A stretch of 64,000 nucleotides of DNA, from assembly GCA_029194535.1 (NCBI GenBank), contig JARFXR010000001.1, positions 248,001-312,000 on the forward strand, read 5' to 3'. The translations under genes were made by a program, and so were the position numbers. Under the pieces are notes generated by a model. That model had not been told where the DNA came from. It worked only from the letters and a program-made list of their open reading frames with translations, and searched no databases. Below, one piece after another: positions 1 through 64,000 of this stretch. The stretch comes from Nitrospira sp. (lineage in GTDB: Bacteria > Nitrospirota > Nitrospiria > Nitrospirales > Nitrospiraceae). How positions within the stretch are numbered: the stretch's first letter is position 1; every line of letters begins with the position of its first letter.

Positions 1-320
1 ACATAGCGGACCGGCTGATCGGAGTACTTGCCGATCTCTTTCTTGAGCCAGGTCGCCGCCTCGGCGCTGATCGGATCCGTGACGATCACCCCTTTGGGAG
101 TCGTGATGAAAATGGCCTGGTGGAACTGATGTCGGAACGCGTACACGCCGTCGCCCAGGCTCGTGATCTCGTTCTCCGGACGGCTCTCCTGCCCGAATAC
201 AGGCCAGCTCTGCCCCAGCAGACCCACGAGCGCCAACATCATAAGTATGCGCCTGGCCACAGCCGGCACACAGGTCGCGCCGTCCCGATTCACCGCCCTC
301 CGTCTCTCGATGTTCTTCAT
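1..320 (-). CDS. MBL-fold metallo-hydrolase, N-terminal part (runs off window)
   Basis: Reading leftward from ATG at 320 gives 106 codons without a stop up to the window edge. An N-terminal hydrophobic stretch (about residues 25-42, ending VFGQE) suggests export. It is followed by GDGVYAFRHQFHQAIFITTP and GVIVTDPISAEAATWLKKEI, the usual opening beta strands and first helix of metallo-beta-lactamase-fold hydrolases. The HxHxDH metal site would lie beyond the edge, so catalytic competence cannot be judged. An AGGAGCG ribosome site sits just upstream of the ATG. The substrate is unknown. Confidence 0.7.
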   Translation of the reverse strand, partial: MKNIERRRAVNRDGATCVPAVARRILMMLALVGLLGQSWPVFGQESRPENEITSLGDGVYAFRHQFHQAIFITTPKGVIVTDPISAEAATWLKKEIGKYSDQPVRY

Positions 321-421
321 AGCCGCTCCTTTACGGTCGTCCTCCATTATGGTTCTCCGCTCTCCCATCACGATCAGGCCGTCGGGCATCCCGATTTCCG
401 GCTTCCTCCCGTGGACGCTTG

Positions 422-847
422 TCAGGCTCCCAGTTTCGCATCCATCGTAATGGTCGTATTCAGCAGACGTGAGACGGGGCAGCCGGTCTTGGCCGCCGTG
501 GTCGCCTTCTCCCACGCGGTGGCGTCGGCCTTCGGAACCGTACCCTTCACGTCCAAATGAATCTTGGTGACCGTCCACCCTGCGTCGAGCTTCTCAAATT
601 GCACCGTGGCGGTCGTTTCGAGTTTCTCCGGTACGAGGCCGGCATTGCTCAACTGCGCCGACAGCGCCATCGTAAAGCAGCCGGCATGAGCCGCCGCAAT
701 GAGCTCTTCCGGATTCGTGCCCTTCCCGCTTTCGAATCTGGTGCCGAACGAATACTGGGCCTGCGACAGGACACCGCTCTCCGTTGAGACGGTTCCCTTG
801 CCCGCCTTCAGATCTCCCCGCCACGCGGCGGATGCGCTTCGTTTCAT
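422..847 (-). CDS. OsmC/Ohr-family peroxiredoxin-like protein
   Basis: A 141-residue protein of normal OsmC length. Family members reduce organic hydroperoxides with a pair of cysteines. Both are present: Cys57 in [10 protein letters not shown] and Cys123 in TGCPVSRLL. The start at 847 is preferred over an in-frame ATG at 871 because a GGGAGGAG ribosome site lies between them and would be inside the longer protein. OsmC-type [12 protein letters not shown] near the N-terminus is more like OsmC than Ohr. It stands alone between the hydrolase and the sugar dehydrogenase, all on the minus strand. Confidence 0.88.
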
Positions 848-899
848 CATGTTCTCCTCCCTGTCCATCAATGGACTGCGTGGCCCGTCGGCGACGGGC

Positions 900-2075
900 T
901 CATGGTTGTCGATAGCTGATGCGGTAGATCACCCCCGCCAGGTCGTCGGATACCAGGAGCGCGCCGTCGGGCATGACCAGGACGTCGGCCGGGCGCCCCC
1001 AGGCCTGCTGACCGCGCAACCAGCCCTGCGCAAACACGGCATAGGTCGGAGCGCCTTGCTGGTCCCGTGACACGACCGTAATTCGATAGCCGTTTTTCTC
1101 CGTCCGATTCCACGAGCCGTGCTCCGCGATGAAGATTCGGCCCCGGTATTCGGGCGGGAACATCGCGCCGGTATAGAAGCGCATGCCGAGCGACGCCACA
1201 TGAGGGCCAAGCGCCACGGCGGGCGGCGTAAACTCCGGGCAGGAGTGTTTAGCCCCGAACTCCGGATCGGCAATCGTGCCCCCGTGACAATAGGGATAGC
1301 CGAAATGGAGGCCCGCTTTCGGCGCATGATTGAGCTCATCCGGCGGTTGATCGTCGCCGAGCCAGTCACGACCGTTGTCCGTAAACCACAACTCCCGTGT
1401 AGCCGGATCCCAATCGAAGCCGACCGAATTCCGGACGCCGCGGGCGACCACTTCATAGTCTCCGCCGTCCTCGTTGATGCGCGCGATAAGCCCGTACCGG
1501 TCCGGCTCCGGCTCGCAGATATTGCACGGCGCCCCGACCGGGACGTAGAGTTTCCCGTCCGGTCCGAAGGCGATGAACTTCCAGCCGTGCGACCTCTCCT
1601 TCGGAAAGCGGTCCGTGACCGTCACCGCCGCAGGAGGATTCGACAGCCGTTCCTCGATGCCGTCGAACCTCAGGATACGATCGACGGAGGAGACGTAGAG
1701 CGCCCCCTTTCGATAGGCCACGCCCACGGGCATAGGGAGTCCACTGGCGACCGTGAAGACCTGATCGGCCCGCTGGTCTCCATCCTTGTCGACGACCGCG
1801 TACACGTTTCCTTTCTCCTTGCTGCCGACGAAGAGGGTGCCGTTCCGGCCAAGGGTCATGCCTCGGGCATTCGGCACATCGGCCGCATAGATCGCAATCG
1901 TGAAACCCGGCGGGAGCGTGATGCGGTCCAGCGGGAGTGACGCGGCCCCGGCTTGCGTGACGAATAGGCAGAGCCAGACCATCCACCACCAGCGTACGGG
2001 TCGCACCCGGTCCGCCCGTCCGGTCTGAAGGGGCACCTGAGGATCATAGATCCCGATGTCGTGACTCTCTGGCAT
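900..2075 (-). CDS. PQQ-dependent sugar (aldose/sorbosone) dehydrogenase
   Basis: A 391-residue six-bladed beta-propeller dehydrogenase of the glucose/sorbosone dehydrogenase family. A hydrophobic segment [16 protein letters not shown] near residue 30 looks like a signal sequence, so the enzyme probably works in the periplasm. Seen in order: [10 protein letters not shown] opening blade, [65 protein letters not shown] and IAEHGSWNR, which carry the His, Arg and Asp residues used for PQQ and calcium in this family. The start at 2075 follows a GGAGGACCCT ribosome site; the frame stays open upstream but overlaps pqqE. It lies 50 bp downstream of pqqE, so the gene and its cofactor pathway are probably cotranscribed. 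Confidence 0.88.
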
Positions 2076-2125
2076 AGGGTCCTCCGTCGGCTGAGGCAGC
2101 ACGAGGTCGCCTCCGCAAGTCTCAG

Positions 2126-3238
2126 CTACCCCGCACCATTCATGACAGGCCGTGGCGTGTCGCGATACTCGAAGACGACCGGCGTCCCGGTCTGGTGAAC
2201 GGCTCGGTCCCGCGCTGCTTCGATCGTCCGGTGGTCCGGCGCCAACGCACAGGCCGGATCGGCGGCGCCCGCGTTTCCCGTCACATGATAGGCCTGGCAT
2301 CGACAGCCGCCGAAATCCTCCGTCCGGCTCGGACAGGACCGGCAAGGGTCGGGCAGCCACTCCTCCCCTCGGAATCGGTTGAAACCGTCGGACCGCTCCC
2401 AGATCTCCGCAAGCGGCCGCTGCCGGACATTGTCGAAGCTGAGGCCCGGGATCGTGCAGGCCAGGTGGCAGGGCAGCGCCAATCCCTCGGGATTCACGAC
2501 CAGATAGCGACGACCCCAACCGTCCATACAGGCCTTCGGTCGATCCGCGTAATAGTCCGGCAGGACGAAGCACAGGTCCATCGTGCCGCGGAGCCGCCGT
2601 TTGGCTTCGATGGCAACGGGCCTCGCCCGTTCGATCTGTTCGCGAGTCGGCAGGAGAGCCGTCCGATTGCGCAGGGCCCAGCCGAGATACTGCACATTCG
2701 CCAACTCGAGGCGGTCCGGCCCGATCCGTTCAGCCAGCCGGATGATGTCCTCGATCTCGCCCAGATTCTCCCGATGGAGCACCACGTTCATGGTCAGCGG
2801 CAGCCCCAGAGATTTGACCCATCGCATGACCGCGAGTTTCCGTCCGAAGACCGGTCCTCCGGCCATGGCGTCGGCGTCCGCCTGTCGGGCGTCTTGCACC
2901 GACACCTGGACACTGTCCAATCCGCACGCCTTCAACCGGCCCAGCCGCTCGACGGTCAAAGGGATCCCGCTCGTGATCAAATTGCTGTACAGCCCCCGCG
3001 CGGCCGCTCGTTCGATGAGCCGTTCCAGATCATCCCGCAGCAGCGGCTCGCCTCCGCTAAGATTCACCTGAACTACGCCGAGCGCCTCCGCTTCGTCGAA
3101 AACACGCTGCCAGGTCTCCGTATCGAGCTCGATCCCTGAACCGACCAGGTCCGTCGGATTCGAACAATAGGGACACCGTAGAGGACAGCGATGGGTGAGT
3201 TCGGCGATCAGCGTGTAGGGGCGGTAGATGGTCTTCAT
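2126..3238 (-). CDS. pqqE: PqqA peptide cyclase, radical SAM enzyme PqqE
   Basis: A 370-residue radical SAM/SPASM protein. PqqE forms the Glu-Tyr carbon-carbon cross-link in PqqA, the first step of PQQ synthesis, working with PqqD. The CxxxCxxC cluster motif is at residues 18-25 (THRCPLRCPYCS), followed by NLSGGEPLLR. A cysteine-rich SPASM end (DPCRSCPSRTEDFGGCRC, then DPACALAPDH) binds auxiliary clusters. The ATG overlaps the pqqD stop as ATGA, indicating translational coupling. Last gene of the pqqABCDE block. Confidence 0.96.
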   Translation of the reverse strand: MKTIYRPYTLIAELTHRCPLRCPYCSNPTDLVGSGIELDTETWQRVFDEAEALGVVQVNLSGGEPLLRDDLERLIERAAARGLYSNLITSGIPLTVERLGRLKACGLDSVQVSVQDARQADADAMAGGPVFGRKLAVMRWVKSLGLPLTMNVVLHRENLGEIEDIIRLAERIGPDRLELANVQYLGWALRNRTALLPTREQIERARPVAIEAKRRLRGTMDLCFVLPDYYADRPKACMDGWGRRYLVVNPEGLALPCHLACTIPGLSFDNVRQRPLAEIWERSDGFNRFRGEEWLPDPCRSCPSRTEDFGGCRCQAYHVTGNAGAADPACALAPDHRTIEAARDRAVHQTGTPVVFEYRDTPRPVMNGAG

Positions 3239-3516
3239 TCGGCGTCCTGAATCAGCCCGCGGTCCGCAAGCGCCATAACGAAGGCGCGGACGTCTCGTGC
3301 GATCTCCGCCGGGGCCGCGCCGCCATGCCTGTCAGCCAGCTCTTGGATAATGTCGTCCGTCGTCCGGTCGCCGGTACACCGCTGCAGGATGTCGGATCCC
3401 GTATCATTCAAGTCCAGTCCGGCTTCGGGGTACAGCAGCAGATAGCGGCCCGTTCGCCGATCAAACCGAAGTCGGGCCTTGGGACTAAGCCGAGGCCTGA
3501 CGATGGGGTCGAACAT
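3235..3516 (-). CDS. pqqD: PQQ biosynthesis peptide chaperone PqqD
   Basis: A 93-residue winged-helix protein of normal PqqD size. It holds PqqA and presents it to PqqE. The opening RPRLSPKARLRFDRRTGRYL and the LNDTGSDILQRCTGDRTTDDI segment are typical of the family. It overlaps the end of pqqC by 32 bp and the start of pqqE by 4 bp. It is a separate gene here, not fused to PqqC or PqqE as in some organisms. Confidence 0.95.
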   Translation of the reverse strand: MFDPIVRPRLSPKARLRFDRRTGRYLLLYPEAGLDLNDTGSDILQRCTGDRTTDDIIQELADRHGGAAPAEIARDVRAFVMALADRGLIQDAE

Positions 3517-4249
3517 GGGCGCTCCGTTCGTTCGCCGACATCGGCCCGACGTAGGCGGTATGGACGCAATCGAGCAGATGCCACAAAATTTGCGCCTTCT
3601 TGATCAAGGCCTCCATGCAGGCCGTTTGACGTTCGCGCGTGGTCGCCTCCCGCAGCACGAACGAGACGGCTTGCCTCGCGTCGAGATCGGCGCGCGACAG
3701 GCGCATCCGAAAGTAGGCCAGCGCCTGGGAGCCGACCCAGGGGTAATGGCGAGTCCAGGCGTCCAGCCGCCGGTTCATGAGCGCAGGCGCAAACAACTCG
3801 GTGAGCGAAGAAGCCACGGCTTCGAGCAGCGAAGCCTCCCGCACGAACTGCACGTAGCCGTCGCAGGCCAGCCTGACCCCCGGGAGAACCGATCGCAGGC
3901 TGCGGACCTCGTCGACATCGAGACCCACGCCACGCGCAAGGAGCAACCAGGAGTCGAGTCCCCCGCCACCGGTCTCACCGCCGTCTTGATCCTGGATACG
4001 CCGGATCCAGACCCGCCGGAAGACCGGGTCCTCCGATTTCGAGAGAATCAAGGCATCTTTGATGGGAATCCGCGTTTGATAGTAGTACCGGTTCAAGACC
4101 CATTGCTGGAGCTGTCTTCTTGTCAGCTTCCCTTGGTGCATACGGAGGTGAAACGGATGCCGATCGTGGTAGCGGGAGGCGCCCTCCCGGCGCAGCTTCG
4201 CGAGAAACGCCGCATTCGACAGGGATCGTGGATCGGAGCGCCGACTCAT
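3485..4249 (-). CDS. pqqC: Pyrroloquinoline-quinone synthase PqqC
   Basis: A 254-residue protein of usual length. PqqC carries out the final eight-electron oxidation and ring closure of PQQ without a metal or bound cofactor. Characteristic stretches are YHDRHPFHLRMHQGKL, QQWVLNRYYYQTRIPIKDA, RRIQDQDG and HYPWV. The start ATG at 4249 overlaps the pqqB stop as ATGA; the frame is open further upstream but only inside pqqB. The end overlaps pqqD. Confidence 0.95.
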   Translation of the reverse strand: MSRRSDPRSLSNAAFLAKLRREGASRYHDRHPFHLRMHQGKLTRRQLQQWVLNRYYYQTRIPIKDALILSKSEDPVFRRVWIRRIQDQDGGETGGGGLDSWLLLARGVGLDVDEVRSLRSVLPGVRLACDGYVQFVREASLLEAVASSLTELFAPALMNRRLDAWTRHYPWVGSQALAYFRMRLSRADLDARQAVSFVLREATTRERQTACMEALIKKAQILWHLLDCVHTAYVGPMSANERSAHVRPHRQASA

Positions 4250-5169
4250 ACGTGAATTTCCATCCCGTCTCGTCCGACCTGCCATCCCGCTGCCTCGACC
4301 ATGGCTCGCTCTGGAGCATCCTCGCGCAGGATCGGGTTCGTGTTGTTGATGTGAGTGAAGATCCGGTGTCGGGCGCGAATATCCGCCAATGTCGCCAGGC
4401 TGCCGTCCGCCCCCCCGACGGGCCAATGGGCCAACTCTTCGGCCGACTTTCTGAGAAAACCCGGGACCGACAGCTCGTCGCTCGACCAGAACGTCCCGTC
4501 GAACACAATCCCGTCGACCCCGGCCAATTGATCCAGCAACGCGGCGGTGATGCGCCCGACGGACGACAGATAGGCCAGCACCCGCCCGTTCCCGACCTGG
4601 CGGAATCGAAGTCCCACGTTGAGTTCAGGATGCTCCCTCGCCACCAACCCCTCCAAATGGACGGGCGGTTTCCCCGGTACGGCAAACGCCGTGACCGTCA
4701 AGCCGGACGCAATCCCGTTCGCGCACAGGACGGCGTCCTCTTCTCCAAGCACGAGCCTTCGCCAGGTGACCTGGCCGGGAAACCGTTCCAACGTCCGGTA
4801 CAGCACATTGCCGTCCGTGAATCCCCGTCGGACCGTGTCCGTCGCATAGATGATGAGGGGCTGACTCTCGCGAAGGGAGAGGAGTCCCAGGCAGTGATCA
4901 AGATCCCCATTGGTGAGAAAAATAGCTTCGATCGGCGTAGCGCGCCCCGTCACCGGATGCAGAGAGCCGAAGCCTTCGATCTGCATGCGAATGTCGGGAG
5001 AGGCGTTGATCAAGAACCAGTTGCGTCCGTCCGCGCTCAGACCGTTCGACTCCTGCGTCCGAGGGCTTGCGGCAATGACGCCCTGCCGCAGACCGCGACA
5101 GTTGCCGCATGCGCAGTTCCATTGCGGAAAGCCTCCGCCGGCTGCCGACCCCAAGATCCGCAGGATCAT
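4246..5169 (-). CDS. pqqB: PQQ biosynthesis protein PqqB
   Basis: A 307-residue metallo-beta-lactamase-fold protein, thought to hydroxylate the diglycine-like or cross-linked tyrosine intermediate. It starts MILRILGSAAGGGFPQWNC and shows the CxCxxC zinc motif (NCACGNCRG) and the modified metal motif NGDLDHCLGLL typical of PqqB. ATG at 5169 overlaps the pqqA stop (ATGA). A 17-codon upstream extension in frame lies inside pqqA and is rejected. Confidence 0.95.
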   Translation of the reverse strand: MILRILGSAAGGGFPQWNCACGNCRGLRQGVIAASPRTQESNGLSADGRNWFLINASPDIRMQIEGFGSLHPVTGRATPIEAIFLTNGDLDHCLGLLSLRESQPLIIYATDTVRRGFTDGNVLYRTLERFPGQVTWRRLVLGEEDAVLCANGIASGLTVTAFAVPGKPPVHLEGLVAREHPELNVGLRFRQVGNGRVLAYLSSVGRITAALLDQLAGVDGIVFDGTFWSSDELSVPGFLRKSAEELAHWPVGGADGSLATLADIRARHRIFTHINNTNPILREDAPERAMVEAAGWQVGRDGMEIHV

Positions 5170-5324
5170 GTCGTCGCCGCTGGGCGTTCCTGCTGCGAAG
5201 CCGTGGTCTCTGCCGCGCACTGGGCCTCTCTGAGGTCCGGGATGTCGTCACGATCCTGCTGGTAGCCGTTAATCTCGGCGTCCATCCTGATTTCCGTAAA
5301 GGCAGGCGTTTCCCATTTGCGCAT
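5166..5324 (-). CDS. pqqA: PQQ precursor peptide PqqA, C-terminally extended
   Basis: A 52-residue peptide starting MRKWETPAFTEIRMDAEING and containing the Glu-x-x-x-Tyr pair (E17, Y21) that PqqE joins to make PQQ. A strong GGAAGGAGG ribosome site precedes ATG 5324. Most PqqA peptides stop within a few residues of the tyrosine (about 22-30 in total); this one carries a hydrophilic tail of about 30 residues rich in Asp, Glu, Gln and Ala. The tail overlaps pqqB by 4 bp. It must be removed to free the cross-linked dipeptide, and no pqqF/pqqG protease gene is in the window. Confidence 0.9.
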   Translation of the reverse strand: MRKWETPAFTEIRMDAEINGYQQDRDDIPDLREAQCAAETTASQQERPAATT

Positions 5325-5363
5325 GATCCCTCCTTCCGGCCTGTGATGAGGCGGCCGCACTAT

Positions 5364-5387
5364 GAGATGTCCTTCGAGATGTCCTTC
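5364..5387. repeat. Tandem 12-bp repeat upstream of pqqA
   Basis: GAGATGTCCTTC occurs twice head to tail, about 40-63 bp upstream of the pqqA start codon and downstream of the antiporter end. The placement would suit a regulator site or leader element for the pqq operon, but no known binding motif is recognised. Confidence 0.35.
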
Positions 5388-5484
5388 AAGATTTCCATCG
5401 CATCCATCGTACACGGAAATGATTCCCGGATCACCAGAGGGCTGCTCGAGACGGGGGCGCCGGACGATGCAGGACCGGATCGGC

Positions 5485-7119
5485 TCATCGCCGTTCGCCC
5501 GCGTACTCGATCATCCGGCGGGCGATCTCCTGCTCGCCCGTGATGACCACCCCGGCGCCCCGGCGCCGGAGATGTTCCGCTTCCGCATCGGACTGCGCGC
5601 ACGCCGCGACTTCGATCGACGGATTGAGGGCCCGGGCGCGCTCGATGACCTGGCCGGCCTCGAACACGTTGGGGATCGCGCTGATCAGCATGCGCGCGCG
5701 GCCCACTTGGGCGGCTTCGAGTATTCCCGGCGCCTCCGCATTGCCGAGAATCACCCGCTCTCCTTGCACGCGCAACGTGCGGACGACTTCGGCGTCGTTT
5801 TCGATGACCAGGACCGGCTGATTCTCGTCCCTCAGCGCCCGATGCACCAGTGAGCCGACCCGGCCGTGCCCGACGAGAATCACGTGATCCTTGGCCGAGA
5901 AGGCCGGTGCGGTCGCAGGCCCGGCCCGACGGCCACGCGGCTGGAGCCGGTCCACGATCATGAACCACACGGGGTTCATGACGATGGACAGAATCGCGCC
6001 CGCCAAAATCAGATCTCGCCCCTCGTGCGGCAGCAGATTCCAATGGACGCCGAGTTCCGCCAGCATGAACGAAAATTCGCCGATCTGTGCCAGGCTGGCC
6101 GAAATGGTGAGCGCCACGCGCTGGGGGTGTCCGAACAACAGGGCGATCACCCAGGCGGCAAGCGATTTTCCCACCAGGATGATCAGCAACGTCCCGGCGA
6201 CGGCCCAGGGCTGGCGGACCAGGATGCTCGGGTCGAACAGCATGCCCACCGCGACGAAAAAGAGGACGGCGAAGGCGTCCCGTAACGGAAGCGTGTCGGC
6301 CGCCGCTTTATGGCTCAGTTCGGATTCGTTCAGGATCAGCCCGGCAAAGAACGCCCCCAGCGCGAAGGAGACGCCGAAGAGAGTGGCCGATCCGAAGGCC
6401 GTGCCGAGCGCGATGGCCAACAGGGCCAGCGTGAACAATTCACGCGATCCGGTCTTCGACACCTGTTCCAAGGCCCACGGGATCACCCGCTTGCCGATGA
6501 CCAGCATCAAGGTGATGAAGAGCAGGACCTTGCCGAGCGTCACCGCGAGCGTGAACAGGAGCGGACCGAGCTGTGCCGAAGGTCCGGACGAGCCCTTCAG
6601 CGCGCCCGACAGCGCCGGCACCACCACCAAGGCGACGACCATGGCGATGTCTTCGACGATCAGCCATCCGATCGCAATCCGGCCCTCGGACGTGTCGACC
6701 AGGCGCCGGTCTTCCAGTGCTCGAAGCAGGACGACCGTGCTCGCAGTGGACAACGCCAAGCCGAACATCAAACCGGTGCCGAGAGACCACCCGATCGCAT
6801 ATCCCAGTCCCCATCCGAGGCCGGTGGCTATGATGATCTGCGCGATGGCGCCGGGAATGGCGATGTGCCGCACGGACAGCAGGTCGCTGATCGAGAAATG
6901 GAGCCCCACCCCGAACATCAGAAGAATCACGCCGACTTCAGCCAGCTCCGGCGCCAGCGAGCCGTCGGCCACGAACCCCGGTGTGAACGGGCCGATCACG
7001 ATACCCGCCAGCAAGTATCCGACGACGGGAGCCACCCGGAGGCGGTTCGCGATCGCGCCGAACACGAACGCGACCACGAAGCCGCCGACCAAGATGGAAA
7101 TCAGGGGATGTGGGGTCAT
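5485..7119 (-). CDS. CPA2-family cation:proton antiporter with TrkA-N domain (YbaL/Kef-like)
   Basis: A 544-residue protein. About 12 hydrophobic segments run from PLISILVGGFVVAFVFGAIA to roughly residue 385 and include the GYLLAGIVIGPFTPG motif, the antiporter core of KefB/KefC/YbaL. A cytosolic Rossmann domain follows from about residue 405 (HVILVGHGRVGSLVHRAL), the NAD(P)-binding RCK/TrkA-N fold that gates flux. It probably exchanges potassium or sodium for protons at the inner membrane. No strong ribosome site is seen at ATG 7119. It is a single gene divergent from nothing, upstream of pqqA. Confidence 0.87.
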   Translation of the reverse strand: MTPHPLISILVGGFVVAFVFGAIANRLRVAPVVGYLLAGIVIGPFTPGFVADGSLAPELAEVGVILLMFGVGLHFSISDLLSVRHIAIPGAIAQIIIATGLGWGLGYAIGWSLGTGLMFGLALSTASTVVLLRALEDRRLVDTSEGRIAIGWLIVEDIAMVVALVVVPALSGALKGSSGPSAQLGPLLFTLAVTLGKVLLFITLMLVIGKRVIPWALEQVSKTGSRELFTLALLAIALGTAFGSATLFGVSFALGAFFAGLILNESELSHKAAADTLPLRDAFAVLFFVAVGMLFDPSILVRQPWAVAGTLLIILVGKSLAAWVIALLFGHPQRVALTISASLAQIGEFSFMLAELGVHWNLLPHEGRDLILAGAILSIVMNPVWFMIVDRLQPRGRRAGPATAPAFSAKDHVILVGHGRVGSLVHRALRDENQPVLVIENDAEVVRTLRVQGERVILGNAEAPGILEAAQVGRARMLISAIPNVFEAGQVIERARALNPSIEVAACAQSDAEAEHLRRRGAGVVITGEQEIARRMIEYAGERR

Positions 7120-7277
7120 GTGCCAGGTCCAGACATCAGACAGCGCCTGCCGATTATGTTCATCATGTCCTTGTCAGAGTAAGAGCGAGGCCTCCGGGCG
7201 ACCGAAGAGACGTTCATGATCGCTTCGCTTCGAGAATGATAAAGACGAGGGAGCCGGCGGGCAAGACCTTGAACCAC

Positions 7278-7820
7278 TCACTCGCGGGGCTGTTGTTCGA
7301 TGCCGGCGCGCAGGCGATACCCGGCCCGCTCCAGCGCGCGATGCACGGCGTGCATCACCGCGGGACCGTCCGAGTGGGGCATCACGCTCACCTCTGGAGC
7401 CGCACGAAGCTTGGCGAGGAGTTGCTCCGCTTCGGAGACGGCCAACTCGTCGCAGATTTCATAGACACCGCCTGGGCCTTCCTCCAGCTGATCGTGGTCC
7501 GCGAGGATGGCTCGGATCGTCGCGATGATTGCACCCGTCGGTGTCGGCATCAGGAGCGCCGCGAGGGCCCCGTGATCGAGCCGGAGCTTGGCGGCCACAG
7601 GAAGCGGTTCCCCACCCCGAAGTCGGTGAACAGCGGTGAGGAGGATCTTCTCTTCCATTCCAATGTGCCGTAGCAGCCCTGCACGGAATAGGGCGTATGA
7701 AGAGTCGTCAAGCTTGTCGGAATCGGTCGCAGTCGCCTGCAACAGCCTCTCGAGTCGCCGGTGATCCTCCGTGAGGTAGCACCCAAGAGGCCCGCTCGTC
7801 CGGATTGTCGCTTCACCCAT
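7278..7820 (-). CDS. Hemerythrin (HHE) domain protein
   Basis: A 180-residue helical protein. Histidines and acids expected for a di-iron HHE centre occur in series: LTEDHRRLERLL, RHIGMEEKILL, LRLDHGALAAL and LADHDQLEEG. The C-terminal 50 residues (PEVSVMPHSDGPAVMHAVHR) are outside the bundle. Such proteins bind oxygen, nitric oxide or iron in the cytosol. The start at 7820 (MGEATIRTSG) is chosen over a 7-codon longer form because the extension is unlike the family. Monocistronic by spacing. Confidence 0.8.
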   Translation of the reverse strand: MGEATIRTSGPLGCYLTEDHRRLERLLQATATDSDKLDDSSYALFRAGLLRHIGMEEKILLTAVHRLRGGEPLPVAAKLRLDHGALAALLMPTPTGAIIATIRAILADHDQLEEGPGGVYEICDELAVSEAEQLLAKLRAAPEVSVMPHSDGPAVMHAVHRALERAGYRLRAGIEQQPRE

Positions 7821-7973
7821 TACACGTCTCCACACGCACACGCGTGCATCTTCGCCGGCTCGCCGCCCCCGGAGGCCGCCCCAACCGGCGAATCGGGAAG
7901 CCCGATCCCCGATGATTACGCATGGATTCCTTTTCCGACGCGGACCTCGCGGGCAGGGCTCAAACCCTTACGC

Positions 7974-9407
7974 TCAGTTCGCTCGCGCGTCATACGCTGC
8001 GGCGACCGGCTGTTCCTGCCCCACATGGTCGGGCGACCACCCGCCGCCTAACGCCTTGTAGAGCTGGACCACCGAGGTCAGATACAGACGCCGAGTCGAT
8101 GCGAGGGAGAGTTCGGCGTCGAACAGATTCCGCTGCGCGATCAGGACGTCCAAATAGTTCGCCAGACCGCCCTTGTACCGGAGATTCGCGAGGCGCAAGG
8201 CCGCTTGCAAGGCGTTGACCTGTCTCTCTTGTGCGGCGGACTGCTCACGAGACGTGGTGACTCCTGCCAGGGCATCTTCAACTTCCTTGAAGGCCACGAG
8301 GATCGTTTGTCGGTATTGGGCGACCGCCTGCCGAGCTTGCGCTTCAGCGGCCTCCTGCTGGAATCCTAGAAGTTGCGCATTCAGCAGCGGGGCGGTGATG
8401 CCCGGACCCAATACGCCGAAGTCCGAGCCGGGCGTGAAGAGCTTGGTGAGGCTCGGATTGGCGATGCCCAGAATCCCGGTCAAGGAGATTTTCGGAAAGC
8501 GGTCGGCTTTGGCGGCCCCGATCCTGGCGGTCGCCGCCGCCAGCTGCTGCTCAGCCTGCACGACATCCGGACGCCGCTGCAGCAATTCGGAGGGAAGGCC
8601 GGCCGGCACCACCGGCGGCATCACTTGATCGGTCAACGATTGCCCGCGTGGAATCTGACCGGGATTTCTCCCCAAGAGCACACCCAATTCATTCTCCTTC
8701 TGAATCATTTGCCGCTTCAGCTCGGCGATCCGAGCCGCGGCATTCTCCCGCTCGGCTTGGAATTGCTCCACGTCCAGTCTGTGAATCAGCCCCTGTCGGT
8801 GCCGCGCTTGACTGATGCGCACCGACTCGTCCCAGGCCCGCAAGGTGCGCTCGGCGATCTCCAACTGCAAATCGAATTGCCGCAGATCGAAATAGGCCTG
8901 AGCGACTCCGCCGACCAGTTGCAAGATGATCGCGCGACGATTCTCTTCCCGAGCCAAGAGGTCGCCGCGGGCCGCTTCGTTCGACCGGCGGATTCGTCCC
9001 CACACGTCGAGCTCCCAGGCGAGATTCCCCTGCAGGTAGTAATTGAACGGGTTGGGAAATCCGGAGAACCGCACTCCCCCTCGCCTCACGACCGGGCCGT
9101 TGGCCGTGGCCGTCATCTGGGGAGCAAAGTCGGTCCGTGCGATGAACAGCCGGGCCTCGAACTCTTCGACCGTGGCGACCGCGCGCTCGAGATCCTTGTT
9201 CTCTTCCAGCGAAATACGAATGAGCTTCTGGAGTTCCTCGTCCCGATAGAGTTCCCACCACGGCATGTTGGCCAGCGACGGCAAATCGGCCTCCTCCTCG
9301 GCCATACGGAACGAGTCGGTGATGGGAATGTCGACGCGTGAATAATCGGGCCCCACCGCGCAGGAGAGCAGCCATCCCGAAAGCCCTATCAGCGAGAGGG
9401 TACGCAT
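7974..9407 (-). CDS. Outer membrane efflux lipoprotein (OprM/NodT family)
   Basis: A 477-residue TolC-type channel with a lipoprotein signal (LIGLSGWLLSC, lipobox Cys at about residue 16) followed by AVGPDYSRVDIP, the usual NodT/OprM opening. Long coiled coils (ERAVATVEEFEARLFIART, QFQAERENAAARIAELKRQM) and internal duplication, with QRRPDVVQAEQQLAAATARIG in the middle, fit the 12-strand barrel plus alpha tunnel. It starts 2 bp after the permease gene, with its ribosome site (GGAAGGAG) inside that gene. Together with the two genes upstream it forms a complete tripartite pump. Confidence 0.93.
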   Translation of the reverse strand: MRTLSLIGLSGWLLSCAVGPDYSRVDIPITDSFRMAEEEADLPSLANMPWWELYRDEELQKLIRISLEENKDLERAVATVEEFEARLFIARTDFAPQMTATANGPVVRRGGVRFSGFPNPFNYYLQGNLAWELDVWGRIRRSNEAARGDLLAREENRRAIILQLVGGVAQAYFDLRQFDLQLEIAERTLRAWDESVRISQARHRQGLIHRLDVEQFQAERENAAARIAELKRQMIQKENELGVLLGRNPGQIPRGQSLTDQVMPPVVPAGLPSELLQRRPDVVQAEQQLAAATARIGAAKADRFPKISLTGILGIANPSLTKLFTPGSDFGVLGPGITAPLLNAQLLGFQQEAAEAQARQAVAQYRQTILVAFKEVEDALAGVTTSREQSAAQERQVNALQAALRLANLRYKGGLANYLDVLIAQRNLFDAELSLASTRRLYLTSVVQLYKALGGGWSPDHVGQEQPVAAAYDARAN

Positions 9408-9408
9408 A

Positions 9409-12400
9409 TCAATGTGCTCCTTCCTCGGGTGCCGAGACGAGTCCGGCCGGGTCCGTCCCGGCTCCGGGGAGCGGCTCGACGATCGGCCGGCCGAACGTCC
9501 GCACCAGGACGAAGAACAACGGAACAAAGAAGACGGCGAGAAACGTCGCCACGATCATCCCGCCGAAGACGCCGGTGCCGATCGAATGGCGACTGGCAGC
9601 CCCTGCGCCGCCGGCAACCAACAGCGGCACCACCCCCAGAATGAACGCCAACGAGGTCATGAGGATCGGCCGAAATCGCAGCCGCGCGGCCTCGACCGCT
9701 GCGTCCATCAACGACAGGCCGTGGGCGTAGCGCTGGTTGGCAAATTCCACGATCAGGATGGCGTTCTTCGCCGCCAGTCCGATCAGCGTCACCAGGCCGA
9801 TCTGGAAATAGATGTCGTTGGCCATCCCTGAAAGCCACACGGCCGACAACGCTCCGAACACGCCGAACGGCACGGCCAAGATCACGGCAAACGGCACGCT
9901 CCAACTCTCGTATTGCGCGGCCAGCACCAGAAACACCATGAGCAGCCCGAAACCGAACGCCACGCTCGACTGGGCGCCGGCTTTGCGCTCCTGATACGAA
10001 ATGCCGCTCCAGTCGATGTCGAACCCTTGGGGCATCAGCACCTCCCGCGCCGCTCGCTCCAATGCGTCGAGCGCTTGGCCCGAACTGTATCCCGGCGCCG
10101 CGGAACCCAGGACAAGGGCGGTGTTGAAGCCGTTGAAGTGGGTGACGGGATCCGGCCCGCTGGTATAGGTGGTCGTGACCACCGTGTCGAGCGGCACCAT
10201 CGCCGAGCCCTGCGCCGAGCCTTGGGCGTTCGACGCTCGAACGTAGATTTTGCTGATATCACCGGGGCGGGACCGGTACTGGGGTTCCGCCTCGGTCTGG
10301 ACCCGATAGACGCGGCCGAACTTGACGAAATCGTTCACATACAGGTTCCCGAAGAAGGCCTGGAGCGTGTCGAACACCTCCGAGATCGGCACCCCGAGCG
10401 CCTTGGCTCGCTCTCGGTTGATCTTGGCGTGAACGCTCGGGGCGCTCACGCGAAAACTGGTGCTGATCGCCCCGATCGCCGGATCCTGCCTCGCCTTGGC
10501 GACGAACTCCTGGGCCACGGCCCCGAATTTCTTGAAGTCTCCGCCGCTCGGGTCCTGGAGCTGGACGGAAAATCCGCCGGTGGCGCCCAGGCCGCGGATC
10601 GACGGCGCGTTGAAGGCCAGAATCGTCGCGCCGGGAATTTTTGCGAACTCTCTGAATGCGCCGGCGATGAGCGACTTCACATGGTCCTGCTTCCCCGTTC
10701 GCTGATCCCAATGTTTGAGCGGCGCGAACATCGTCGCGGTATTGGTGCCCCGCGTATTGAAGACGAAGTTCTGTCCCGACAACGCCTGCGTTCCATAGAT
10801 CGCAGGCAGGGTGTGGTAGTACTGCTCGACTCGGTCCAGGACCGCATCGGTCCTCTTCTTCGAGGCCCCGTCCGGCAGCTGCACGATGGTGATGAAGTAC
10901 CCCTGGTCCTCCTCCGGCAAGAAGGCCACCGGAATCGTCCGAAACAGGCCGACGACGATCGCGAGCACGACGCCGAACAGCGCCAGCGAGAGCGCGGAGT
11001 GCTTCAACACGTAGCCGACGCCGTTCGCATACCGACGTTGGATCCGATCGAACACCCGGTTAAACGCTCCGAACAAGCCGCCGCGGGAACCATGGCTCGG
11101 CTTCAGGATGATCGCGCACAGGGCCGGGCTCAGCGTGAGCGCCACGAATCCTGAGATCGCGACGGAGACGGCGATCGTAATGGCGAATTGCTTGTAGAGC
11201 TGGCCGGTGATGCCTCCAAGAAAGCCGACCGGCACGAAGACCGCGCAGAGAATCAGGACGATTGCGATCACGGGTCCGGCCACCTCGCCCATGGCTTTCT
11301 TTGCGGCCTCCCTGGGCGACAGCCCGCCTTCCATATGCCGCTCCACGTTCTCCACGACCACGATCGCGTCATCGACGACGATGCCGATGGCGAGCACCAA
11401 CCCGAACAGGGTCAGGGTATTGATCGAAAATCCGAGCGCCGCCATCCCCGCAAAGGTGCCGATCAGCGACACCGGCACCGCCAGGGTGGGAATCAGGGTG
11501 GCGCGCCAACTTTGCAAGAACAAGAAGACGACCAGGATGACCAGCGCCATCGCCTCGATCAGCGTCTTCACGACCTCCCTGATCGACACTTCGACGAAGC
11601 GTGTCGTGTCGTAGGGAATGTCGTAGGTTACGCCGGGCGGAAAGATCCTGGTCAGTCGCTCCATCTCTCTGCGAACCTGCTTCACGGTTTCGAGCGCGTT
11701 CGCGCCGGGCGAGAGAAAGGTGAGGAGAAGCGCGGTGGGTTTGCGGTTATAGCGGCCTTCGAGGCCGTACGACTGCGCCCCCAACTCGACCCTCGCCACA
11801 TCCTTGAGGCGAATCATCGCGCCGTTCGGCATGGCCCGGACGATCAACTCTTCGAATTCACGCACGTCGGACATTCGTCCTTCGGTAATGAGCGGCAGCG
11901 TCAGTTCGGTGGCGATCGGCATCGGTTCCCGTCCGACGGTGCCGGCGGGAAAATCTCGATTCTGCTCGCGCACCACAGTCGCGATATCGGTCGGCGTCAG
12001 GCTCAATTGCGCCATGCGGACCGGGTCGAGGATCAGGCGCATACTGTAGTTCTGCTGCCCGAAGACCAGAGCGTCACCGACGCCGGGCAGGCGTTTGATG
12101 TTGTCGAGGATGCGCAGGATGGCAAAGTTGGAGAGGAAGAAGGCGTCCTGCTGAGGATCGTCCGATTGGAGCACCATGACCGCCAGAAGATCCGGGGACA
12201 TTTTCTTGACGGTGATCCCCTGGCGGACGACTTCAGGCGGGAGTTGCGGCTCCGCCAGCTTCTGGCGGTTCTGCGTCTGGACTTGCGCGATGTCGACGTT
12301 GGTGCCGATCTCGAAGGTCAGCCGGATGCTCACGTGACCGTCGTTCGTGCTGGTGGAATCGAAGTAGAGGAGATTGTCGATGCCGGGGAGCTGCAACTCG

Positions 12401-12597
12401 ATGGGGCGGGCCACCGATTCCGCCGCGACTTCCGCGCTCGCGCCCGGATAATCGGCTTCGATCTGTACGACCGGAGGGGTGATCTCCGGAAATTGCGCGA
12501 TGGGCAGCGCCTGCATCGCCACTAGCCCCACCACGATGATGATGATGGAGAGGACCGACGCAAAAATCGGGCGATCGATGAGAAAGCTCAGGATCAT
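9409..12597 (-). CDS. RND efflux permease, HAE1 (AcrB/MexB) family
   Basis: A 1062-residue inner-membrane drug:proton antiporter. It starts MILSFLIDRPIFASVLSIII. The proton-relay aspartate pair is present in TM4 (GIVVDDAIVVVENVER), and the family motif FFLQSWRATLIPTLAVPVSL precedes it. The C-terminal half has the matching ALCAIILKP and LTLIGLAAKNAILIVEFANQ stretches. The start ATG overlaps the adaptor stop (ATGA at 12594-12597). The substrate range cannot be deduced from sequence. Confidence 0.96.
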   Translation of the reverse strand: MILSFLIDRPIFASVLSIIIIVVGLVAMQALPIAQFPEITPPVVQIEADYPGASAEVAAESVARPIELQLPGIDNLLYFDSTSTNDGHVSIRLTFEIGTNVDIAQVQTQNRQKLAEPQLPPEVVRQGITVKKMSPDLLAVMVLQSDDPQQDAFFLSNFAILRILDNIKRLPGVGDALVFGQQNYSMRLILDPVRMAQLSLTPTDIATVVREQNRDFPAGTVGREPMPIATELTLPLITEGRMSDVREFEELIVRAMPNGAMIRLKDVARVELGAQSYGLEGRYNRKPTALLLTFLSPGANALETVKQVRREMERLTRIFPPGVTYDIPYDTTRFVEVSIREVVKTLIEAMALVILVVFLFLQSWRATLIPTLAVPVSLIGTFAGMAALGFSINTLTLFGLVLAIGIVVDDAIVVVENVERHMEGGLSPREAAKKAMGEVAGPVIAIVLILCAVFVPVGFLGGITGQLYKQFAITIAVSVAISGFVALTLSPALCAIILKPSHGSRGGLFGAFNRVFDRIQRRYANGVGYVLKHSALSLALFGVVLAIVVGLFRTIPVAFLPEEDQGYFITIVQLPDGASKKRTDAVLDRVEQYYHTLPAIYGTQALSGQNFVFNTRGTNTATMFAPLKHWDQRTGKQDHVKSLIAGAFREFAKIPGATILAFNAPSIRGLGATGGFSVQLQDPSGGDFKKFGAVAQEFVAKARQDPAIGAISTSFRVSAPSVHAKINRERAKALGVPISEVFDTLQAFFGNLYVNDFVKFGRVYRVQTEAEPQYRSRPGDISKIYVRASNAQGSAQGSAMVPLDTVVTTTYTSGPDPVTHFNGFNTALVLGSAAPGYSSGQALDALERAAREVLMPQGFDIDWSGISYQERKAGAQSSVAFGFGLLMVFLVLAAQYESWSVPFAVILAVPFGVFGALSAVWLSGMANDIYFQIGLVTLIGLAAKNAILIVEFANQRYAHGLSLMDAAVEAARLRFRPILMTSLAFILGVVPLLVAGGAGAASRHSIGTGVFGGMIVATFLAVFFVPLFFVLVRTFGRPIVEPLPGAGTDPAGLVSAPEEGAH

Positions 12598-13742
12598 TTC
12601 GGCTGCGCCTCTGCAGACACCACCTTGACCTGGGCTCCCGGCACGACCCGCGAGAACCCGTCCACGATCACACGCTCGCCGGCACGGAGCCCCTCTTCGA
12701 TCAGCCAGCGGTCCCCTTCCCAATCCGACGCCTTCACATCTCGGAGTTCCACTTTGTCGCCCTCGCCGACCACATAGACGACGGCGCCCTTCGGCCCCTG
12801 CTGCACCGCCCGCTGCGGGATGAGGATGGCGTTGGGTTTCGATACTCCGTGAAAACGCACGGTCACGAACTGGCCGGGTAACAGCATCCGGTCCGGGTTC
12901 GGGAACACGACCCTCGCCTGCCGAGAACCGGTCTCCGACCGCAAGCTGATGTCGGCAAAATCCAGCTTGCCCTGGTGAGGGTAGATCGTCCCGTCCACAA
13001 AGATGATGGTGCCGGTCAAACTGTAGATCCCCGGATGCTGAATCCGCTGCGACAGGATGTCCCGCCTTCGCTTGAGGAGGAAACTCTCCGGCGCGCTCAC
13101 AATGACATTCATGGGATCGACTTGATGAATCACGGTCAGGAGGTCCGTTTGCGCGGTCACCAGCCGGCCTTGATACGACCGGGTCCGCTCGATCAAGCCG
13201 TCGATGGGGGCGACGATGAGCGTGTTATCGAGATCGAATTTGGCTTTGACCAGATCTCCTTTTGCCGCCTCCAAGGCCGCCTTGGCCGCGAGGTCTTCCG
13301 CGAAGGCGTCATCGACGTCCTTCTGACTGACGGCATCCTCTGCGAGTAACGGCTTGACACGAGCGAGGTTCTGTTTGGCCTGCACCAACCGCGCTTCCGC
13401 CTGCGCGACCCTTGCCTTGGCGCTGATCTCCGCCGCCTTGAAGGGCACGGGATCGATCTCGTAGAGACGATCGCCTTGCTTGACGTCACGGCCCTCGGGG
13501 TAGAACCGCTGCTTGATGATCCCGGTCACTTGCGGCCGGATTTCGACGATGCTCGACGCCTCGGCTTGCCCGATCAGCTCCGGTTCATCGGGCACGGTCT
13601 GAGAACTGACTTCGACGATTTGAACCTCGGGGAGGGGACGGGCGGCTGATGAGCCGGCTTCGCCTTTGCAGCCGGACAGGCCGGCTGCTCCCATCAAAAG
13701 AAGCACGCCGACCGCGAGCCTCGTTGGAATCGCTTCAGTCAC
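12594..13742 (-). CDS. RND periplasmic adaptor lipoprotein (AcrA/MexA family)
   Basis: A 382-residue membrane-fusion protein with lipobox LSGC (Cys25). Order of domains: lipoyl half-motif (GQAEASSIVEIRPQVTGIIKQ), alpha-helical hairpin (about residues 105-165, AEARLVQAKQNLARVKPLLA), second lipoyl half (NTLIVAPIDGLIERTRSYQG), beta barrel and membrane-proximal domain (FVTVRFHGVSKPNAILIPQR). First gene of the adaptor-permease-channel operon. No regulator gene (TetR or two-component) is adjacent. Confidence 0.94.
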   Translation of the reverse strand: MTEAIPTRLAVGVLLLMGAAGLSGCKGEAGSSAARPLPEVQIVEVSSQTVPDEPELIGQAEASSIVEIRPQVTGIIKQRFYPEGRDVKQGDRLYEIDPVPFKAAEISAKARVAQAEARLVQAKQNLARVKPLLAEDAVSQKDVDDAFAEDLAAKAALEAAKGDLVKAKFDLDNTLIVAPIDGLIERTRSYQGRLVTAQTDLLTVIHQVDPMNVIVSAPESFLLKRRRDILSQRIQHPGIYSLTGTIIFVDGTIYPHQGKLDFADISLRSETGSRQARVVFPNPDRMLLPGQFVTVRFHGVSKPNAILIPQRAVQQGPKGAVVYVVGEGDKVELRDVKASDWEGDRWLIEEGLRAGERVIVDGFSRVVPGAQVKVVSAEAQPK

Positions 13743-13897
13743 GGCGACACCCGTCTGTCGGCTCGCCGGCCTTCATGCGCGCGTGCGAAGTCGAGCGCCG
13801 CTGGACTGCGCTTGGCGCGAGAATGACGCACCTGACGGCGGCCTCGACTGTCTGTCCCGCAATGGCATGCAGCGGACGCGTCCATGAATAATGCACG

Positions 13898-14854
13898 TTA
13901 GGAGCGACGTGAACGCTTTTTCTTGGGAGCGGTGCGTGTCGCTCGCTTGGCCCCGGCTTGCATGCTCCGGGAAGCGCTTCGATGCCCAGCCGTGGGACGG
14001 GCCGTCGGCTCTGCCGCCGTGGTGGAGGCAGAGGGAGGCTCTGCGACCCTGTGTTTAAGAGCGGCCGATTCCATCGCCTGGGCGGATTCCGGAACGAGGC
14101 GGTGATCGACTCGGTGAACACAACGGGGCGCTTCGATGCCTGCCGGACCGTAGTAATCATGCCACCAATTGACCGCCTGCCAGATCGCCTCGGGGCAACT
14201 GGACCGGCTCTCCAGCCCCGGAGTCAAATCATATCCGAGCGCGCTGAACACCACCTCCAACATGGCGGCCGAGGGAATGCCGAAGCCTTCCAGCAGAGGA
14301 TTGCCTGCGCGCCCGGCTCCCCAGACAAAGGCCAGCCACCGCACGATCAGCTCGATCCCATCGAGCGCGGTCCGTTGTTTCTGAAACTGCTTGAACGTCC
14401 CGTCGATCTTCTCCCAAGTGAGCTTCTCGGTGCTGCGGATGCCGATCAACGCGATGTTCGGGTACAGGGCGCGATCGCGGTAGGCCTCGATGGTCCCCTG
14501 TTGCAATCCATTGTTCGGAACCGGATACCGAAACCCGGCCGGCGGCTCGAGAGAAATTTCGTGGACCGACGCGGCCTCCCTTGGATCACACAGGACGACG
14601 TGCGACCAACTGCTCGGCGTCAGATCATGTCGAACATGGGCCTGGGCGACACGAAGGCGAAAGGAAACCGGGTCCGTGCCGCCCAGAAGGACCAGCCGGA
14701 TGTGGCCTGAGGATGCCTGCCGCTGACCGAAGTTCGCCGCCACCTTCCCCGCGGCCCGTTGCAACCAAGCCACGTTGTCTTCGCCCGCGTCGCCCGGAAG
14801 CGACTCGATGCAGTCTGATTTCTTGTCGGTTCGCGCCGCGGCTATCGGAAGCAT
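13898..14854 (-). CDS. Conserved hypothetical protein with basic C-terminal tail
   Basis: A 318-residue protein I do not recognise. ATG 14854 follows a clean AAGGAGGA site. Residues about 40-210 look like a globular domain (IRLVLLGGTDPVSFRLRVAQ, TPSSWSHVVLCDPREAASVH, LYPNIALIGI); the Ser-Trp-Ser-His stretch and length recall papain-like NlpC/P60 relatives, but no Cys-His pair can be assigned. The last 45 residues are rich in Ala, Arg, Lys and Ser (KRATRTAPKKKRSRRS), similar to histone-H1-like tails that bind nucleic acid. It lies 12 bp downstream of the PhoD-like gene and is probably cotranscribed with it. Confidence 0.6.
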   Translation of the reverse strand: MLPIAAARTDKKSDCIESLPGDAGEDNVAWLQRAAGKVAANFGQRQASSGHIRLVLLGGTDPVSFRLRVAQAHVRHDLTPSSWSHVVLCDPREAASVHEISLEPPAGFRYPVPNNGLQQGTIEAYRDRALYPNIALIGIRSTEKLTWEKIDGTFKQFQKQRTALDGIELIVRWLAFVWGAGRAGNPLLEGFGIPSAAMLEVVFSALGYDLTPGLESRSSCPEAIWQAVNWWHDYYGPAGIEAPRCVHRVDHRLVPESAQAMESAALKHRVAEPPSASTTAAEPTARPTAGHRSASRSMQAGAKRATRTAPKKKRSRRS

Positions 14855-14866
14855 AGATCCTCCTTC

Positions 14867-16348
14867 TCACAACGGTCGCAGCAGCAGCGGACCCACGGAG
14901 ATCGGCTGCCGCACGGAACTATCCTGATGGATCGGATAATACGTCGCTTGTACATCGACCCCGGTACCGGCGCGGGTGAACGAGAGGAGCACGACCTGAT
15001 CGCCCGGTTGGCCGTGCAGGTCATCCGATCGGTATCGCTTGCCGAGCCATTTGCTTGCGAGAAAGTCGGGCGCCTCCTCCGGATTCGCGTGACGCGGCCA
15101 TGGATCCCGTTTCCCAAACAAGCCTCCCAGGAACCCGCCGGCCCTTTTCAGCTGATCCATGCCCACCGTACCGACCAACGCGCTGGGTGATGAGATGACT
15201 TCATACAGCACAGGACGGGCGAGGCTCACGTCCACGGTTTGCGTCACCCGGCCCCAATGGACGTCCCCGGTGAGGCAGAGGAGCGGTTGCCCCCGGTTGG
15301 GAACAGACACGACCTCACGGATCAGGTCCGGATAGTCCTGGTAATTCGCGAGGGCATAGTCCGCGATGCTGCCTGTCAAGGCTCCGACCGGCGCATCATA
15401 GAGCGATTGTCCCGTGGCGAAGACGCCGAACAGGCGGTCCCGGGCCAGACGGCCGCACCAGGCTTGAAACGCCTGCAGCGCCTGAAGGGGCATCGATCGA
15501 CCAGGCTCGCCCTCATCCTCAGTCCGCCGGCTCCGCGAGTCGGCCAAGAAGAACGAAAGCGGGGGAACATCCAAGATGAAGGGATCGCCCGGTTCGAGCC
15601 GACCCGGAAGCTGGAAACCTCGATACAAGGTTTCCGCAGCCCTGCGCCACCGTTCCCGACCATCCTTGGACTTCGTGTTGCCGATGATCGGGCTGAAATG
15701 AGGGGCGTTGTTCCAATACTCGTGATCGTCCGGAATGCCCACGCAGGGCGCCGAAGCCAGGATCGCCGTCAAGCCGCCGGGTCCTCGCCAATTTCTCACA
15801 TACGAGCTTTCGAACCGCTCGGCCAGCCACGACTCATCATCTTCAAAATCCGTGAGGGTGGGAAGGTCGAGATAGACCTGATCGCCCAATAACAACGTCA
15901 AGTGCGGCCTGACGCTTCCGTTGAATCCACGGACGATCGCACTGACCAACTCGCTGCGATCCTCCGGCTGGTAGTAGCAGGAGACGAGCAACACGTGAAA
16001 TGGGTTGGTCAAGCCGGCCGGAAGTTCATTCGGTAAGGTCCGCGCGTCGATCGACACCCGTTCACCTCCCACGTTCGCGGTAAACGTGAAGGAGGTGTCA
16101 GGTTGCAGGCCGGTGAATTCATAGATGCCGGTGAAGGCCCTGGAAACGGTGTCCGCGACGAGCGGCGGCTTGCGCACGGCGCCAAGAGGCACAATCGGTG
16201 TCGGTGCGGCAGGCGCCCCGTTCACCAGCCACTGGAGCGGGGGAGGGGCCGTCACATCGAACAGGCCGATCCAGATCTGCAGCCGGTCCCCAGCGGAGCC
16301 GCCTGCTGCGGTGATCGGAACGGGGCGAGGATAGAGCCGGCAGTCCAT
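14867..16348 (-). CDS. PhoD-like alkaline phosphatase/phosphodiesterase
   Basis: A 493-residue metallophosphoesterase of the PhoD group. Metal-site motifs appear in order: LLGDQVYLDLPTL (about residue 153), GIPDDHEYWNNAPHF (about 205), FFLADSRSRR and LTGDVHWGRVTQ (about 365). The N-terminal 110 residues form a fibronectin-like domain with YEFTGLQPDTSFTF, as in PhoD. No signal peptide or twin-arginine motif is visible, which is unusual because PhoD is normally Tat-exported; the enzyme may be cytosolic or the start may be wrong. No strong ribosome site at 16348. Confidence 0.82.
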   Translation of the reverse strand: MDCRLYPRPVPITAAGGSAGDRLQIWIGLFDVTAPPPLQWLVNGAPAAPTPIVPLGAVRKPPLVADTVSRAFTGIYEFTGLQPDTSFTFTANVGGERVSIDARTLPNELPAGLTNPFHVLLVSCYYQPEDRSELVSAIVRGFNGSVRPHLTLLLGDQVYLDLPTLTDFEDDESWLAERFESSYVRNWRGPGGLTAILASAPCVGIPDDHEYWNNAPHFSPIIGNTKSKDGRERWRRAAETLYRGFQLPGRLEPGDPFILDVPPLSFFLADSRSRRTEDEGEPGRSMPLQALQAFQAWCGRLARDRLFGVFATGQSLYDAPVGALTGSIADYALANYQDYPDLIREVVSVPNRGQPLLCLTGDVHWGRVTQTVDVSLARPVLYEVISSPSALVGTVGMDQLKRAGGFLGGLFGKRDPWPRHANPEEAPDFLASKWLGKRYRSDDLHGQPGDQVVLLSFTRAGTGVDVQATYYPIHQDSSVRQPISVGPLLLRPL

Positions 16349-16560
16349 CTCGATCAGTCCTGATCCCGCAGGCGCCGCGTGTTTCCCACAGGCCGATAGG
16401 CTTCCCCGCCGGCCCTTCCCAATACGCTGCTACGGGGATGCGCCGTCCGGGTACGCACAGGCTAGTTTTCAGGAACACAGATGTCAACGAGATAAAGTGG
16501 CAAATCGTGTCCTCCCACCGTATGAACCCAGCCCTCTCAGCATCGGTCTTGTTCAGCCCG

Positions 16561-18606
16561 CTACCGACAGCCAGGCAAATCATTCTCGCCGACCCAGACC
16601 GTCGCCTTCTCGCAATCCGCTGCGCTTGGCGGCTGAGGGTCGGGGACCTTCCGGTCCACCGGCGGCAATGTGCGGATGTACGCGACCAAGGATCGGATGT
16701 CTTCCTCATCCCAGTTCGACGCAAAATCCCAGATCATGCCTTGCCAATGCAGCGCCCGCCCGTTCGCGGAGACTCCGCTCCGAATGGCCCGAGCAAGGGC
16801 CGCATCGGACCAGGCGCCGATCCCATTCGTTGGATGGGAAGAAATGTTGCGCGACCACCTGGTGCCCGCCGGCGCCCAACTGGTTTTCCTGTCTCCCTCT
16901 CCGTTGCCCTGGTGGCACATGGCGCAGGAGGCGATCGTAAACAGATACTTCCCTCGCATCACCATGGCGCCATGTTCTTGATTGCGGAACGTGGCCGGGT
17001 CCGGTTCATGAACGGTCGCCAAGACCGGCTGGGCAATTACCTCCGGCGGAATGAACGAGGTCGCCGGCATTTCATAAATGATTCGGATGAGGAACGACAA
17101 GATTCCGATGCCCACAACTCCGAGAATCAGGAGTATCCATCCGGTCGGCCTCCGCGGCCAGCGTCGTTCAGGCGGACCGGCCAGGATACACGCGACCATG
17201 CCGAGGCCCAACACCAGCCATTGCGCCATGATTAAAACCTCTTGAGGCAGATGGCGCCGGATCGGTTCTGATGTGGATTGACCGAAATTGCCGTCCAGGA
17301 ACGTAATCGTTTCGGGAAGGGCCGCGGGGAGCGGACGTGTCAGTTTCCCCACGACGGTTTCCACGATCCCGTAGCGAAGCGGCGGAGGGATGAGATTGCG
17401 CACGGGGGTCAGGGTTTTCAGATAGCCGGCGATCGCCTGCGCATCGTCGTCCTTGAGGGCGTGCAAGAAATGCCACGGCATGTCGAACACGTTCAGATGT
17501 CGATCGGGCGTCTTCCCGTTCCGGAACGCCTCGATTATCTGTTCCGGCGTCCAGCGTCCCAGTCCCGTGTCCGGATCAGAGGTCAGGTTGCGCGATACGA
17601 GGACGCCGTGCGGCCAGACATCGACCCGCTGCCCGCCCGCCAGATAAAAATCGTCCCGATAGATGCCTCCTCTGGTCGCCTGCGTGTGGCAGAGGCCGCA
17701 CATTTGCGCATGCACGAGATAGTCGCCGCGCTTGACCAGATCTGCCTGCCGGCCCGGCCCGCCGAATTGTCCGCCCGGTTCCCACGGGGGAATCCGAGAC
17801 AGCGACAGGACATAATTCACGAGATCCCAGCGCTCAGCCGGGGTGGTCATCTCCGCGAACGAAGGCATGGGACTGGGGGCCAGACCGGTGGTGATTCGCA
17901 ACCAGATCTGTTCCGGCTCGCTCCCGCCTCGGAAGGTCCAGGGCGCGGTGAGGTCGCGGGAGATGACGGGTTGACCTTTCGCATCTGCCAACCGGACTCC
18001 TCCGCGGGCTTCCGGCCCATGACAGACGATGCAGGTTTTCGCGGTGAAGAGCGCGCGGCCACGGCCGACGCTGGCTGCATCGGGTGGGACCCTCGGTGGG
18101 ATCGTGAGTGGGATTGGAGGGGGACCGGCGAAGACGTTCGAGAGGCTCTTGACGTGGGTCACGACGTCGCGAATTTCCTCCGCGCTGAGGATATCCTGCC
18201 AGAAGGGCATCGCGCTGGCCCGGAGACCGGTCGAAACCGTCCGGATCAGATCGGCATCACTCGGCGGCTGACCGGCCGGCGTGGACTTGTATTTGAATTG
18301 GCCTCGGGTGAAATCGCGAGGGCGGGGAGTCAGTGCTGGGGCGGCCGGCCCGTTGCCGCGACCATCAGGGCCGTGACAGACCGCGCAGCGCTGGGCGAAG
18401 ACTCGCTTACCGATCGGCGTGTCGGGCGGCAGATTGGCGCCCGGCGGCCAGGTGATTTCAGCATGGACTGATGGATCCGGTTGCCAGTTTTCAAAGGGCT
18501 GACTATAGCCGACCCGCGCGTAGATCGACCGGCCGAGATCCAGCAGGAGGAGCAGCCCGAGCGTGACCACCATGACTCGGCGCCGTGAACGCAGAAAGTT
18601 TCTCAT
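16561..18606 (-). CDS. Membrane-anchored tetraheme cytochrome c
   Basis: A 681-residue protein with four c-type heme sites: CAVCH (74-78), CIVCH (192-196), CGLCH (303-307) and CAMCH (561-565). An N-terminal membrane segment (about 11-27) anchors heme domains 1-3 in the periplasm. Two more membrane segments (about 457-476 and 489-511) separate the fourth heme domain, so that domain is also periplasmic. Candidate Met ligands follow each heme (ASAMPFW, SPMPSFAE, FDMPWHF). It probably passes electrons between quinol-side and soluble carriers. No adjacent oxidase subunits, so the partner is unknown. Confidence 0.85.
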   Translation of the reverse strand: MRNFLRSRRRVMVVTLGLLLLLDLGRSIYARVGYSQPFENWQPDPSVHAEITWPPGANLPPDTPIGKRVFAQRCAVCHGPDGRGNGPAAPALTPRPRDFTRGQFKYKSTPAGQPPSDADLIRTVSTGLRASAMPFWQDILSAEEIRDVVTHVKSLSNVFAGPPPIPLTIPPRVPPDAASVGRGRALFTAKTCIVCHGPEARGGVRLADAKGQPVISRDLTAPWTFRGGSEPEQIWLRITTGLAPSPMPSFAEMTTPAERWDLVNYVLSLSRIPPWEPGGQFGGPGRQADLVKRGDYLVHAQMCGLCHTQATRGGIYRDDFYLAGGQRVDVWPHGVLVSRNLTSDPDTGLGRWTPEQIIEAFRNGKTPDRHLNVFDMPWHFLHALKDDDAQAIAGYLKTLTPVRNLIPPPLRYGIVETVVGKLTRPLPAALPETITFLDGNFGQSTSEPIRRHLPQEVLIMAQWLVLGLGMVACILAGPPERRWPRRPTGWILLILGVVGIGILSFLIRIIYEMPATSFIPPEVIAQPVLATVHEPDPATFRNQEHGAMVMRGKYLFTIASCAMCHQGNGEGDRKTSWAPAGTRWSRNISSHPTNGIGAWSDAALARAIRSGVSANGRALHWQGMIWDFASNWDEEDIRSLVAYIRTLPPVDRKVPDPQPPSAADCEKATVWVGENDLPGCR

Positions 18607-18687
18607 GGCAGATCAAACGCTCCTTTCGTGTCGTTCGACCGTTGAATGTATGAGAGTTGGCCGGCTGGTGGCATCCGTCTGCCTAAT

Positions 18688-18758
18688 GCCCAACCTCAGC
18701 CGCCGTTTTGCCTCCGCTGTGCTGCGGCAAGACGGCGGCTGGGGCGCCTGGTTAGGGC
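18688..18758 (-). other. attC-like cassette recombination site (distal)
   Basis: Read on the minus strand: GCCCTAAC (18758-18751) ... GTTGGGC (18694-18688), fitting the inverted core sites RYYYAAC and GTTRRRY of integron attC sites apart from one extra base on the left. Between them lie paired arms CAGCCGCCGT/ACGGCGGCTG and an inner TTGCC/GGCAA pair, giving a 71-bp imperfect hairpin, a usual attC length. The stop codon TAG of the 93-residue ORF shares its last base with the site, exactly as in gene cassettes. Confidence 0.75.
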
Positions 18759-19039
18759 TATAACACACCATGTTCAATCTCTTGCAAATAGATGAATTCG
18801 GGGGCCTTTACACCCGCTTGCTTCCTAATTTCGACCAATTCAGGAGATTCGAAGAACCGCCGCGCATTGTCCAGCGATGACCAGGTTGAGAAGTGGACGA
18901 TATTATTTTCGTCGTTTTCGTAGCGTAGTAACTGATAACTGATTTCTCCAGCGTACTTTCTGATGTCCGCTGCTTTGTCGAATACCGCTTTCCATGCGGG
19001 GTAAGACTCGACCTCATGAATGATTAAAACGTGTTGCAT
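18758..19039 (-). CDS. Cassette-encoded antibiotic-biosynthesis-monooxygenase-like protein
   Basis: A 93-residue single-domain protein (MQHVLIIHEVESYPAWKAVF ... HFSTWSSLDNARRFFESPEL). The beta-alpha-beta pattern and the VESYPAWKAVFD and ARRFFESPEL stretches fit the dimeric ferredoxin-like ABM/cyclase superfamily. The catalytic role is not predictable. Only a weak AAAGGTG ribosome site precedes the ATG. Its stop touches the attC site at 18688-18758, so it is the ORF of the second cassette on the minus strand. Confidence 0.7.
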   Translation of the reverse strand: MQHVLIIHEVESYPAWKAVFDKAADIRKYAGEISYQLLRYENDENNIVHFSTWSSLDNARRFFESPELVEIRKQAGVKAPEFIYLQEIEHGVL

Positions 19040-19102
19040 CTAAGCACCTTTGATAAATATCCCTCATTAGTAAGTCTGCCGCAGGCGACCTGCGCAACCC
19101 AG

Positions 19103-19314
19103 CCTGCACTATTCACGATGATTTCTACTGCAACCGGCGATATGCCGCTGCGACTGTTGGAGACAGGCACCCTTCCTCCTGGCACCTGTCCCCCTTCGAA
19201 GGGGACAGGCACCACGCGCAGACGCGCGGAAGGGTGTCAGTCCCCTGGGCTCCGCGTGCCAGTCTCGCCTGGCATCTTGACGGTTTCGTCACGAACCTTC
19301 ATGAATAATGCGGG
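19103..19314. mobile_element. MITE-like element, copy 1 (212 bp, inverted ends)
   Basis: Bounded by CCTGCACTATTCACGA and its inverted partner TCATGAATAATGCGGG. Both ends and inner stretches (right arm through GAAGGGTGTCAGTCCCCTGG, left arm through CTGCAACCGGCGATATGCCG) match, in inverted orientation, the 338-bp element at 30467-30804 at roughly 75-85% by eye. It contains an inner hairpin CCTGTCCCCCTTCGAAGGGGACAGG and no ORF. It abuts a truncated parE gene on its right. The parent transposase is not recognised. Confidence 0.65.
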
Positions 19315-19501
19315 CTAAGGCTCACGATGCATTCGCCGACGGCTTGAGCGCGCACTTCAACTCCTTGCTTCACAACCGGCGATCGGCGCGCAGGCTCGGA
19401 ACATTAAACTTGCCGGTGTCGGTCGCCTTCACCTTACCCGCATCTACTACTATCTCTTCTACCGGGTGAGTCCAGAACCTGCAACAGTCGAGATTCTTGC
19501 G
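19315..19501 (+). pseudogene. RelE/ParE-family toxin, C-terminal remnant
   Basis: In frame from 19319: RLERALQLLASQPAIGAQAR, then NIKLAGVGRLHLTRIYYYLF and YRVSPEPATVEILA. This is the C-terminal half of a ParE/RelE toxin (the RLHLTRIYYYLFYRV strand pair and the VEIL ending are diagnostic). The N-terminal half is missing exactly where the MITE-like element ends, and the last residues are replaced by the 66-bp inverted repeat that starts at 19501. No antitoxin is left. Confidence 0.7.
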
Positions 19502-19566
19502 CAGGGACATTCTGAATTCTTGTCACAGAATGAGCAGCCGCCACCGGAAATTCAGAATGTCCCTGC
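19501..19566. repeat. REP-like hairpin with perfect 18-bp arms
   Basis: GCAGGGACATTCTGAATT at 19501-19518 is inverted exactly at 19549-19566, around a 30-bp centre. Elements of this kind travel with Y1 (IS200-like/RAYT) transposases, but none is in the window. It replaces the 3' end of the parE remnant. Confidence 0.6.
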
Positions 19567-19634
19567 TATTCCTGCGTGTCCAGACTGGCTTCTCACGTGT
19601 GTAAGGGTTGGTAGTCATGGCACGTCTGGATGCC

Positions 19635-19712
19635 GCCCATCGGAGCGGTTCAGCGGCGGGCTTGCCGCAGCGAAGCGGAGGCAAGACCGTCCGCTGGAGC
19701 GCCTTGTTGGAC
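19635..19712 (-). other. attC-like cassette recombination site (proximal)
   Basis: On the minus strand: GTCCAAC (19712-19706), a perfect RYYYAAC, then arms CAGCGGACGG / CCGCCGCTG, inner CTTGCC...GGCAAG, and GATGGGC (19641-19635), one mismatch to GTTRRRY. Total 78 bp. Its central stem shares the CTTGCC, CCGCT, GGCAAG pattern with the other attC-like site, so both belong to one attC type. It follows the stop of the frameshifted cassette ORF by 10 bp. Confidence 0.7.
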
Positions 19713-19722
19713 GGCATGTGCC

Positions 19723-20195
19723 TCACGCCTTTACGGCCCAAGTAGAAGCATCAATTACAAGTCGTTGACCAGCCAACTTTAGGGCCTTTGGGTCAGACAC
19801 CTGCGCAACCCATGCGGCAGCGTGCGCCATTGAATTCTGGTTCTGACGTCCGGGACAGAGAAGCCACGAAAACTCCGGCAGCCCCTCCCGGCCGCACCCA
19901 AATATCTCGAACATGGCGCGGCACACGCTGACACACCAACTGCCGTAGGGGCCTTGATCTATCGCTTCGTCCTCATGCTCGAAGCGAAAGCCAAACTCTC
20001 CGTGGAGTCCGTCTGGCGGAGCAGCGGGCAAACAGCGGAGAAATACAAGTATCTGCTCGATGGCCACCCGCTGTTCAGGCGTTGTTTCATCGAAGCGCTT
20101 CAGCCGCTCCCCGAGGTTATGGCTGCATCAATGATCGGCACATCCTCAGGTCGAATGTCGTATGGCGAAATCTTGTCTTCGCAACAATCCGTCAT
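19723..20195 (-). pseudogene. Cassette 1 ORF, hypothetical protein with one frameshift
   Basis: From ATG 20195, 18 bp after the attI-like core site, the frame reads MTDCCEDKISPYDIRPEDVP then IIDAAI; at about 20115-20122 the sensible reading continues one frame over as NLGERLKRFDETTPEQRVAI and runs to a stop at 19723 (LAGQRLVIDASTWAVKA). The two parts join into one plausible protein of about 157 residues if a base is restored. No family recognised. Either a decayed cassette gene or a sequencing indel. Confidence 0.55.
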
Positions 20196-20212
20196 ACACG
20201 GTATCTCATGCC

Positions 20213-20230
20213 GTCTAACAATGTTTGGAC
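20213..20230 (-). other. attI-like integron attachment site
   Basis: On the minus strand GTCCAAACATTGTTAGAC: a perfect GTTRRRY core (GTTAGAC) preceded by an A-rich half site, close to the AAAACAAAGTTRRRY layout of attI. It lies between the intI remnant and the first cassette ORF and lacks the long paired arms of an attC. Cassette 1 would run from the GTTAGAC here to the GATGGGC at 19635. Confidence 0.55.
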
Positions 20231-20379
20231 AGACTGTATAATCCCATTAAGGCAGCCTGTCCACTTCTGCCTAAACCGGCTGGTACGCGCGGCGTGCCAG
20301 CTCCAACCAATTGCAACATGGGCAGGTTCTGCTCCATTCCCGTTTGCGGATAGTCGTCGTATACAGTCTGTAAAGGACG

Positions 20380-20495
20380 GAGCAGAGACTATCGACCGGA
20401 CTCCTCACCCTGTGGGTGCCCACGTCCTGGTGACCGAGCAGCTCTTGGAGCGTTCGGATATCGCACCCAGCTTGACGCAGATGCGTGAGGCACGT
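20380..20495 (-). pseudogene. Integron integrase (IntI) C-terminal remnant
   Basis: The frame reads THLRQAGCDIRTLQELLGHQ then [16 protein letters not shown]. This is the end of an integron-type tyrosine recombinase: the box II DIRTLQELLGHxDV with its LGH is followed in intact IntI by about a dozen residues carrying the catalytic Tyr (MIYTHVLNRG type), then GVRSPxD. Here the Tyr segment is deleted and RVRSPVDSL is fused directly. Nothing upstream of the box remains; the vapC gene ends 30 bp away. Non-functional. Confidence 0.7.
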
Positions 20496-20521
20496 TCTGG
20501 TGCCTGGAACCGTGTTCAGCC

Positions 20522-20950
20522 TCAACCAAATGGATGCCGCCAGCGAAGCTCAGGAAACCGCGCATAATCACGGTCGGTGGTGATCCATTCTGCGCCGGAC
20601 TCAATGGCCAGCGCGGCCAGATAGGCATCGGCGATGAGGTTTCCCTTCGCGTTCGCGTCTTGGCACAGACGTTGGAAGATGGTCCAATGCCGTTCGCCCG
20701 GCATCAGCGTGACCGCGTTGGGATGACTCCGCAGCGACTCGGCAAACTGGAGCGCGAGATCGAGGGGGGTCGGATCACGAAACACGCGTGGATGGGTGAC
20801 GACTCTCAGAAACCCGCTCAGCACGATCTCGGAGACGCCGAATGCCGCGTCGGATTCCAAGAGATCATTCAGCCAAGCCAGATAATCAGCATGTCGAGCG
20901 GAGTCCTGCCGGTGAGCGTAAACCAGGACGTTAACGTCGGGAAGAATCAA
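20522..20950 (-). CDS. vapC: VapC-family PIN-domain ribonuclease toxin
   Basis: A 142-residue PIN domain protein. Acidic metal ligands are visible: Asp5 (MILPDVNVLVYAHR), Glu41 (SEIVLSGFLRVVTHP), the central Asp in NLIADAYLAALAI and the last in EWITTDRDYARFP. VapC toxins cleave initiator tRNA or rRNA and are held inactive by VapB. The start overlaps the end of vapB by 20 bp, giving coupled translation. Confidence 0.92.
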   Translation of the reverse strand: MILPDVNVLVYAHRQDSARHADYLAWLNDLLESDAAFGVSEIVLSGFLRVVTHPRVFRDPTPLDLALQFAESLRSHPNAVTLMPGERHWTIFQRLCQDANAKGNLIADAYLAALAIESGAEWITTDRDYARFPELRWRHPFG

Positions 20951-21185
20951 CAGGCGACTCCATCAGATCCCATGTGGAGGCGGTATCGTCGAGATCCACT
21001 CCCGGAAGCAGCCCGTGCCTGCCATAGGTCTTCAGGGCCGAGCGACTGCGCCGGCGCGCGCGCCGGCGGGCCAACGACTCTCGGATGGCATCTTCGATCA
21101 ACGCCGTCACGGTCGAATGCGATGTCGCGGCGAGTTTCTTGATCTGAGTCAGGAGCTCAGCAGACAGATTGATCGTGGTTCGCAT
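20931..21185 (-). CDS. vapB: VapB-family ribbon-helix-helix antitoxin
   Basis: An 84-residue protein starting MRTTINLSAELLTQIKKLAA, the beta strand plus two helices of a RHH/CopG DNA-binding domain, followed by a basic linker (RRRARRRSR) and a C-terminal tail that would wrap VapC. First gene of the pair. It probably represses its own promoter through the repeat at 21183-21212. Confidence 0.9.
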   Translation of the reverse strand: MRTTINLSAELLTQIKKLAATSHSTVTALIEDAIRESLARRRARRRSRSALKTYGRHGLLPGVDLDDTASTWDLMESPVDSSRR

Positions 21186-21212
21186 GCATCAAAGCATACG
21201 ATCCATGCATCA
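21183..21212. promoter_or_regulatory. Probable VapBC operator (two 9-bp repeats, 21 bp apart)
   Basis: CATGCATCA occurs at 21183-21191, including the vapB start codon, and again at 21204-21212. The 21-bp period is two helical turns, as expected for two RHH dimers on one DNA face. The core ATGCAT is itself palindromic. Confidence 0.5.
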
Positions 21213-21301
21213 TGATGTCAAGCGAGCGGCGAGCGATACCGACCATGATCTGCGCGCGGGCGAGACGCCTGTCCGATGTGTCCGTCGAGATGAGAGCATG
21301 A

Positions 21302-21386
21302 AGGGTGTCAGGAACCGTTGTCGTGATCAGCGGCGATTCCGCACGGTTGAAGAAAGAATTGGTGCACAATGGTGCCTGACACCTTT
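21302..21386. repeat. REP/MITE-like repeat B, copy 1
   Basis: Starts AGGGTGTCAGGAACCGTTGT and ends GGTGCCTGACACC, so the ends pair (GGTGTCAGG/CCTGACACC). The whole 85 bp matches 25069-25152 in direct orientation with roughly 80-85% identity by eye, including the inner CGGCGATTCCG and TTGAAGAAAGAA stretches. Non-coding, between vapB and the NmrA-like gene. Confidence 0.65.
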
Positions 21387-21432
21387 CTCTCCCGCGGCGT
21401 GGCACGAGTGCTGAAACCGCCTCGAGAACTGC

Positions 21433-22305
21433 TCAGCCCCCTTTGTTCTGCCACGCGAACGCGGTCTCCCGAGCAAAGGCTTCGTACCCGCGAGGTGGAT
21501 GCCCTAATAACTGCGTCAATGCCTTGATGTCCCCGTCGCTCGTGACAAAGCCGCGTTCCAAGTACCCTTGGAACATCACGCGCATGTCAAACGCCATCCA
21601 CGCTGGGGCGATGTTCCGCATGTGTTCTTCCCACGAGTCGAGCGCTTCCCCTGGGTAGCGAATCTCTTTGTGAAGCACTCCGCTCCATATCGACGCCGCG
21701 TCCGGGCCGCTCAAGTCTTTCGGGCCCACGAGATTATATGTTTTTCCCTGGTGACCATCGGTCGTCAGCGCGATCGCGGTAGCCTCCGCGATGTCGCGCA
21801 CGTCCACCGCCGAAATGCCCCGCCTTCCTAGCGGCATCGGGTAGATACCGGCACCCAAGAGCGACTCTTTTACTCGCATATCGTTTTGAAAGAAGTAGCT
21901 CGGGCGAATGATGGTGAACGGGACGTCAAACTCTTTGAGTGCGTTCTCGATAGCCAGCTTCGAAGCGAAGTGCGGCACATCCTTGAACCGGTCTACGTCG
22001 AAGACTGAGTGGTACACGACCTGTCGGAGTTTGCGCCGCTTCGCGAGGCCGTAGGCGATGAGTCCCTGCGTCAGCTCATCGGACACGACAGCGTTCAAGA
22101 GGTACAGCTTGTCTACACCGTCCAGCGCCTTTTGGACCGCTACCGGGTCCAGGAGGTCGCCGACGACCACTTCAACGTCAGCCGGCAAGCTGCCGCCCTT
22201 GCCCCCGCTGCGGACAAGCGCGCGAACCGCGGCATTGCGCTTGCGAAGCTCTTTGACCACTTCGGAGCCGACTGTGCCGGTACTGCCGGTTACGAGAATC
22301 TTCAT
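21433..22305 (-). CDS. NmrA/QorB-like NAD(P)-binding oxidoreductase
   Basis: A 290-residue atypical short-chain dehydrogenase. Rossmann motif ILVTGSTGTVGSEVVKELRK (TGxxGxxG) at the start, DVEVVVGDLLDP after strand 3, then VVYHSVFDVDRF, IIRPSYFFQNDM and a typical NmrA C-terminal half. The catalytic YxxxK is absent, as in NmrA/QorB relatives that act as redox sensors or quinone reductases. AAGGAGGA lies 9 bp before the ATG. Likely cytosolic. Confidence 0.85.
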   Translation of the reverse strand: MKILVTGSTGTVGSEVVKELRKRNAAVRALVRSGGKGGSLPADVEVVVGDLLDPVAVQKALDGVDKLYLLNAVVSDELTQGLIAYGLAKRRKLRQVVYHSVFDVDRFKDVPHFASKLAIENALKEFDVPFTIIRPSYFFQNDMRVKESLLGAGIYPMPLGRRGISAVDVRDIAEATAIALTTDGHQGKTYNLVGPKDLSGPDAASIWSGVLHKEIRYPGEALDSWEEHMRNIAPAWMAFDMRVMFQGYLERGFVTSDGDIKALTQLLGHPPRGYEAFARETAFAWQNKGG

Positions 22306-22356
22306 CTTGAATCGTCCTCCTTGATTGATGCCTTCTTAGAATAGGTGTTCCGGTAA

Positions 22357-22432
22357 GAACCGGTCATGCCTGCGAAAGCGGGCATCCAGAGTGACCTAAA
22401 AAGTCTGGATTCCCGCCTGCGCGGGAATGACG
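22357..22432. repeat. Inverted intergenic repeat (dRS3-like) in the 22306-22651 gap
   Basis: GTCATGCCTGCGAAAGCGGGCATCC faces CTGGATTCCCGCCTGCGCGGGAATGAC around a short AT-rich centre, with smaller hairpins in each arm. Repeats of this design are scattered in many bacterial genomes. The rest of the 346-bp gap holds only one end-like stretch of the MITE family at 22554-22570 (CCCGCATGATTCACGATG). Confidence 0.55.
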
Positions 22433-22651
22433 ACAACAGACTCCATCCCGTCACGAACGAATTTTGAGATAGGTTCTGCAAGGACAACGAGGGCCACTCC
22501 AGCACCGTGACGGAGCGCGTCCATAACACTACCTCCTGATGACGTGAGTCAACAGCCCGCATGATTCACGATGCCTTCAACAACATTGCCCCTCGGTCGG
22601 AGTGAGGGATTTAGGGTGTTCAGCACTCCTGACACGAAGGGAACAGCTCGA

Positions 22652-23323
22652 TCAGATCTCACGCATCGGCGACAGCCGCTCCGGCCGTTCCGCCACGCCG
22701 TGGCCCGCTTCTGCGAGGGGAAGGTACTGGCCGGCCTGGTCATCGAAAGCCATCACGTTGCCGCTCTCGATCTCATAGACCCAGGCATGGAGCCGTAAGC
22801 GACCGCTCGCCAAGGCCGCCAAGACCGAGGGGTGCGTCCGCAGATTCTCGATCTGCACGAGCACGTTTTCCTCGATACAGACTTCGAGCTTGTCGGCGTT
22901 CGATAGCTCCTTGTAGTGCGTCGCCATCACGCGTCTTGTCGCTTCGGCATAGGTCAACCAGCCCTTCGTCGCCGGCAAGTTGTCCAGCGAGGCCGGATCA
23001 AGCACCGCCTTCATCGCGCCGCAATAGGTGTGACCGCAGATGATGATATTCTTGACCGCCAGCGCGTCGATCGCATATTCGATCGCGGCGGCTTCCGCTC
23101 CATGAATAGGGCCATAGGGCGGGATGAGGTTGCCGGCGTTGCGCAGAATGAAGAGATCGCCGGGGACCGTCTGGGTCAGGAGGGTGGGGCTTACCCGGCT
23201 GTCCGAGCAGGTCACAAACAGGGCGTCCGGCTCCTGTCCCTTGCTCAGGCGCTCGAACAGCTCCTTCTTTCGTCCAAAGACGCCGGACTGAAACCGGTGA
23301 ATGCCGTCGATCAGCCTTCTCAT
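22652..23323 (-). CDS. Beta-carbonic anhydrase
   Basis: A 223-residue zinc enzyme interconverting CO2 and bicarbonate. Zinc ligands are in FVTCSDSRVSP (Cys39, with the Asp-Arg dyad) and IICGHTYCGAMKAV (His and Cys near 96-99). Length and the PGDLFILRNAGNLIPPYGP stretch are typical. It probably supplies bicarbonate in the cytosol. A broken duplicate of its N-terminal third lies at 30804-31013. ATG 23323 has only a weak GAGAAAGA site. Confidence 0.95.
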   Translation of the reverse strand: MRRLIDGIHRFQSGVFGRKKELFERLSKGQEPDALFVTCSDSRVSPTLLTQTVPGDLFILRNAGNLIPPYGPIHGAEAAAIEYAIDALAVKNIIICGHTYCGAMKAVLDPASLDNLPATKGWLTYAEATRRVMATHYKELSNADKLEVCIEENVLVQIENLRTHPSVLAALASGRLRLHAWVYEIESGNVMAFDDQAGQYLPLAEAGHGVAERPERLSPMREI

Positions 23324-23398
23324 TCTTTCTCGTATCCATTCGTCTGCCCGCTCACCTTTATCCTTTCCCCCACCGCGGGAGCGGTGGGCAGCGGAGGC

Positions 23399-24040
23399 TC
23401 AGTACCCCACCGTAAACCGCTGCCGGATGTGTGCGGGGCGTTCGACTTCATCCACCATTGCCATGGCATAGTCCTCGACCGAGATACGACTGTTTCCCTC
23501 CGCATCTTTCAGCAACTGATCCGTGCCGAGGCGAAACTTTCCGGTCCGCCGGCCGGGGGACAAATCCGCCGGGGGGGACAGGAAGGACCATTCAAGACTC
23601 GTTTCTGTGCGCAACATGTTCAAGGCCTCCCGTGTCGCGAGAGCCCCCTGCTTCCATTCCCTCGGAAACTCCGGCAAATCGACGGACTGCACACCCGGCT
23701 TGACTTCCAGACTGCCGGCCCCGCCGACGAACAGCAATCGCATGACGCCGGCCTTCTTCACACCGCTGATAATGGCCTTCGTCCCCTTTACTTGTTGGTT
23801 GTAAATGTCCGGGTTGCCCCATCCCGGATTGAAGGCGCTAATGACGGCGTCATGGCCCGCGACCAACCTCGCCACCTCATCCGTCCCAGACACATCGCCC
23901 TTCTGAGGATGCAGGTTTGGATGCGGCTGTAATTTCTCCGGGTCCCGCACGATTGCCGTGACCTCATGGCCTCGATCCAGCGCTTCCTTCAATATGGCCG
24001 ACCCGACAAATCCGGTAGCGCCGATCAATGCGATTTTCAT
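23399..24040 (-). CDS. NAD(P)H-binding reductase (YwnB/SDR-a type)
   Basis: A 213-residue atypical SDR with KIALIGATGFVGSAILKEAL (GATGxxG) and DAVISAFNPGWGNPDIY, LLFVGGAGSL and a short C-terminus ending RQRFTVGY. This is the NAD(P)-binding family of YwnB and biliverdin-reductase-like proteins; substrate unknown. A piece with the same ending (RRFTVGYERG) is found at 32085-32160, so a paralogue was once nearby. It sits 75 bp upstream of the carbonic anhydrase on the same strand. Confidence 0.85.
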   Translation of the reverse strand: MKIALIGATGFVGSAILKEALDRGHEVTAIVRDPEKLQPHPNLHPQKGDVSGTDEVARLVAGHDAVISAFNPGWGNPDIYNQQVKGTKAIISGVKKAGVMRLLFVGGAGSLEVKPGVQSVDLPEFPREWKQGALATREALNMLRTETSLEWSFLSPPADLSPGRRTGKFRLGTDQLLKDAEGNSRISVEDYAMAMVDEVERPAHIRQRFTVGY

Positions 24041-24112
24041 GCGAAACCTCCTCTGCGCCGCGTCTTTGAAGAGACCGCGGCCAGACCCAGGCTTGGGTCT
24101 CTGCGAGAGTCC

Positions 24113-24637
24113 CTACTGCTTGCCACTGCCGATGTCCGCCTGGTGAACGTCGATCGCTGCCCCTGCTTCGTTCAGTTCGATCGTGACAAGGGTGCCTTCC
24201 GCAAAGCCTTTTGTTTTCTGGGCTTGTTCCGTCAACGGAAAGATTTTGTCTCCCTCAGGCGTGTGAATCTTGATCTGTTTATTCGTCATGCCCAGGTGGA
24301 TGAGCTTGCCCGTCTCAAACTGATGTTGTATTTCATGGCCTTTGAGGTGCATGTCGATGATGTAATTGTTTTCATCCAACACCGCGATCACCTCGTCGCC
24401 AGCCTTGAACGGCTCATGGCCGTGACGCCGAGAGATGTTTTCGTTGATCTGATGCTTCGCGCCACCCGGTGTTGTGACCACGAGCGCACCGGCCTTTTCC
24501 GTCACCACGCCGGTAATCTTCGTATGTCCGCGTGCAAGATCCTCTGACGCTGTCGCCGACTTGGCGACCGTTGTGGCGGTGAGAAAAGCGGCGATCAGGG
24601 TCGACAACGCGATCCGTCGAACAGGTATACGCTGCAT
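24113..24637 (-). CDS. Exported hypothetical protein with small beta-domain repeats
   Basis: A 174-residue protein with a signal peptide (IALSTLIAAFLTATTVAKSA). Two similar beta-rich units follow: KITGVVTEKAGALVVTTPGG and LIHLGMTNKQIKIHTPEGDK, each followed by an E-x-V/L-x-I-x-L strand. The G-V-V/T-x-K/I-x-x-x-x-V pattern resembles the two secreted proteins at 46243 and 47044, so they may share one domain type. No function is recognised. Confidence 0.65.
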   Translation of the reverse strand: MQRIPVRRIALSTLIAAFLTATTVAKSATASEDLARGHTKITGVVTEKAGALVVTTPGGAKHQINENISRRHGHEPFKAGDEVIAVLDENNYIIDMHLKGHEIQHQFETGKLIHLGMTNKQIKIHTPEGDKIFPLTEQAQKTKGFAEGTLVTIELNEAGAAIDVHQADIGSGKQ

Positions 24638-24691
24638 GGATTCCTCCAGTACGAGCGACCGATCATGCTGCGGCCCAGCTTCGGTTCACTC

Positions 24692-24845
24692 TCAAAATGG
24701 AAACTGCCGCGACTGATGCTGGACGCTGACCCAGTGGTCCGTAGTGAATTCCTCAATGATCCAATCTCCGCCAAATCGGCCGAGGCCGCTGTTCATCTCG
24801 CCGCCGAACGGACAATTGGGGAGATCGTTGACGGGCACTGCGGCC
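24692..24845 (-). pseudogene. Aldehyde dehydrogenase, C-terminal fragment A
   Basis: The minus frame ending at TGA 24692 reads [20 protein letters not shown] then [20 protein letters not shown]. PFGGxxxSGxGRxGG followed by an xxxEFTxxxWV is the conserved C-terminus of ALDH-superfamily enzymes acting on aromatic aldehydes. Everything upstream (NAD fold, catalytic Cys and Glu) is missing. It resembles the end of the plus-strand ALDH fragment at 28448-29029. Confidence 0.75.
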
Positions 24846-24924
24846 CTGATCTGTCGGGTCTGAGTATTTGGCGTGAATGTTCTCCTTCATTCGGCGCGGT
24901 GATTGCAACAGCCCGTCAAGGTGA

Positions 24925-25065
24925 TCAGCGAAGCCGGAGGCCGGATTTTCCCGGCGCCCATATGCGGTTGGGATCCAACGCCTTCTTCAATCGACGATTG
25001 ATCGACCGCTGGAGAGGGCCAAAGGTCTCGGCCACCTTGTCCATAAAGGCCGTATTCGGATGAGC
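24925..25065 (-). pseudogene. VAO/4-cresol-dehydrogenase-type FAD oxidase, C-terminal fragment
   Basis: Minus frame: HPNTAFMDKVAETFGPLQRS, INRRLKKALDPNRIWAPGKS, then GLRLR and TGA at 24925. The LKKALDPNxIxAPGKSGL ending is the hallmark C-terminus of flavoproteins in the vanillyl-alcohol oxidase group. Only about 45 residues survive. The upstream side is cut off by the repeat B copy at 25069-25152. With the neighbouring ALDH piece it suggests a lost aromatic alcohol and aldehyde oxidation cluster. Confidence 0.7.
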
Positions 25066-25068
25066 GAA

Positions 25069-25152
25069 AAGGTATCAGGAACCGTTTTCGTGATCAACGG
25101 CGATTCCGTAAGGATTGAAGAAAGAAGTTCGTGCAACATGGTTCCTGACATT
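25069..25152. repeat. REP/MITE-like repeat B, copy 2
   Basis: Same element as 21302-21386 in the same orientation: AAGGTATCAGGAACCGTTTT at the left and ATGGTTCCTGACA at the right. It stands exactly at the border between the flavoprotein fragment and the RadC-like fragment. Confidence 0.65.
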
Positions 25153-25297
25153 CTTCTCTCCTCCCATGCTTGTTGGTGGCAGATCCGATCGGTTTCAGTG
25201 GCGGACCTTGTCGCTCAGGGTGGAATTGGGGGCAGGTCTCGACTTTGACAACTTGCCCAGGCTGCCGATCATCGTGAGGATTGGGCTTGGCTGCGAT

Positions 25298-25774
25298 ATG
25301 CCAAATTCAAGTCCTGACCCTTTCCTCCCCGTTTGCATACAGAACTATGCCACCGACTACGCCGAGACGCCCCAAGCCGACCTGTCTTCTGGTTCGGCGA
25401 GAAAGGCAGCATCGGCCAAGCTACACCCGGCCCCACATGCCTATGCGATTCCGCGCTATCGGGTCATGCTGGTGAGGGAGAGCCTGGGACACCCCTCGCC
25501 CCTCACAATCAGGGACTCCGAGAGCGCAGACCGGCTGCTTGTACCGCTATTCGAGGGACTCGATCGCGAACCATTCATGGTCGTGGGTCTCGACGCGAAA
25601 CATGCTGTCATCGGCATCAACCCCGTGAACATCGGATCCGGTACTCTGCGCATCGTCCACCCCCGCGAAGTCTTCACGCCGGTGATCCTCATGAACGCGA
25701 GCGCCGTCATCCTTGGGCAGAATCACCCCTCTAGCCTCAATTCGATCACGCTGGATCATACTCAAACACAATAA
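25298..25774 (+). pseudogene. RadC-like JAB-domain protein, C-terminally truncated
   Basis: Reads YRVMLVRESLGHPSP, FMVVGLDAKHAVIGINPVNI and IVHPREVFTPVILMNASAVI, then LGQNHPS. This is the MPN/JAB domain of RadC-like proteins common on plasmids and islands. The metal motif HxH-PSG is damaged (GQNHPS in place of HNHPSG), and the protein stops 13 residues later, before the final Ser/Asp part of the motif. The start is uncertain; ATG 25298 is the last upstream one before the homology. Likely dead. Confidence 0.7.
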
Positions 25775-26056
25775 AATACGAGATCAATCGTGCTTTCTTG
25801 CCATTGCCTAGTAGGGGCGGTTTTGGCAAACTGGGGGCTGCAAAAGGGGTAAAAAACGGCCTTCCGCTCCCAGAAAGCGATCCCTGCTTCTCCTCGACCG
25901 ATCCCAGTTCCGAAAAGGAGGAAAAGCTATGCCGGCCCCTACACCTACCGCGATCAGACATGCGCTGAAGCGCGTCGAGATCAGCCGCAAGCAGGAGAAC
26001 CTGACCGATGGCGAAGGACGAGGCACCGGCTCTGCCGCGCAACCGAGTGCTTTCAC

Positions 26057-26410
26057 ATGCATAACGAAATCTTCTCGCTGTACCATCTGACGATCGACCC
26101 TGCGAACTTCGACGCCTTCGAGGCGCTTGTCGCTGAGATCGTCCGGGCGACCCGCAAGGAGCCGGACACGACGATCTACGAATACGTCGTCAACGCCGAT
26201 CGTACCGTCGTGCACATCGTCGAGCGCTATCGGACCAAGGGCCTGCTGCCCCACGTGAAGCAAACCTTCGCGCCCTATGCCGACCGATTCCTGAAACTCG
26301 TCCGCATCGAGGCGCTGTATGTCTATGGCGAAACCACGCCCGAGATCCGCGAGATACCGGATGGATTCGGGGCGATCTACCTGACGCCGTTCGCCGGCTT
26401 CTCGCGCTGA
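26057..26410 (+). CDS. Antibiotic biosynthesis monooxygenase (ABM)-like protein
   Basis: A 117-residue protein: MHNEIFSLYHLTIDPANFDA ... ATRKEPDTTIYEYVVNADRT. The ferredoxin-like fold with a TRKEPxxxxYEY segment is typical of quinol-monooxygenase/YgiN-type proteins. First of a plus-strand run (26057-29029) in a neighbourhood otherwise on the minus strand. Codon choice appears different from the flanking genes, in line with transfer, though no statistic was computed. The 282 bp before it hold no gene I can support. Confidence 0.75.
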   Translation: MHNEIFSLYHLTIDPANFDAFEALVAEIVRATRKEPDTTIYEYVVNADRTVVHIVERYRTKGLLPHVKQTFAPYADRFLKLVRIEALYVYGETTPEIREIPDGFGAIYLTPFAGFSR

Positions 26411-26432
26411 CGCGGGGCAGAGGAGCGAATGA

Positions 26433-26903
26433 ATGACGACATCCGCAGCAAGCCCGGCGCCGCAAGGAAAAGGGTTGGACCAACCGCCGCGCGTGCCCTT
26501 CTGGCACATGAGACCGGGTCCCAATGGCGGCAGCACGATCGATCGCGAGTTTCTGGACGGCTTCGTCCGCCGCGTGGTGAGCGGCAACACGGCCCCCATC
26601 TGGATGCGGCGCGTCGAGGGCCGGATCACAGGCGGCTGGTTCACGATCCTGCCCGTCGGTTGGGTGGGCGAGTGGCACGAAAGCCCGGAACCGCAATGGG
26701 TGATCCCGCTTTCGGGACGCTGGTTCATCGAGACGCGCGACGGCAAGCGCGTCGAGATGGGGCCGGGGGACATTCACTGGGGTGCGGATATCGACACCAC
26801 CGGACAACAGGGGCACTTCTCCGGCCAAATCGGAGACGAGCCGTGTGTCCAGTTGCTCGTGCAGTTCGATCGCGACGCCCCGGACATTGGCGCAGGCGGC
26901 TGA
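26433..26903 (+). CDS. Cupin-domain protein
   Basis: A 156-residue single cupin: GGWFTILPVGWVGEWHESPE, WVIPLSGRWFIETRDGKRVE, GPGDIHWGADI and GHFSGQIGDEPCVQLLVQF. The first motif has a single His (EWHESPEPQW) and the second a His in GHFSG, so metal binding is possible. It starts 22 bp after the ABM-like gene. Cytosolic; substrate unknown. Confidence 0.75.
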   Translation: MTTSAASPAPQGKGLDQPPRVPFWHMRPGPNGGSTIDREFLDGFVRRVVSGNTAPIWMRRVEGRITGGWFTILPVGWVGEWHESPEPQWVIPLSGRWFIETRDGKRVEMGPGDIHWGADIDTTGQQGHFSGQIGDEPCVQLLVQFDRDAPDIGAGG

Positions 26904-26983
26904 ACGTCCGCTCGATGCGAGAAGACCGGCAGATCATACCCCATCGTCTCACGTGGCGGGCACGACGAAAGGACATCGGAATC

Positions 26984-27424
26984 ATGTTGAACAGGGTCTT
27001 CATGCTGACAGGTCTCATTGCTGTGGCCGTCGCAGCCGGCGCGGTGGCGGCGAGCGAGGGCGGCGGCAGCAAGAGCTCCACGTTGCTGAAGTCGACCGCT
27101 TCGTGGAACGACATCCGCTACGTGGCCTATCCTGCCGGCCAGCCGGAGCTGACGACGTTGAGGATGACAATACCAGCCAACGCCAAGCTCGATTGGCACC
27201 GGCATCCCATGCCCAACACCGCATATATCCTCTCGGGCACCCTGACGATCGAGGAGAAGGGCACCGGCCGCAAGGCGACCTATCATGCCGGTCAGTCCTT
27301 CGCCGAGTCGGTTGACAACGTCCATCGCGGCACCACTGGCGCCGAGCCGGTCGTAGCGATCGTGACCTATGCTGGCGTGTCGGGCCAACCGCTATCGATC
27401 CCCGTGCCCGAAGCTGGACACTGA
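26984..27424 (+). CDS. Secreted cupin-domain protein
   Basis: A 146-residue protein with a signal peptide (MLTGLIAVAVAAGAVAASEG). A cupin follows: LDWHRHPMPNTAYILSGTLT (motif 1 with the WHxH-type metal pair) and FAESVDNVHRGTTGAEPVVA (motif 2). The chosen ATG 26984 starts the signal peptide; the open frame upstream lacks one. Likely periplasmic. Confidence 0.78.
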   Translation: MLNRVFMLTGLIAVAVAAGAVAASEGGGSKSSTLLKSTASWNDIRYVAYPAGQPELTTLRMTIPANAKLDWHRHPMPNTAYILSGTLTIEEKGTGRKATYHAGQSFAESVDNVHRGTTGAEPVVAIVTYAGVSGQPLSIPVPEAGH

Positions 27425-27430
27425 CCCGTG

Positions 27431-27794
27431 ACGATGCCGAACCTGTGGGATGACTCGCTTCGCGGCGTGGTGCTACTCCAGCCGAAGAACCGCTGGACCG
27501 TTCGGCTCGCTTCGCGCGATCCGATGGCGAAGCCGGAAATCGATCCTCGCTATCTCAGCGAGATCGAGGATGTGGACACATCGATCGCGGGACTCCGTAT
27601 CCCCCAGCACGTCGCGCAGGCCGACATCTTGAAACCATGGGCTGAGACGATATTCTCCGCCCCGAACGCGAGCGACGCGGAACTCGCCGCCTCAGTCCCC
27701 GGCGACATCGGCACGGTCCGGATGGGAGCGGGGGATGGTCCGGCTGCGGGTCAAGGGCATCGCTGCCCCGGGGGTCCGGATGATGAAGATTTGA
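27431..27794 (+). pseudogene. GMC oxidoreductase, C-terminal fragment with frameshift
   Basis: From 27431 the frame gives GVVLLQPKNRWTVRLASRDP, MAKPEIDPRYLS and ILKPWAETIF, the conserved C-terminal domain of glucose-methanol-choline flavoproteins. The usual T-xHPxGTxRMG motif is worn to DIGTVRMGAGD. The next conserved piece, VRLRVKGIAAPGVRMMKI, follows only in another frame, up to TGA 27794. The N-terminal FAD domain is missing. Confidence 0.7.
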
Positions 27795-27845
27795 GCGCTC
27801 GATCCGTCATCTTTCCTCACAATCAAACCTGCAAGGAAAAACGCC

Positions 27846-28406
27846 ATGACCTTATCCGTCGCCGTTCTTGTCGGTAGCCTGCGCAAGGCATCGTTCAACC
27901 GCCAAATGGCCCACGTGCTCATCGGGCTTGCGCCGGAGGACTTGAAGCTTGAGATCGTCGAGATCGGTGATCTGCCGCTTTACAACGAGGATCTCGAACA
28001 AAAGACGCCGCCTGCCGCTTGGACCGCGTTCCGCAAGAAGGTGAAAACTTTCGATGCCGTCCTTTTCGTGACGCCGGAATACAACCGCTCGGTACCGGCA
28101 GCCCTCAAGAACGCGCTCGACGTCGGGTCCAGGCCGTATGGCAGGAGCGTGTGGAGCGGCAAGCCCGGTGCGATCGTCAGCGTCTCGCCCGGCCACATCG
28201 GCGGCTTTGGAGCCAACCATCATTTGCGCCAGTCTCTGGTCTTCCTCGACGTGCCGATCCTTCAGCAGCCGGAAGCCTACATTGGCAATGTCGCGGACCT
28301 GCTCGACGAGAGTGGAGAGCTGGCAAACGAGAACACGAAGAAGCTCCTCATCGCTTTCATGGCGACCTTCGGAAAGTGGATCGCCAGCAACCGGTCGAAA
28401 GCGTGA
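27846..28406 (+). CDS. NADPH-dependent FMN reductase
   Basis: A 186-residue flavodoxin-like enzyme: LSVAVLVGSLRKASFNRQMA (LxGSxRxxSxNR phosphate loop), VTPEYNRSVPAALKNALD (TPEYNxSxPxxLKNAxD) and PGAIVSVSPGHIGGFGANHH. Complete and of usual length for the ChrR/YieF/azoreductase-like group that reduces quinones, chromate or azo dyes with NADPH. AAGGAAAAACGCC precedes the ATG. It is intact among broken genes. Confidence 0.92.
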   Translation: MTLSVAVLVGSLRKASFNRQMAHVLIGLAPEDLKLEIVEIGDLPLYNEDLEQKTPPAAWTAFRKKVKTFDAVLFVTPEYNRSVPAALKNALDVGSRPYGRSVWSGKPGAIVSVSPGHIGGFGANHHLRQSLVFLDVPILQQPEAYIGNVADLLDESGELANENTKKLLIAFMATFGKWIASNRSKA

Positions 28407-28447
28407 GGGAGGTAAGCAGCCGGAGGAGAGCGCAGCGACGTTGCCCC

Positions 28448-29029
28448 ATGCGCGTGCTCGTGGACGCCAAGGTGCATGATGCCCTGGTGGAAAAGCTGGT
28501 GCCGCTGGTGCGGGCCCTGCCGTATGGAAACCCCGCCGACCCCAAGACCGTGGTGGGGCCGTTGGTGACCCGCAAGGCTGTGGACGGCGTGTTCGCGAAG
28601 ATCGAGAGAGTCAAGGCCGCCCGCGCCCGCATGCTCGTCGGGGGACCGGCGCAGGGCCGTGTGGTGCCACCGCACCTGTTCGTCGATGTGGACCCAACGC
28701 ACGCGCTGGCGCGCCAAGAGGTCTTCAGGCCGGTGCTGCCGGTCATGAGGTTCCGCACCGACGACGAGGCGATGGCCACCGACACGGAATACGGCATGGC
28801 CGGCGCGGTCTTCAGCCCTGACGTCGCGCGGGCTCAGCGTTTTGCGATGGGGCTGGATGCAGCCATGACGAACATCAACGACCAGACCAGGCAGACCGAC
28901 ATCTATGGCCCGTTCGGCGGCGAAAAGAATTCTGGCTTTGGCCGCGTCAACGGCGAGTGGATCATCGAGGAGTTCACGCGGCCGCATTGGGTAACGCAGC
29001 AGGACATCCGGCGTGCCCATCTCTTCTGA
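28448..29029 (+). pseudogene. Aldehyde dehydrogenase, C-terminal half (fragment B)
   Basis: Frame reads MRVLVDAKVHDALVEKLVPL ... FGGEKNSGFGRVNGEWIIEE and ends WVTQQDIRRAHLF. This is the ALDH catalytic-domain C-terminal half of about 193 residues. The NAD-binding domain and catalytic Glu are absent; a lone RRCP just upstream may be the last trace of the GQxC catalytic cysteine. The preceding 40 bp after the FMN reductase are not ALDH. It ends at the border with the broken stress gene. It may be expressed but cannot be an active ALDH. Confidence 0.78.
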
Positions 29030-29030
29030 T

Positions 29031-29330
29031 CCTGCCCATGCGCCGCCATCGAGTCCTCGGGAATCCCCACGATCAACCTCTGCTCGGTCGCGATCCCATC
29101 ACCTTTGGCGATACGAGCCATGCGACCCAATTCGAGCAAGGCCTTGGTCCGTCACGGGTGCGGGAAACGACGGGCCGACGGGGACCAGGCCTCAAAGTCG
29201 GGCGGCACTCTGACGACATGCAGGAGAATCAGATCCACCTTCAAGATCGAGGAGAACCTGAGCGCATAGGCGAAGGCCCGTCGAGCTGGCTTCGAACAAT
29301 CCGTGGCCAGTAGATCGGTCGTTCTCCGCT
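29031..29330 (-). pseudogene. Universal stress protein (UspA) remnant at the island edge
   Basis: Minus frame from about 29330: LLATDCSKPARRAFAYALRF, SSILKVDLILLHVVRVPPDF, then a TGA in place of a sense codon, then ALLELGRMARIAKGDGIATE and QRLIVGIPEDSMAA. The Usp opening, the ILLHVV strand and the VGIPEDSM stretch are clear. The gene has an internal stop and loses its ATP-binding C-terminal half exactly where the ALDH fragment begins. Confidence 0.75.
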
Positions 29331-29352
29331 CGCTGGCCGGCCACGGCTACAT

Positions 29353-29805
29353 TCACATCCCAACGAGGGAGGAACCCATCCTCTCCTGCAAGTGTCGGAG
29401 ATGTTCGACGGCCTTGGCTTTTTGCTCCGGCGTCAGGCTCGCGTGAAACCCCTCCAACTTTGGCACGACCTGCGAGGCGACCTGGCGCTGCAACTCTTGT
29501 CTTCGCTCAAGTAACTCAAGCACTTTGGCCTGATCCAGACGATCCGCCTGAATCTGAGCAACGGCGTCATCAATCAGCGTCTGGCGTTCCTTGCCGACTT
29601 TGGCCCGCGCCGCCAGCATCTCCTGTTTCACAGCGTCCAGTTTGGCCCGCTGCTGTTCGTTGAGATCCAAATGTTTGGCGATCTTTCCCGTCACCCAGTC
29701 GGCTCGTTCCTCCGGGGTATGATGATGACGGAAGCAAGCCGACGTTCCAAGCAGGCCGACCAAGATCATTATGCCGACCGCGGCTCTGATTACATGCGTG
29801 TTCAT
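29353..29805 (-). CDS. Spy/CpxP-family periplasmic lipoprotein
   Basis: A 150-residue protein with a lipobox (GLLGTSAC, Cys24) followed by FRHHHTPEERADWVTGKIAK. Two LTxxQ-type motifs mark Spy/CpxP chaperones: HLDLNEQQRAKLDAV and ASLTPEQKAKAVEHL, joined by long amphipathic helices. Such proteins stop periplasmic proteins aggregating under envelope or metal stress. AGGAG precedes the ATG. It lies 47 bp downstream of the next gene and is probably cotranscribed with it. Confidence 0.85.
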   Translation of the reverse strand: MNTHVIRAAVGIMILVGLLGTSACFRHHHTPEERADWVTGKIAKHLDLNEQQRAKLDAVKQEMLAARAKVGKERQTLIDDAVAQIQADRLDQAKVLELLERRQELQRQVASQVVPKLEGFHASLTPEQKAKAVEHLRHLQERMGSSLVGM

Positions 29806-29852
29806 AACCTTGCTCCTTTCTGTCCCGACTCAACCTCGTTGTCCTCTCGCCG

Positions 29853-30191
29853 TCACTGGACTTCCACCGTGATCGTATCGCTCGCGGCAAGATGGTCATG
29901 ATCATGGGTTGCAGCTTGCACTTTGATTTCGTGGGTGCCCTTGCTCAATCCCCTGAATGTACCGGGAAACTTTTTCTGAGGCTCGCCGTCGAGATAGACG
30001 TGCCCATGCGCCGCCTTGGTCCCTTTGACGAGTTCATATTGCAGTTCAAACGTCTCTCCGACCTTGGCCCCATTTTTCGGCGATGTGATCCTGATCTTCG
30101 ACCCGTCATCTTCATCGGCCAAGGCGGAACCCATCGAGATACCCAGGCTCAAAACAATGAGAGCAAGGCCCGTGAACAACACTCGTTTCAT
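29853..30191 (-). CDS. Exported Ig-like hypothetical protein
   Basis: A 112-residue protein starting MKRVLFTGLALIVLSLGISM (signal peptide ending SALADED). The mature part, KIRITSPKNGAKVGETFELQ ... GTHEIKVQAATHDHDHLAAS, is one beta-sandwich domain of the kind found in periplasmic copper or adhesion proteins; the HGHVYLDG and HDHDH stretches could bind metal. AAGGAGG just before ATG 30191 decides the start. The 275 bp upstream hold nothing I can identify. Confidence 0.72.
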   Translation of the reverse strand: MKRVLFTGLALIVLSLGISMGSALADEDDGSKIRITSPKNGAKVGETFELQYELVKGTKAAHGHVYLDGEPQKKFPGTFRGLSKGTHEIKVQAATHDHDHLAASDTITVEVQ

Positions 30192-30466
30192 GATGACCTC
30201 CTTGTTGGAAACCTGTCCCTTCATGGTTCAGGCAGTTGGTGATTGAGTCCATCCGTTGCATCGCATCAGACATCGTCGTCCGACGCTACCAGATGAAACA
30301 GCAAAGACCGTTCCAGTTCTGTCCTCGACGGGTCTTCACCCATAAGTTCTTGTCGAATCGAGTCAATTGATTCGCGAGACCGAGGAGACTCGTCGCTGAT
30401 GGAAGGGACTGACGAAGCGAAGCGACGAGATATCGTCAGATGACGAAGCGGATCGTCACTGCCTAG

Positions 30467-30804
30467 CCTGCATTATTCATGGAGGTTCATGACGAAACGG
30501 CGGAGACGCCAGGCGAGACGGGCGTGCGGAACCCAGGGGACTGACACCCTTCCGCGCGTCTGTCTGCCCGCCGCATGGCTTCGGCAGGCGGGCGCGTGGT
30601 GTCTGCCCCCGTTCCGAACTGAGACAGGCACCGTCGAGGACGACGGAGCCAGTCCCCGAACAGTTTGTCGACCGACCGAGGGGCGAGCCCGCCCGCCACA
30701 CCAAGCTTCGCTTGAGCCGGCGCGTTCGATCAAATCGCGGCGGAGAGGCTTGTCGCAGCAGCGAATCCGCGATTGCAGCAGAAGCGGTCATGAATAATGC
30801 GGGA
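30467..30804. mobile_element. MITE-like element, copy 2 (338 bp, inverted ends)
   Basis: Ends CCTGCATTATTCATGG and TCATGAATAATGCGGG are inverted repeats. The left 95 bp match the right arm of the 19103-19314 element in reverse orientation, and the right 60 bp match its left arm, so both are copies of one family. The centre holds extra GC-rich sequence without a convincing ORF. The right end adjoins the truncated carbonic anhydrase copy at its Pro-Pro-Tyr codons. Confidence 0.7.
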
Positions 30805-31013
30805 TAGGGCGGGATGCGGTTGCCGGCGTTGCGCAGAATGACGAGATCGCCGGGGACCGTCTGGGTCAGCAGGGTGGGGCTCACCCGGCTGTCCGAGCAG
30901 GTCACAAACAGCGCGTCCAGCTCCTGTCCCTTGCTCAGGCGTTCGAACAGCTCCTTCTTTCGTCCAAAGACGCCGGACTAAAACCGGTGGATGCCGTCGA
31001 CTAGTTTTTTCAT
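30804..31013 (-). pseudogene. Beta-carbonic anhydrase N-terminal duplicate, broken
   Basis: From ATG 31013: MKKLVDGIHRF, stop TAG at codon 12 (Gln12 in the intact gene), then SGVFGRKKELFERLSKGQEL, FVTCSDSRVSP and LRNAGNRIPPY, where homology ends at the MITE-like element. It matches residues 1-70 of the protein at 22652-23323 with few changes. Both the nonsense codon and the truncation make it inactive. The region upstream in the two copies also starts alike. Confidence 0.9.
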
Positions 31014-31043
31014 TCGGCCCACTCCAGGTGATCTTCGACCGCC

Positions 31044-31802
31044 TTACGACGACCCCGCTTGCACCACACACGTCGGCCGCTCATCCTTCCAGGCCTCTTC
31101 CCACAGGCGAAAGCCGCCGACAAACGCATGGCGATTGTCGCCGAGGCGGGTTCGCTTCGGCAGCGCCCCCACTCTCTTCGCGTTGCCGCCGCCGAGCACC
31201 ACGTAGTCCGGCTGGAACGCCTCCCGAAGCCCCGACACCACATCGAGCACGTACCGGCGCCATTTTTTCTTGCCCTGTCGCTTGAGGCCGCGCAGGCCGA
31301 CGTAGTCCTCGTAGGTGCGGCCCTTGCGATACCGAAGATGCGCCAGCTCCATCGGTACCAGCACGCCGTCCGTGATCAAGGTCGAGCCCAGACCGGTGCC
31401 GAGACCGAGAAACAGCATGCGCCCGCCCTCGTAACTGCCGAGGGCCTGCATCGCCGCGTCATTGACCACTTTGACCGGCACGCCGAAGGCCCGGCGAAAA
31501 CTGTACTTCACCCAGCCTCCGCCGAGATTTTTCGGTTCTGCGACCGGACGTCCGTCACGGACCGGTCCGGGATAGCCGATGGCGACCGCATCGTAGGTCC
31601 AGTCGGCCGTCGCCTGCTTGACCGCTTGAACCATGTTTCCCGCCGTCATGGCCGGGCCGGACGGAATCCTGCGAGGCGCCGCATGCCCGGTGGCAAGGAC
31701 TTTTACATTGGTGCCTCCCACGTCGATCACCAGCACCTTTATCGGACTGCCGGATCTCCCTCCGTTTCCCTTCACACGCACAGGCCGACCCGCCTTGACC
31801 AT
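31044..31802 (-). CDS. Polyphosphate glucokinase-like ROK kinase
   Basis: A 252-residue sugar kinase: KVLVIDVGGTNVKVLATG (phosphate 1), AVAIGYPGPVRDGRP, VVNDAAMQALGSYEGGRMLF and LGLGTGLGSTLITDG (phosphate 2). Size and motifs fit the PPGK group of ROK proteins that phosphorylate glucose with polyphosphate or ATP in the cytosol. The ROK zinc-finger CxCGxxxC is absent, as in PPGK. A GGAGAA site precedes ATG 31802; the first 18 residues may be an extension. Confidence 0.85.
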   Translation of the reverse strand: MVKAGRPVRVKGNGGRSGSPIKVLVIDVGGTNVKVLATGHAAPRRIPSGPAMTAGNMVQAVKQATADWTYDAVAIGYPGPVRDGRPVAEPKNLGGGWVKYSFRRAFGVPVKVVNDAAMQALGSYEGGRMLFLGLGTGLGSTLITDGVLVPMELAHLRYRKGRTYEDYVGLRGLKRQGKKKWRRYVLDVVSGLREAFQPDYVVLGGGNAKRVGALPKRTRLGDNRHAFVGGFRLWEEAWKDERPTCVVQAGSS

Positions 31803-31853
31803 CGGGTTCTCCGTCTTCAGCGTTACAGTCTGTTGCTTCCTTCGTTGAGCAGG

Positions 31854-32060
31854 TTACGGCTTCTGATCCAGGTTGTGCTTGAAGCCTGCCTTCTTATGCG
31901 AGCCGTCGCAGAAGGGCTTGCTCGCGGAATGGCCGCATCGGCACAGCCAGGTTTCATTTCCCTCGACCGCGATCTCCCGGCCACCCTCGGTCACGATCTT
32001 GAACGTTCCCTTCACGTAATAGGGTCCATCATTCTTGGGAGTGATAATGACGTCGCTCAT
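31854..32060 (-). CDS. CDGSH iron-sulfur domain protein
   Basis: A 68-residue protein with the 2Fe-2S motif WLCRCGHSASKPFCDGSHKK (C-x-C-x2-(S/T)-x3-P-x-C-D-G-(S/T)-H). Soluble bacterial CDGSH proteins hold a labile, redox-active cluster and are linked to iron or redox homeostasis. AAGGAGGACGAT before ATG 32060 decides the start over an in-frame ATG 24 bp upstream. Same strand as the kinase gene, 51 bp away. Confidence 0.93.
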   Translation of the reverse strand: MSDVIITPKNDGPYYVKGTFKIVTEGGREIAVEGNETWLCRCGHSASKPFCDGSHKKAGFKHNLDQKP

Positions 32061-32084
32061 ATCGTCCTCCTTGGTTGGTTTCAT

Positions 32085-32160
32085 CCGCGCTCGTATCCGA
32101 CCGTAAACCGTCTCCAGCTATGCTTCGGCTGTTCCACCGTAACCTGTGGCACCGGCCATC
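32085..32160 (-). pseudogene. C-terminal scrap of an NAD(P)-binding reductase
   Basis: Minus frame: VTVEQPKHSWRRFTVGYERG then TGA. Matches the ending of the reductase at 23399-24040 (VERPAHIRQRFTVGY) in its E-x-P-x-H-x-x-R-F-T-V-G-Y pattern. Only some 20 codons remain, directly upstream of the CDGSH gene. Confidence 0.45.
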
Positions 32161-32246
32161 TCAACGTTCATCGACAGGCCTCCTGACGTTCATTTTGAAG
32201 GAATCTCCATGTTCGATCCATTTCGATCTATACCTGTGGCGCACCC

Positions 32247-33374
32247 TCAGTTCGCTTGAATGGTGACGAACGGTGACGGGGCCTTCTGGTTGGCTTCGGC
32301 CAAGGTCAGCATGACGAGGAGGAATGAGAATAATCCCTTCGACGCAAGATCTCGATTCTCAATCCAATACCATCGGTCGTTGTAGTACACCTTGGCGAAG
32401 GCATCCAACGGCTTCGCTTCGCCGCTCACGATACGAATCAACGGCGGGAGAGTCTCCACCCCATCAGGCGGAGTGGGAAGATGGGGATACGCGCGCAGCT
32501 CCGTCTCGTGCTCCTGAGGAATCTCCACAAACGTCGCGAGTTCGTATAGGATCTGGAATCCCGAGCGGGTATGCAACGCGATGACATCATCCCGCCCCTG
32601 CGGGACCGGACCATAGAGGACCGAAAACTCCGTCTTCGCCGGGTCTAAACCCAGGAGGCGTTTCACGGTTTCACGCTCCTTCTGGATCTCCGGTGGCACC
32701 TTTTTGGTCGCAAAAAACATCGCCAGGCCTTCACCCTGCTTCTCTTTGTCCGGGCTGGCGTGCCATCCGACCGTACCGGACTCCTGGATCCGCCGAAGGG
32801 ACCTGACCACCTGGACGAAGTCCGGATCCTCCAATCGCAATTGCGCCCCGCCTCTGCTGTTGGACAGCCCGTTCACGGTCTGCACGGCAGCCATGAACAG
32901 CAGATCGATCCGCCACCCCGCTTCGACCAACTCGAAGAGCCGGATCGGTGGAATGGGCGTCATCAAGGTCCGGATAAACTGAGAACCGGTCAGCGGCACG
33001 TAGGTGATGGTGGGCCGATCCGTGTATTGTCCCTGCACGCCGAGATTGAAGAAACTGCTGATGGACGATGTCGGGGCTCTCTCGAGGTTGGGGTAGATCG
33101 TGCCGCCGGCCTGCACCGTGCTGACCAACGAGTAGCTGCTGACGATCTGTCCGACATCGACGAAAATGGGCGTATCCCCGTAGCGCATCTTGACGATGTT
33201 GAGCAGCGTTTGCTGCTTCCAGGAATTCGCCATGGCCTGCGTGAAGTCGAACCGATCACGGTCGAGCGTCGCTGCGCCGAAGCTCATGCAGCCCTGCAGG
33301 ATCAGACAGGCTGCTCCTGGAACCAAGATCCGTAACGTGTCAGCCCAGCGCGCGCGCGCGAAACACCCACTCAT
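32247..33374 (-). CDS. Hypothetical outer-membrane-type lipoprotein
   Basis: A 375-residue protein with a lipoprotein signal ending LILQGC (Cys29). I do not recognise the family. The body has conserved-looking blocks FTQAMANSWKQQTLLNIVKM, RYGDTPIFVDVGQIVSSYSL, and a late aromatic strand YYNDRWYWIENRDLASKGLF. The pattern is known from uncharacterised lipoproteins of several phyla. The start at 33374 is set by GGATCGGAGGAACG; 49 codons of open frame upstream lack a signal peptide. Confidence 0.7.
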   Translation of the reverse strand: MSGCFARARWADTLRILVPGAACLILQGCMSFGAATLDRDRFDFTQAMANSWKQQTLLNIVKMRYGDTPIFVDVGQIVSSYSLVSTVQAGGTIYPNLERAPTSSISSFFNLGVQGQYTDRPTITYVPLTGSQFIRTLMTPIPPIRLFELVEAGWRIDLLFMAAVQTVNGLSNSRGGAQLRLEDPDFVQVVRSLRRIQESGTVGWHASPDKEKQGEGLAMFFATKKVPPEIQKERETVKRLLGLDPAKTEFSVLYGPVPQGRDDVIALHTRSGFQILYELATFVEIPQEHETELRAYPHLPTPPDGVETLPPLIRIVSGEAKPLDAFAKVYYNDRWYWIENRDLASKGLFSFLLVMLTLAEANQKAPSPFVTIQAN

Positions 33375-33429
33375 GATCGTTCCTCCGATCCATTCATCGT
33401 GCCGGCTCCTTCGTGTTTTCACATCTGGA

Positions 33430-33876
33430 TCACAGATGCAGCGGCTTGATCGGCGACAGGACCGCCGCCGGATTGTTCTTCCACAGCGATTCGCCGGCAT
33501 CGACATAGAGCTCGACTTCATTGCCGTCCGGATCGCGCAAATAGAGACTTTGGCTGACTGTATGGTCGCTCATGCCGTCGATGGCGACGCCGGCTTGTTC
33601 CAAGTCCTTTTTGGCGGCGCGCAATTCGTCGAGAGTGTCGCCGATCTTGATCCCGATGTGATAGAGTCCGCGCCTTCGGCCGGCCGGCGGCCCCGGCGCC
33701 TCACCGACTTGAATCAACAACAGTTCATGATGGGTGCGGCCCGAGGTCAGCGCGGCCGCCGCTCCATTGAAGATCCGCCCGACTTCCTCGAAGCCCAGCA
33801 GATCACGATAAAATGCCAACGCCCGTTCGAGATCCTTCACATAGAACACGACGTGACCGAGGTAGTGAGCTTTCAT
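33430..33876 (-). CDS. VOC-family (glyoxalase/dioxygenase fold) protein
   Basis: A 148-residue protein with paired beta-alpha-beta-beta-beta modules: LGHVVFYVKDLERALAFYRD and YHIGIKIGDTLDELRAAKKD, ending LRDPDGNEVELYVD. Metal ligands are likely His8, the His in YHIGI and Glu in NEVELY. Catechol-dioxygenase-like subtype; substrate unknown. Followed upstream, 14 bp away, by the SDR gene on the same strand. Confidence 0.88.
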   Translation of the reverse strand: MKAHYLGHVVFYVKDLERALAFYRDLLGFEEVGRIFNGAAAALTSGRTHHELLLIQVGEAPGPPAGRRRGLYHIGIKIGDTLDELRAAKKDLEQAGVAIDGMSDHTVSQSLYLRDPDGNEVELYVDAGESLWKNNPAAVLSPIKPLHL

Positions 33877-33890
33877 GTCGTGGCTCCTCG

Positions 33891-34565
33891 TTACCTGATC
33901 GGGATCAGCGCTCCGTTGATTTGGGCGGCTTCATCGGAGGCGAGAAACATCAAGGTCTGGGCGATAGATCCGGGCCTGACCCAGGTGGACGGATCGGCAT
34001 CCGGCATGGCCTTCCTATTGCCGGACGTGTCGATCGTACCGGGCAACACTCCGTTGACCGTTACGCCCGACCCGGTCAGTTCGATTGAGAGGGTGCGAAT
34101 CAGCGAGACGAGGCCCGACTTCGACACGATGTAGGCCGCCGCCCCGGGAAACGGCTCGACGGCCGCCCAGGCCGCCACATGCAGGAGACGTCCGGCTCGA
34201 CGCTCCATCATGTGGGGCAGCACGGCTTTTGAGAGCAGAAAGGCCGGAGTCAGATTCATGGTCAACATCCGCTGCCAGAGGGACACATCGCTGTCCGTGA
34301 GGCGCCCCATCGCAAAGCCGCCGACCAGGTTGACCAGTACATCAAGACGGCCCGCTGTTCTGATCACCTCATCCACGAGGCGACGGACGGAGGGTTCATC
34401 GGTCACATCCGCCTCCATCGCGTTCCCGGCTGCAACCGCTGCCGGCGGCGGATGACGGTCTACCGTGATCACGCGGGCGCCGGATTGCGCGAAGGCCGGG
34501 GTGACCGTCTGACCCAGCGCGCCGGACCCTCCGGCGATCACCACGACTTTCCCCTTCAACGACAT
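33891..34565 (-). CDS. Classical short-chain dehydrogenase/reductase
   Basis: A 224-residue SDR: VVVIAGGSGALGQTVTPAFA (GGxGxLG in place of TGxxxGxG), NLVGGFAM (NNAG-like), then a Ser-lacking stretch HVAAWAAVEPFPGAAAYIVS with Tyr and Lys of YxxxK (YIVSK). The family catalytic Ser appears replaced by Ala in HVAAWAA, so activity may be altered. NADPH or NADH specificity not certain. Confidence 0.85.
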   Translation of the reverse strand: MSLKGKVVVIAGGSGALGQTVTPAFAQSGARVITVDRHPPPAAVAAGNAMEADVTDEPSVRRLVDEVIRTAGRLDVLVNLVGGFAMGRLTDSDVSLWQRMLTMNLTPAFLLSKAVLPHMMERRAGRLLHVAAWAAVEPFPGAAAYIVSKSGLVSLIRTLSIELTGSGVTVNGVLPGTIDTSGNRKAMPDADPSTWVRPGSIAQTLMFLASDEAAQINGALIPIR

Positions 34566-34592
34566 GGGTATGTTTCCCTTACTGTGCCGTCT

Positions 34593-34892
34593 CTAGCCTG
34601 TCGGCTCGCTGTCGAGCTGATGAGCCTTGCGCCCGCCGCGCACAAGCGGATGGTCCGGCACCTGTCCCTCGACCATGAGGCTCGCCATTGCCGCCGCCCG
34701 CGCGACCAGTTCCTGGGCCCCTTCCCGCAGCTCCCGACTGTTTTGGACTTCGATGACGTTCCGTTCCATATCTTCGGCGCTCCACCCCCTCGAATGGGCG
34801 ATGAACGGAAACTGCGGAAACTGGCAGCCGACTTCGGCCCAGAACGTCATAAGTTGGCCGGCCACACCTTGGACATTGTCCTGCCCGCCCAT
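34593..34892 (-). CDS. Hypothetical protein, about 99 residues
   Basis: Minus frame from ATG 34892: MGGQDNVQGVAGQLMTFWAE, WSAEDMERNVIEVQNSRELR and LVARAAAMASLMVEGQVPDH. Composition and helix pattern look like a true small protein, and it fills the gap between the SDR and the NTF2-like gene on the same strand. No ribosome site of note, and the open frame continues upstream, so the start is uncertain. It may also be the tail of a longer lost gene. Confidence 0.45.
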   Translation of the reverse strand: MGGQDNVQGVAGQLMTFWAEVGCQFPQFPFIAHSRGWSAEDMERNVIEVQNSRELREGAQELVARAAAMASLMVEGQVPDHPLVRGGRKAHQLDSEPTG

Positions 34893-34941
34893 TGTCCGTC
34901 CGGCATGAGTCGCTCCTAGGCAGAGGAGGTCGCGACGCTTC

Positions 34942-35313
34942 TTACGGTTTGGAGCCGGTGTCGTAGTAGAACCGCTCGTGCACGATCTTGCCGTTGTTCC
35001 ACCTCGCCACGGACACCTGTTCCATATGGACCGGCTGGCCGTTGGTGGCGATGAAATCCATCGTGCCTTCATAGAACGTCACGTTGTCGCCCGCCGCGCT
35101 GGCCTTGACGGCGAACCCCTTCCATTCCTTCACTCCGTTCAGAAACTGCTTCTCCCGTTCGATGTTCGCCGCCAGACCTCTGGTCGGAGGGTTGGCGTTA
35201 TCTTGCATCACCGCCTCCTTGTCGTAGAATTCGTTCATCGCTTCGATGATCTTGCCGTTACGGATATGATCAAGCAAGCCCTGGAGTCGTTGCTGAAGTT
35301 GGGTTGTGCTCAT
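34942..35313 (-). CDS. SnoaL/NTF2-like small protein
   Basis: A 123-residue cone-shaped alpha+beta protein: LLDHIRNGKIIEAMNEFYDK, EKQFLNGVKEWKGFAVKASA, and HMEQVSVARWNNGKIVHERF. It has the conserved pattern of the nuclear-transport-factor-2-like fold used for isomerases and for dimerisation. Its start is joined to the VOC gene stop (ATGA at 35310-35313), so both are translated together. Confidence 0.82.
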   Translation of the reverse strand: MSTTQLQQRLQGLLDHIRNGKIIEAMNEFYDKEAVMQDNANPPTRGLAANIEREKQFLNGVKEWKGFAVKASAAGDNVTFYEGTMDFIATNGQPVHMEQVSVARWNNGKIVHERFYYDTGSKP

Positions 35314-35744
35314 CGTTTCTTCTCCTTTCGCGTCGGTTTGGTAAACGTCAGGCCGGCTTTCTGCACCTCCTGGTAGGGGAGGAGCCAGACGAGCGACTCG
35401 TCGCTCAGATCGACCACTTGAATGCGATTGCCCCAAGGATCGCGGAAGTCGCACCGGAATCCCGGCGCCAACTTGAGCTTATATTTTCTGATCAGCTTAT
35501 TGCGTACCTCCTTGATCTGCTCCTCATCGCGCACCATCAGCCCGAAATGTTTCGTGCGATCCGGCTGGAGTGTGTCGACCTCGAAGATCGCCATGAACTG
35601 ATGCTCGCCGAGCTTGCACCAGGCGGCGCCTTCGCCCCCGCGCAGCATCGTGAGTCCGAACACGTCGGAGTAGAACCGCACGGCCTTTTTCGCATCCGTG
35701 ACTTCGATGACCACATGATTGCACCCATAGACCTGCACCGCCAT
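35310..35744 (-). CDS. VOC-family protein (second)
   Basis: A 144-residue glyoxalase-fold protein: CNHVVIEVTDAKKAVRFYSD, KHFGLMVRDEEQIKEVRNKL and FRDPWGNRIQVVDL. The His/Glu metal positions include His9 and His in KHFGL. Distinct from the VOC protein at 33430 (little identity). Cytosolic; substrate unknown. It forms a closely spaced run with the NTF2-like and DsbA-family genes. Confidence 0.85.
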   Translation of the reverse strand: MAVQVYGCNHVVIEVTDAKKAVRFYSDVFGLTMLRGGEGAAWCKLGEHQFMAIFEVDTLQPDRTKHFGLMVRDEEQIKEVRNKLIRKYKLKLAPGFRCDFRDPWGNRIQVVDLSDESLVWLLPYQEVQKAGLTFTKPTRKEKKR

Positions 35745-35747
35745 GGT

Positions 35748-36434
35748 TCACCTCCTACCTGCCGGACCCGCCTCGATCGTCGTCGGTTGCGCCTGGACTC
35801 GTTCGATCGCCGCGACAAACCGTTCGACCGGCTGCGCGCCCGAGACCGCGTATCTGCCGTTCAGCACGAAGTACGGGACGCCGCGAATTCCGAGTCGGTG
35901 GCCGACCGCTTCTTCGACCTTGACCTCCGCCACTCCCTCATCCGTTTGAAAGAGGTGTTCCACCTCGGCCCCCTCAAGTCCGGCACGCTGCGCCAATCGC
36001 ACGAGCGTCGCACTCGATCCGATATCCTCCCCCTCTTCGAAATAACCCTTGAACAGCGACTCCACCACCGGGTCCTGACTGTCGTGTCGTGCGGCATGCC
36101 AGATCAATCGGTGCGCCAGCAACGTATTCGGTGTCCTGGCGATCTTATCAAACGCAAACGCCATTCGCTCCTCGCGCCCCGCCTCCGACACGTGCTCCTC
36201 CAACCGTTTGAAGGCATCCATGCTGCCGAACTTGGCTTCAAGGTAGGCCGTTCGCTCCATGCCTTCCTTCGGCATCGTGGGATTCAACTGGAACGGGCGC
36301 CAGGCGATCGAGGCCTTCACCGAACCCTGCAATCGCGCCAGCGCCCCTTCTAATCGGCGCTTCCCGACGTAGCACCAAGGGCAGACGACATCGGAATAGA
36401 CGTCGATGGAAGCATTTTCAATCTGCTGATTCAT
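35748..36434 (-). CDS. DsbA-family oxidoreductase (FrnE type)
   Basis: A 228-residue thioredoxin-fold protein with CPWC (SDVVCPWCYVGKRRLE) and a helical insertion, and the cis-Pro loop GIRGVPYFVLNGRYAVSGAQ. No signal peptide, so cytosolic, as for FrnE-type and 2-hydroxychromene-isomerase relatives. Start ATG 36434 follows AAGAAGG. 3 bp separate it from the VOC gene. Confidence 0.92.
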   Translation of the reverse strand: MNQQIENASIDVYSDVVCPWCYVGKRRLEGALARLQGSVKASIAWRPFQLNPTMPKEGMERTAYLEAKFGSMDAFKRLEEHVSEAGREERMAFAFDKIARTPNTLLAHRLIWHAARHDSQDPVVESLFKGYFEEGEDIGSSATLVRLAQRAGLEGAEVEHLFQTDEGVAEVKVEEAVGHRLGIRGVPYFVLNGRYAVSGAQPVERFVAAIERVQAQPTTIEAGPAGRR

Positions 36435-36455
36435 GGCACCTTCTTTTTGATTTCT

Positions 36456-36580
36456 CAGGATGCTCAAAAAGTCCGTCCAGCAAGGCCGCAGCGGCCGAGG
36501 AGGCGAGGCGTACTTTATGCTCGTACGTTGAGCCTCCGCGGCACGCGAGAACGAAGCTGGCGGGCTTTTTCAGCATCCTG
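36456..36580. repeat. Long inverted repeat (Nitrospira-type palindromic element)
   Basis: CAGGATGCTCAAAAAGTCCG opens and CGGGCTTTTTCAGCATCCTG closes a 125-bp imperfect palindrome whose centre contains TACTTTATGCTCGTACG. The strong stem followed by T-rich or A-rich runs on both strands would act as a bidirectional terminator between pirin and the DsbA-family gene. The pirin stop codon abuts it. Confidence 0.7.
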
Positions 36581-37477
36581 TTAGGACAAGTGCCCCATTC
36601 TCCCGGCGCGATAGTCATTCACGGCTTGCACGATCTCCGCTTGGGTATTCATAACGAACGGACCATAGCGCGCGATCGGTTCGTCGATCGGCTCTCCGCT
36701 GAGGATGAGCACGGTCGAATCCGCGTCGGCTTCGAGCGTCATGCGATCGCCTGAGCGCCCGAACAGGGCCAGTTCGACTTCTCCCGCCGATCGGGTTCCG
36801 TTGACCACGAGACGTCCGTGCAGCACGAACACCGACGTATTGAATCCCTCGGGCAGCGACAGTTCGATCCGATGTCCTGCGTTCAGTCGCAGATCATACA
36901 GGTGAACCGGGCTGAACGTCTTGGCCGGACCCTTCTGTCCCAGAAACTCCCCGGCGATGACGCGAAGGCGTCCGACGCCTCCGCCGAGCTCGACCGCGGG
37001 AATCGCATCGTTCACCAGCGTCTGATACCCAGGCTTCGTCATCTTGAACGCCTTCGGCAGATTCACCCAGAGTTGGATACCCTCCAACGTGCCTCCGCGC
37101 CTGGCGAACTCCTGTTCGTGCAGCTCTTCATGCACGATGCCGGACGCGGCCGTCATCCATTGCACATCGCCGGGGCCGATGACGCCCCCGCTTCCCGTCG
37201 AGTCGCGATGGGCGACCTTGCCCTGGTACATGATCGTCACCGTCTCGAATCCCCTATGCGGATGTTCGCCCACACCGAGCCGTCGATCGGTCGGCGGGAA
37301 ATGTTCCGGCCCCATGTAGTCCAGGAGCAAGAACGGAGACAATTGCTCGTCCACTCCGGCTCCCGGAATCATGTTGCGCACCGGAAACCCGTCGCCGACC
37401 ATATGCTGAGACCCTGCCTGATAGACGCCGATGAGTTCCTTCGTTCCGGCTGTTGCGATCGAGGCCTGCTTGTTCAT
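36581..37477 (-). CDS. Pirin-family protein
   Basis: A 298-residue bicupin. Iron ligands of the N-terminal cupin are in GEHPHRGFETVTIMYQG (two His) and the later ASGIVHEELHEQEF (His and Glu). The pirin domain is PNARxL-like in its middle and the C-terminal cupin (LHGRLVVNGTRSAGEVELAL) is intact. Bacterial pirins include quercetinases and transcription-linked redox sensors; which applies here is unknown. Ends at the palindromic element. Confidence 0.92.
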   Translation of the reverse strand: MNKQASIATAGTKELIGVYQAGSQHMVGDGFPVRNMIPGAGVDEQLSPFLLLDYMGPEHFPPTDRRLGVGEHPHRGFETVTIMYQGKVAHRDSTGSGGVIGPGDVQWMTAASGIVHEELHEQEFARRGGTLEGIQLWVNLPKAFKMTKPGYQTLVNDAIPAVELGGGVGRLRVIAGEFLGQKGPAKTFSPVHLYDLRLNAGHRIELSLPEGFNTSVFVLHGRLVVNGTRSAGEVELALFGRSGDRMTLEADADSTVLILSGEPIDEPIARYGPFVMNTQAEIVQAVNDYRAGRMGHLS

Positions 37478-37558
37478 CGTTGGCTCCTTTCACGCTTCTT
37501 CGCGGAGAGCTGCGCCGACCGTTCCGTTCACCATCGCTTTTCCTCCAGATCATGCACA

Positions 37559-37807
37559 TTAAACCAAACATACACCGGACGGCAGACTCATCTCGCTGAG
37601 CTTGATGTCGCGCATTCGGTTGTTCCATTTCAACACGCCGCCAGGATTTGTCACCTTCGAGTGCCGGTTGATCCATCCTGCCAGATCGTCATTCGTCGCC
37701 CCCATGGCTCCACATCCCTGAATTGCTCGGGTGCGATGCCGGTGAACGCAAACCACTCGCCGGCCGGCGAACAGAGCCAGGAGTTGTATCCGCCACATAG
37801 CGTGAGG
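37559..37807 (-). pseudogene. DUF5069-like protein remnant with frameshift
   Basis: One frame reads YNSWLCSPAGEWFAFTGIAP then EQFRDV; another continues with GATNDDLAGWINRHSKVTNP and GGVLKWNNRMRDIKLSEM. Joined, they resemble DUF5069 proteins (LxFTGIDxxxF ... DDEIAxWIxxHxK ... WNxRM). The shift is near 37695-37705. The N-terminal part is also missing. Confidence 0.45.
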
Positions 37808-37808
37808 G

Positions 37809-38252
37809 TCACACCTTGTCCGCGATGAGGGTGTCCAGAGCCCAGCGGCCTCCTCCGGTCACCAGCAGCGCGAGCCCGATGCCGATTGCCAGAAGATGAT
37901 ACTCGTAGCCTTCACCCTGTTGATTGCCGAACCAGTTCATGAAGAATCCATGCGGTAAATGGCTTGTCACGATCGCTCCCAACATGATGACGCTCAGGCT
38001 CGCGGCTGTAAAGCGGGTGAGGAGGCCCGCCAATAATCCGAGGCTGCCGAAGAATTCACCGATGATGACGAGGAAGCCGATGATCCACGGCAAATGCATC
38101 GTCTCCGTAAAGAATCCCATCGTCCCCGAGAACCCGGACCCGCCGAACCAGCCCAGCAGCTTCTGCGCGCCGTGAGGGAACATGACCAGTCCCAAAGTCA
38201 GCCGGAGAATCAGACCGGTCCACTCTTCGTTGGTTTGAAAGCACGTCTTCAT
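37809..38252 (-). CDS. DoxX-family membrane protein
   Basis: A 147-residue protein with four membrane helices: LILRLTLGLVMFPHGAQKLL, IIGFLVIIGEFFGSLGLLAG, TAASLSVIMLGAIVTSHLPH and YHLLAIGIGLALLVTGGG. The PHGAQKLLGWFGG loop is typical of DoxX/DoxD-like proteins. DoxX partners with oxidoreductases and thiol homeostasis in some bacteria. AGGAGG is ideally spaced for ATG 38252, better than GTG 38258. Confidence 0.9.
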   Translation of the reverse strand: MKTCFQTNEEWTGLILRLTLGLVMFPHGAQKLLGWFGGSGFSGTMGFFTETMHLPWIIGFLVIIGEFFGSLGLLAGLLTRFTAASLSVIMLGAIVTSHLPHGFFMNWFGNQQGEGYEYHLLAIGIGLALLVTGGGRWALDTLIADKV

Positions 38253-38538
38253 CTTCACACCTCCTCATCATCAGATAGTGCCCCGAGTGAGTCGGAGCCG
38301 AACCGCCTCTTCCGGCATGGCTCTTCATGTACACAGCAAGGTAGTCCTAATTAGAACTAAGTCAAGGGGGAAATTTCTATCCTGCGCGATGCGACCTTTT
38401 TCTTAGAAAGGTCAGGACCTTGAAGCGGAGGAGACACTACGAATGGGTTGCCAGGCTCAATCAAACGACTTATGATGCCCCTCCCCCCGAAAACGCCGCG
38501 AATGCAGTAGTTAAGGACACCAGGCCACCATAGCAATC

Positions 38539-39147
38539 ATGTCTGCGGAACGGAATGAAGTCGCAACTGAGTGTTTCAACCGGAGCATCAAGCTACCTTT
38601 TGGCCTTCGATTGAAAGATTTCGAGATGGCCATGCAGGATGTCTATGATTTCTTTTATGACGTGAATTGCGGCCTGATCGATCGCGGTCTCCAGCGTCTC
38701 GACGACATGCTCCGGCCTGCGATCATATCCGGTGTTTTGTCGGACATGCTCACGGCAAGTTTGGCAAAACATTCCAGGAGCCTGACCGTTAACCTCTATC
38801 ACAACGGTCACCCTGATCTCGTTGTGAGCGGGGTACATCCTGACAATAAGGTTAAAGCGGGGACCGACGGCGTCGAGATCAAGACCACTCGGAAGGCCGG
38901 CGGTGCTGTCGACACCCATGGCGCACGGGATCAGTGGATGTGCGTTTTTGTCTATCAGATCGATAATTCAACTGAGCCGGCGAAGGACAGGGTGCCAATG
39001 TCGGTGACTGAGATCTATCTCGGAAAAGTTACCAAGACCGACTTTCGCAAGAATCAGCGGGGAGAACTCGGCACTCGCACAGCCACTCTGCACAAGGGCG
39101 GTATTGAGAAGTTGAGGAAGAGTTGGGTCTACAAGCTCAGGAGATGA
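38539..39147 (+). CDS. Type II restriction endonuclease, PD-(D/E)XK fold
   Basis: A 202-residue protein, the size of small type II enzymes such as BamHI, BglII and BstYI. The catalytic pattern is P92-D93 (NGHPDLVVSG), then E113-x-K115 (DGVEIKTTRK). The downstream RKAGGAVDTHGARDQWMCVF block could carry recognition or dimer contacts. Specificity is not predictable by eye. It converges with the methyltransferase gene, overlapping it by 19 bp at the 3' ends. A/T content is higher than in flanking genes, suggesting transfer. A C-terminal paralogue remnant lies at 50320. Confidence 0.8.
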   Translation: MSAERNEVATECFNRSIKLPFGLRLKDFEMAMQDVYDFFYDVNCGLIDRGLQRLDDMLRPAIISGVLSDMLTASLAKHSRSLTVNLYHNGHPDLVVSGVHPDNKVKAGTDGVEIKTTRKAGGAVDTHGARDQWMCVFVYQIDNSTEPAKDRVPMSVTEIYLGKVTKTDFRKNQRGELGTRTATLHKGGIEKLRKSWVYKLRR

Positions 39148-40295
39148 TTCTCTCCATTTTTGAAAGCAGCTAGTCTTGGGAGGGCCTTTCTTCCCATCTC
39201 AAAGTAGTGTGGATCCTTTTCAATCCCGCTACTTTCATATCCCATCGCTTCAGCTGCAGCAAGAGTTGACGCTGCTCCACAAAATGGATCGAGTACCACT
39301 CCCTCTCCGAGTGGTAGAACACCTCGGACTAAGGTACGGAGGAACTGCTGAGGCTTCAAGCTCGGATGCGGCGCCAACTCCCGTTCTGACTTATGAGTGG
39401 GCGCCGAAGGGATCACGTCTCCGAACGGTTTATCCGAAGAAGGCCTTCGAAAGCCTCCCGTTCCCCATTTACGAAGATTATCCTGTACCCTTCCCTCCAG
39501 CGGCTTACGGAAGAGCAACCATGGTTCCCACATCGATCGGGGCATCACGCTGATATCAGGAAACTCCTCGTGAGCCGCCTTCGGTCTGTCTCCCCCTCTC
39601 ATGGTCATTACGAGGCGAACGATCTCTCCACGCCTTTCTAGGCCTGCTTTCGCGAGAGCGCCTGAGACCAGGTAAGACAACAGGGGATTTGTAGCCACGA
39701 CGACGTTCGCCCCCGGAACCAGGACGGGGATGAGCACCTTTGCCCATTCGAGAAAAAACAATTCAAGGGCGCGCAGATCTTGAGGTGAGAGCACCGTGAA
39801 CCTGGGAAGAGGGGCGCGCTGGACTCCGTCAAATGAAGGAGGGATTCGCCATACCCCTCCCTTACCTTTCCGTAATTTCTCTTGCTGATCCGAGGTGTAT
39901 TCGAATAAGCCGTACGGAGGGTCTGTGACGACAGCATGAACGGTTTTGTGTCTCTGTTCCTGCAACCAGTTCAAACAATCGGCCTGAAACACTTGCGCTT
40001 TGCGGTACGAGAAGCTGGGCCAATATTGGGGATTGGATTCGGTTACCTTGTTGGCCTGTATTCTCGCAGTCGTCTTTAGCCCATACTGACCCCTTCCCGT
40101 CCGCACAAAGGTCGACGGAGTGTTGAGCCTGAGGTAGGAGCGAACGCTGGATCGTGCCGCGATTCCGATCAGATCACTAACATGCTGCTCTATCGTTTTG
40201 AGGGAAGCGCCACTCGGCCTTGCGCGTAGTACGGAAAGAATTGCGTCCCGTACCTCACCAGGCCGTCGCTTGTGCTGGGTCGGCGACTTGTACAC
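39129..40295 (-). CDS. Site-specific DNA methyltransferase (beta-class) with N-terminal winged helix
   Basis: A 388-residue enzyme from GTG 40295. N-terminal winged-helix domain (EVRDAILSVLRARPSGASLK, about residues 15-70), motif IV VVTDPPYGLF at about 125, then a variable recognition region, then motif I VVLDPFCGAASTLAAAEAMG near 336. Order IV before I makes it beta class, giving N4-methylcytosine or N6-methyladenine. It protects sites of the paired nuclease. Start choice: the frame is open 66 codons further, but a promoter ends 7 bp before GTG 40295, so the message would be leaderless. Confidence 0.85.
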   Translation of the reverse strand: MYKSPTQHKRRPGEVRDAILSVLRARPSGASLKTIEQHVSDLIGIAARSSVRSYLRLNTPSTFVRTGRGQYGLKTTARIQANKVTESNPQYWPSFSYRKAQVFQADCLNWLQEQRHKTVHAVVTDPPYGLFEYTSDQQEKLRKGKGGVWRIPPSFDGVQRAPLPRFTVLSPQDLRALELFFLEWAKVLIPVLVPGANVVVATNPLLSYLVSGALAKAGLERRGEIVRLVMTMRGGDRPKAAHEEFPDISVMPRSMWEPWLLFRKPLEGRVQDNLRKWGTGGFRRPSSDKPFGDVIPSAPTHKSERELAPHPSLKPQQFLRTLVRGVLPLGEGVVLDPFCGAASTLAAAEAMGYESSGIEKDPHYFEMGRKALPRLAAFKNGENHLLSL

Positions 40296-40302
40296 GGGTC
40301 GG

Positions 40303-40331
40303 AGAGTAAGACGTCTAGACGTCTTTGTCAA
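40303..40331 (-). promoter_or_regulatory. Methyltransferase promoter with operator palindrome in the spacer
   Basis: Minus strand: -35 TTGACA (40331-40326, perfect), 17-bp spacer, -10 TACTCT (40308-40303). The spacer and first base of the -10 form the perfect palindrome AAGACGTCTAGACGTCTT (40325-40308). A regulator binding there would block RNA polymerase. The start codon GTG is 7 bp downstream of the -10. The same unit recurs at 50648-50676. Confidence 0.75.
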
Positions 40332-40388
40332 TCTTGATGGTGCGGATCGCTCAATTTGAGGATGGTACTGCGTTTGACTTGTGGAACC

Positions 40389-40509
40389 CCACGGCTTGAC
40401 AGCCGTGGTCCCTCTGGTGTCTTCGGCGGAGCCCGCCGAAGCATGTCCTCCTTCGCCAAGGCCTCGGAGGATACCCATTGCGCATTCCTCCACGGTTTAG
40501 CAGCCGTGG
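40389..40509. repeat. Paired hairpins, possible IS200/IS605-type remnant
   Basis: CCACGGCTTGACAGCCGTGG at 40389-40408 and CCACGGTTTAGCAGCCGTGG at 40490-40509 are similar hairpins 101 bp apart in the same orientation, with a third stem GGCGGAGCCCGCC between. Palindrome-bounded scraps like this are left by IS200/IS605 elements. No tnpA or tnpB is present. Confidence 0.4.
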
Positions 40510-40666
40510 CTTCCTGCGCAGGCGGATGGAGGTACGGCTGCATGATGAATTCCGGATGAAAAAGAGCATGAAGAAATGCGACGGAGAATCACTGATCACT
40601 CTGGACGGACGCCGACCGCTCACTGCGCGGAGAGACCGGTGTCGGAAGAGCGAGAAGACGGAGCAA

Positions 40667-41080
40667 TTACAGGTCGAAATGCCCCGCCGCTTCCGGTTGA
40701 TAGAGGATTTCCTCGATTTTCACCTGTTTGTTGCCCGAAGGCACGCGCCACTCGATCGTATCTCCCACTCGGTACCCCAGCAAAGCAGTGCCGATGGGGG
40801 CCAACACGGAGATCTTGTCCTGCTCGATGTTCGCGTCGCTGGGAAACACCACGGTGCAGACCCGTTCCTCTCCGCTATAGAGATCGACAAACCTGACGCG
40901 TGAATTCATCGTCACCACATCCTTGGGAATCGCTTTCGAGTCAACGATGTGAGCCCGATCCAATTCCCTCTCCAAGCTACGGAGATACTCGGCATCCTTT
41001 CCCTTGAAGGTAATGCCCACTCCGACGAGTTCTCTGAGTCGCTTGAGATCGAAGTCCGTCATATAGATCGCCCGCTCCAT
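40667..41080 (-). CDS. rnk: Rnk-type regulator of nucleoside diphosphate kinase (GreA/B family)
   Basis: A 137-residue protein: ITFKGKDAEYLRSLERELDR as a short N-terminal coiled coil, then the GreA/GreB C-terminal FKBP-like domain with VTMNSRVRFVDLYSGEERVC, ISVLAPIGTALLGYRVGDTI and EWRVPSGNKQVKIEEILYQP. The short coiled coil distinguishes Rnk from GreA. Rnk binds RNA polymerase and affects nucleotide pools. GGAGGG lies 8 bp before ATG 41080. Confidence 0.85.
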   Translation of the reverse strand: MERAIYMTDFDLKRLRELVGVGITFKGKDAEYLRSLERELDRAHIVDSKAIPKDVVTMNSRVRFVDLYSGEERVCTVVFPSDANIEQDKISVLAPIGTALLGYRVGDTIEWRVPSGNKQVKIEEILYQPEAAGHFDL

Positions 41081-41224
41081 GACTCAATCCCTCCTTGTGG
41101 TTGCCGCCTATGTCGCCGTACATGCCATGCAGAGGGCTCACAGTCCGAGCGCCCCTTGTACTTGCATCCACACTACCCGATCCTCATCACGAAATGGAAC
41201 CCGACAACCGTCCATTAGAGCTTC

Positions 41225-41267
41225 TTCACGCTCGCTTCACGCTCCGTTCATGTTCGGTCGGTACACT
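41225..41267 (+). promoter_or_regulatory. Triple 11-bp direct repeat plus -10: OmpR-type response-regulator promoter
   Basis: TTCACGCTC at 41225-41233 and 41236-41244 and TTCATGTTC at 41247-41255 are spaced exactly 11 bp apart. Tandem half-sites at one helical turn are how OmpR/PhoB-family regulators bind. TACACT at 41262-41267 would be the -10, just downstream, with the repeats covering the -35. The response regulator of this family is encoded 470 bp downstream at 41727. Confidence 0.55.
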
Positions 41268-41383
41268 CGTCCCGGCAAGACAAGCCGTTTCAACGGCGGG
41301 CTGCGACATCCGCCTGTGGCAAGTGAACAGATCCCACCGAGCGGTTCCAAGGGCAGAGGGATTCTCACGAAAGGAGGAACGTC

Positions 41384-41479
41384 ATGATGACTGTCGCTAC
41401 GACCGCGGCCCTGCTGTACGGGGGAATCTTCATCCTCTGTTTGGTTGGAGTCTTGACAAGAGGGATGGTGGCCGGGTGA
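41384..41479 (+). CDS. Small membrane peptide, 31 residues
   Basis: ATG 41384 (or 41387) follows AAAGGAGGAAC at ideal spacing, the best ribosome site in the area. The peptide MMTVATTAALLYGGIFILCL continues VGVLTRGMVAG: one membrane helix with a short positively charged end. It lies between the OmpR-type repeat promoter and the two-component genes, so it is probably a regulated member of that operon. No known family recognised; small size means it could be chance, but the ribosome site argues for it. Confidence 0.55.
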   Translation: MMTVATTAALLYGGIFILCLVGVLTRGMVAG

Positions 41480-41726
41480 TGATTTCTCGACGAGCTTTGT
41501 GCTGCCGTTGTATCGGAAGCGATAGGAATTGCTACCTGCAGCACACGAATCGCCCTTAGGCGCAGTTGTTCCCGGGAACGCCGAGATCTCTTCGACGGAT
41601 ACGCATCGGAGTGACCGGCCACTCGCGCGGTGTCATAATAGCGCCGCCGTGGGGATCCGCTCGGCCGACGTCGGATCGCCGGTCCGACCGGGTCGATTCG
41701 GTCATGAGCGGGAAATGGGAGAGCCT

Positions 41727-42410
41727 ATGCGACTGTTGCTGGTTGAAGATGATTTGGACCTCGCGCAGTTCATCCGCAAAGGGCTGAAGGAGGAGCAGTA
41801 TGCGGTGGACTTCGCCGCCGATGGCGAAGCAGGGTTGGCGTTGGCCTTGGGTAACCCTTACGATCTGTTGATCCTCGACATCATGTTGCCCAAGCTCGAC
41901 GGGCTTGCTCTGTGTCGACGTCTACGCACTGTCGGGAACATGACTCCAGTGCTGCTCCTTACGGCGCGTAACACCGTAGAGGATAAGGTCTCCGGTTTCG
42001 ATACCGGAGCGGACCAATTTCTGACCAAACCGTTCGCGTTTGCCGAATTGCTGGCTCGGATCCGGGCGTTGCTGCGTCGGGGAGGGCCGCAACAGCTGGT
42101 CCATCTGACGGCAGCAGACCTGGAGTTGGATCCGGCGTCCCATCGCGTCTGGCGGGCGGGAAAAGAAATCACGCTGACGAATAAAGAATATGCGCTGCTC
42201 GAATTTCTCCTCCGCAACAAGAATCGAGTGCTGACACGAACGGCGATCATCGAACACGTGTGGGACATCAGTTACGACCCGATGACGAACATTGTCGATG
42301 CCCACATTCGGGCCCTGCGCGCCAAAATGGACCGGGATTGTTCGCCTCAGCTGATCGCGACGGTGCGCGGTGCGGGGTACATGCTGCAGGAGCCGGAACC
42401 GGTCGCATGA
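41727..42410 (+). CDS. OmpR/CusR-family response regulator
   Basis: A 227-residue regulator. Receiver domain: MRLLLVEDDLDLAQFIRKGL, phospho-acceptor Asp51 (LLILDIMLP), Thr/Lys switch (LLLTARN, TKPFAFAELL). C-terminal winged helix (LTNKEYALLEFLLRNKNRVL, VDAHIRALRAKMD, TVRGAGYML). This subgroup includes metal-responsive CusR/CopR regulators. ATG 41727 starts at the receiver; the stop overlaps the kinase start as ATGA. Confidence 0.95.
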   Translation: MRLLLVEDDLDLAQFIRKGLKEEQYAVDFAADGEAGLALALGNPYDLLILDIMLPKLDGLALCRRLRTVGNMTPVLLLTARNTVEDKVSGFDTGADQFLTKPFAFAELLARIRALLRRGGPQQLVHLTAADLELDPASHRVWRAGKEITLTNKEYALLEFLLRNKNRVLTRTAIIEHVWDISYDPMTNIVDAHIRALRAKMDRDCSPQLIATVRGAGYMLQEPEPVA

Positions 42411-43846
42411 AGTCTCTCCAAGGGTTGATCCGTCGGTCTGCCCTCGTCCTGATGGCGGGGCTCCTCCTTATCTTTTCCGTCCTGATGTACGCCGGAGGCG
42501 ACGCCCTGGTGCGCCGCTTCGTGGACGGCAGGCTGCTGGGGTTGGCGGAGACGCTAGCCAAGATCGTTGAGCAGCACCCCGACCTCATCGAGAGATCCGG
42601 TGAGGACTTTGCGCTTGCCGCGGGGGTGAAGCGGAACGAGAAACAACAGCACGAGCTGCAGGAAGTCACCCATTCTCTTCGGATCTTCTCGCCGGAAGGT
42701 CGCCTACTCTGGAAGGGATCCGATGCGGTGGCGCAGCCGCCGATCAATGAGAAGGTCTTCGAACGAATTCGCCTCGGAAACACCGTGTTTGAAACCGTTG
42801 AGTCGGCCGATGACGCCCCCGTTCGACAGCTGTTCTTGCCCGTTCCCCGTCACGGTGAGGCGCGGTACGTGTTGCAGGCTGAAGCATCCCTGCTGCTGTA
42901 CCGAGAGACACTCAAGGGGCTTGCGCTCCTCCTGACCTTTGGAACGGGAACCATCCTTTTCGTCGCCTGGGTGGCCAGCGGATGGCTGGCCAAAAAAGTG
43001 CTGACCCCGATCGAGGTGGTGAGTACCGGCGCCGAAACGATGTCTGAAGCCGACCTGGGAAAACGATTGACTCTCGATTCACCGTATCAGGAATTTCGTC
43101 GGCTTACCCAGGCATTCAACTCCGTGATGGACCGGTTTCAGCGGAGCGTTGATAGTCAACGCCGATTTATCGACCATGCCGCTCACGAAATGCAGACGCC
43201 TTTGACCGTCTTGCAGGGCAACCTGGAGGTCGCGCTCCTCAAAGCCAGGACCTCGGAAGAATATCGCGACGCGCTTATCAACAATCTTGAGCAAGTGGGA
43301 CGTCTGATCTCGCTGACGCGTTCCCTGTTGACGCTCGCGAAGTTCACCGCCGACAAGCCTCCCGTTCACCTCGCGCCGCTCGCCTTGGAGCCATTGATCC
43401 GCGATCTCGTGGCCGAATTGACCATTCTTTTCGACGAGCGCCGAATCACCTTGTCGTGTGAATCCCAATCGGTCCCACCTGTCCTGGGCGATGCACAGTG
43501 GGTCAAACAAGCGTTGATCAATCTCCTCGACAACGCCCTTCGCTACACCCCGCCCGGCGGAGCCGTGACTGTCCGCTTGCAGGCGATCGGGGAAGGGGTC
43601 GCTGTGATTGTCGAGGATACGGGCCACGGGATCGAGCCGGAACATCTGCCTCATCTCTTCGAGCGATTTTATCGGACCGACTGGGCACGGTCGAAGGATT
43701 CCGGTGGCACCGGACTCGGACTTCCGATCGTCAAGGAAATCGCGGAAGCCCACGGCGGCGCGATTTCGGTGATGAGCCATGTCGACAAGGGCTCGGTCTT
43801 TACCCTGCGGTTTCCTGTTCACACTCCTCGGACGATTCCTGCCTAG
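42407..43846 (+). CDS. Sensor histidine kinase (CusS-like)
   Basis: A 479-residue kinase: membrane helix at 11-33, a periplasmic sensor of about 130 residues (DGRLLGLAETLAKIVEQHPD), a second membrane helix (LLLTFGTGTILFVAWVASGW), HAMP (KKVLTPIEVVSTGAETM), H-box FIDHAAHEMQTPLTVLQG, N-box INLLDNALRYTPPGGAV, G boxes VEDTGHGI and GTGLGLPIVKEI. No obvious Cys/His/Met metal site in the sensor loop, so the signal is uncertain. Coupled to the regulator by a 4-bp overlap. The 239 bp downstream to 44085 hold no clear gene. Confidence 0.93.
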   Translation: MKSLQGLIRRSALVLMAGLLLIFSVLMYAGGDALVRRFVDGRLLGLAETLAKIVEQHPDLIERSGEDFALAAGVKRNEKQQHELQEVTHSLRIFSPEGRLLWKGSDAVAQPPINEKVFERIRLGNTVFETVESADDAPVRQLFLPVPRHGEARYVLQAEASLLLYRETLKGLALLLTFGTGTILFVAWVASGWLAKKVLTPIEVVSTGAETMSEADLGKRLTLDSPYQEFRRLTQAFNSVMDRFQRSVDSQRRFIDHAAHEMQTPLTVLQGNLEVALLKARTSEEYRDALINNLEQVGRLISLTRSLLTLAKFTADKPPVHLAPLALEPLIRDLVAELTILFDERRITLSCESQSVPPVLGDAQWVKQALINLLDNALRYTPPGGAVTVRLQAIGEGVAVIVEDTGHGIEPEHLPHLFERFYRTDWARSKDSGGTGLGLPIVKEIAEAHGGAISVMSHVDKGSVFTLRFPVHTPRTIPA

Positions 43847-44085
43847 CCGGCCGGCGCTCCGCATCTTCCCCCACTTTCATTTTCGTCTTGTCTCTGAGGC
43901 GTCGGTTCAGATCGCCGGGTGCGGCTTTGCGTCCGCGGACGTGCATGCCCAAGACGGTTCGGGAAGATGAAGAATTCTTCATGATCCGTTCATGGATCGA
44001 TCATGTGACCGAGCTATTGTGACACCGGCAGGTGAAGGAAACTCTTTCCAGCAGGACGCTGGTTGAAAAGCTACAGGAGGACGGA

Positions 44086-45039
44086 ATGCAGCACGGAAAT
44101 GGACGAGAGAATTTGTGGTCGATCGTATTGGCAGGCGGTGACGGAGTGCGGACCAAGGAATTCATCCGGCGTTGGTTCGGCTACGAGAGGCCGAAGCAAT
44201 ACTGCACTTTCGTCGGTTCTCGCTCGATGTTCCAGCACACCCTCGACCGAGCGGCCAAATTGACCCCCTGGGAGCGCGTGGTCGTCGTGGCGGCCCGACA
44301 CCATCAACATGAAGTCTGGGCCCAGCTCGATGGCAGACCGGCCGGCATGGTGCTGTTACAGCCTAAGAACGTGGACACGGCGGCCGGCATATTTCTGCCC
44401 CTCACTTTCATCTTGGCGCGTGATCCGTGGGCGACCGTGGTGATCTATCCATCGGATCATTTCGTCCATCCGGAGGATTCGTTTGTGGCTGCAGTCGAGC
44501 AGGCGGTGCGGGGAAGCGCCGGTCTTGACGGCCGACCCGTCTTACTCGGGGTCAAACCGGACAGCCTGGAATTGGAGTATGGCTGGATCAAGCCGGGACG
44601 CTTTCTGGGATGGACAGGGAAGGCGCCCGTCCATGCGGTGGAGACGTTCCTTGAGAAACCAGACGAGGCCGCTGCCATCGAAGCCGAGGCCGCCGGCAGT
44701 CTGTGGAATACGATGGTACTGGCAGCCGAAGGAAGAACACTCTGGAGCTTGGGATGGACGTGCTTTCCCGAGATGATGCCGCTCTTCGAACGGCTGAAAG
44801 AAGCCATCGACACGGCTGAGGAACTGAGGGTCCTTGACGAAATCTATACGATCATGCCGCCCCGGAACTTCTCCTCGCACCTGCTCGAATGCGCGCCGGA
44901 ACGGCCCGCGGTCATGGAAATGACGAGGGTCCTCTGGAGTGACTGGGGGAAGCCCGAGCGAATCCTGTCGGGTCTCGAAAAGATCGGGAAACGGCCGGCG
45001 ACGGCGGAGGTCGCGCTCCCATTCGTCTATGTAGGGTGA
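44086..45039 (+). CDS. Mannose-1-phosphate guanylyltransferase-like nucleotidyltransferase
   Basis: A 317-residue NTP-transferase: SIVLAGGDGVRTKEFIRRWF (LAGGxGxR), ERPKQYCTFVGSRSMFQHTL, VIYPSDHFVHPEDSF and VETFLEKPDEAAAIE. Members make GDP-mannose for glycans. The loop is GDGVR rather than GxGTRL and lacks the isomerase domain of bifunctional forms. AGGAGGACGGA before ATG 44086 decides the start over an ATG 54 bp upstream. Stand-alone. Confidence 0.8.
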   Translation: MQHGNGRENLWSIVLAGGDGVRTKEFIRRWFGYERPKQYCTFVGSRSMFQHTLDRAAKLTPWERVVVVAARHHQHEVWAQLDGRPAGMVLLQPKNVDTAAGIFLPLTFILARDPWATVVIYPSDHFVHPEDSFVAAVEQAVRGSAGLDGRPVLLGVKPDSLELEYGWIKPGRFLGWTGKAPVHAVETFLEKPDEAAAIEAEAAGSLWNTMVLAAEGRTLWSLGWTCFPEMMPLFERLKEAIDTAEELRVLDEIYTIMPPRNFSSHLLECAPERPAVMEMTRVLWSDWGKPERILSGLEKIGKRPATAEVALPFVYVG

Positions 45040-45273
45040 TGAACGGTTCAGCCGCGTGCATCTCTATAGCGTGCGTACCGAGCGGTATCGCACAGACATG
45101 ACAGGATGATCCAGAACGCGCTCGTCTACCCGAGTCCGCTTGAGACATTCAGATACGCTGCATTCTTAAGAGGATTACGTAGAGCGCGATGGGTCTCGGT
45201 GACAGGTTGGATTTCATCGGTATGACTTTTGCGGGACAGAAATTCCGTCACGCGATAGAGACTCGAGTCTATC

Positions 45274-45365
45274 TCAAAATTGTTGGAGCAGCATGGTGAG
45301 GGATGCGAGCTGCACAAAAGCGAGAAAGTTATCGGCGGCGTTGGTTTCCACGCAGGTCGCGGTCG
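45274..45365 (-). pseudogene. IS5-type transposase C-terminal scrap
   Basis: Within the 475-bp gap 45040-45514 the minus frame gives CVETNAADNFLAFVQLASLT then MLLQQF and TGA at 45274. NxADNFLxFxQLASI is the usual ending of IS5-family transposases. Only about 25 codons remain, and no terminal repeat was found. Nothing else in this gap looks coding. Confidence 0.6.
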
Positions 45366-45451
45366 TCTTGGGTCTTCAGTTTCTCTGTGGATTCGTGCGA
45401 CGCGATCACCACATTTGAGATTAGAGTCTAGGGGGATTGCTAGTTGCTCTG

Positions 45452-45463
45452 TTGTTCGAACAA
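45452..45463. promoter_or_regulatory. 12-bp palindrome, likely operator of the S24 repressor
   Basis: TTGTTCGAACAA is a perfect palindrome 51 bp upstream of the GTG start of the XRE/S24 gene, with the GAAC core common in LexA-like operators. The simplest reading is autoregulation; no other gene nearby points away from it. Confidence 0.45.
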
Positions 45464-45514
45464 GACGATTGGTAGCGGTCAAGTGATGTTGTTTTCTCAC
45501 TAGGAGCCACCACA

Positions 45515-46162
45515 GTGAACCTCAAGGGGCTGGTTCATCGAGAACTCGGCGAGGGACTGACGGAAAAAGAGCTGGCCTCGGCCGTGGCGGTGTCCGAGCG
45601 GACGATCGAGAATATTCTGGCCGGCAGGCTGCCGCATGACCGTACCACCTGGGAAAAATTCGCGCGGTACTTTCGGATGGATGTGGATTTCCTGCGGACC
45701 GGAGAGTCGACCCATGCGAGAACAACGGTGGAACTCCCGGGGAGTACCCATCATTCCGCGGCGGGTGAAATCCGGAAGTTTCCCCTGCTCCAGTGGCAGC
45801 ACCTGGGCCAGATCGTCACGGGCCAAACCCTTCCTGAGGCCGCCCACGCCGAAGCTCTGATCGAGGCGACGGACGTGACGGGGATACGCACCGTCGCCGC
45901 GAAAGTCCCGGACGACTCGATGGAGCCCCTGTTCAGCGAAGGAGAAATGATTTTTGTGAATCCCGACCTCGAATGGAACCCGGGCGACTATGTCATTGCC
46001 CAGAGTGGGGACGGACACTCGGACGCCCTGTTCCTTCGACAGATCAAACGCATCGGCAGTCACTGCATGCTCCATCCGCTGAACCGGAAATACGACGATC
46101 TTCCGGTCACGACCCGAGACGCCGTGTGGGGAAAGGTCGTCAGGCTGCGCAAGAATCTCTGA
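45515..46162 (+). CDS. XRE-type repressor with S24 peptidase domain
   Basis: A 215-residue LexA/CI-like protein. Helix-turn-helix at about 15-45 (LTEKELASAVAVSERTIENI); S24 domain from about 88. Catalytic Ser135 (VPDDSMEPLF) and Lys178 (LRQIKRIG) are present. Where cleavable repressors have Ala-Gly about 37 residues before the Ser, this one has Leu97-Gly98 (FPLLQWQHLGQIV). The start is GTG 45515 after TAGGAG. No prophage genes flank it, so it is a stand-alone chromosomal regulator. Confidence 0.85.
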   Translation: MNLKGLVHRELGEGLTEKELASAVAVSERTIENILAGRLPHDRTTWEKFARYFRMDVDFLRTGESTHARTTVELPGSTHHSAAGEIRKFPLLQWQHLGQIVTGQTLPEAAHAEALIEATDVTGIRTVAAKVPDDSMEPLFSEGEMIFVNPDLEWNPGDYVIAQSGDGHSDALFLRQIKRIGSHCMLHPLNRKYDDLPVTTRDAVWGKVVRLRKNL

Positions 46163-46242
46163 AACCTTTTGAATATCTTCATGAGCATGGAGAACGATGA
46201 CATGATCCTCTACAACCAAGCGGCCGGTCCGGAAAGGGAAGT

Positions 46243-47031
46243 ATGATGAAACGTAACGGTTGGTGGCGATTTGTGATTGTCCTTGCGTGGTGGCTCGGCG
46301 CCGGCTCCCCCGTCGGCGCAGCGCCTGATTTGGAGTCGACTCATCCGCAGTTGGTGCCCGGCGATCGGGTGCTGCTCGGCACAGTCCTGGAAATCAGAAG
46401 TGACCAGGCACGAGTCGACACCGGAGAGCTCGAGCCGCGGTTCATCCCCATGGGGGTCAGGAAGGCCAAGGGGCTGCCGGATCTTAAGGCAGGCGATCGG
46501 ATCGAACTCACCGTCAATGATCAAAACCTGTTGGTCGATGTGCATAAAGTCGGTGAGTCCTCCCATCACCGTGTGATTCACGGTCAGCTCGCCGGGCCCA
46601 TGGAAACCGGACACGACAAGGCGGTGATTCGTACAACGAATGGGAAAGAGGAATCTCACCTGGTGAGGCCGGTCGCTCGAAGCAAGGTCGCCTCCGTTCC
46701 CGTGGGCGTGGACGCCGTCTTTCTCATCGACGAACTGGACAAGGTCGTGGATGTGACCTACGGCAGCAAAGAGGCGGTTCATCACGCGGCGGAACTTTGG
46801 CAAAAGAAGACTCCCTTGAAGGGCAACCTGAGCCGCATTGTCGGCGTGATCGTAAAGCCCTTGAAAGACGATACCGTCGTTATTCGCACCGAGGACGGCA
46901 AGGAGCGCTCCTATCCGGTACGTCCGCTCATTCAGCAACGACTGACCGCGGTATCCAAAGGTGATTCCGTGGTGCTTCTCGTTGACGATGAACAGAAAGT
47001 GACGGATGTCGCGTTCACGCCAAGAAATTAA
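46243..47031 (+). CDS. Secreted protein with three repeated beta domains
   Basis: A 262-residue protein with a signal peptide (FVIVLAWWLGAGSPVGAAPD). Three similar units: VLLGTVLEIRSDQARVDTGE ... GDRIELTVNDQNLLVDV; VIHGQLAGPMETGHDKAVIR ... GVDAVFLIDELDKVVDVTY; and RIVGVIVKPLKDDTVVIRTE ... GDSVVLLVDDEQKVTDVAF. Each runs G-x-V/L followed by a nucleotide-binding-free beta barrel of SH3/OB size ending in G-D-x-V/I-x-L-x-x-D. The family is unknown to me. It starts an operon with the next gene 12 bp downstream. Confidence 0.7.
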   Translation: MMKRNGWWRFVIVLAWWLGAGSPVGAAPDLESTHPQLVPGDRVLLGTVLEIRSDQARVDTGELEPRFIPMGVRKAKGLPDLKAGDRIELTVNDQNLLVDVHKVGESSHHRVIHGQLAGPMETGHDKAVIRTTNGKEESHLVRPVARSKVASVPVGVDAVFLIDELDKVVDVTYGSKEAVHHAAELWQKKTPLKGNLSRIVGVIVKPLKDDTVVIRTEDGKERSYPVRPLIQQRLTAVSKGDSVVLLVDDEQKVTDVAFTPRN

Positions 47032-47043
47032 GAAGGAGGCGGT

Positions 47044-47550
47044 ATGAAAACCCCCATCGCGCTGTTCGTGTTTACACTGATCGGCAGTATCGGGATCGCA
47101 ACCCTTCTATACGCAGCGAGTTCCAAGATTGTCGAAGGAGACGTGCTGAAGATCGAGGGAGACTATTATACGGTGCACGATACGGCCGGCCACGAAGTCC
47201 GCTTGCATGTCGACAAGACCACGCACTTGGAGGGCGGCACCTTCAAGGTGGGGGACAAGGTCGAGACCCACGTGACGGATAAGGGGCACGCGCGTTCCAT
47301 CATCCATCTAACCGCCGCCGGTACGATGGCCACGTCTGGTTCGAGGATCGTCGAAGGAGATGTGCTGAAGATCGAGGGAGACTATTATACGGTGCACGAT
47401 ACGGCCGGTCACGAAGTCCGCTTGCATGTCGACAAGACCACGCACCTGGAAGGCGCTTTCAAGGTGGGGAACAAGGTCGAGGCTTATGTGACGGATAAGG
47501 GCCACGTGCGGTTCCTATACCACATCAAGCATCTCGAGCCGGCGAAATAG
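47044..47550 (+). CDS. Secreted protein made of a recent tandem domain duplication
   Basis: A 168-residue protein: signal peptide (IALFVFTLIGSIGIATLLYA) and two nearly identical domains of about 57 residues, each beginning IVEGDVLKIEGDYYTVHDTA and ending VTDKGHxR. Same general beta pattern as the preceding gene and the protein at 24113. Preceded by AAGAAGGAGGC. Likely periplasmic; function unknown. Confidence 0.72.
   Translation: MKTPIALFVFTLIGSIGIATLLYAASSKIVEGDVLKIEGDYYTVHDTAGHEVRLHVDKTTHLEGGTFKVGDKVETHVTDKGHARSIIHLTAAGTMATSGSRIVEGDVLKIEGDYYTVHDTAGHEVRLHVDKTTHLEGAFKVGNKVEAYVTDKGHVRFLYHIKHLEPAK
47131..47486. repeat. Direct tandem repeat, period 219 bp
   Basis: 47131-47270 and 47350-47486 agree at nearly every base (differences such as ACGTGC/ATGTGC, CCGGCC/CCGGTC and one 3-bp indel). 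This near identity is far closer than between other domains of the family, showing a recent in-gene duplication or gene conversion. Confidence 0.85.
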
Positions 47551-47833
47551 GGTGCCAGGTTCCCAGGTTCCATGGGGCGCGCTCACGATTGCTGGGTTCC
47601 AGCACGCGACTCGATTCTCAAGCGGCGAAGGGACCCACACCATGGCGTGAGAGCGCGAAGCGAGCACCGCCGACTGTGCGCAGTAGTGGTCAAACCATAG
47701 ATGACCGTCGACGACTGTCGAAGATAGCTTGCGCGGTTTGCGATAAGAGGTGCCTCACCAACGCAGAATATCCTCCTGCCTGCGCAGGAGGTGCACTGCA
47801 CGCTGACGCGTGCACGTCACAGGGAGATTGATC

Positions 47834-48409
47834 ATGAACGGAGATTCGCCTATTCTGAACGTTTCCCTCACTGCTGTCATGAGTGTGTGCCTTTCCGGTT
47901 CCGTCGTCCTAGCAAGCGAGCGGTCACTGAGTACTGGTCCGATCACGCACCTGATTGCTGAGCAAGCCCAAAGCGACGAACAGGTCAAGTACAAGGTCGA
48001 GGAGCGTCTCCGAACGGATGGCCGCATAGATTGGGAGGTCCTCGACGTCGAAGTGCACGAAGGACAGGCGACGCTCTACGGCGAAGTCTTGACGGAGGAC
48101 CAGAAGGGACTGGCCAGCCTAATCGCAAGTACTGTTCCCGGGGTGAAAAAGTTGAATAACCGCATCATCGTCGATAAGCCGATCTCGACAGACTATCGCC
48201 TCCGGAAGGCGGTATGGAGCACCTTGCGAGGCGTGGATGCGCTGCGAGAACAGACGCACACGTTGCGGGTCCGTGTGGACCATACGGTGGCCACGCTGTC
48301 CGGCTCGGTTGAGCAGCCGCTCCAGGAAGAGGCGGCGGTGAAGGCTGCCCAATCAGTTCAGGGAGTCAGCAAGGTGGTGAATGCGATCAAGGTGCAACCG
48401 AGGTCCTAG
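47834..48409 (+). CDS. Periplasmic double-BON-domain protein
   Basis: A 191-residue protein with a signal-like start (ILNVSLTAVMSVCLSGSVVL) and two BON domains: VKYKVEERLRTDGRIDWEVL ... GEVLTEDQKGLASLIASTVP GVKKLNNRI and YRLRKAVWSTLRGVDALREQ ... GSVEQPLQEEAAVKAAQSV. BON proteins (OsmY-like) protect the envelope under stress. ATG 47834 follows AGGGAG; a longer frame from 47810 has no signal. The 280 bp before it hold no gene, only a small CCTCCTGCCTGCGCAGGAGG hairpin. Confidence 0.85.
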   Translation: MNGDSPILNVSLTAVMSVCLSGSVVLASERSLSTGPITHLIAEQAQSDEQVKYKVEERLRTDGRIDWEVLDVEVHEGQATLYGEVLTEDQKGLASLIASTVPGVKKLNNRIIVDKPISTDYRLRKAVWSTLRGVDALREQTHTLRVRVDHTVATLSGSVEQPLQEEAAVKAAQSVQGVSKVVNAIKVQPRS

Positions 48410-48464
48410 CAGACCGAACGCGAAACATAATACCTTCGTTACCATTTCGGTGGACTTCTAGTGA

Positions 48465-48737
48465 GCGGACGCGACCCGGAAAAGGGTCGAAACGGAACAT
48501 TCCACCTCACACATCGCACGGGTTGGCTCCTGCACCCGGGCCTCCTCGGGGCGAGAGCCGGCGCCTGTGTGGCCTGTCTTCAATGAGGCGGTCGCAGACC
48601 CGTTCGCGCCGCCGATGCCTCCGAACGTGACGCTGGACCAAGTCAACAAGCTAGCGGTGTCCCTCGCACGGAGTGAATCGAACCGGGAGCAGATCCTGCT
48701 TACGGCCCTCGCAGATATGGTTCATGAATTTTTCTAA
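48465..48737 (+). CDS. Possible small ORF or gene remnant
   Basis: An open frame of 90 codons without an early ATG; the last part, PFAPPMPPNVTLDQVNKLAV then SLARSESNREQILLTALADM, has the look of a natural protein and could start at ATG 48615 (40 residues). No ribosome site or recognised family. Possibly the tail of a lost gene between the BON and DUF488 genes. The stretch 48738-48923 shows nothing. Confidence 0.3.
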   Translation, partial: ADATRKRVETEHSTSHIARVGSCTRASSGREPAPVWPVFNEAVADPFAPPMPPNVTLDQVNKLAVSLARSESNREQILLTALADMVHEFF

Positions 48738-48923
48738 GGGTCCGACGCATTCCGCGGCTGCCGTGTGGCGCGTGCCGCTTGGCCAGACACCGGCCTACCT
48801 CGATCCATCCAGGCAAGAGGCGCTGCTCTTCTCTCTCGGGCAGTCAGCGGAAGAGCACGCGGTCGGGAAGTTGGGTTGAAGGACGTGGTCCGGGCCGGTG
48901 AGTGAAAGAACCAGGAGCCCGCA

Positions 48924-49322
48924 ATGATACGAATCAAACGTGTGTACAGTGAGCCGCGCGCGCGTGACGGCGTTCGCGTCTTGGTTGATCGCGTGTGGCC
49001 ACGGGGAATCACCAAAAAACGGGCTCAGATCGTCGAATGGTGGAGGGATGTCGCGCCGAGCACCTCGCTCCGCAAATGGTTCGGACATGAACCAGCCAGA
49101 TGGACTGAGTTTCGGAAGCGATACCAAGCGGAGTTGGGTCGGTCCGGAATGGTGGATGAGCTGCAAAAGCTTGCGCGCCTCTCACGCAAACGGACGATCA
49201 CACTTGTGTATGGCGCAGCCGATGAGGAGCACAACCAAGCCGTCGTCTTGAAAGAGGTCTTGGATAAGGTCGCCTACAAGAAGATCATCGCGAAGAGGCC
49301 GCGTGACAGGAGCGGCGGATGA
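48924..49322 (+). CDS. DUF488 (YeaO-like) protein
   Basis: A 132-residue protein: IRIKRVYSEPRARDGVRVLV, DRVWPRGITKKRAQIVEWW, DVAPSTSLRKWFGHEPARWT and RTITLVYGAADEEHNQAVVL. These are the conserved blocks of DUF488 proteins of unknown biochemical role. AGGAG precedes the ATG. The downstream Usp gene starts 1 bp after its stop, so the two are probably cotranscribed. Confidence 0.9.
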   Translation: MIRIKRVYSEPRARDGVRVLVDRVWPRGITKKRAQIVEWWRDVAPSTSLRKWFGHEPARWTEFRKRYQAELGRSGMVDELQKLARLSRKRTITLVYGAADEEHNQAVVLKEVLDKVAYKKIIAKRPRDRSGG

Positions 49323-49323
49323 G

Positions 49324-50226
49324 ATGGCGGCGATGCACGACGTAATAAAACGGCTGTTGTTCGCAACCGACTTTTCTGCCTGCGCCAGCCACGCCGAGGA
49401 GTACGCGGCGAAGCTAAGCTCGACTTGCGGAGCCTCGGTCGATGTCATCCACGTATCGGAAATCTACCCAGGGATCTACGCCGGAATACAGGACCATCGC
49501 GAGACGGACGGCATGCTGGCCGATACGGTCCGCCGCCTTCAACGATCGACGGTTCCGGTGACCGGTCATCAGTCGACCGGCATTCCCAGCGTGCAGATTT
49601 GCGCTGCGGCCGAGGCCTGGAACGCGGATGTCATCGTGATGGGCACCCATGGAAGAACCGGTCTCGGCCACATTCTATTGGGCAGTACTGCCGAACGCGT
49701 CGTGACCATGGCCCCCTGTCCCGTGTTGACGGTGCGAGCGGCGAGCGGATCCGAGGCGACGCCCGGTCATGGTCCGATCAGGTTCCAACACATCGTCATC
49801 CCGATTGATTTTTCCGAGTGCTCGGTGGGTGCCTTGGAGTACGGTATCCAGATGGCGAAGGTCTTCGGCGCATCCTTGACGCTCCTCCACGTCCTGGAAC
49901 CCGTGTTCTACGGCCATGATTTTACGCTGCCCCAGGAGTTGGGGGGAGGCCGGCTCGACGAACGACTCGACGCCCAATTCAAGACGTACGTGAGCACGAT
50001 CAGGTCGGCGGGCGTCTCGGCCCGTCAGGTGATTCGTGGCGGGGCGCCGGCCGATTCGATTCTCGAATTTGTTCGAGCGTCGCCTTGTGATCTCATCATC
50101 ATGGGGACGCATGGCCGGCGAGGGATTTCCCGCGCATTACAGGGCAGCGTCGCGGCAACCGTCTTGCGTCTCGCCCCCTGCCCCGTCCTCGCAGGAAAGA
50201 AGTTCCCTCGCTCGTTCGTGTCGTGA
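49324..50226 (+). CDS. Tandem universal stress protein (two UspA domains)
   Basis: A 300-residue protein with two Usp domains: residues about 6-143 (RLLFATDFSACASHAEEYAA ... GTHGRTGLGHILLGSTAERV) and about 160-295 (HIVIPIDFSECSVGALEYGI ... GTHGRRGISRALQGSVAATV). Both keep the G-x2-G-x9-G-S/T ATP-binding motif. Acts in the cytosol under stress. Start at ATG 49324 after AGGAGCGG. Confidence 0.93.
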   Translation: MAAMHDVIKRLLFATDFSACASHAEEYAAKLSSTCGASVDVIHVSEIYPGIYAGIQDHRETDGMLADTVRRLQRSTVPVTGHQSTGIPSVQICAAAEAWNADVIVMGTHGRTGLGHILLGSTAERVVTMAPCPVLTVRAASGSEATPGHGPIRFQHIVIPIDFSECSVGALEYGIQMAKVFGASLTLLHVLEPVFYGHDFTLPQELGGGRLDERLDAQFKTYVSTIRSAGVSARQVIRGGAPADSILEFVRASPCDLIIMGTHGRRGISRALQGSVAATVLRLAPCPVLAGKKFPRSFVS

Positions 50227-50319
50227 CCGGTTCACGTTGGATTCCTGGACCAGCCACCCTCAGCTGACGCCGCGCGGGAGTCGGAAAAGATTCCCAGTAC
50301 CTTCACAAGAGGTCAAGCT

Positions 50320-50646
50320 TTAGTCGTGAGCGGTGTATACGCCGACAACAAGGTCAAGGCTGGTTCCGAAGGTGTGGAAATCAAGACGACTCGGAAGGCC
50401 GGTGGCGCCGTCGATACTCACGGAGCGCGGGATCAATGGATGTGCGTCTTTGTCTACCACGTGGACAACGAGGCTGAACCTGCAAGAGACAGAACGTCGA
50501 TGACGGTTACAGAAATCTACCTTGGAGAGGTCACGAGGGATGACTTTCGAAAGAATCAACGTGGTGAGTTAGGCACTCGAACGGCGACCTTGCACAAGAG
50601 CGGGATTGAAAAACTGAGACAGAACTGGGTATACAAGCTGAATTAA
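50320..50646 (+). pseudogene. Restriction endonuclease C-terminal remnant (second R-M locus)
   Basis: From about 50320 the frame reads LVVSGVYADNKVKAGSEGVE, IKTTRKAGGAVDTHGARDQW and ends LRQNWVYKLN. It matches residues 94-200 of the nuclease at 38539 at roughly 85%, but the DNA differs at many third positions, so this is not a recent copy. The N-terminal half and catalytic PD (here QA) are missing; E-x-K remains. Could be translated from GTG 50326 but cannot be an active nuclease. Confidence 0.8.
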
Positions 50647-50647
50647 T

Positions 50648-50676
50648 ACAGTAAGACGTCTAGACGTCTTTGTCAA
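50648..50676 (-). promoter_or_regulatory. Orphan copy of the methyltransferase promoter/operator
   Basis: TTGACA (50676-50671), 17-bp spacer with AAGACGTCTAGACGTCTT (50670-50653) and TACTGT (50653-50648), identical to the 40303-40331 element apart from one base in the -10. It starts 1-2 bp after the stop codon of the nuclease remnant and points into it, as if the methyltransferase gene between them had been deleted. Confidence 0.7.
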
Positions 50677-50708
50677 CAGCATGACCGTTCGACAAGCCTG
50701 AGGAAGAC

Positions 50709-51176
50709 TTACTTTCGCTCTTTGATTGCTCGTTCGACCTCGCGGCCGGCTTCGCGGGCTTTAATGGAGTCGCGGCGGTCATACAGTTTCTTGCCCTTGG
50801 CCAGTCCCAGTTCCACTTTGGCGAAGCCGCGCTTGGTGAAATAGATCCGGAGGGGGATGAGCGTCAGCCCTTTCTGCTGGGTCTTGCCGAGCAGCTTGTT
50901 GATTTCCTTCCGGTGCAGGAGGAGCTTCCGCACCCTGACCGGATCATGGTTCATGATATTGCCGTGGCTGTAGGGACTGATGTGACAGTGGTGGAGGAAG
51001 ATTTCTCCGTCCCTCACGCTCGCATAACTGTCCTGGAGATTGACCTTGCCTTCCCGCAGAGACTTGACCTCCGTGCCCTGCAACTGGATTCCGGCTTCAA
51101 ACTTCTCTTCGATGAAATAATCGTGGAACGCCTTGCGGTTGGTCGCCACGGCCCGTTCCGTCTCTCGTTGTGCCAT
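50709..51176 (-). CDS. smpB: SsrA-binding protein SmpB
   Basis: A 155-residue protein that carries tmRNA to stalled ribosomes. Landmarks: [78 protein letters not shown] and the basic tail [20 protein letters not shown]. Start at ATG 51176 gives the usual MAQRE-type N-terminus; 13 upstream codons are rejected. tmRNA itself is not in the window. Confidence 0.96.
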
Positions 51177-51231
51177 CCGTCGCTCAGCTTCCCGTCTTGA
51201 CCCAGCCGGCACCACGCCCTAAGATCCGACC

Positions 51232-51702
51232 ATGCGCGGCCCCGGACCAGTCGATGCCTTCGGAACCATCCTGTCCGGCCTGGCGAAGCGGCTCGGCCTG
51301 GAGTCGCGCCTGCTGGAATTGCGCCTTCAACGTGATTGGGTCCGGATCGTCGGCGAACCGATGGCGTCCCATACCTGGCCGGATCACATTCGCTTTAAGA
51401 AACTCCACCTCATCGTCCGCAACTCCGTCTGGATGCAGCAACTGACGTTTTTGAAGCCGGCGCTCCTGGCCAAACTCCATGAAGCGAACGCGACACTCAT
51501 CACGGACCTCGCGTTGCGCGTGGGCGAACTTCCTGCAAGCCGCAGCGGCACGGATCCTGCGCTGTCGGCCGCCCTGGTTCCGACGACCGAGGCGGCCCTG
51601 GTCGAGGCTTCGGCTCACGCATCGGCCATCCAGGACGAAGAACTCCGGCGCCGCCTCACGCAGGTGATGGCCGAGGCCCTGTCACGCGCCGGCCATCGTT
51701 AG
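51232..51702 (+). CDS. DUF721 protein (DciA-type helicase loader candidate)
   Basis: A 156-residue protein: IQ-like opening, then LESRLLELRLQRDWVRIVGE, PMASHTWPDHIRFKKLHLIV and NSVWMQQLTFLKPALLAKLH, the W...VG...A.HT.P...L.V.V....W...L pattern of DUF721. DUF721 includes DciA, which loads the DnaB helicase in most bacteria lacking DnaC. Position near dnaA, dnaN, gyrB and gyrA supports that. It faces the smpB gene divergently and overlaps the next gene's end by 4 bp. Confidence 0.82.
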   Translation: MRGPGPVDAFGTILSGLAKRLGLESRLLELRLQRDWVRIVGEPMASHTWPDHIRFKKLHLIVRNSVWMQQLTFLKPALLAKLHEANATLITDLALRVGELPASRSGTDPALSAALVPTTEAALVEASAHASAIQDEELRRRLTQVMAEALSRAGHR

Positions 51703-52271
51703 GATCCGGGCTGGAGCGCTTCCTTGAAGAGCCGACGAGAGTACGCGGCGGTTGCAGCCGAGTCCGGTCCGTCCACCAGCGGACCGATGCGCCCCTCCTC
51801 TTCCGATTCCGACAGTTGATAGAACCCGCGCATCGCTTTCCGAAATCCTTCGCGAACCTCCCGATCTCCTCCGCTCAGGTATTTGTGCAGAATCGGCGCT
51901 TCCGCCCAGGCGTCATGAGTGAAAATATAAATAGTGATTTGTCGGTATCGCCCCTTCGGATCGTCCGGCGTGGTGGGCCTGATCTTCATGGAACCGAAGT
52001 TTCTGGTTTCGCGCCCGACCTTCCGAAACCGCTCGATGAGCGTCTCGATTTCGGTGTCGCTCGTCCAAGCCGGCACGTGCACCGACACCGCGGTCCCCTC
52101 CTGCGATCCAATACTGTAGGGCGGAATCGATCGGTCCGGCCGGCTGAGGTACATCCCGCCCCAGATCAGGCCGAATGATCCGAAGAACACCGCGAGGGCC
52201 AGCTTGACGACGGTATCGAGCGGTTTCTTCCGTGGGGCAGGGGGCTGGGCCTGGATCGTGGTGTTGTTCAT
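51699..52271 (-). CDS. Membrane-anchored hypothetical protein
   Basis: A 190-residue protein with one membrane helix near the N-terminus (VVKLALAVFFGSFGLIWGGM) and a soluble C-terminal part (VPAWTSDTEIETLIERFRKV, RYRQITIYIFTHDAWAEAPI) whose strand-helix pattern is compact. Likely outside the cytosol. Family not recognised. 39 bp downstream of gyrA and probably read with it. Confidence 0.65.
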   Translation of the reverse strand: MNNTTIQAQPPAPRKKPLDTVVKLALAVFFGSFGLIWGGMYLSRPDRSIPPYSIGSQEGTAVSVHVPAWTSDTEIETLIERFRKVGRETRNFGSMKIRPTTPDDPKGRYRQITIYIFTHDAWAEAPILHKYLSGGDREVREGFRKAMRGFYQLSESEEEGRIGPLVDGPDSAATAAYSRRLFKEALQPGS

Positions 52272-52310
52272 GAGCGGGGCGAGCGGCCACGAGGGCGGGC
52301 GGAGCGGGCG

Positions 52311-54791
52311 TTATTGACCGGCGACGCCTTCAGCGGGATTTTGCTCTTCCCGCTCACCGCTTTCAGCGAGCCGGGCCACCGCCACGACACGGTCCTCCTC
52401 ACCCTCGAGGTCGAGAATCCGGACGCCTTGCGTGTTGCGACCGATCTCACGAATGTCATCCACTTTACACCGAAGCACCTTGCCTTGTGCGGCCATCAGC
52501 ATGATCTCATCGCCATCGCGCACTTGGAGAAACCCGACGGCCAATCCGTTCCGTTCGGTCGTCTTCACGCTGATGATTCCCTTACCGCCGCGGCCCTGGA
52601 CACGATATTCCGTGACCGGCGTCCGCTTGCCGTAGCCTTCCTCCGTCACGGTCAGGATGGCGGTCGTCGAGTCGGGGGTGATCGTCTCCATCCCGATCAC
52701 CTCGTTGCCTTCTTCGAGCGTGATGCCCTTCACCCCGTAGGCGGTCCGTCCCATCGGCCGGACCTCGTCCTCTTTGAAGCGGATGGTGATGCCCTGTTTC
52801 GTGCCCAGCAGAATCTCCCGTTGGCCGTCCGTGATGTGGACACCGATGAGCTTGTCGCCCTCTTCCAGTCCCAGCGCGATGATGCCGCCCTGGCGTGGAT
52901 TGCTGTAGGCTGACAGCTCGGTCTTCTTGATGATCCCCCGCTTCGTGGCCATGACCACGAAGCGGTCGTCACGGTATTCCTTGACGGGCAGCGTGGCCGT
53001 CACCTTTTCGCTTCCCGAGAGGGCCAGCAGATTGACCAGCGCCTTGCCTTTGGCCGCGCGGCTCGCCTCGGGGATCTCGTGCACCTTCAGCCAGTAGACT
53101 TTTCCGGCATCCGTGAAAAACAGCAACGCGTCGTGGGTCGAGGCCGTAAAGAGCGTCTCGACGAAATCCTCGTCCTTGATGCCCATCCCGATCTTGCCCT
53201 TTCCCCCGCGGCGCTGGGCCCGATAGAGCGACGCAGCGTTGCGCTTGATGTAGCCGGCGTGGGAAATCGTGACGACGACCTCCTCTTCGGCGATCAGATC
53301 CTCGACGCTGATCTCGGCCTCTTCCTTGACGATTTGCGTCCTCCGCTCGTCGCGATAGGTCTCGTAGATCCGCGTCAGCTCGTCCTTGATGATCTTGCGC
53401 ACCAGAGCCTCGCTGCCGAGGACCGACTTGAGATACTCGATCTGCTTCAACACCTCCGCGTATTCTTCGATCAGCTTGGTACGCTCCAGTTGCGTCAGCC
53501 GCTGGAGCCGCATGTCCAAGATGGCGTTCGCCTGAATCTCGCTCAGGGCGAACTGTCGCACCAGGCCGGCCCTGGCCTCATCCGGCGATTGAGCCCGCCG
53601 GATCAAGGCGATCACGGCATCGAGGTTATCGAGCGCGATCTTCAGGCCCTCCAGAATATGCGCCCGCTCCTCGGCTTTCCGCAGCTCGAAGGACGTCCGC
53701 CGCACCACCACTTCGCGGCGATGCTCGATGAAGTGGTGAAGGATCTGCTTGAGGTTCAGCACCTCCGGACGGTTGTTCACCAGCGCCAACATGATCACGC
53801 CGAACGTCGTTTCAAGCTGCGTGTGCTTGTAGAGATTATTCAGGACGACCAACGGGATTTCCGCCCGCTTGAGTTCGATGACGATGCGGACGCCCTCCCG
53901 CGCCGAGGATTCGTCGCGCAAATCGGAAATGCCCTTGATCCGGTCGTCCTGGATCAGCTCCGCAATTTTCTCGATCAGCTTCGCCTTGTTCACTTGGAAC
54001 GGAATCTCCGTCACGATGAGCCGCTCACGGTCCGTGCGCTGCTCCGATTCCACGACGACCTTCGCCCTCAGCTTCAGCAGGCCGCGCCCGGTCTCGTAGG
54101 CGTCCTTGATGCCGCTCATGCCGTAAATGAATCCGGCGGTGGGAAAATCCGGTCCGGGGATCTTCTTCATCAATTGCGCCACGGTCACGTCGGGATTCTC
54201 CAGCAGCAGCAACAGCCCTTCCACCACCTCGCCCAGATTGTGCGTCGGGATGTTCGTCGCATAGCCGACGGCGATGCCGCCCGCTCCGTTGATGAGGAGA
54301 TTGGGAACTTTCGTGGGAAGGACGAGGGGCTCCACGCGGGACTCATCGTAGTTCGGACCGAAATCCACCGTTTCCTTGTCGATGTCGGCCAAGAGTTCCT
54401 CGGCCAACCTCGTCATGCGGGCTTCGGTGTACCGCATGGCGGCAGGAGAATCACCGTCCATCGATCCGTAGTTGCCCTGGCCGTCCACCAGCGGATAGCG
54501 CATGTTGAAATCCTGCGCCATGCGCACCAGGGTGTCGTAGATCGCCGAATCGCCATGCGGATGATAGTTGCCCATGATCTCGCCGACGATCTTGGCCGAC
54601 TTGCGGTAGGCCCGATTGTGGACCAGGCCCATCTCGTTCATGCCGAAGAGGATGCGGCGATGCACGGGCTTCAAGCCGTCGCGGACGTCGGGGAGGGCGC
54701 GTCCCACGATCACGCTCATGGCGTAATCCAGATAGGACGACCGCATCTCGTCTTCGATCGCGATCTGGCCTAGGCGTTCATCCGGCGGCAT
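52311..54791 (-). CDS. gyrA: DNA gyrase subunit A
   Basis: 826 residues. Catalytic Tyr in SPAAMRYTEARMTRLAEEL; quinolone region HPHGDSAIYDTLVRMAQDF with Ser and Asp at the positions of E. coli 83 and 87, so no classic resistance change. GyrA box QRRGGKG in SLYRAQRRGGKGKIGM identifies gyrase rather than topoisomerase IV. Six C-terminal beta-pinwheel repeats. It introduces negative supercoils with GyrB. A 162-bp gap without features separates it from gyrB. Confidence 0.98.
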   Translation of the reverse strand: MPPDERLGQIAIEDEMRSSYLDYAMSVIVGRALPDVRDGLKPVHRRILFGMNEMGLVHNRAYRKSAKIVGEIMGNYHPHGDSAIYDTLVRMAQDFNMRYPLVDGQGNYGSMDGDSPAAMRYTEARMTRLAEELLADIDKETVDFGPNYDESRVEPLVLPTKVPNLLINGAGGIAVGYATNIPTHNLGEVVEGLLLLLENPDVTVAQLMKKIPGPDFPTAGFIYGMSGIKDAYETGRGLLKLRAKVVVESEQRTDRERLIVTEIPFQVNKAKLIEKIAELIQDDRIKGISDLRDESSAREGVRIVIELKRAEIPLVVLNNLYKHTQLETTFGVIMLALVNNRPEVLNLKQILHHFIEHRREVVVRRTSFELRKAEERAHILEGLKIALDNLDAVIALIRRAQSPDEARAGLVRQFALSEIQANAILDMRLQRLTQLERTKLIEEYAEVLKQIEYLKSVLGSEALVRKIIKDELTRIYETYRDERRTQIVKEEAEISVEDLIAEEEVVVTISHAGYIKRNAASLYRAQRRGGKGKIGMGIKDEDFVETLFTASTHDALLFFTDAGKVYWLKVHEIPEASRAAKGKALVNLLALSGSEKVTATLPVKEYRDDRFVVMATKRGIIKKTELSAYSNPRQGGIIALGLEEGDKLIGVHITDGQREILLGTKQGITIRFKEDEVRPMGRTAYGVKGITLEEGNEVIGMETITPDSTTAILTVTEEGYGKRTPVTEYRVQGRGGKGIISVKTTERNGLAVGFLQVRDGDEIMLMAAQGKVLRCKVDDIREIGRNTQGVRILDLEGEEDRVVAVARLAESGEREEQNPAEGVAGQ

Positions 54792-54953
54792 CTTTGGCTT
54801 CCATTCCTATTTTCCTATTTCATTCTTCCCGCAACCCAATGGATGTAGCGCGGGTGGCGGCGGACGGGCGCCCCGACACGCGCAGCGGAAGGGACCCACT
54901 GGGGGATGGGTGGAGCGAGCATGTCGGGGCTGTCCACCGACAGGACCCGCCCG

Positions 54954-57467
<2,514 letters not shown>

Positions 57468-57497
57468 TCAGCGCGCCCTGCATCACGCGCGCCGGAT

Positions 57498-58625
57498 TCA
57501 GATCTTGATCGGCATCACGACGCACCTGAATCCGGGACTTTCCGCTTCTTGAATGAGGCAGGGACTCAACGGATTGTCCATTTGGAGCGAGAGGGTCTCG
57601 CCGTCCATGACTCCGAGCACGTCGAGCAGATACCGTGCGTTGAATCCGGTATTCAGCGCCTCTCCTTCGTACCGCGCCGGCAGATCTTCCGCCGCCTCCC
57701 CGTAGTCGGGACTGCTGGAGAACAACGAAAGCCGGCCCGGTGCAAACGACAATTTGACCGCGTTGGCTTTGTCCCTGGACAGCACGGACACGCGGCGCAA
57801 CCCGCTCTCCAACTCCAGCCGAGCGACGTTGATGCGCCTGTTGCTTTCTTTGGGAATCACCTGCTGATAGTTCGGATAGTTGCCCTCCATGAGGCGCGAG
57901 GTCAGCAACAGCCCGCTCTTCCGGAAAATCATGAGGTTTTTCGTGAACCCGATCAGCGGTTCGCCGTCACCGCCTTCTTCCAACAGGCGTCGCATTTCAT
58001 GGGCCGCCTTCTTCGGGATGATGGCCTTGATCTCCTGCGGCACGCCCTTCCCTTCCGGCTTTCCCAAGTCCTGTTCCGCCACGGCGAGCCGGTGGCCGTC
58101 GGTCCCGACCAAGCGGAGCGTCGTTTTCCGGTCGGCGGAGATCAACATGACGAGCAACCCGTTCAGGATGTAGCGGGCGTCGTTGTCTCCCGCGGCAAAG
58201 AGGGTTTTCCGGATCAGCTCCAGCAGACCGGCCCCGGACAGGGGAATGAGGCCCTCGCGTTCGATGGTCGGCAGGGCCGGGTAATCCGCGCTGGGCAATC
58301 CCACGATCTTGAACTGGCTCTTCCCGGCCTGGATGTTCGTCCAGTTGTTCTCCGCGCTGGTGATCTCAATGTCGCCCGAGGGCAACTCCTTGATGATCTC
58401 GTAGAGCTTCCGGGCAGAGAGGGTAATGCCGCCGGTATTCTGGACCGTCGCCTTGTAAAAGCCGCGCATGCCGATCTCGAGATCCGTGGCGATGATTTCC
58501 ACTCCCTCCTGTTTGGCTTCCAGGAGAATGTTCGACAGGATCGGCATGGTGTTGCGCTTTTCGACGACCCCCTGGACACGTTGCAGGCCCGTCAGCAGTT
58601 CGTCGCGTCCGATGCGTACCTTCAT
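57498..58625 (-). CDS. dnaN: DNA polymerase III sliding clamp (beta subunit)
   Basis: 375 residues with three domains of the ring clamp: MKVRIGRDELLTGLQRVQGV, a middle with LSGAGLLELIRKTLFAAGDN and the C-terminal ARYLLDVLGVMDGETLSLQM, then LIQEAESPGFRCVVMPIKI, the usual ending. Peptide-binding pocket residues of the C-terminus (MPI) are kept. 24 bp after dnaA. No recF follows: gyrB comes next. Confidence 0.97.
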   Translation of the reverse strand: MKVRIGRDELLTGLQRVQGVVEKRNTMPILSNILLEAKQEGVEIIATDLEIGMRGFYKATVQNTGGITLSARKLYEIIKELPSGDIEITSAENNWTNIQAGKSQFKIVGLPSADYPALPTIEREGLIPLSGAGLLELIRKTLFAAGDNDARYILNGLLVMLISADRKTTLRLVGTDGHRLAVAEQDLGKPEGKGVPQEIKAIIPKKAAHEMRRLLEEGGDGEPLIGFTKNLMIFRKSGLLLTSRLMEGNYPNYQQVIPKESNRRINVARLELESGLRRVSVLSRDKANAVKLSFAPGRLSLFSSSPDYGEAAEDLPARYEGEALNTGFNARYLLDVLGVMDGETLSLQMDNPLSPCLIQEAESPGFRCVVMPIKI

Positions 58626-58649
58626 GGTCCCCTTCTCCCCGAGCGGCCG

Positions 58650-59993
58650 TCAGCCGCGCAGGATCTTGTCCCTGAGTCCATCCAGCGTCGCCTGCAGCGC
58701 GCTGTCGCTATCCCGCGCCTTGCCGATCTGTCGGCAAGCGTGAATGATCGTCGTGTGGTCCTTGCCTCCGAAATGCCGCCCGATTTCCGGATATGACGCG
58801 TCGGTCAGCTCCCGACAGAGGTACATGGCGATCTGTCTCGGATGGACCAGGGTCTTGCTCCGGCGCCGGGACTTCAGATCCGCGATTCTCACGTGAAACC
58901 ACGTGCTCACGACCTCCTGGATATCCTCCAGGGCCACGATCTTCTTCTTGTCGCCGATGAGGTCTCTCAGGACGTTTCTGGCCATGTCCAACGTAATGAC
59001 TTGCCCCGTCAGCGACGCATAGGCGCCCAACCGGACCAAGGAGCCTTCCAATTCCCTGATGTTGCTTTTCATCGTGGTCGAGAGGAACTGGATCACGTCC
59101 TCCGGCAGCGTGACGCCTTCATCTTCTGATTTCTTGCGCAAAATGGCGATTCGTGTTTCGACGTCCGGCGGCTGGAGATCGGCGATCAGTCCCCACTCGA
59201 AGCGCGACCGCAACCGCTCCTCGATATCGGGCATGTCTTTCGGAAAACGATCGCTGGAGAGGACGATCTGCTTGTGCGCCTCGTAGAGGGAGTTGAAGGT
59301 GTGGAAGAATTCTTCCTGCGTCCGTTCTTTCCCGGTCAGAAATTGGATGTCGTCGATCATCAACATGTCGATGTGTCGGTACCGCTTCCGCAGGTCCATC
59401 ATCTTGTCGTAGCGGATCGAGTTGATGACCTCGTTCGTAAACTGCTCGGTCGTCAGGTACGCGATCCGCAAATCCGTCAGTTCCGCGACGTGATTGCCGA
59501 TGGCATTGAGCAGGTGAGTCTTGCCGAGGCCGACCCCTCCGTAGATGAACAACGGATTATAGGCCTTGGCCGGCTGCTCGGCCACCGCCATGCAGGCGGC
59601 ATGGGCGAATTGATTTCCGGCGCCGACGACGAAGTTCTTGAACGTATACTTCGGATTCAGCTGGATACCGCGCTTCGGTTTGGCCCCTGCAACGGCTCTG
59701 GCTGCCTGATCGATCACGGTGGAGTCCAGGTGCTTGGCCGGCAGACGGTTGAAGACCACGAACGACACGGCCGTTTCCCCGCCGCCGCGGGCCGTCGAGA
59801 CGGCCTCCTCCAGAAGCGGTCCGTAATGCTGACTCAGCCAGTCACCGAAGAACTTGTTCGGCACCGCAATCTGAGCCGTACTGTCCTCGATCCGTTCGAG
59901 GTGAACCGGCGTAAACCATGTGTCGTACACCTGTTTTGGGACTTTTCCCTGGATATAGGCCAGGGCCTCTTGCCACACCGATGCGACAGTCAT
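58650..59993 (-). CDS. dnaA: Chromosomal replication initiator DnaA
   Basis: 447 residues. Domain I (VWQEALAYIQGKVPKQVYDT), a linker, AAA+ domain with Walker A YGGVGLGKTHLLNAIG and Walker B IDMLMIDDIQFLTGKER, arginine finger ERLRSRFEWG, and domain IV with the box-binding signature HFGGKDHTTIIHACRQIGKA. The frame is open from ATG 60014, but ATG 59993 has an AGGG site and gives the normal N-terminus MTVASVWQ. Two DnaA boxes lie in the leader, indicating autoregulation. Confidence 0.97.
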   Translation of the reverse strand: MTVASVWQEALAYIQGKVPKQVYDTWFTPVHLERIEDSTAQIAVPNKFFGDWLSQHYGPLLEEAVSTARGGGETAVSFVVFNRLPAKHLDSTVIDQAARAVAGAKPKRGIQLNPKYTFKNFVVGAGNQFAHAACMAVAEQPAKAYNPLFIYGGVGLGKTHLLNAIGNHVAELTDLRIAYLTTEQFTNEVINSIRYDKMMDLRKRYRHIDMLMIDDIQFLTGKERTQEEFFHTFNSLYEAHKQIVLSSDRFPKDMPDIEERLRSRFEWGLIADLQPPDVETRIAILRKKSEDEGVTLPEDVIQFLSTTMKSNIRELEGSLVRLGAYASLTGQVITLDMARNVLRDLIGDKKKIVALEDIQEVVSTWFHVRIADLKSRRRSKTLVHPRQIAMYLCRELTDASYPEIGRHFGGKDHTTIIHACRQIGKARDSDSALQATLDGLRDKILRG

Positions 59994-60022
59994 AATCCCT
60001 GCAATATCACCCATACACAGGC

Positions 60023-60042
60023 TTATTCACACCTGTGGATAA
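60023..60042. promoter_or_regulatory. Two DnaA boxes in the dnaA leader
   Basis: TTATTCACA (60023-60031) and TGTGGATAA (60034-60042, reverse of TTATCCACA) face each other with a 2-bp gap. The first fits TTATNCACA and the second is the perfect box. They can serve autoregulation and as part of oriC. Confidence 0.75.
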
Positions 60043-60241
60043 CTGTACATTGTACTCCCTCATCCGGCCGCCCCACACACACTGGGTCTCCGGTCCCCGG
60101 ATGAGAGATCACCACCCCGACACGTGATTCAGCGGTTGCTGACTCTGCACTCACCGTCAACCCAGAGTCAATCCCCAACTTCATCACCAGGGTCCCTCGG
60201 CGAACTTTCGTGGTCACCTCGACACTTATGTCCTTCCCTCC

Positions 60242-60280
60242 TTCTCCACAGGACCTATTCCTACTCCGACTCCGACGACG
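60242..60280 (+). other. Probable oriC unwinding module in the 60015-60324 gap
   Basis: The 310-bp gap before dnaA has no gene. At 60242-60250 TTCTCCACA (one mismatch to the DnaA box) is followed by a short GC-rich GGAC and then triplets CTA TTC CTA CTC CGA CTC CGA CGA CGA ahead of the AT-richer GAATTTCTTTCTCC. Box, GC-rich spacer and CTA-type triplets in this order match the basal unwinding system with DnaA-trios. Together with the two boxes at 60023-60042 this is the best oriC candidate in the window. Confidence 0.5.
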
Positions 60281-60324
60281 AATTTCTTTCTCCTGAGAGA
60301 CGCTCGGAAGTAAGAGCACTGTTT

Positions 60325-60564
60325 CTAGATCACCATCACTCGCTCGCTGTCGAATATCTTCTCCACCAATTCGTCGTAAGTGAGCGTCCCTTCGTCCCCC
60401 GCGCGATCCTGCTTGAGGCTAAACACAGTCCCATGTGGCACGGACATGACAGACGATGTAGCCGCTTCCAGAAGCACCACATCGGCGGGGGCGTCGGAAG
60501 GTCGGAACAGAGTGTCCGGAATCTGATCCGGCGGTCGTCGAAGAAGATAGAGAAATGAGTTCAT
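60325..60564 (-). CDS. DsrH/TusB-like protein
   Basis: A 79-residue protein: FLYLLRRPPDQIPDTLFRPS, DAPADVVLLEAATSSVM and DELVEKIFDSERVMVI. The LLRRPP opening and the ADVVLLxxA strand suit DsrH/TusB, a small partner in sulfur-relay hexamers; a Cys is absent, so sulfur transfer through this subunit is doubtful. ATG overlaps the preceding gene stop (ATGA at 60561-60564). Confidence 0.7.
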   Translation of the reverse strand: MNSFLYLLRRPPDQIPDTLFRPSDAPADVVLLEAATSSVMSVPHGTVFSLKQDRAGDEGTLTYDELVEKIFDSERVMVI

Positions 60565-60905
60565 GTAAAAATCACCGTCCGCTCAGCGGCGCGTAACAAG
60601 GCCTGAATATCCTGTCTGGATCGCGATTCGACCGCGTAACCAGGGAGAAGCGTCGCGGGGACGGTGGTATCGTCGACGACGAACCGGACGCCCAGTTGTT
60701 GGAAGGAAGGGCGATAGCGCTCGAGGATATCGACATCGATGACGTCGTCGGTGTCCTCACTGAGGAGGCGAGCGGCGGGACCTATGAGAACGACGGTTGT
60801 GTCATGGTCGCCGGCGGAAAGGCCGAGGGCGATGCGAAGCGCCTCGACTGGTCGGTGCGTCTCGCGAGGGTCTTCTGTAATCACCACGGCAATACGCTTA
60901 GCCAT
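60561..60905 (-). CDS. DsrF/TusC-like protein
   Basis: A 114-residue DsrE-fold protein: KRIAVVITEDPRETHRPVEA, LRIALGLSAGDHDTTVVLIG and YRPSFQQLGVRFVVDD. The strand-helix order and position between the DsrE- and DsrH-like genes fit TusC/DsrF. No conserved cysteine is seen. It starts 18 bp after the stop of the DsrE-like gene. Confidence 0.75.
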   Translation of the reverse strand: MAKRIAVVITEDPRETHRPVEALRIALGLSAGDHDTTVVLIGPAARLLSEDTDDVIDVDILERYRPSFQQLGVRFVVDDTTVPATLLPGYAVESRSRQDIQALLRAAERTVIFT

Positions 60906-60923
60906 TGTGGACTATGTGGACTA

Positions 60924-61244
60924 TCATGTGAAGGCGAGGAAGCGATCGCAACCATCAATGATCCCGGAGAGCACGACTAAGCCGGAGAGAGACGCGCGCG
61001 AATCAACCTGTTCTGTGGAGACGCCGTGTTGCTGGCAGCCATATGCACAGATGGACAGTCTGGCCCCCTGATCGAGGAGGCCGATATAACGATGGTCTCG
61101 GACGTTCTTGACGCCCTCGTCGATGAGGTAGAGATAGACCTCGATTCCTCGCCCTAAGGCGGCTCGGGCCAGATGAGCGGCTGTCTCAACGCTGGGGTGC
61201 GATGGGGGTGTGGATAACAACAGACCCAGCTTCTGCGCAGCCAT
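60924..61244 (-). CDS. DsrE/TusD-like protein
   Basis: A 106-residue DsrE-family protein: KLGLLLSTPPSHPSVETAAH, LARAALGRGIEVYLYLIDEG and ARLSICAYGCQQHGVSTEQV, with cysteines in ICAYGC where TusD/DsrE carries its active sulfur-binding Cys. First gene of a DsrE-F-H-like trio, which in sulfur-relay systems forms one heterohexamer. The trio lies between hisS and dnaA. The 113 bp before it are AT-rich and hold no gene. Confidence 0.82.
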   Translation of the reverse strand: MAAQKLGLLLSTPPSHPSVETAAHLARAALGRGIEVYLYLIDEGVKNVRDHRYIGLLDQGARLSICAYGCQQHGVSTEQVDSRASLSGLVVLSGIIDGCDRFLAFT

Positions 61245-61357
61245 GAGATAACCTGGAACTAAAAAGAAACTTCACTTATTATTCAAACAGTTACACTAAT
61301 ACAACTTGGCGAGCCTACGGGGTTTTCGAGAGGAAGTCAACACGAAAAATCGGCGCG

Positions 61358-62614
61358 TTATGAACGGGGAAGCTGTGCGAGAACATAGCGCGGGAGATCT
61401 GGAAGCGGTACCTCTTCTTGTGCCTTCGTATCCATATTTCTGACGATGACGGATCCACGGCGGACTTCGTCGTCACCAAGGAAGACGGCCCAACGGCTCT
61501 TGGTCCGGTCAGCCTGACGGAGGTGTGCCTTGAGCGTGGTGGACCGGTAGTCAGTCTGAGCAACCAGCCCGGCCCGCCGCAATGCGTCCAGCACATGTAC
61601 ACCGGCCGGTGCGCCTTCCGTTCCGAACGAAGCCACATAGACCGAGGGGACGGAAGAAGACTGTGGCGCTTCCGGCAACATCAGGGAGATCCGCTCGAGC
61701 CCGGCTGCGAAACCGACCGCGGGAGTCTTGGGTCCTCCAAGCGTCTCCACCAGCCCATCGTACCGGCCGCCGGCTCCGACCGCGTTCTGAGCGCCCAAGT
61801 GAGACGATGTGACTTCGAAGGCCGTCAGACAATAGTAGTCGAGGCCGCGGACCAAGCGGGTATTCAGGCGAGAGGGGATCTCGAGCGCGGTCAGGCCGGC
61901 GAGCACCTCGTCGAAATGAGCCTTTGCTTCCACCGAGAGGTGATCCGTCAGGCGTGGCGCCTCCTCCGTGGCGGCGCGGCATTCGGGTACTTTGCAGTCG
62001 AGTACGCGGAGCGGGTTGCTGTCCAGCCGCCGGAGGCAGTTGGCACAGAGGCGGTCGGTGCGCCCCTTCAGAAACGCGACAAGGACCGGAAGATACGCAG
62101 CTCGGTCGGCCGCGCTGCCGAGACTGTTGACTTCCAGCGTCAAATCCGGAAGGCCAAGGTCCGACAGAAAGCGCCACAGCAGCGAGATGACTTCCACGTC
62201 GGCCCTGGCATCCTGCGTGCCGAAATGTTCGACACCGAACTGGTGAAACTGCCGGAGGCGGCCGGCTTGCGGCCGCTCGTGACGGAACATCGGCCCGAGA
62301 TAGTAGTATTTCTGCGGGACAGGATCGGCTGCTCGATTGTGTTCGACGAACGACCGGACCGTGCCCGCCGTGCCCTCAGGCCGCAAGGTCAGCAGGGTGC
62401 CGTCGCGATCGGGAAAGGTGTACATCTCCTTCTCCACGATGTCGGTGGTGGCTCCGATGCTGCGGGCGAAGAGCGCCGTCACCTCGAAAATGGGCAGACG
62501 GATTTCCTGAAATCCGCACCGTTCCGCCCACCGGCGGGCGGCCTCCTCGATGACGCGCCACCGCGGAGTTTCCTCGGGCAAAATGTCCTTGACGCCTTTA
62601 ATTCCCTTGATCAT
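61358..62614 (-). CDS. hisS: Histidyl-tRNA synthetase
   Basis: A 418-residue class II synthetase. N-terminus MIKGIKGVKDILPEETPRWR; motif 2 KYYYLGPMFRHERPQAGRLR, then QFHQFGVEHFG; histidine-binding RLVRGLDYYCLTAFEV (HisA motif) and motif 3 AVGFAAGLERISLML; anticodon-binding domain to the end. Charges tRNA-His. ATG 62614 is the normal start; the 59 codons upstream are intergenic sequence in the same frame. Confidence 0.97.
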   Translation of the reverse strand: MIKGIKGVKDILPEETPRWRVIEEAARRWAERCGFQEIRLPIFEVTALFARSIGATTDIVEKEMYTFPDRDGTLLTLRPEGTAGTVRSFVEHNRAADPVPQKYYYLGPMFRHERPQAGRLRQFHQFGVEHFGTQDARADVEVISLLWRFLSDLGLPDLTLEVNSLGSAADRAAYLPVLVAFLKGRTDRLCANCLRRLDSNPLRVLDCKVPECRAATEEAPRLTDHLSVEAKAHFDEVLAGLTALEIPSRLNTRLVRGLDYYCLTAFEVTSSHLGAQNAVGAGGRYDGLVETLGGPKTPAVGFAAGLERISLMLPEAPQSSSVPSVYVASFGTEGAPAGVHVLDALRRAGLVAQTDYRSTTLKAHLRQADRTKSRWAVFLGDDEVRRGSVIVRNMDTKAQEEVPLPDLPRYVLAQLPRS

Positions 62615-62772
62615 GAGCAATCTCGCACGTCTCGCCGATGCGAGCGGACTATAGCGACGGCTTCGCGGCCAAGTCAACGAGCAGGCGGACATCGCTGCGC
62701 TTGCACGCGGCGGACGCGGAGCGCTATAGTGGCCTCCTTCCACCCTTGTCTCTCCCTGAACCGGAGCGTTGC

Positions 62773-64000
62773 ATGAGCGCAGACCGTCCAAGTCGTCGCG
62801 TGATCGCCGTGGCCCCGATGCCGCCTGAAAAATCCGCCTATGCCTTGGCCCGGTACAGCCGGTCTCCCGACTCGATCGAGAACAGCATCCAATGGGTCCA
62901 CGGCCATTCCTCGGAAAAGTTCTGGGAACAGTTCTACTTCGATTACGGTCACGCCTCCATCGCCGACCTCGGTCACGTCATCGTCTGCTTCGAGGAGATC
63001 ACCGAATTGGCGGCGATCCGCCTGGAGGACGAACCGCTGTGGGACGGGCAGGCGAAATCGAGCCGGTATCAAAACTTTGCCTCGAGCGGGTGGTATGTAC
63101 CGGACGCGATTCACGGCAGTGAAACGGAGGGAGCCTACCAGGGCATTCTTCGGAGCCTGGGGGAAATCTACCGCCTTCTGCACGGACCGCTGGTGGAATT
63201 TTTGTCGGAGGGCGATCCGCGACCGGAATCCATGAAGCCCGGCGATTATCAACGCACGATCGCCGCCAGGGCCTTCGATGTCACGCGCTATCTGTTGCCG
63301 CTCGCGTCCCGCACCAACGTCGGCCAGGTGGTCAGCATCAGAACGCTGGAGAAACAGATCACCCGGCTGTTGTCGTCGCAGCTGCCGGAGCTCCGCATGA
63401 TCGGCGAAGATTTGAAGGACGCCTGCCAGAGGTCTCCGATGAACGTCTGGGGCGAGCTGAACGGGCAATCGACCGGCGCCCACGAACCGCTGGCCCCCAC
63501 GCTGGCGCGCCACGCCAAGGCCAACGAGTATCAAGGGACCGTCTACACGGACCTGGCCCGGTATGCGAAAGAGGCGCTCCGCGGAACAGGACTCGACGAG
63601 ACCGCCACGTGGGGCAGCCAACAGGCGGTCGAGCTGATCGACCCGCACGACCCCTGCGACGAAGTGGTGGCGACGCTTCTCTACCGCGTGTCCCAAGCAC
63701 CCTACCGACACATCCTGGCCGTGGTCCGCGACTGGACCGAGAAGCAGAAGCAAGAAACGATCGAGGTCGCGCTGAACAGACGGGGTCCGTATGACGAACT
63801 CATCAGGGAATTCCGCAGCGGCTATCCGTTCACGTTCGATATTCTCATGGACATCGGCGGGTGGCGCGACCTTCACCGGCATCGGCGATGCCAGCAGATC
63901 CAGCAGAACTTCACGACCCGGCATGGGTACGATACGCCCAAGCCGCTCATGCAGGCCGGTCTCGACGGGGAGTATCGGCAAGCGATGGACGCCGTGCAGG
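62773..64000 (+). CDS. FAD-dependent thymidylate synthase (ThyX) family, long form, incomplete
   Basis: 409 codons from ATG 62773 to the window edge without a stop. YALARYSRSPDSIENSIQWV, FWEQFYFDYGHASIADLGHV and AKSSRYQNF resemble a ThyX domain; a second ThyX-like unit (LLYRVSQAPYRHILAVVRDW, GGWRDLHRHRRCQQIQQNFT) follows. The second carries an RHRR...QQ..N stretch near the canonical RHRxxSxNExSxR motif but without its serine. Usual ThyX is about 230 residues; this double form is over 400. ThyX makes dTMP using tetrahydrofolate and FAD. Whether the first domain is active cannot be told. Confidence 0.8.
   Translation, partial: MSADRPSRRVIAVAPMPPEKSAYALARYSRSPDSIENSIQWVHGHSSEKFWEQFYFDYGHASIADLGHVIVCFEEITELAAIRLEDEPLWDGQAKSSRYQNFASSGWYVPDAIHGSETEGAYQGILRSLGEIYRLLHGPLVEFLSEGDPRPESMKPGDYQRTIAARAFDVTRYLLPLASRTNVGQVVSIRTLEKQITRLLSSQLPELRMIGEDLKDACQRSPMNVWGELNGQSTGAHEPLAPTLARHAKANEYQGTVYTDLARYAKEALRGTGLDETATWGSQQAVELIDPHDPCDEVVATLLYRVSQAPYRHILAVVRDWTEKQKQETIEVALNRRGPYDELIREFRSGYPFTFDILMDIGGWRDLHRHRRCQQIQQNFTTRHGYDTPKPLMQAGLDGEYRQAMDAVQ

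Follow-up and report, generated by a model that had tools for sequence, protein, structure and literature searches.

The minus strand of the window (the whole 64,000-nt stretch of DNA analysed here) carries what is almost certainly a relic of a chromosomal inverted-integrase integron, a type whose integrase gene intI is transcribed towards attI and shares a strand with the cassettes. From position 20487 to 18681, the strand reads integron-integrase tail, spacer and attI core, followed by two cassettes, the first ending in attC 1 and the second in attC 2 (Table 1). Of the defining parts of an integron, attI, cassettes bounded by attC sites with R and L boxes, and intI are present, the last only as a remnant; its end points towards attI on the cassette strand, and not away from the cassettes as in the classical, divergent layout. 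The locus is thus a real integron relic, probably of a dead integron. The locus itself is new; its kind, the inverted-integrase layout, is already known. The preliminary description had proposed a decayed chromosomal integron of Treponema-like layout, its integrase end turned towards attI and the array, and the order, strand and homology of the parts bear this out.

Table 1. Elements of the integron relic, in minus-strand order (positions within the window).
Feature	Position	Strand	Evidence and remarks
intI 3′ remnant	20385-20487	-	blastp, TIGR02249, genome HMM match, DNA match, alignment
Spacer, intI end to attI core (about 160 nt)	20220-20384	-	alignments, repeat test
attI core GTTAGAC	20213-20219	-	flank AAACATT/GTT; cassette insertion point after its G
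Cassette 1	19635-20218	-	bounded by attI core and attC 1
Cassette 1 gene	19723-20195	-	three-frame reading; listed ORF 19723-20067
attC 1	19635-19712	-	models R1 and R2; fold; R″ GTCCAAC, R′ GATGGGC (GTT core lost)
Cassette 2	18681-19634	-	bounded by attC 1 and attC 2
Cassette 2 ORF (93 aa), antibiotic biosynthesis monooxygenase (ABM) family	18758-19039	-	PF03992
attC 2	18681-18757	-	models R1 (weak) and R2; fold; R″ CCCTAAC

The integrase remnant consists of 34 codons that align, around a 12-residue in-frame gap, with the C-terminal 46 positions of integron integrases. The missing stretch corresponds to TMIYTHVLNKGG of the relatives and includes the tyrosine that serves as the recombinase nucleophile; in addition, the remnant has TGC where the relatives carry the stop TGA. 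The enclosing reading frame (20271-20525, 84 aa) matches the integron integrase family TIGR02249 best, at 30.0 bits (family cut-off 265 bits) versus 24.4 for XerD and 22.7 for XerC. In blastp searches the closest proteins of the local integrase set were the IntIs of loci L098 (E 1.6e-10) and L052 (E 2.2e-10), whereas the best of the genome's own Xer proteins reached only E 6e-5. The preliminary identification of an IntI C terminus, for which a closer match to XerC or XerD had been named as the counter-test, is therefore upheld by both family profile and blastp. The remnant was recovered at E 1.4e-6 in an HMM search of its own genome, and a whole-genome search returned no integrase above the family cut-off. 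Homology to intI ends at 20487, from where the DNA match to L052 runs inward, and vapC ends at 20522. The latter belongs to a vapBC-like toxin–antitoxin pair (20522-21185; PIN/Mtu_PIN_fam and RHH_1) directly upstream of the remnant. A 14-nt repeat lies on either side of the pair: TGGTGCCTGGAACC at 20498-20511, TGGTGCCTGACACC at 21370-21383.

The attI-like core noted at first is present, and its flank is that of relatives: AAACATT/GTT is common to the window, L064, L072, L052 and a further integron of the same genome (L189). Across the search family, the attI flanks comprise two main types with variants, CTCAATA/GTT and AAACATT/GTT. At 9 of 13 search-family loci, the best match to the R″ box of the first cassette is found 137-208 nt beyond the stop codon of intI; the exceptions are L057, L060, L061 and L066, with a core and its usual flank 1522 nt away in L061. 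The locus has two attC sites, and its intI is not intact. An automatic finder might call it a CALIN, a cluster of attC sites lacking an integrase, since the integrase tail, at 34 codons, falls far under the TIGR02249 cut-off; the tail would then be a scrap of an unrelated tyrosine recombinase that happens to lie alongside. This is very improbable, because after the tail comes an attI that can be recognised from IntI-bearing relatives, and cassette 1 starts exactly at that attI.

Damage to the region and the repeats within it could also suggest that the integron was once classical and that its intI remnant was flipped by a rearrangement, the same-strand layout being an accident of decay. Such a history is highly unlikely, since from tail to attI the window is collinear with L072 (79% DNA identity over 195 nt), L052 (73% over 194 nt) and the genome's third integron (86.6% over 201 nt, L178 alignment), and since its layout is the usual one among search-family integrons. 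Specifically, a search at E 1e-60 found 25 IntI matches (L008 and L051-L074) spread over 22 of the 175 genomes in the search family; 19 of the 20 scorable loci were inverted and one (L058) was classical, with five having no attC in the flanks examined. Layout was scored here from the 58 of 65 attC matches that reached 22.3 bits; two of the seven weaker matches dropped were reverse-strand shadows of true attC sites. Several of these loci keep an open intI. One genome, G044, has both layouts, in the classical L058 (G044:C1:353000-372900) and the inverted L053.

Inverted integrons are also found well beyond the search family. In named genome records, layout was assigned from attC strand and position for the best 80 of at least 593 confirmed relatives, giving 19 inverted, 20 classical and 41 uncalled loci. 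Four of the inverted labels (L099, L132, L101 and L102) were assigned on weak attC matches (best 16.6-21.5 bits); L166, with one 22-nt minus-strand match of 17 bits, was left uncalled, and neither a stray match in L124 (18.8 bits) nor the reverse-strand shadows of L115 and L139 were taken into account. A quick integrase tree of 99 rows was built, leaving out search-family proteins shorter than 250 aa and L070-L073; the layout of its 35 inverted and 21 classical integrases needs two changes, and a single inverted clade is not rejected by the AU test (p-AU 0.797, 56 rows). L052 and other search-family members group (SH-aLRT 96) with a Treponema denticola-labelled MAG, Treponema bryantii and a Spirochaetes bacterium, and the same group holds Coriobacteriia, Planctomycetota, Omnitrophota, Chlorobiaceae and Cyanobacteriota, these names being record titles, mostly of MAGs. 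The window remnant is itself too short for the tree, and its nearest relatives (L052 by tail and attI; L098 and L052 by blastp) sit in the inverted clade.

Other search-family integrases occur at further places within the inverted clade; with several such places and one classical search-family locus, repeated acquisition is favoured over one private lineage. Judging from these sequences, the search family would have undergone repeated horizontal acquisition and loss, several acquisitions being more likely than one. The preliminary description had instead taken the layout as a sign of an old, independent integron in this lineage, a claim that the data do not support: the layout is that of an already recognised inverted-integrase group with records labelled as many phyla, search-family integrases are spread within that group, and L058 is classical. 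Nor did the proposed search for intact versions of the locus in related genomes succeed, as no orthologous intact locus was found among genus relatives. Synteny of the flanking genes was uninformative, the flanking cytochrome gene occurring in three of seven genus genomes, namely the window's own and two others in which it is 61% identical, and the flanking NmrA-like gene being absent from all six other genus genomes.

Evidence for the attC sites came from covariance models, which were built because a strict pattern scan (RYYYAAC / GTTRRRY plus a fold filter) missed both window sites. Model R1 comprises 17 attC sites from the search family, and R2 comprises 16 attC sites from classical-layout integrons of other bacteria in named genome records; neither window site was used in building either. 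R1 and R2 are not fully independent, because the R2 training sites were first located with R1. In the window, attC 1 scored 29.0 bits with R1 (E 3.3e-5) and 30.2 bits with R2 (E 6.6e-5), with boundaries exactly as originally noted. attC 2 was weak with R1 (16.8 bits, E 0.035) and good with R2 (30.1 bits, E 7.1e-5); the site was accepted, but both models set its boundaries at 18681-18757 instead of the 18688-18758 noted at first. Rejection by such models had been named as grounds for abandoning the integron, and both sites were accepted, attC 2 weakly in the case of R1.

Up to E 10, R2 returned no matches in the 64 kb other than attC 1 and attC 2, which lie on one strand, 10 and 0 nt past an ORF stop, respectively; R1 gave two further, weaker matches in the window. 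Across the genome (3.98 Mb; 150 of 2697 candidates scored), R2 gave eight matches up to E 10, among which the window sites ranked second and third and sites of the genome's two other integron loci ranked first and fourth. The corresponding R1 search (150 of 2972 candidates scored) placed the window sites fourth and seventh of nine, with attC 2 at E 2.23. Repeats with inverted arms do occur nearby, but given the exclusiveness of the R2 matches, their common strand, their positions at ORF stops and their genome-wide ranks, the chance that these are non-integron hairpins such as terminators or REP elements is negligible.

When folded as DNA, the bottom strands of both sites were unusually stable (z −3.83 for attC 1 and −3.79 for attC 2; none of 200 shuffles was as low). 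The top strand of attC 1 gave z −1.38, and that of attC 2 gave z −3.69, nearly the stability of its bottom strand. The R′ boxes are aberrant. All 17 sites behind R1 have GTT in the R′ box, where the sequence of attC 1 is altered; in attC 2, both models read R′ as ATTAGGC, with GTT lost. An alternative R′ just before it, GTTGGGC, keeps GTT and fits the earlier boundary, but it sits almost directly against the inner stem, so that the spacer to L′ is lost. attC 2 is abnormal under either reading, and identification of the integron is independent of which one holds. An Rfam search with an E limit of 1 returned two matches, each far under the gathering score of its family; one of them sits on the attC 1 hairpin, on the opposite strand.

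The cassettes themselves retain features of insertion at attI. The end arms of cassette 1 (20207-20221 and 19704-19718) are complementary at 14 of 15 positions, as expected of a circular cassette opened and inserted at attI. From its apparent start at 20195, the cassette 1 gene is apparently frameshifted between about 20130 and 20100, a call made from the reading frames because the listed ORF has no relatives: none was found at E 1e-5 in the 174 other search-family genomes or at E 0.01 in plasmids. A search of Pfam and NCBIfam at E 0.001 assigned the ORF to no family. The cassette 2 ORF reached E 1.9e-5 and 25.2 bits with PF03992 (cut-off 23.1), its stop codon abuts attC 2, and about 595 nt of non-coding, repeat-bearing DNA precede it. 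The picture of two cassette ORFs that end at their attC sites has to be amended for the cassette 1 gene, apparently split over two frames, and for the long non-coding portion ahead of the cassette 2 ORF.

Two repeats occur in the vicinity. A 72-nt element with perfect 18-nt inverted arms (19501-19518 and 19549-19566) lies at 19502-19573; the genome contains just one further copy at E 1e-5 (92%), at C1:1027243, about 1.7 kb beyond the last attC match of a second integron (integron b, below). At 19247-19317, in the non-coding part of cassette 2, is a dispersed repeat with 79-88% copies in L062, L010 and L058.

Integrons recombine cassettes by the action of IntI on attI and on the folded bottom strand of attC. 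As an inverted integron, the window locus would have had an IntI, transcribed towards attI and the array, that joined circular cassettes at attI via the folded attC bottom strand, and two cassettes would have been captured in standard orientation. Death of the platform would have involved the loss of most of intI up to the junction beside the vapBC pair, a 12-codon in-frame deletion that took out the catalytic-tyrosine stretch, and damage to both attC sites at the R′ end, so that the two cassettes would now be frozen in place. The order, orientation, homology and losses are plain at the locus; the past activity, the sequence in which the losses occurred and the present inactivity are what we infer from them. 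The three decayed platforms of this genome (below) show what an integron can leave behind when it dies, attI and cassette genes having outlasted the integrase.

Transcription of intI towards attI is described for the Treponema integron in the available text of one report (PMC3607928), and the name ‘inverted integrase group’ appears in excerpts of a review (PMC10500605). The window locus resembles Treponema denticola-type inverted integrons, as far as these are covered there, in that intI runs towards attI in the same direction as the cassettes, and the relatives of its tail group (SH-aLRT 96) with integrases of Treponema and other Spirochaetota. Unlike those integrons, it has nearly lost the integrase, holds two cassettes only and has attC sites damaged at the R′ end. 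Relative to the search-family integrons, it has the same order and attC form and in part the same attI flank, but lacks most of intI. According to the accessible part of a survey, IntegronFinder 2.0 detected two CALINs in Candidatus Nitrospira inopinata (PMC9024848); like these, the window has attC sites without a working integrase, but unlike them, on that partial account, it keeps attI and the intI tail, and its layout is therefore readable. A chlorite dismutase, the one protein used to check the genus name Nitrospira for the window, was not diagnostic. Excerpts of a paper on archaeal integrons mention homologous attC sites in Nitrospirota and reverse-oriented IntIs of Spirochaetota (PMC9668308), and Nitrospirota is absent from the list of integron-bearing phyla in the available portion of a 2021 overview (PMC8618304). 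In the portions of the open-licence literature at hand, no description was found of inverted integrons in the search family; what is mentioned there for this family goes no further than two clusters lacking an integrase and attC matches at the level of the phylum, and earlier reports may exist.

The spacer between intI and attI has a further feature that may bear on how inverted integrons work. In the window it contains a 13-nt inverted pair (1 mismatch), with one copy beside the former intI end and the other beside the attI core. Copies of the core-proximal element likewise occur just after the intI stop in L063 (inverted, 20 nt, 1 mismatch) and L067 (direct, 16 nt, 1 mismatch), the second copy lying roughly 140-155 nt upstream of the core. 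At 8 of 13 loci, the better of the direct and inverted matches was longer than in any of 40 mononucleotide shuffles; L051, L054, L056, L062 and L008 did not exceed the shuffles. We only tentatively suggest, and consider it rather doubtful, that the inverted integrons of the search family use a two-part attI with a second element after the intI stop. Such an element might serve as an accessory site for IntI or for a repressor, linking read-through from intI with the entry of cassettes. A core-proximal copy after the intI stop, direct or inverted, is seen in L063, L064, L067, L072, L189 and the window (20220-20384). A sigma-70-type promoter scan of 20150-20420 gave one match, on the plus strand, and no match for a cassette promoter Pc on the minus strand; promoters of this organism may differ from the sigma-70 type. 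A minus-strand candidate picked out by eye, TGGACA-17-TATACA, is not claimed as a promoter because the scan does not report it.

The genome that includes the window holds two more broken inverted integrons (b and c), and thus three decayed platforms, two of them sisters, without an integrase over the family cut-off. Integron b (G000:C1:1021535-1025562; L008 11536-15563) has an intI broken into two frames plus a TAA, an attI of the CTCAATA/GTT type, three attC matches and a glyoxalase-family gene as first cassette. Integron c (G000:C1:1534667-1536891; L189 9668-11892) consists of an intI tail, an attI of the window's type and three attC-like matches (31.0, 22.0 and 14.0 bits), with genes for a GNAT acetyltransferase, a DUF433/DUF5615 pair and a nucleotidyltransferase. 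By sequence comparison of tail and attI, integron c is evidently the sister of the window integron. Comparison of window positions 12001-28000 with 20 kb round integron c revealed only the 201-nt tail-attI stretch in common (E 1e-3), and the two may therefore have arisen by duplication or have arrived separately from a common source. If the two-part attI were real, it and the three dead platforms of this one genome would make the search family a showcase of repeated integron arrival and death. A possible fourth cassette cluster occurs at G000:C2:423992-425756, where two attC-like matches lie 1.6 kb apart on one strand (22.9 and 25.0 bits with R2; absent among the R1 matches).

Follow-up and report, generated by a model that had tools for sequence, protein, structure and literature searches.

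A conserved palindrome in the promoter of a winged-helix DNA methyltransferase gene as a predicted operator for autorepression

What controls the methyltransferase gene (M) of a Nitrospira restriction-modification (R-M) unit whose promoter spacer is filled by a perfect palindrome? An earlier note on this DNA had suggested that the enzyme represses its own gene through an N-terminal winged helix (wHTH). We followed up this suggestion in the window, the whole 64,000-nucleotide stretch of DNA that was analysed, and in relatives of the enzyme from other genomes.

The methyltransferase gene and its promoter

The promoter layout claimed for the minus strand was exact, with TTGACA (40326-40331), a 17-bp spacer (40325-40309), TACTCT (40303-40308), a gap of 7 bp (40302-40296) and the GTG start codon of M (40295-40293). 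All 17 bases of the spacer lie inside the 18-bp perfect palindrome AAGACGTCTAGACGTCTT (40308-40325), as had been described, and the palindrome's 18th base doubles as the opening base of the -10 hexamer. The two GACGTC sequences that had been noticed in the palindrome are arranged in tandem, 8 bp apart. They make up the core of the predicted operator, GACGTC-TA-GACGTC (40310-40323), in which two units, each palindromic in itself, surround a centre. Chance would give 0.3 perfect palindromes of at least 18 bp per 64 kb; the window has three, and two of these are copies of AAGACGTCTAGACGTCTT. When up to three mismatches from AAGACGTCTAGACGTCTT were allowed, 0.05 sites were expected in the window and two were found (at 40308 and 50653), both exact, the second of them absent from the earlier note. 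In the 3.98-Mb genome the core GACGTCNNGACGTC occurred only at these two places, the operator at 40308-40325 and the copy at 50653. The M promoter was missing from the list of a generic promoter scan, because its -10 hexamer matches the consensus at just three of six bases. The window's own -10 being weak, support for the promoter comes from its relatives. Just upstream of the M promoter, at 40389-40441, there are two perfect short hairpins, CCACGGCT/AGCCGTGG and CTTCGGCGG/CCGCCGAAG.

The M gene (39129-40295, minus strand) encodes 388 amino acids, comprising the winged helix and a beta-class N6/N4 amino-methyltransferase, and its mRNA is predicted to be leaderless from the conserved position of the start codon. 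The protein matches PF01555 (E = 4e-13) and PADLOC MTase_II (6e-107), and its DPPY motif is invariant. In a structural search that covered mainly the catalytic domain, the fold resembled M1.HpyAVI and CcrM (Z about 22). The N-terminal winged helix, at about residues 9-76 (40068-40271, minus strand) according to the predicted model and the alignment, was borne out by the AlphaFold model, in which residues 12-73 form three helices (12-25, 32-43 and 48-57) and two wing strands (63-67 and 70-73). The third helix, SSVRSYLRLN, is nearly invariant and is the most conserved part of the winged helix in the alignment. A Pfam search with the winged helix gave nothing above threshold. The HARE-HTH profile (PF05066) gave weak matches in 4 of 22 wHTH sequences (best E = 9e-4), none of them the window's own, and sequence searches of the PDB returned no convincing relative. 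The winged helix was found only once per host genome, together with this M, in 15 of 16 genomes, the sixteenth having an extra partial match.

The neighbouring R gene (38539-39147, plus strand), which is convergent with M and overlaps its 3′ end, encodes a predicted PD-(D/E)XK restriction endonuclease. Its model is confident (pLDDT 92), and every one of its 29 best fold matches in the PDB is a type II restriction enzyme (such as NaeI, BglI or EcoRV), though with E > 0.001 throughout (best 0.0018). The PD-(D/E)XK residues D93, E113 and K115 are invariant, and PADLOC REase_II was matched by 25 of 44 relatives (best 1e-6). R adjoins M in convergent orientation in most loci. M and R form a type II R-M unit with genes placed tail-to-tail, in which the activity of R is predicted from sequence and model. 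No separate regulator ORF was found between M and R in the window, and the arrangement is not of the C-protein type.

Conservation of the operator among relatives

Relatives of M were gathered by protein alone, so that the operator could not bias the choice. The resulting set consisted of 100 distinct loci less than 90% identical to one another, 88 with the winged helix and 12 without. The core GACGTCNNGACGTC was present just upstream of M in 87 of the 88 wHTH-bearing loci and in none of the 12 wHTH-less ones. All 12 specified core bases were invariant in these 87 loci, while the proteins are only about 57-85% identical, and the centre was a YR step (TA, CA, TG or CG) in 79 of them. The sole exception (L231) has kept one half-site while the other has decayed, and no R homologue was found in the stretch fetched. 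The loci span more than 10 phyla, including Nitrospirota, Pseudomonadota, Acidobacteriota, Chloroflexota, Gemmatimonadota, Myxococcota, Thermodesulfobacteriota, Planctomycetota, Verrucomicrobiota, Elusimicrobiota and Actinomycetota, although many of them are metagenome bins, for which single assignments are uncertain. The palindrome could have been a chance sequence or a repeat without regulatory function, such as a recombination site or a hairpin, and the deletion of M right beside its second copy would suit such a reading. Against this, the core is invariant over 87 loci and occupies a fixed place in the promoter; the comparative data in effect refute such an origin, and we give it a probability close to nil.

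In a tree of the catalytic domains, all wHTH-bearing enzymes, fused and split, fell into a single clade (support 100/98). Because they form one clade, the winged helix and the operator are read from the tree as having been gained together, one time. The loci are consequently not independent, and the Fisher value for the association of winged helix and core overstates the case. The weight of the evidence lies in the retention of 12 bases over a divergence to about 57-85% protein identity and not in repeated co-gain. Joint loss of winged helix and operator was considered and is not supported, as the wHTH-less enzymes fall outside the wHTH clade.

Comparison of wHTH-bearing, split and wHTH-less loci showed that the palindrome tracks the winged helix rather than the catalytic domain. 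Only on actinobacterial plasmids of Iamia (L128), Mycobacterium avium (L129) and Gordonia (L130) is the winged helix split off as a small ORF of its own ahead of M, and there it is this ORF that has the core in front of it. In the viral relatives L117, L118 and L120, R is 66-68% identical to the window's R, but winged helix and core are both absent. These data also bear on the idea that another, chromosomal regulator binds the palindrome and that the winged helix serves the methyltransferase reaction. Such a regulator is conceivable inasmuch as binding of the operator by M itself is a prediction; however, the operator follows M through many phyla and onto plasmids, it is absent where the winged helix is absent, and the host genome has no other copy except in a remnant of the same system. 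We consider this explanation extremely improbable.

The placement of the operator within the promoter spacer, as seen in the window, is conserved, the core lying between the -35 and -10 hexamers in the relatives. The -35 hexamer had no more than one mismatch to TTGACA in 73 of 87 relatives, and TANNNT was found 0-5 nt from the core in 70 of 87. In 62 of 87 loci the hexamers of the best promoter around the core were spaced 17 bp apart, and a promoter with at most three mismatches at a spacing of 16-18 bp was found in 59 of 87 loci as opposed to 1 of 870 control positions. The position of the start codon close behind the -10 hexamer proved to be conserved as well: in 58 of 87 loci an in-frame start followed the core at a distance of 11-16 nt, compared with 10 of 174 in the other reading frames, which served as control. 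In 33 loci an in-frame stop interrupts the stretch from the first base of the core to the coding region of M, so that translation cannot begin ahead of the core in these. Comparison of the loci thus strongly supports a start codon at or next to the expected start of the transcript, as for a leaderless mRNA. About a third of the relatives have longer leaders, so leaderless expression would not be universal.

MerR-type activators bind in the promoter spacer, and the position of the operator could accordingly mean that the winged helix binds it and activates M by MerR-like distortion of the spacer. MerR-type promoters have overlong spacers of 19-20 bp, whereas 17 bp dominates here; with this spacing and near-consensus -35 hexamers the promoter should work unaided, and an activating M would be needed before any M is made. 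Activation is therefore very unlikely.

We also considered the operator as part of a wider regulon and rejected the idea, the genome of the window having two copies only. In 396 Nitrospirota genomes, the core occurred outside wHTH-M loci at about chance frequency, and the centres were mostly not YR. No winged helix was found near isolated copies of the core in viral contigs, and no homologues of R or of the winged helix were found in 11 core-bearing genomes without the system, the search for R having had no positive control.

Several relatives depart from the common layout. A Woeseiaceae locus has three tandem GACGTC at 8-bp steps rather than two (L083:3605-3626). Enterobacterial and Pseudomonas plasmids carry, besides the core, a lone GACGTC some 22 bp ahead of it (L125:849-884 and L127:2909-2944), perhaps an auxiliary half-operator. 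On a Microvirga plasmid, an additional divergent wHTH ORF adjoins the fused wHTH-M gene (L124:2599-2814, minus strand), with a Kiwa KwaB-like gene in the vicinity. In Acidiphilium, a wHTH-less relative of M is accompanied by a separate small helix-turn-helix gene beside R (L131:4081-4302, minus strand), possibly a C-type controller that replaces the winged helix.

Predicted autorepression and the methylation target

We consider it highly probable that the palindrome is the operator of M itself and that M sterically represses its own gene through its winged helix, without a separate C protein. Self-repression and the leaderless start are strongly supported by the comparison of loci, from which the binding, the repression, its stoichiometry and the leaderless transcript are predicted. 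The third helix, SSVRSYLRLN, would read the GACGTC units, which occur as a pair, offset by 8 bp, on either side of a flexible YR step. As the units are each palindromic, the operator could take one dimer or two. Since the operator takes up the whole spacer of a near-consensus sigma-70 promoter whose 17-bp spacing is ideal, bound M should exclude RNA polymerase. In a new host that contains no M, the promoter would be free, and the leaderless mRNA would allow fast synthesis of M and protection of the host. Accumulating M would then shut its own gene and would thereby be held at a set level, again with no C protein needed. R is probably not directly controlled, because it is convergent and has no operator site: nothing comparable was found ahead of R, where a single GACGTC occurred in 3 of 82 upstream regions.

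The further suggestion that the palindrome might overlap the methylation target was unsupported. Host genomes show no clear avoidance of GACGTC, and the wHTH-less relatives whose R is 66-68% identical lack the operator site. If methylation were coupled to control, GACGTC or an overlapping sequence would be the target, and methylation of the two promoter sites, whether or not it is read by the winged helix, would tune M as in CfrBI or EcoRII. The palindrome does offer two palindromic 6-mers, each with an adenine open to a DPPY enzyme; perfect conservation of 12 bases would suit a double function; and there is precedent both for methylation of promoters and for an HTH-fused M whose repression depends on methylation (PMC3874152, PMC12707154). 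However, GACGTC showed no special depletion in hosts, with an observed/expected ratio of 0.82 in host loci versus 0.94 in controls (z = -1.6, rank 7 among 6-mer palindromes). Moreover, the M promoters of the wHTH-less relatives have no GACGTC, and the separate wHTH ORFs on actinobacterial plasmids retain the operator. We therefore regard methylation-coupled control as unlikely. It is quite unlikely, too, that M modifies GACGTC in its promoter and that the winged helix binds the modified (or only the unmodified) form. If this were true, the gene would read out the completion of methylation rather than the amount of enzyme, and a single protein would act as writer and reader in a switch whose site is invariant in many phyla.

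GACGTC was likewise rejected as the restricted target, no clear avoidance being seen in host loci or in host genomes compared with relatives without the system. The most depleted 6-mer palindrome in the host loci L033-L112 was CAGCTG (0.56 versus 0.78 in controls, z = -3.1), whose depletion was slight in the window's own genome. CAGCTG is a weak candidate for the restriction target, and we claim no target.

Comparison with known systems and a second operator copy

M had been likened to M.SsoII-type enzymes. The likeness holds for the logic, an HTH-fused methyltransferase with a palindrome at its promoter, but not for the family, since SsoII is an m5C enzyme with another operator and divergent genes (PMC3695355). 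M.Ecl18kI and M.SsoII repress their own gene by competing with RNA polymerase (PMC3695355). As in these enzymes, a short N-terminal DNA-binding region is fused to the methyltransferase (71 residues there, about 80 here), and a palindromic site is located at the M promoter. They are m5C enzymes with a C-protein-like HTH, whereas M is a beta-class amino-methyltransferase (PF01555, DPPY) with a winged helix. Their site is GGACA...TGTCC, in contrast to GACGTC-YR-GACGTC inside the spacer; their genes are divergent with R activated, whereas R here is convergent and without a site. By analogy, M is predicted to work like the SsoII family in repressing its gene, but it is not a member. M.EcoRII, likewise an HTH-fused methyltransferase, represses its own gene but leaves R alone (PMC12707154); unlike what is proposed here, it is an m5C enzyme whose repression depends on methylated substrate sites.

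C proteins are small HTH regulators dedicated to one R-M system, with palindromic promoter boxes and leaderless mRNA (PMC4824078), and the separate wHTH ORFs of the actinobacterial plasmids are arranged like a C gene. C proteins are separate, have an HTH of XRE type and control R, whereas the present regulator is a winged helix, is usually fused to M and apparently controls M. The tandem 6-mers of the operator are reminiscent of RptR, a 79-aa R-M repressor that reads 6-bp palindromes (TAGCTA) in direct promoter repeats and is conserved with its site across genomes (PMC12255303); it differs in being a separate protein of a type I R-M system, with another recognition sequence and with relatives reported mainly in Gammaproteobacteria. 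In CfrBI, palindromic sites in the M promoter set the R-M balance (PMC3874152), but the CfrBI site is the methylation target, whereas the operator described here has no support as a target.

Autorepression of methyltransferases is documented, in the reviews consulted, for m5C enzymes, and this operator was unreported in the literature searched, coverage of which was incomplete. An amino-methyltransferase that represses itself by a winged helix would be a separate lineage. The comparison predicts the repressor's site base by base, and the existence of separate wHTH ORFs hints at the way in which a stand-alone controller turns into a self-repressing enzyme and vice versa. Operators usually drift. 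This one, contrary to that rule, is almost unchanged across more than 10 phyla, and it provides a simple sequence marker for finding such systems and their remnants.

The second exact operator copy in the window (50653-50670) lies within TTGACA-17-TACTGT on the minus strand, which points into a sequence (50239-50646, plus strand) that represents the 3′ part of another R gene, with 74% DNA identity to R over 317 bp. The palindrome follows within 7 bp, and the -35 hexamer of the M promoter lies beyond it. Through promoter and operator, about 27 bp are identical between this second unit and the intact one. From its sequence, the stretch 50239-50670 seems to be what is left of a diverged R-M unit that has decayed and lost M by deletion. 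Elsewhere in the window, the gene at 47044-47550 encodes a predicted secreted protein built from two repeats, each about 50 residues long and almost identical to the other (SKIVEGDVLKIEGDYYTVHDTAGHEVRLHVDKTTHLEG).
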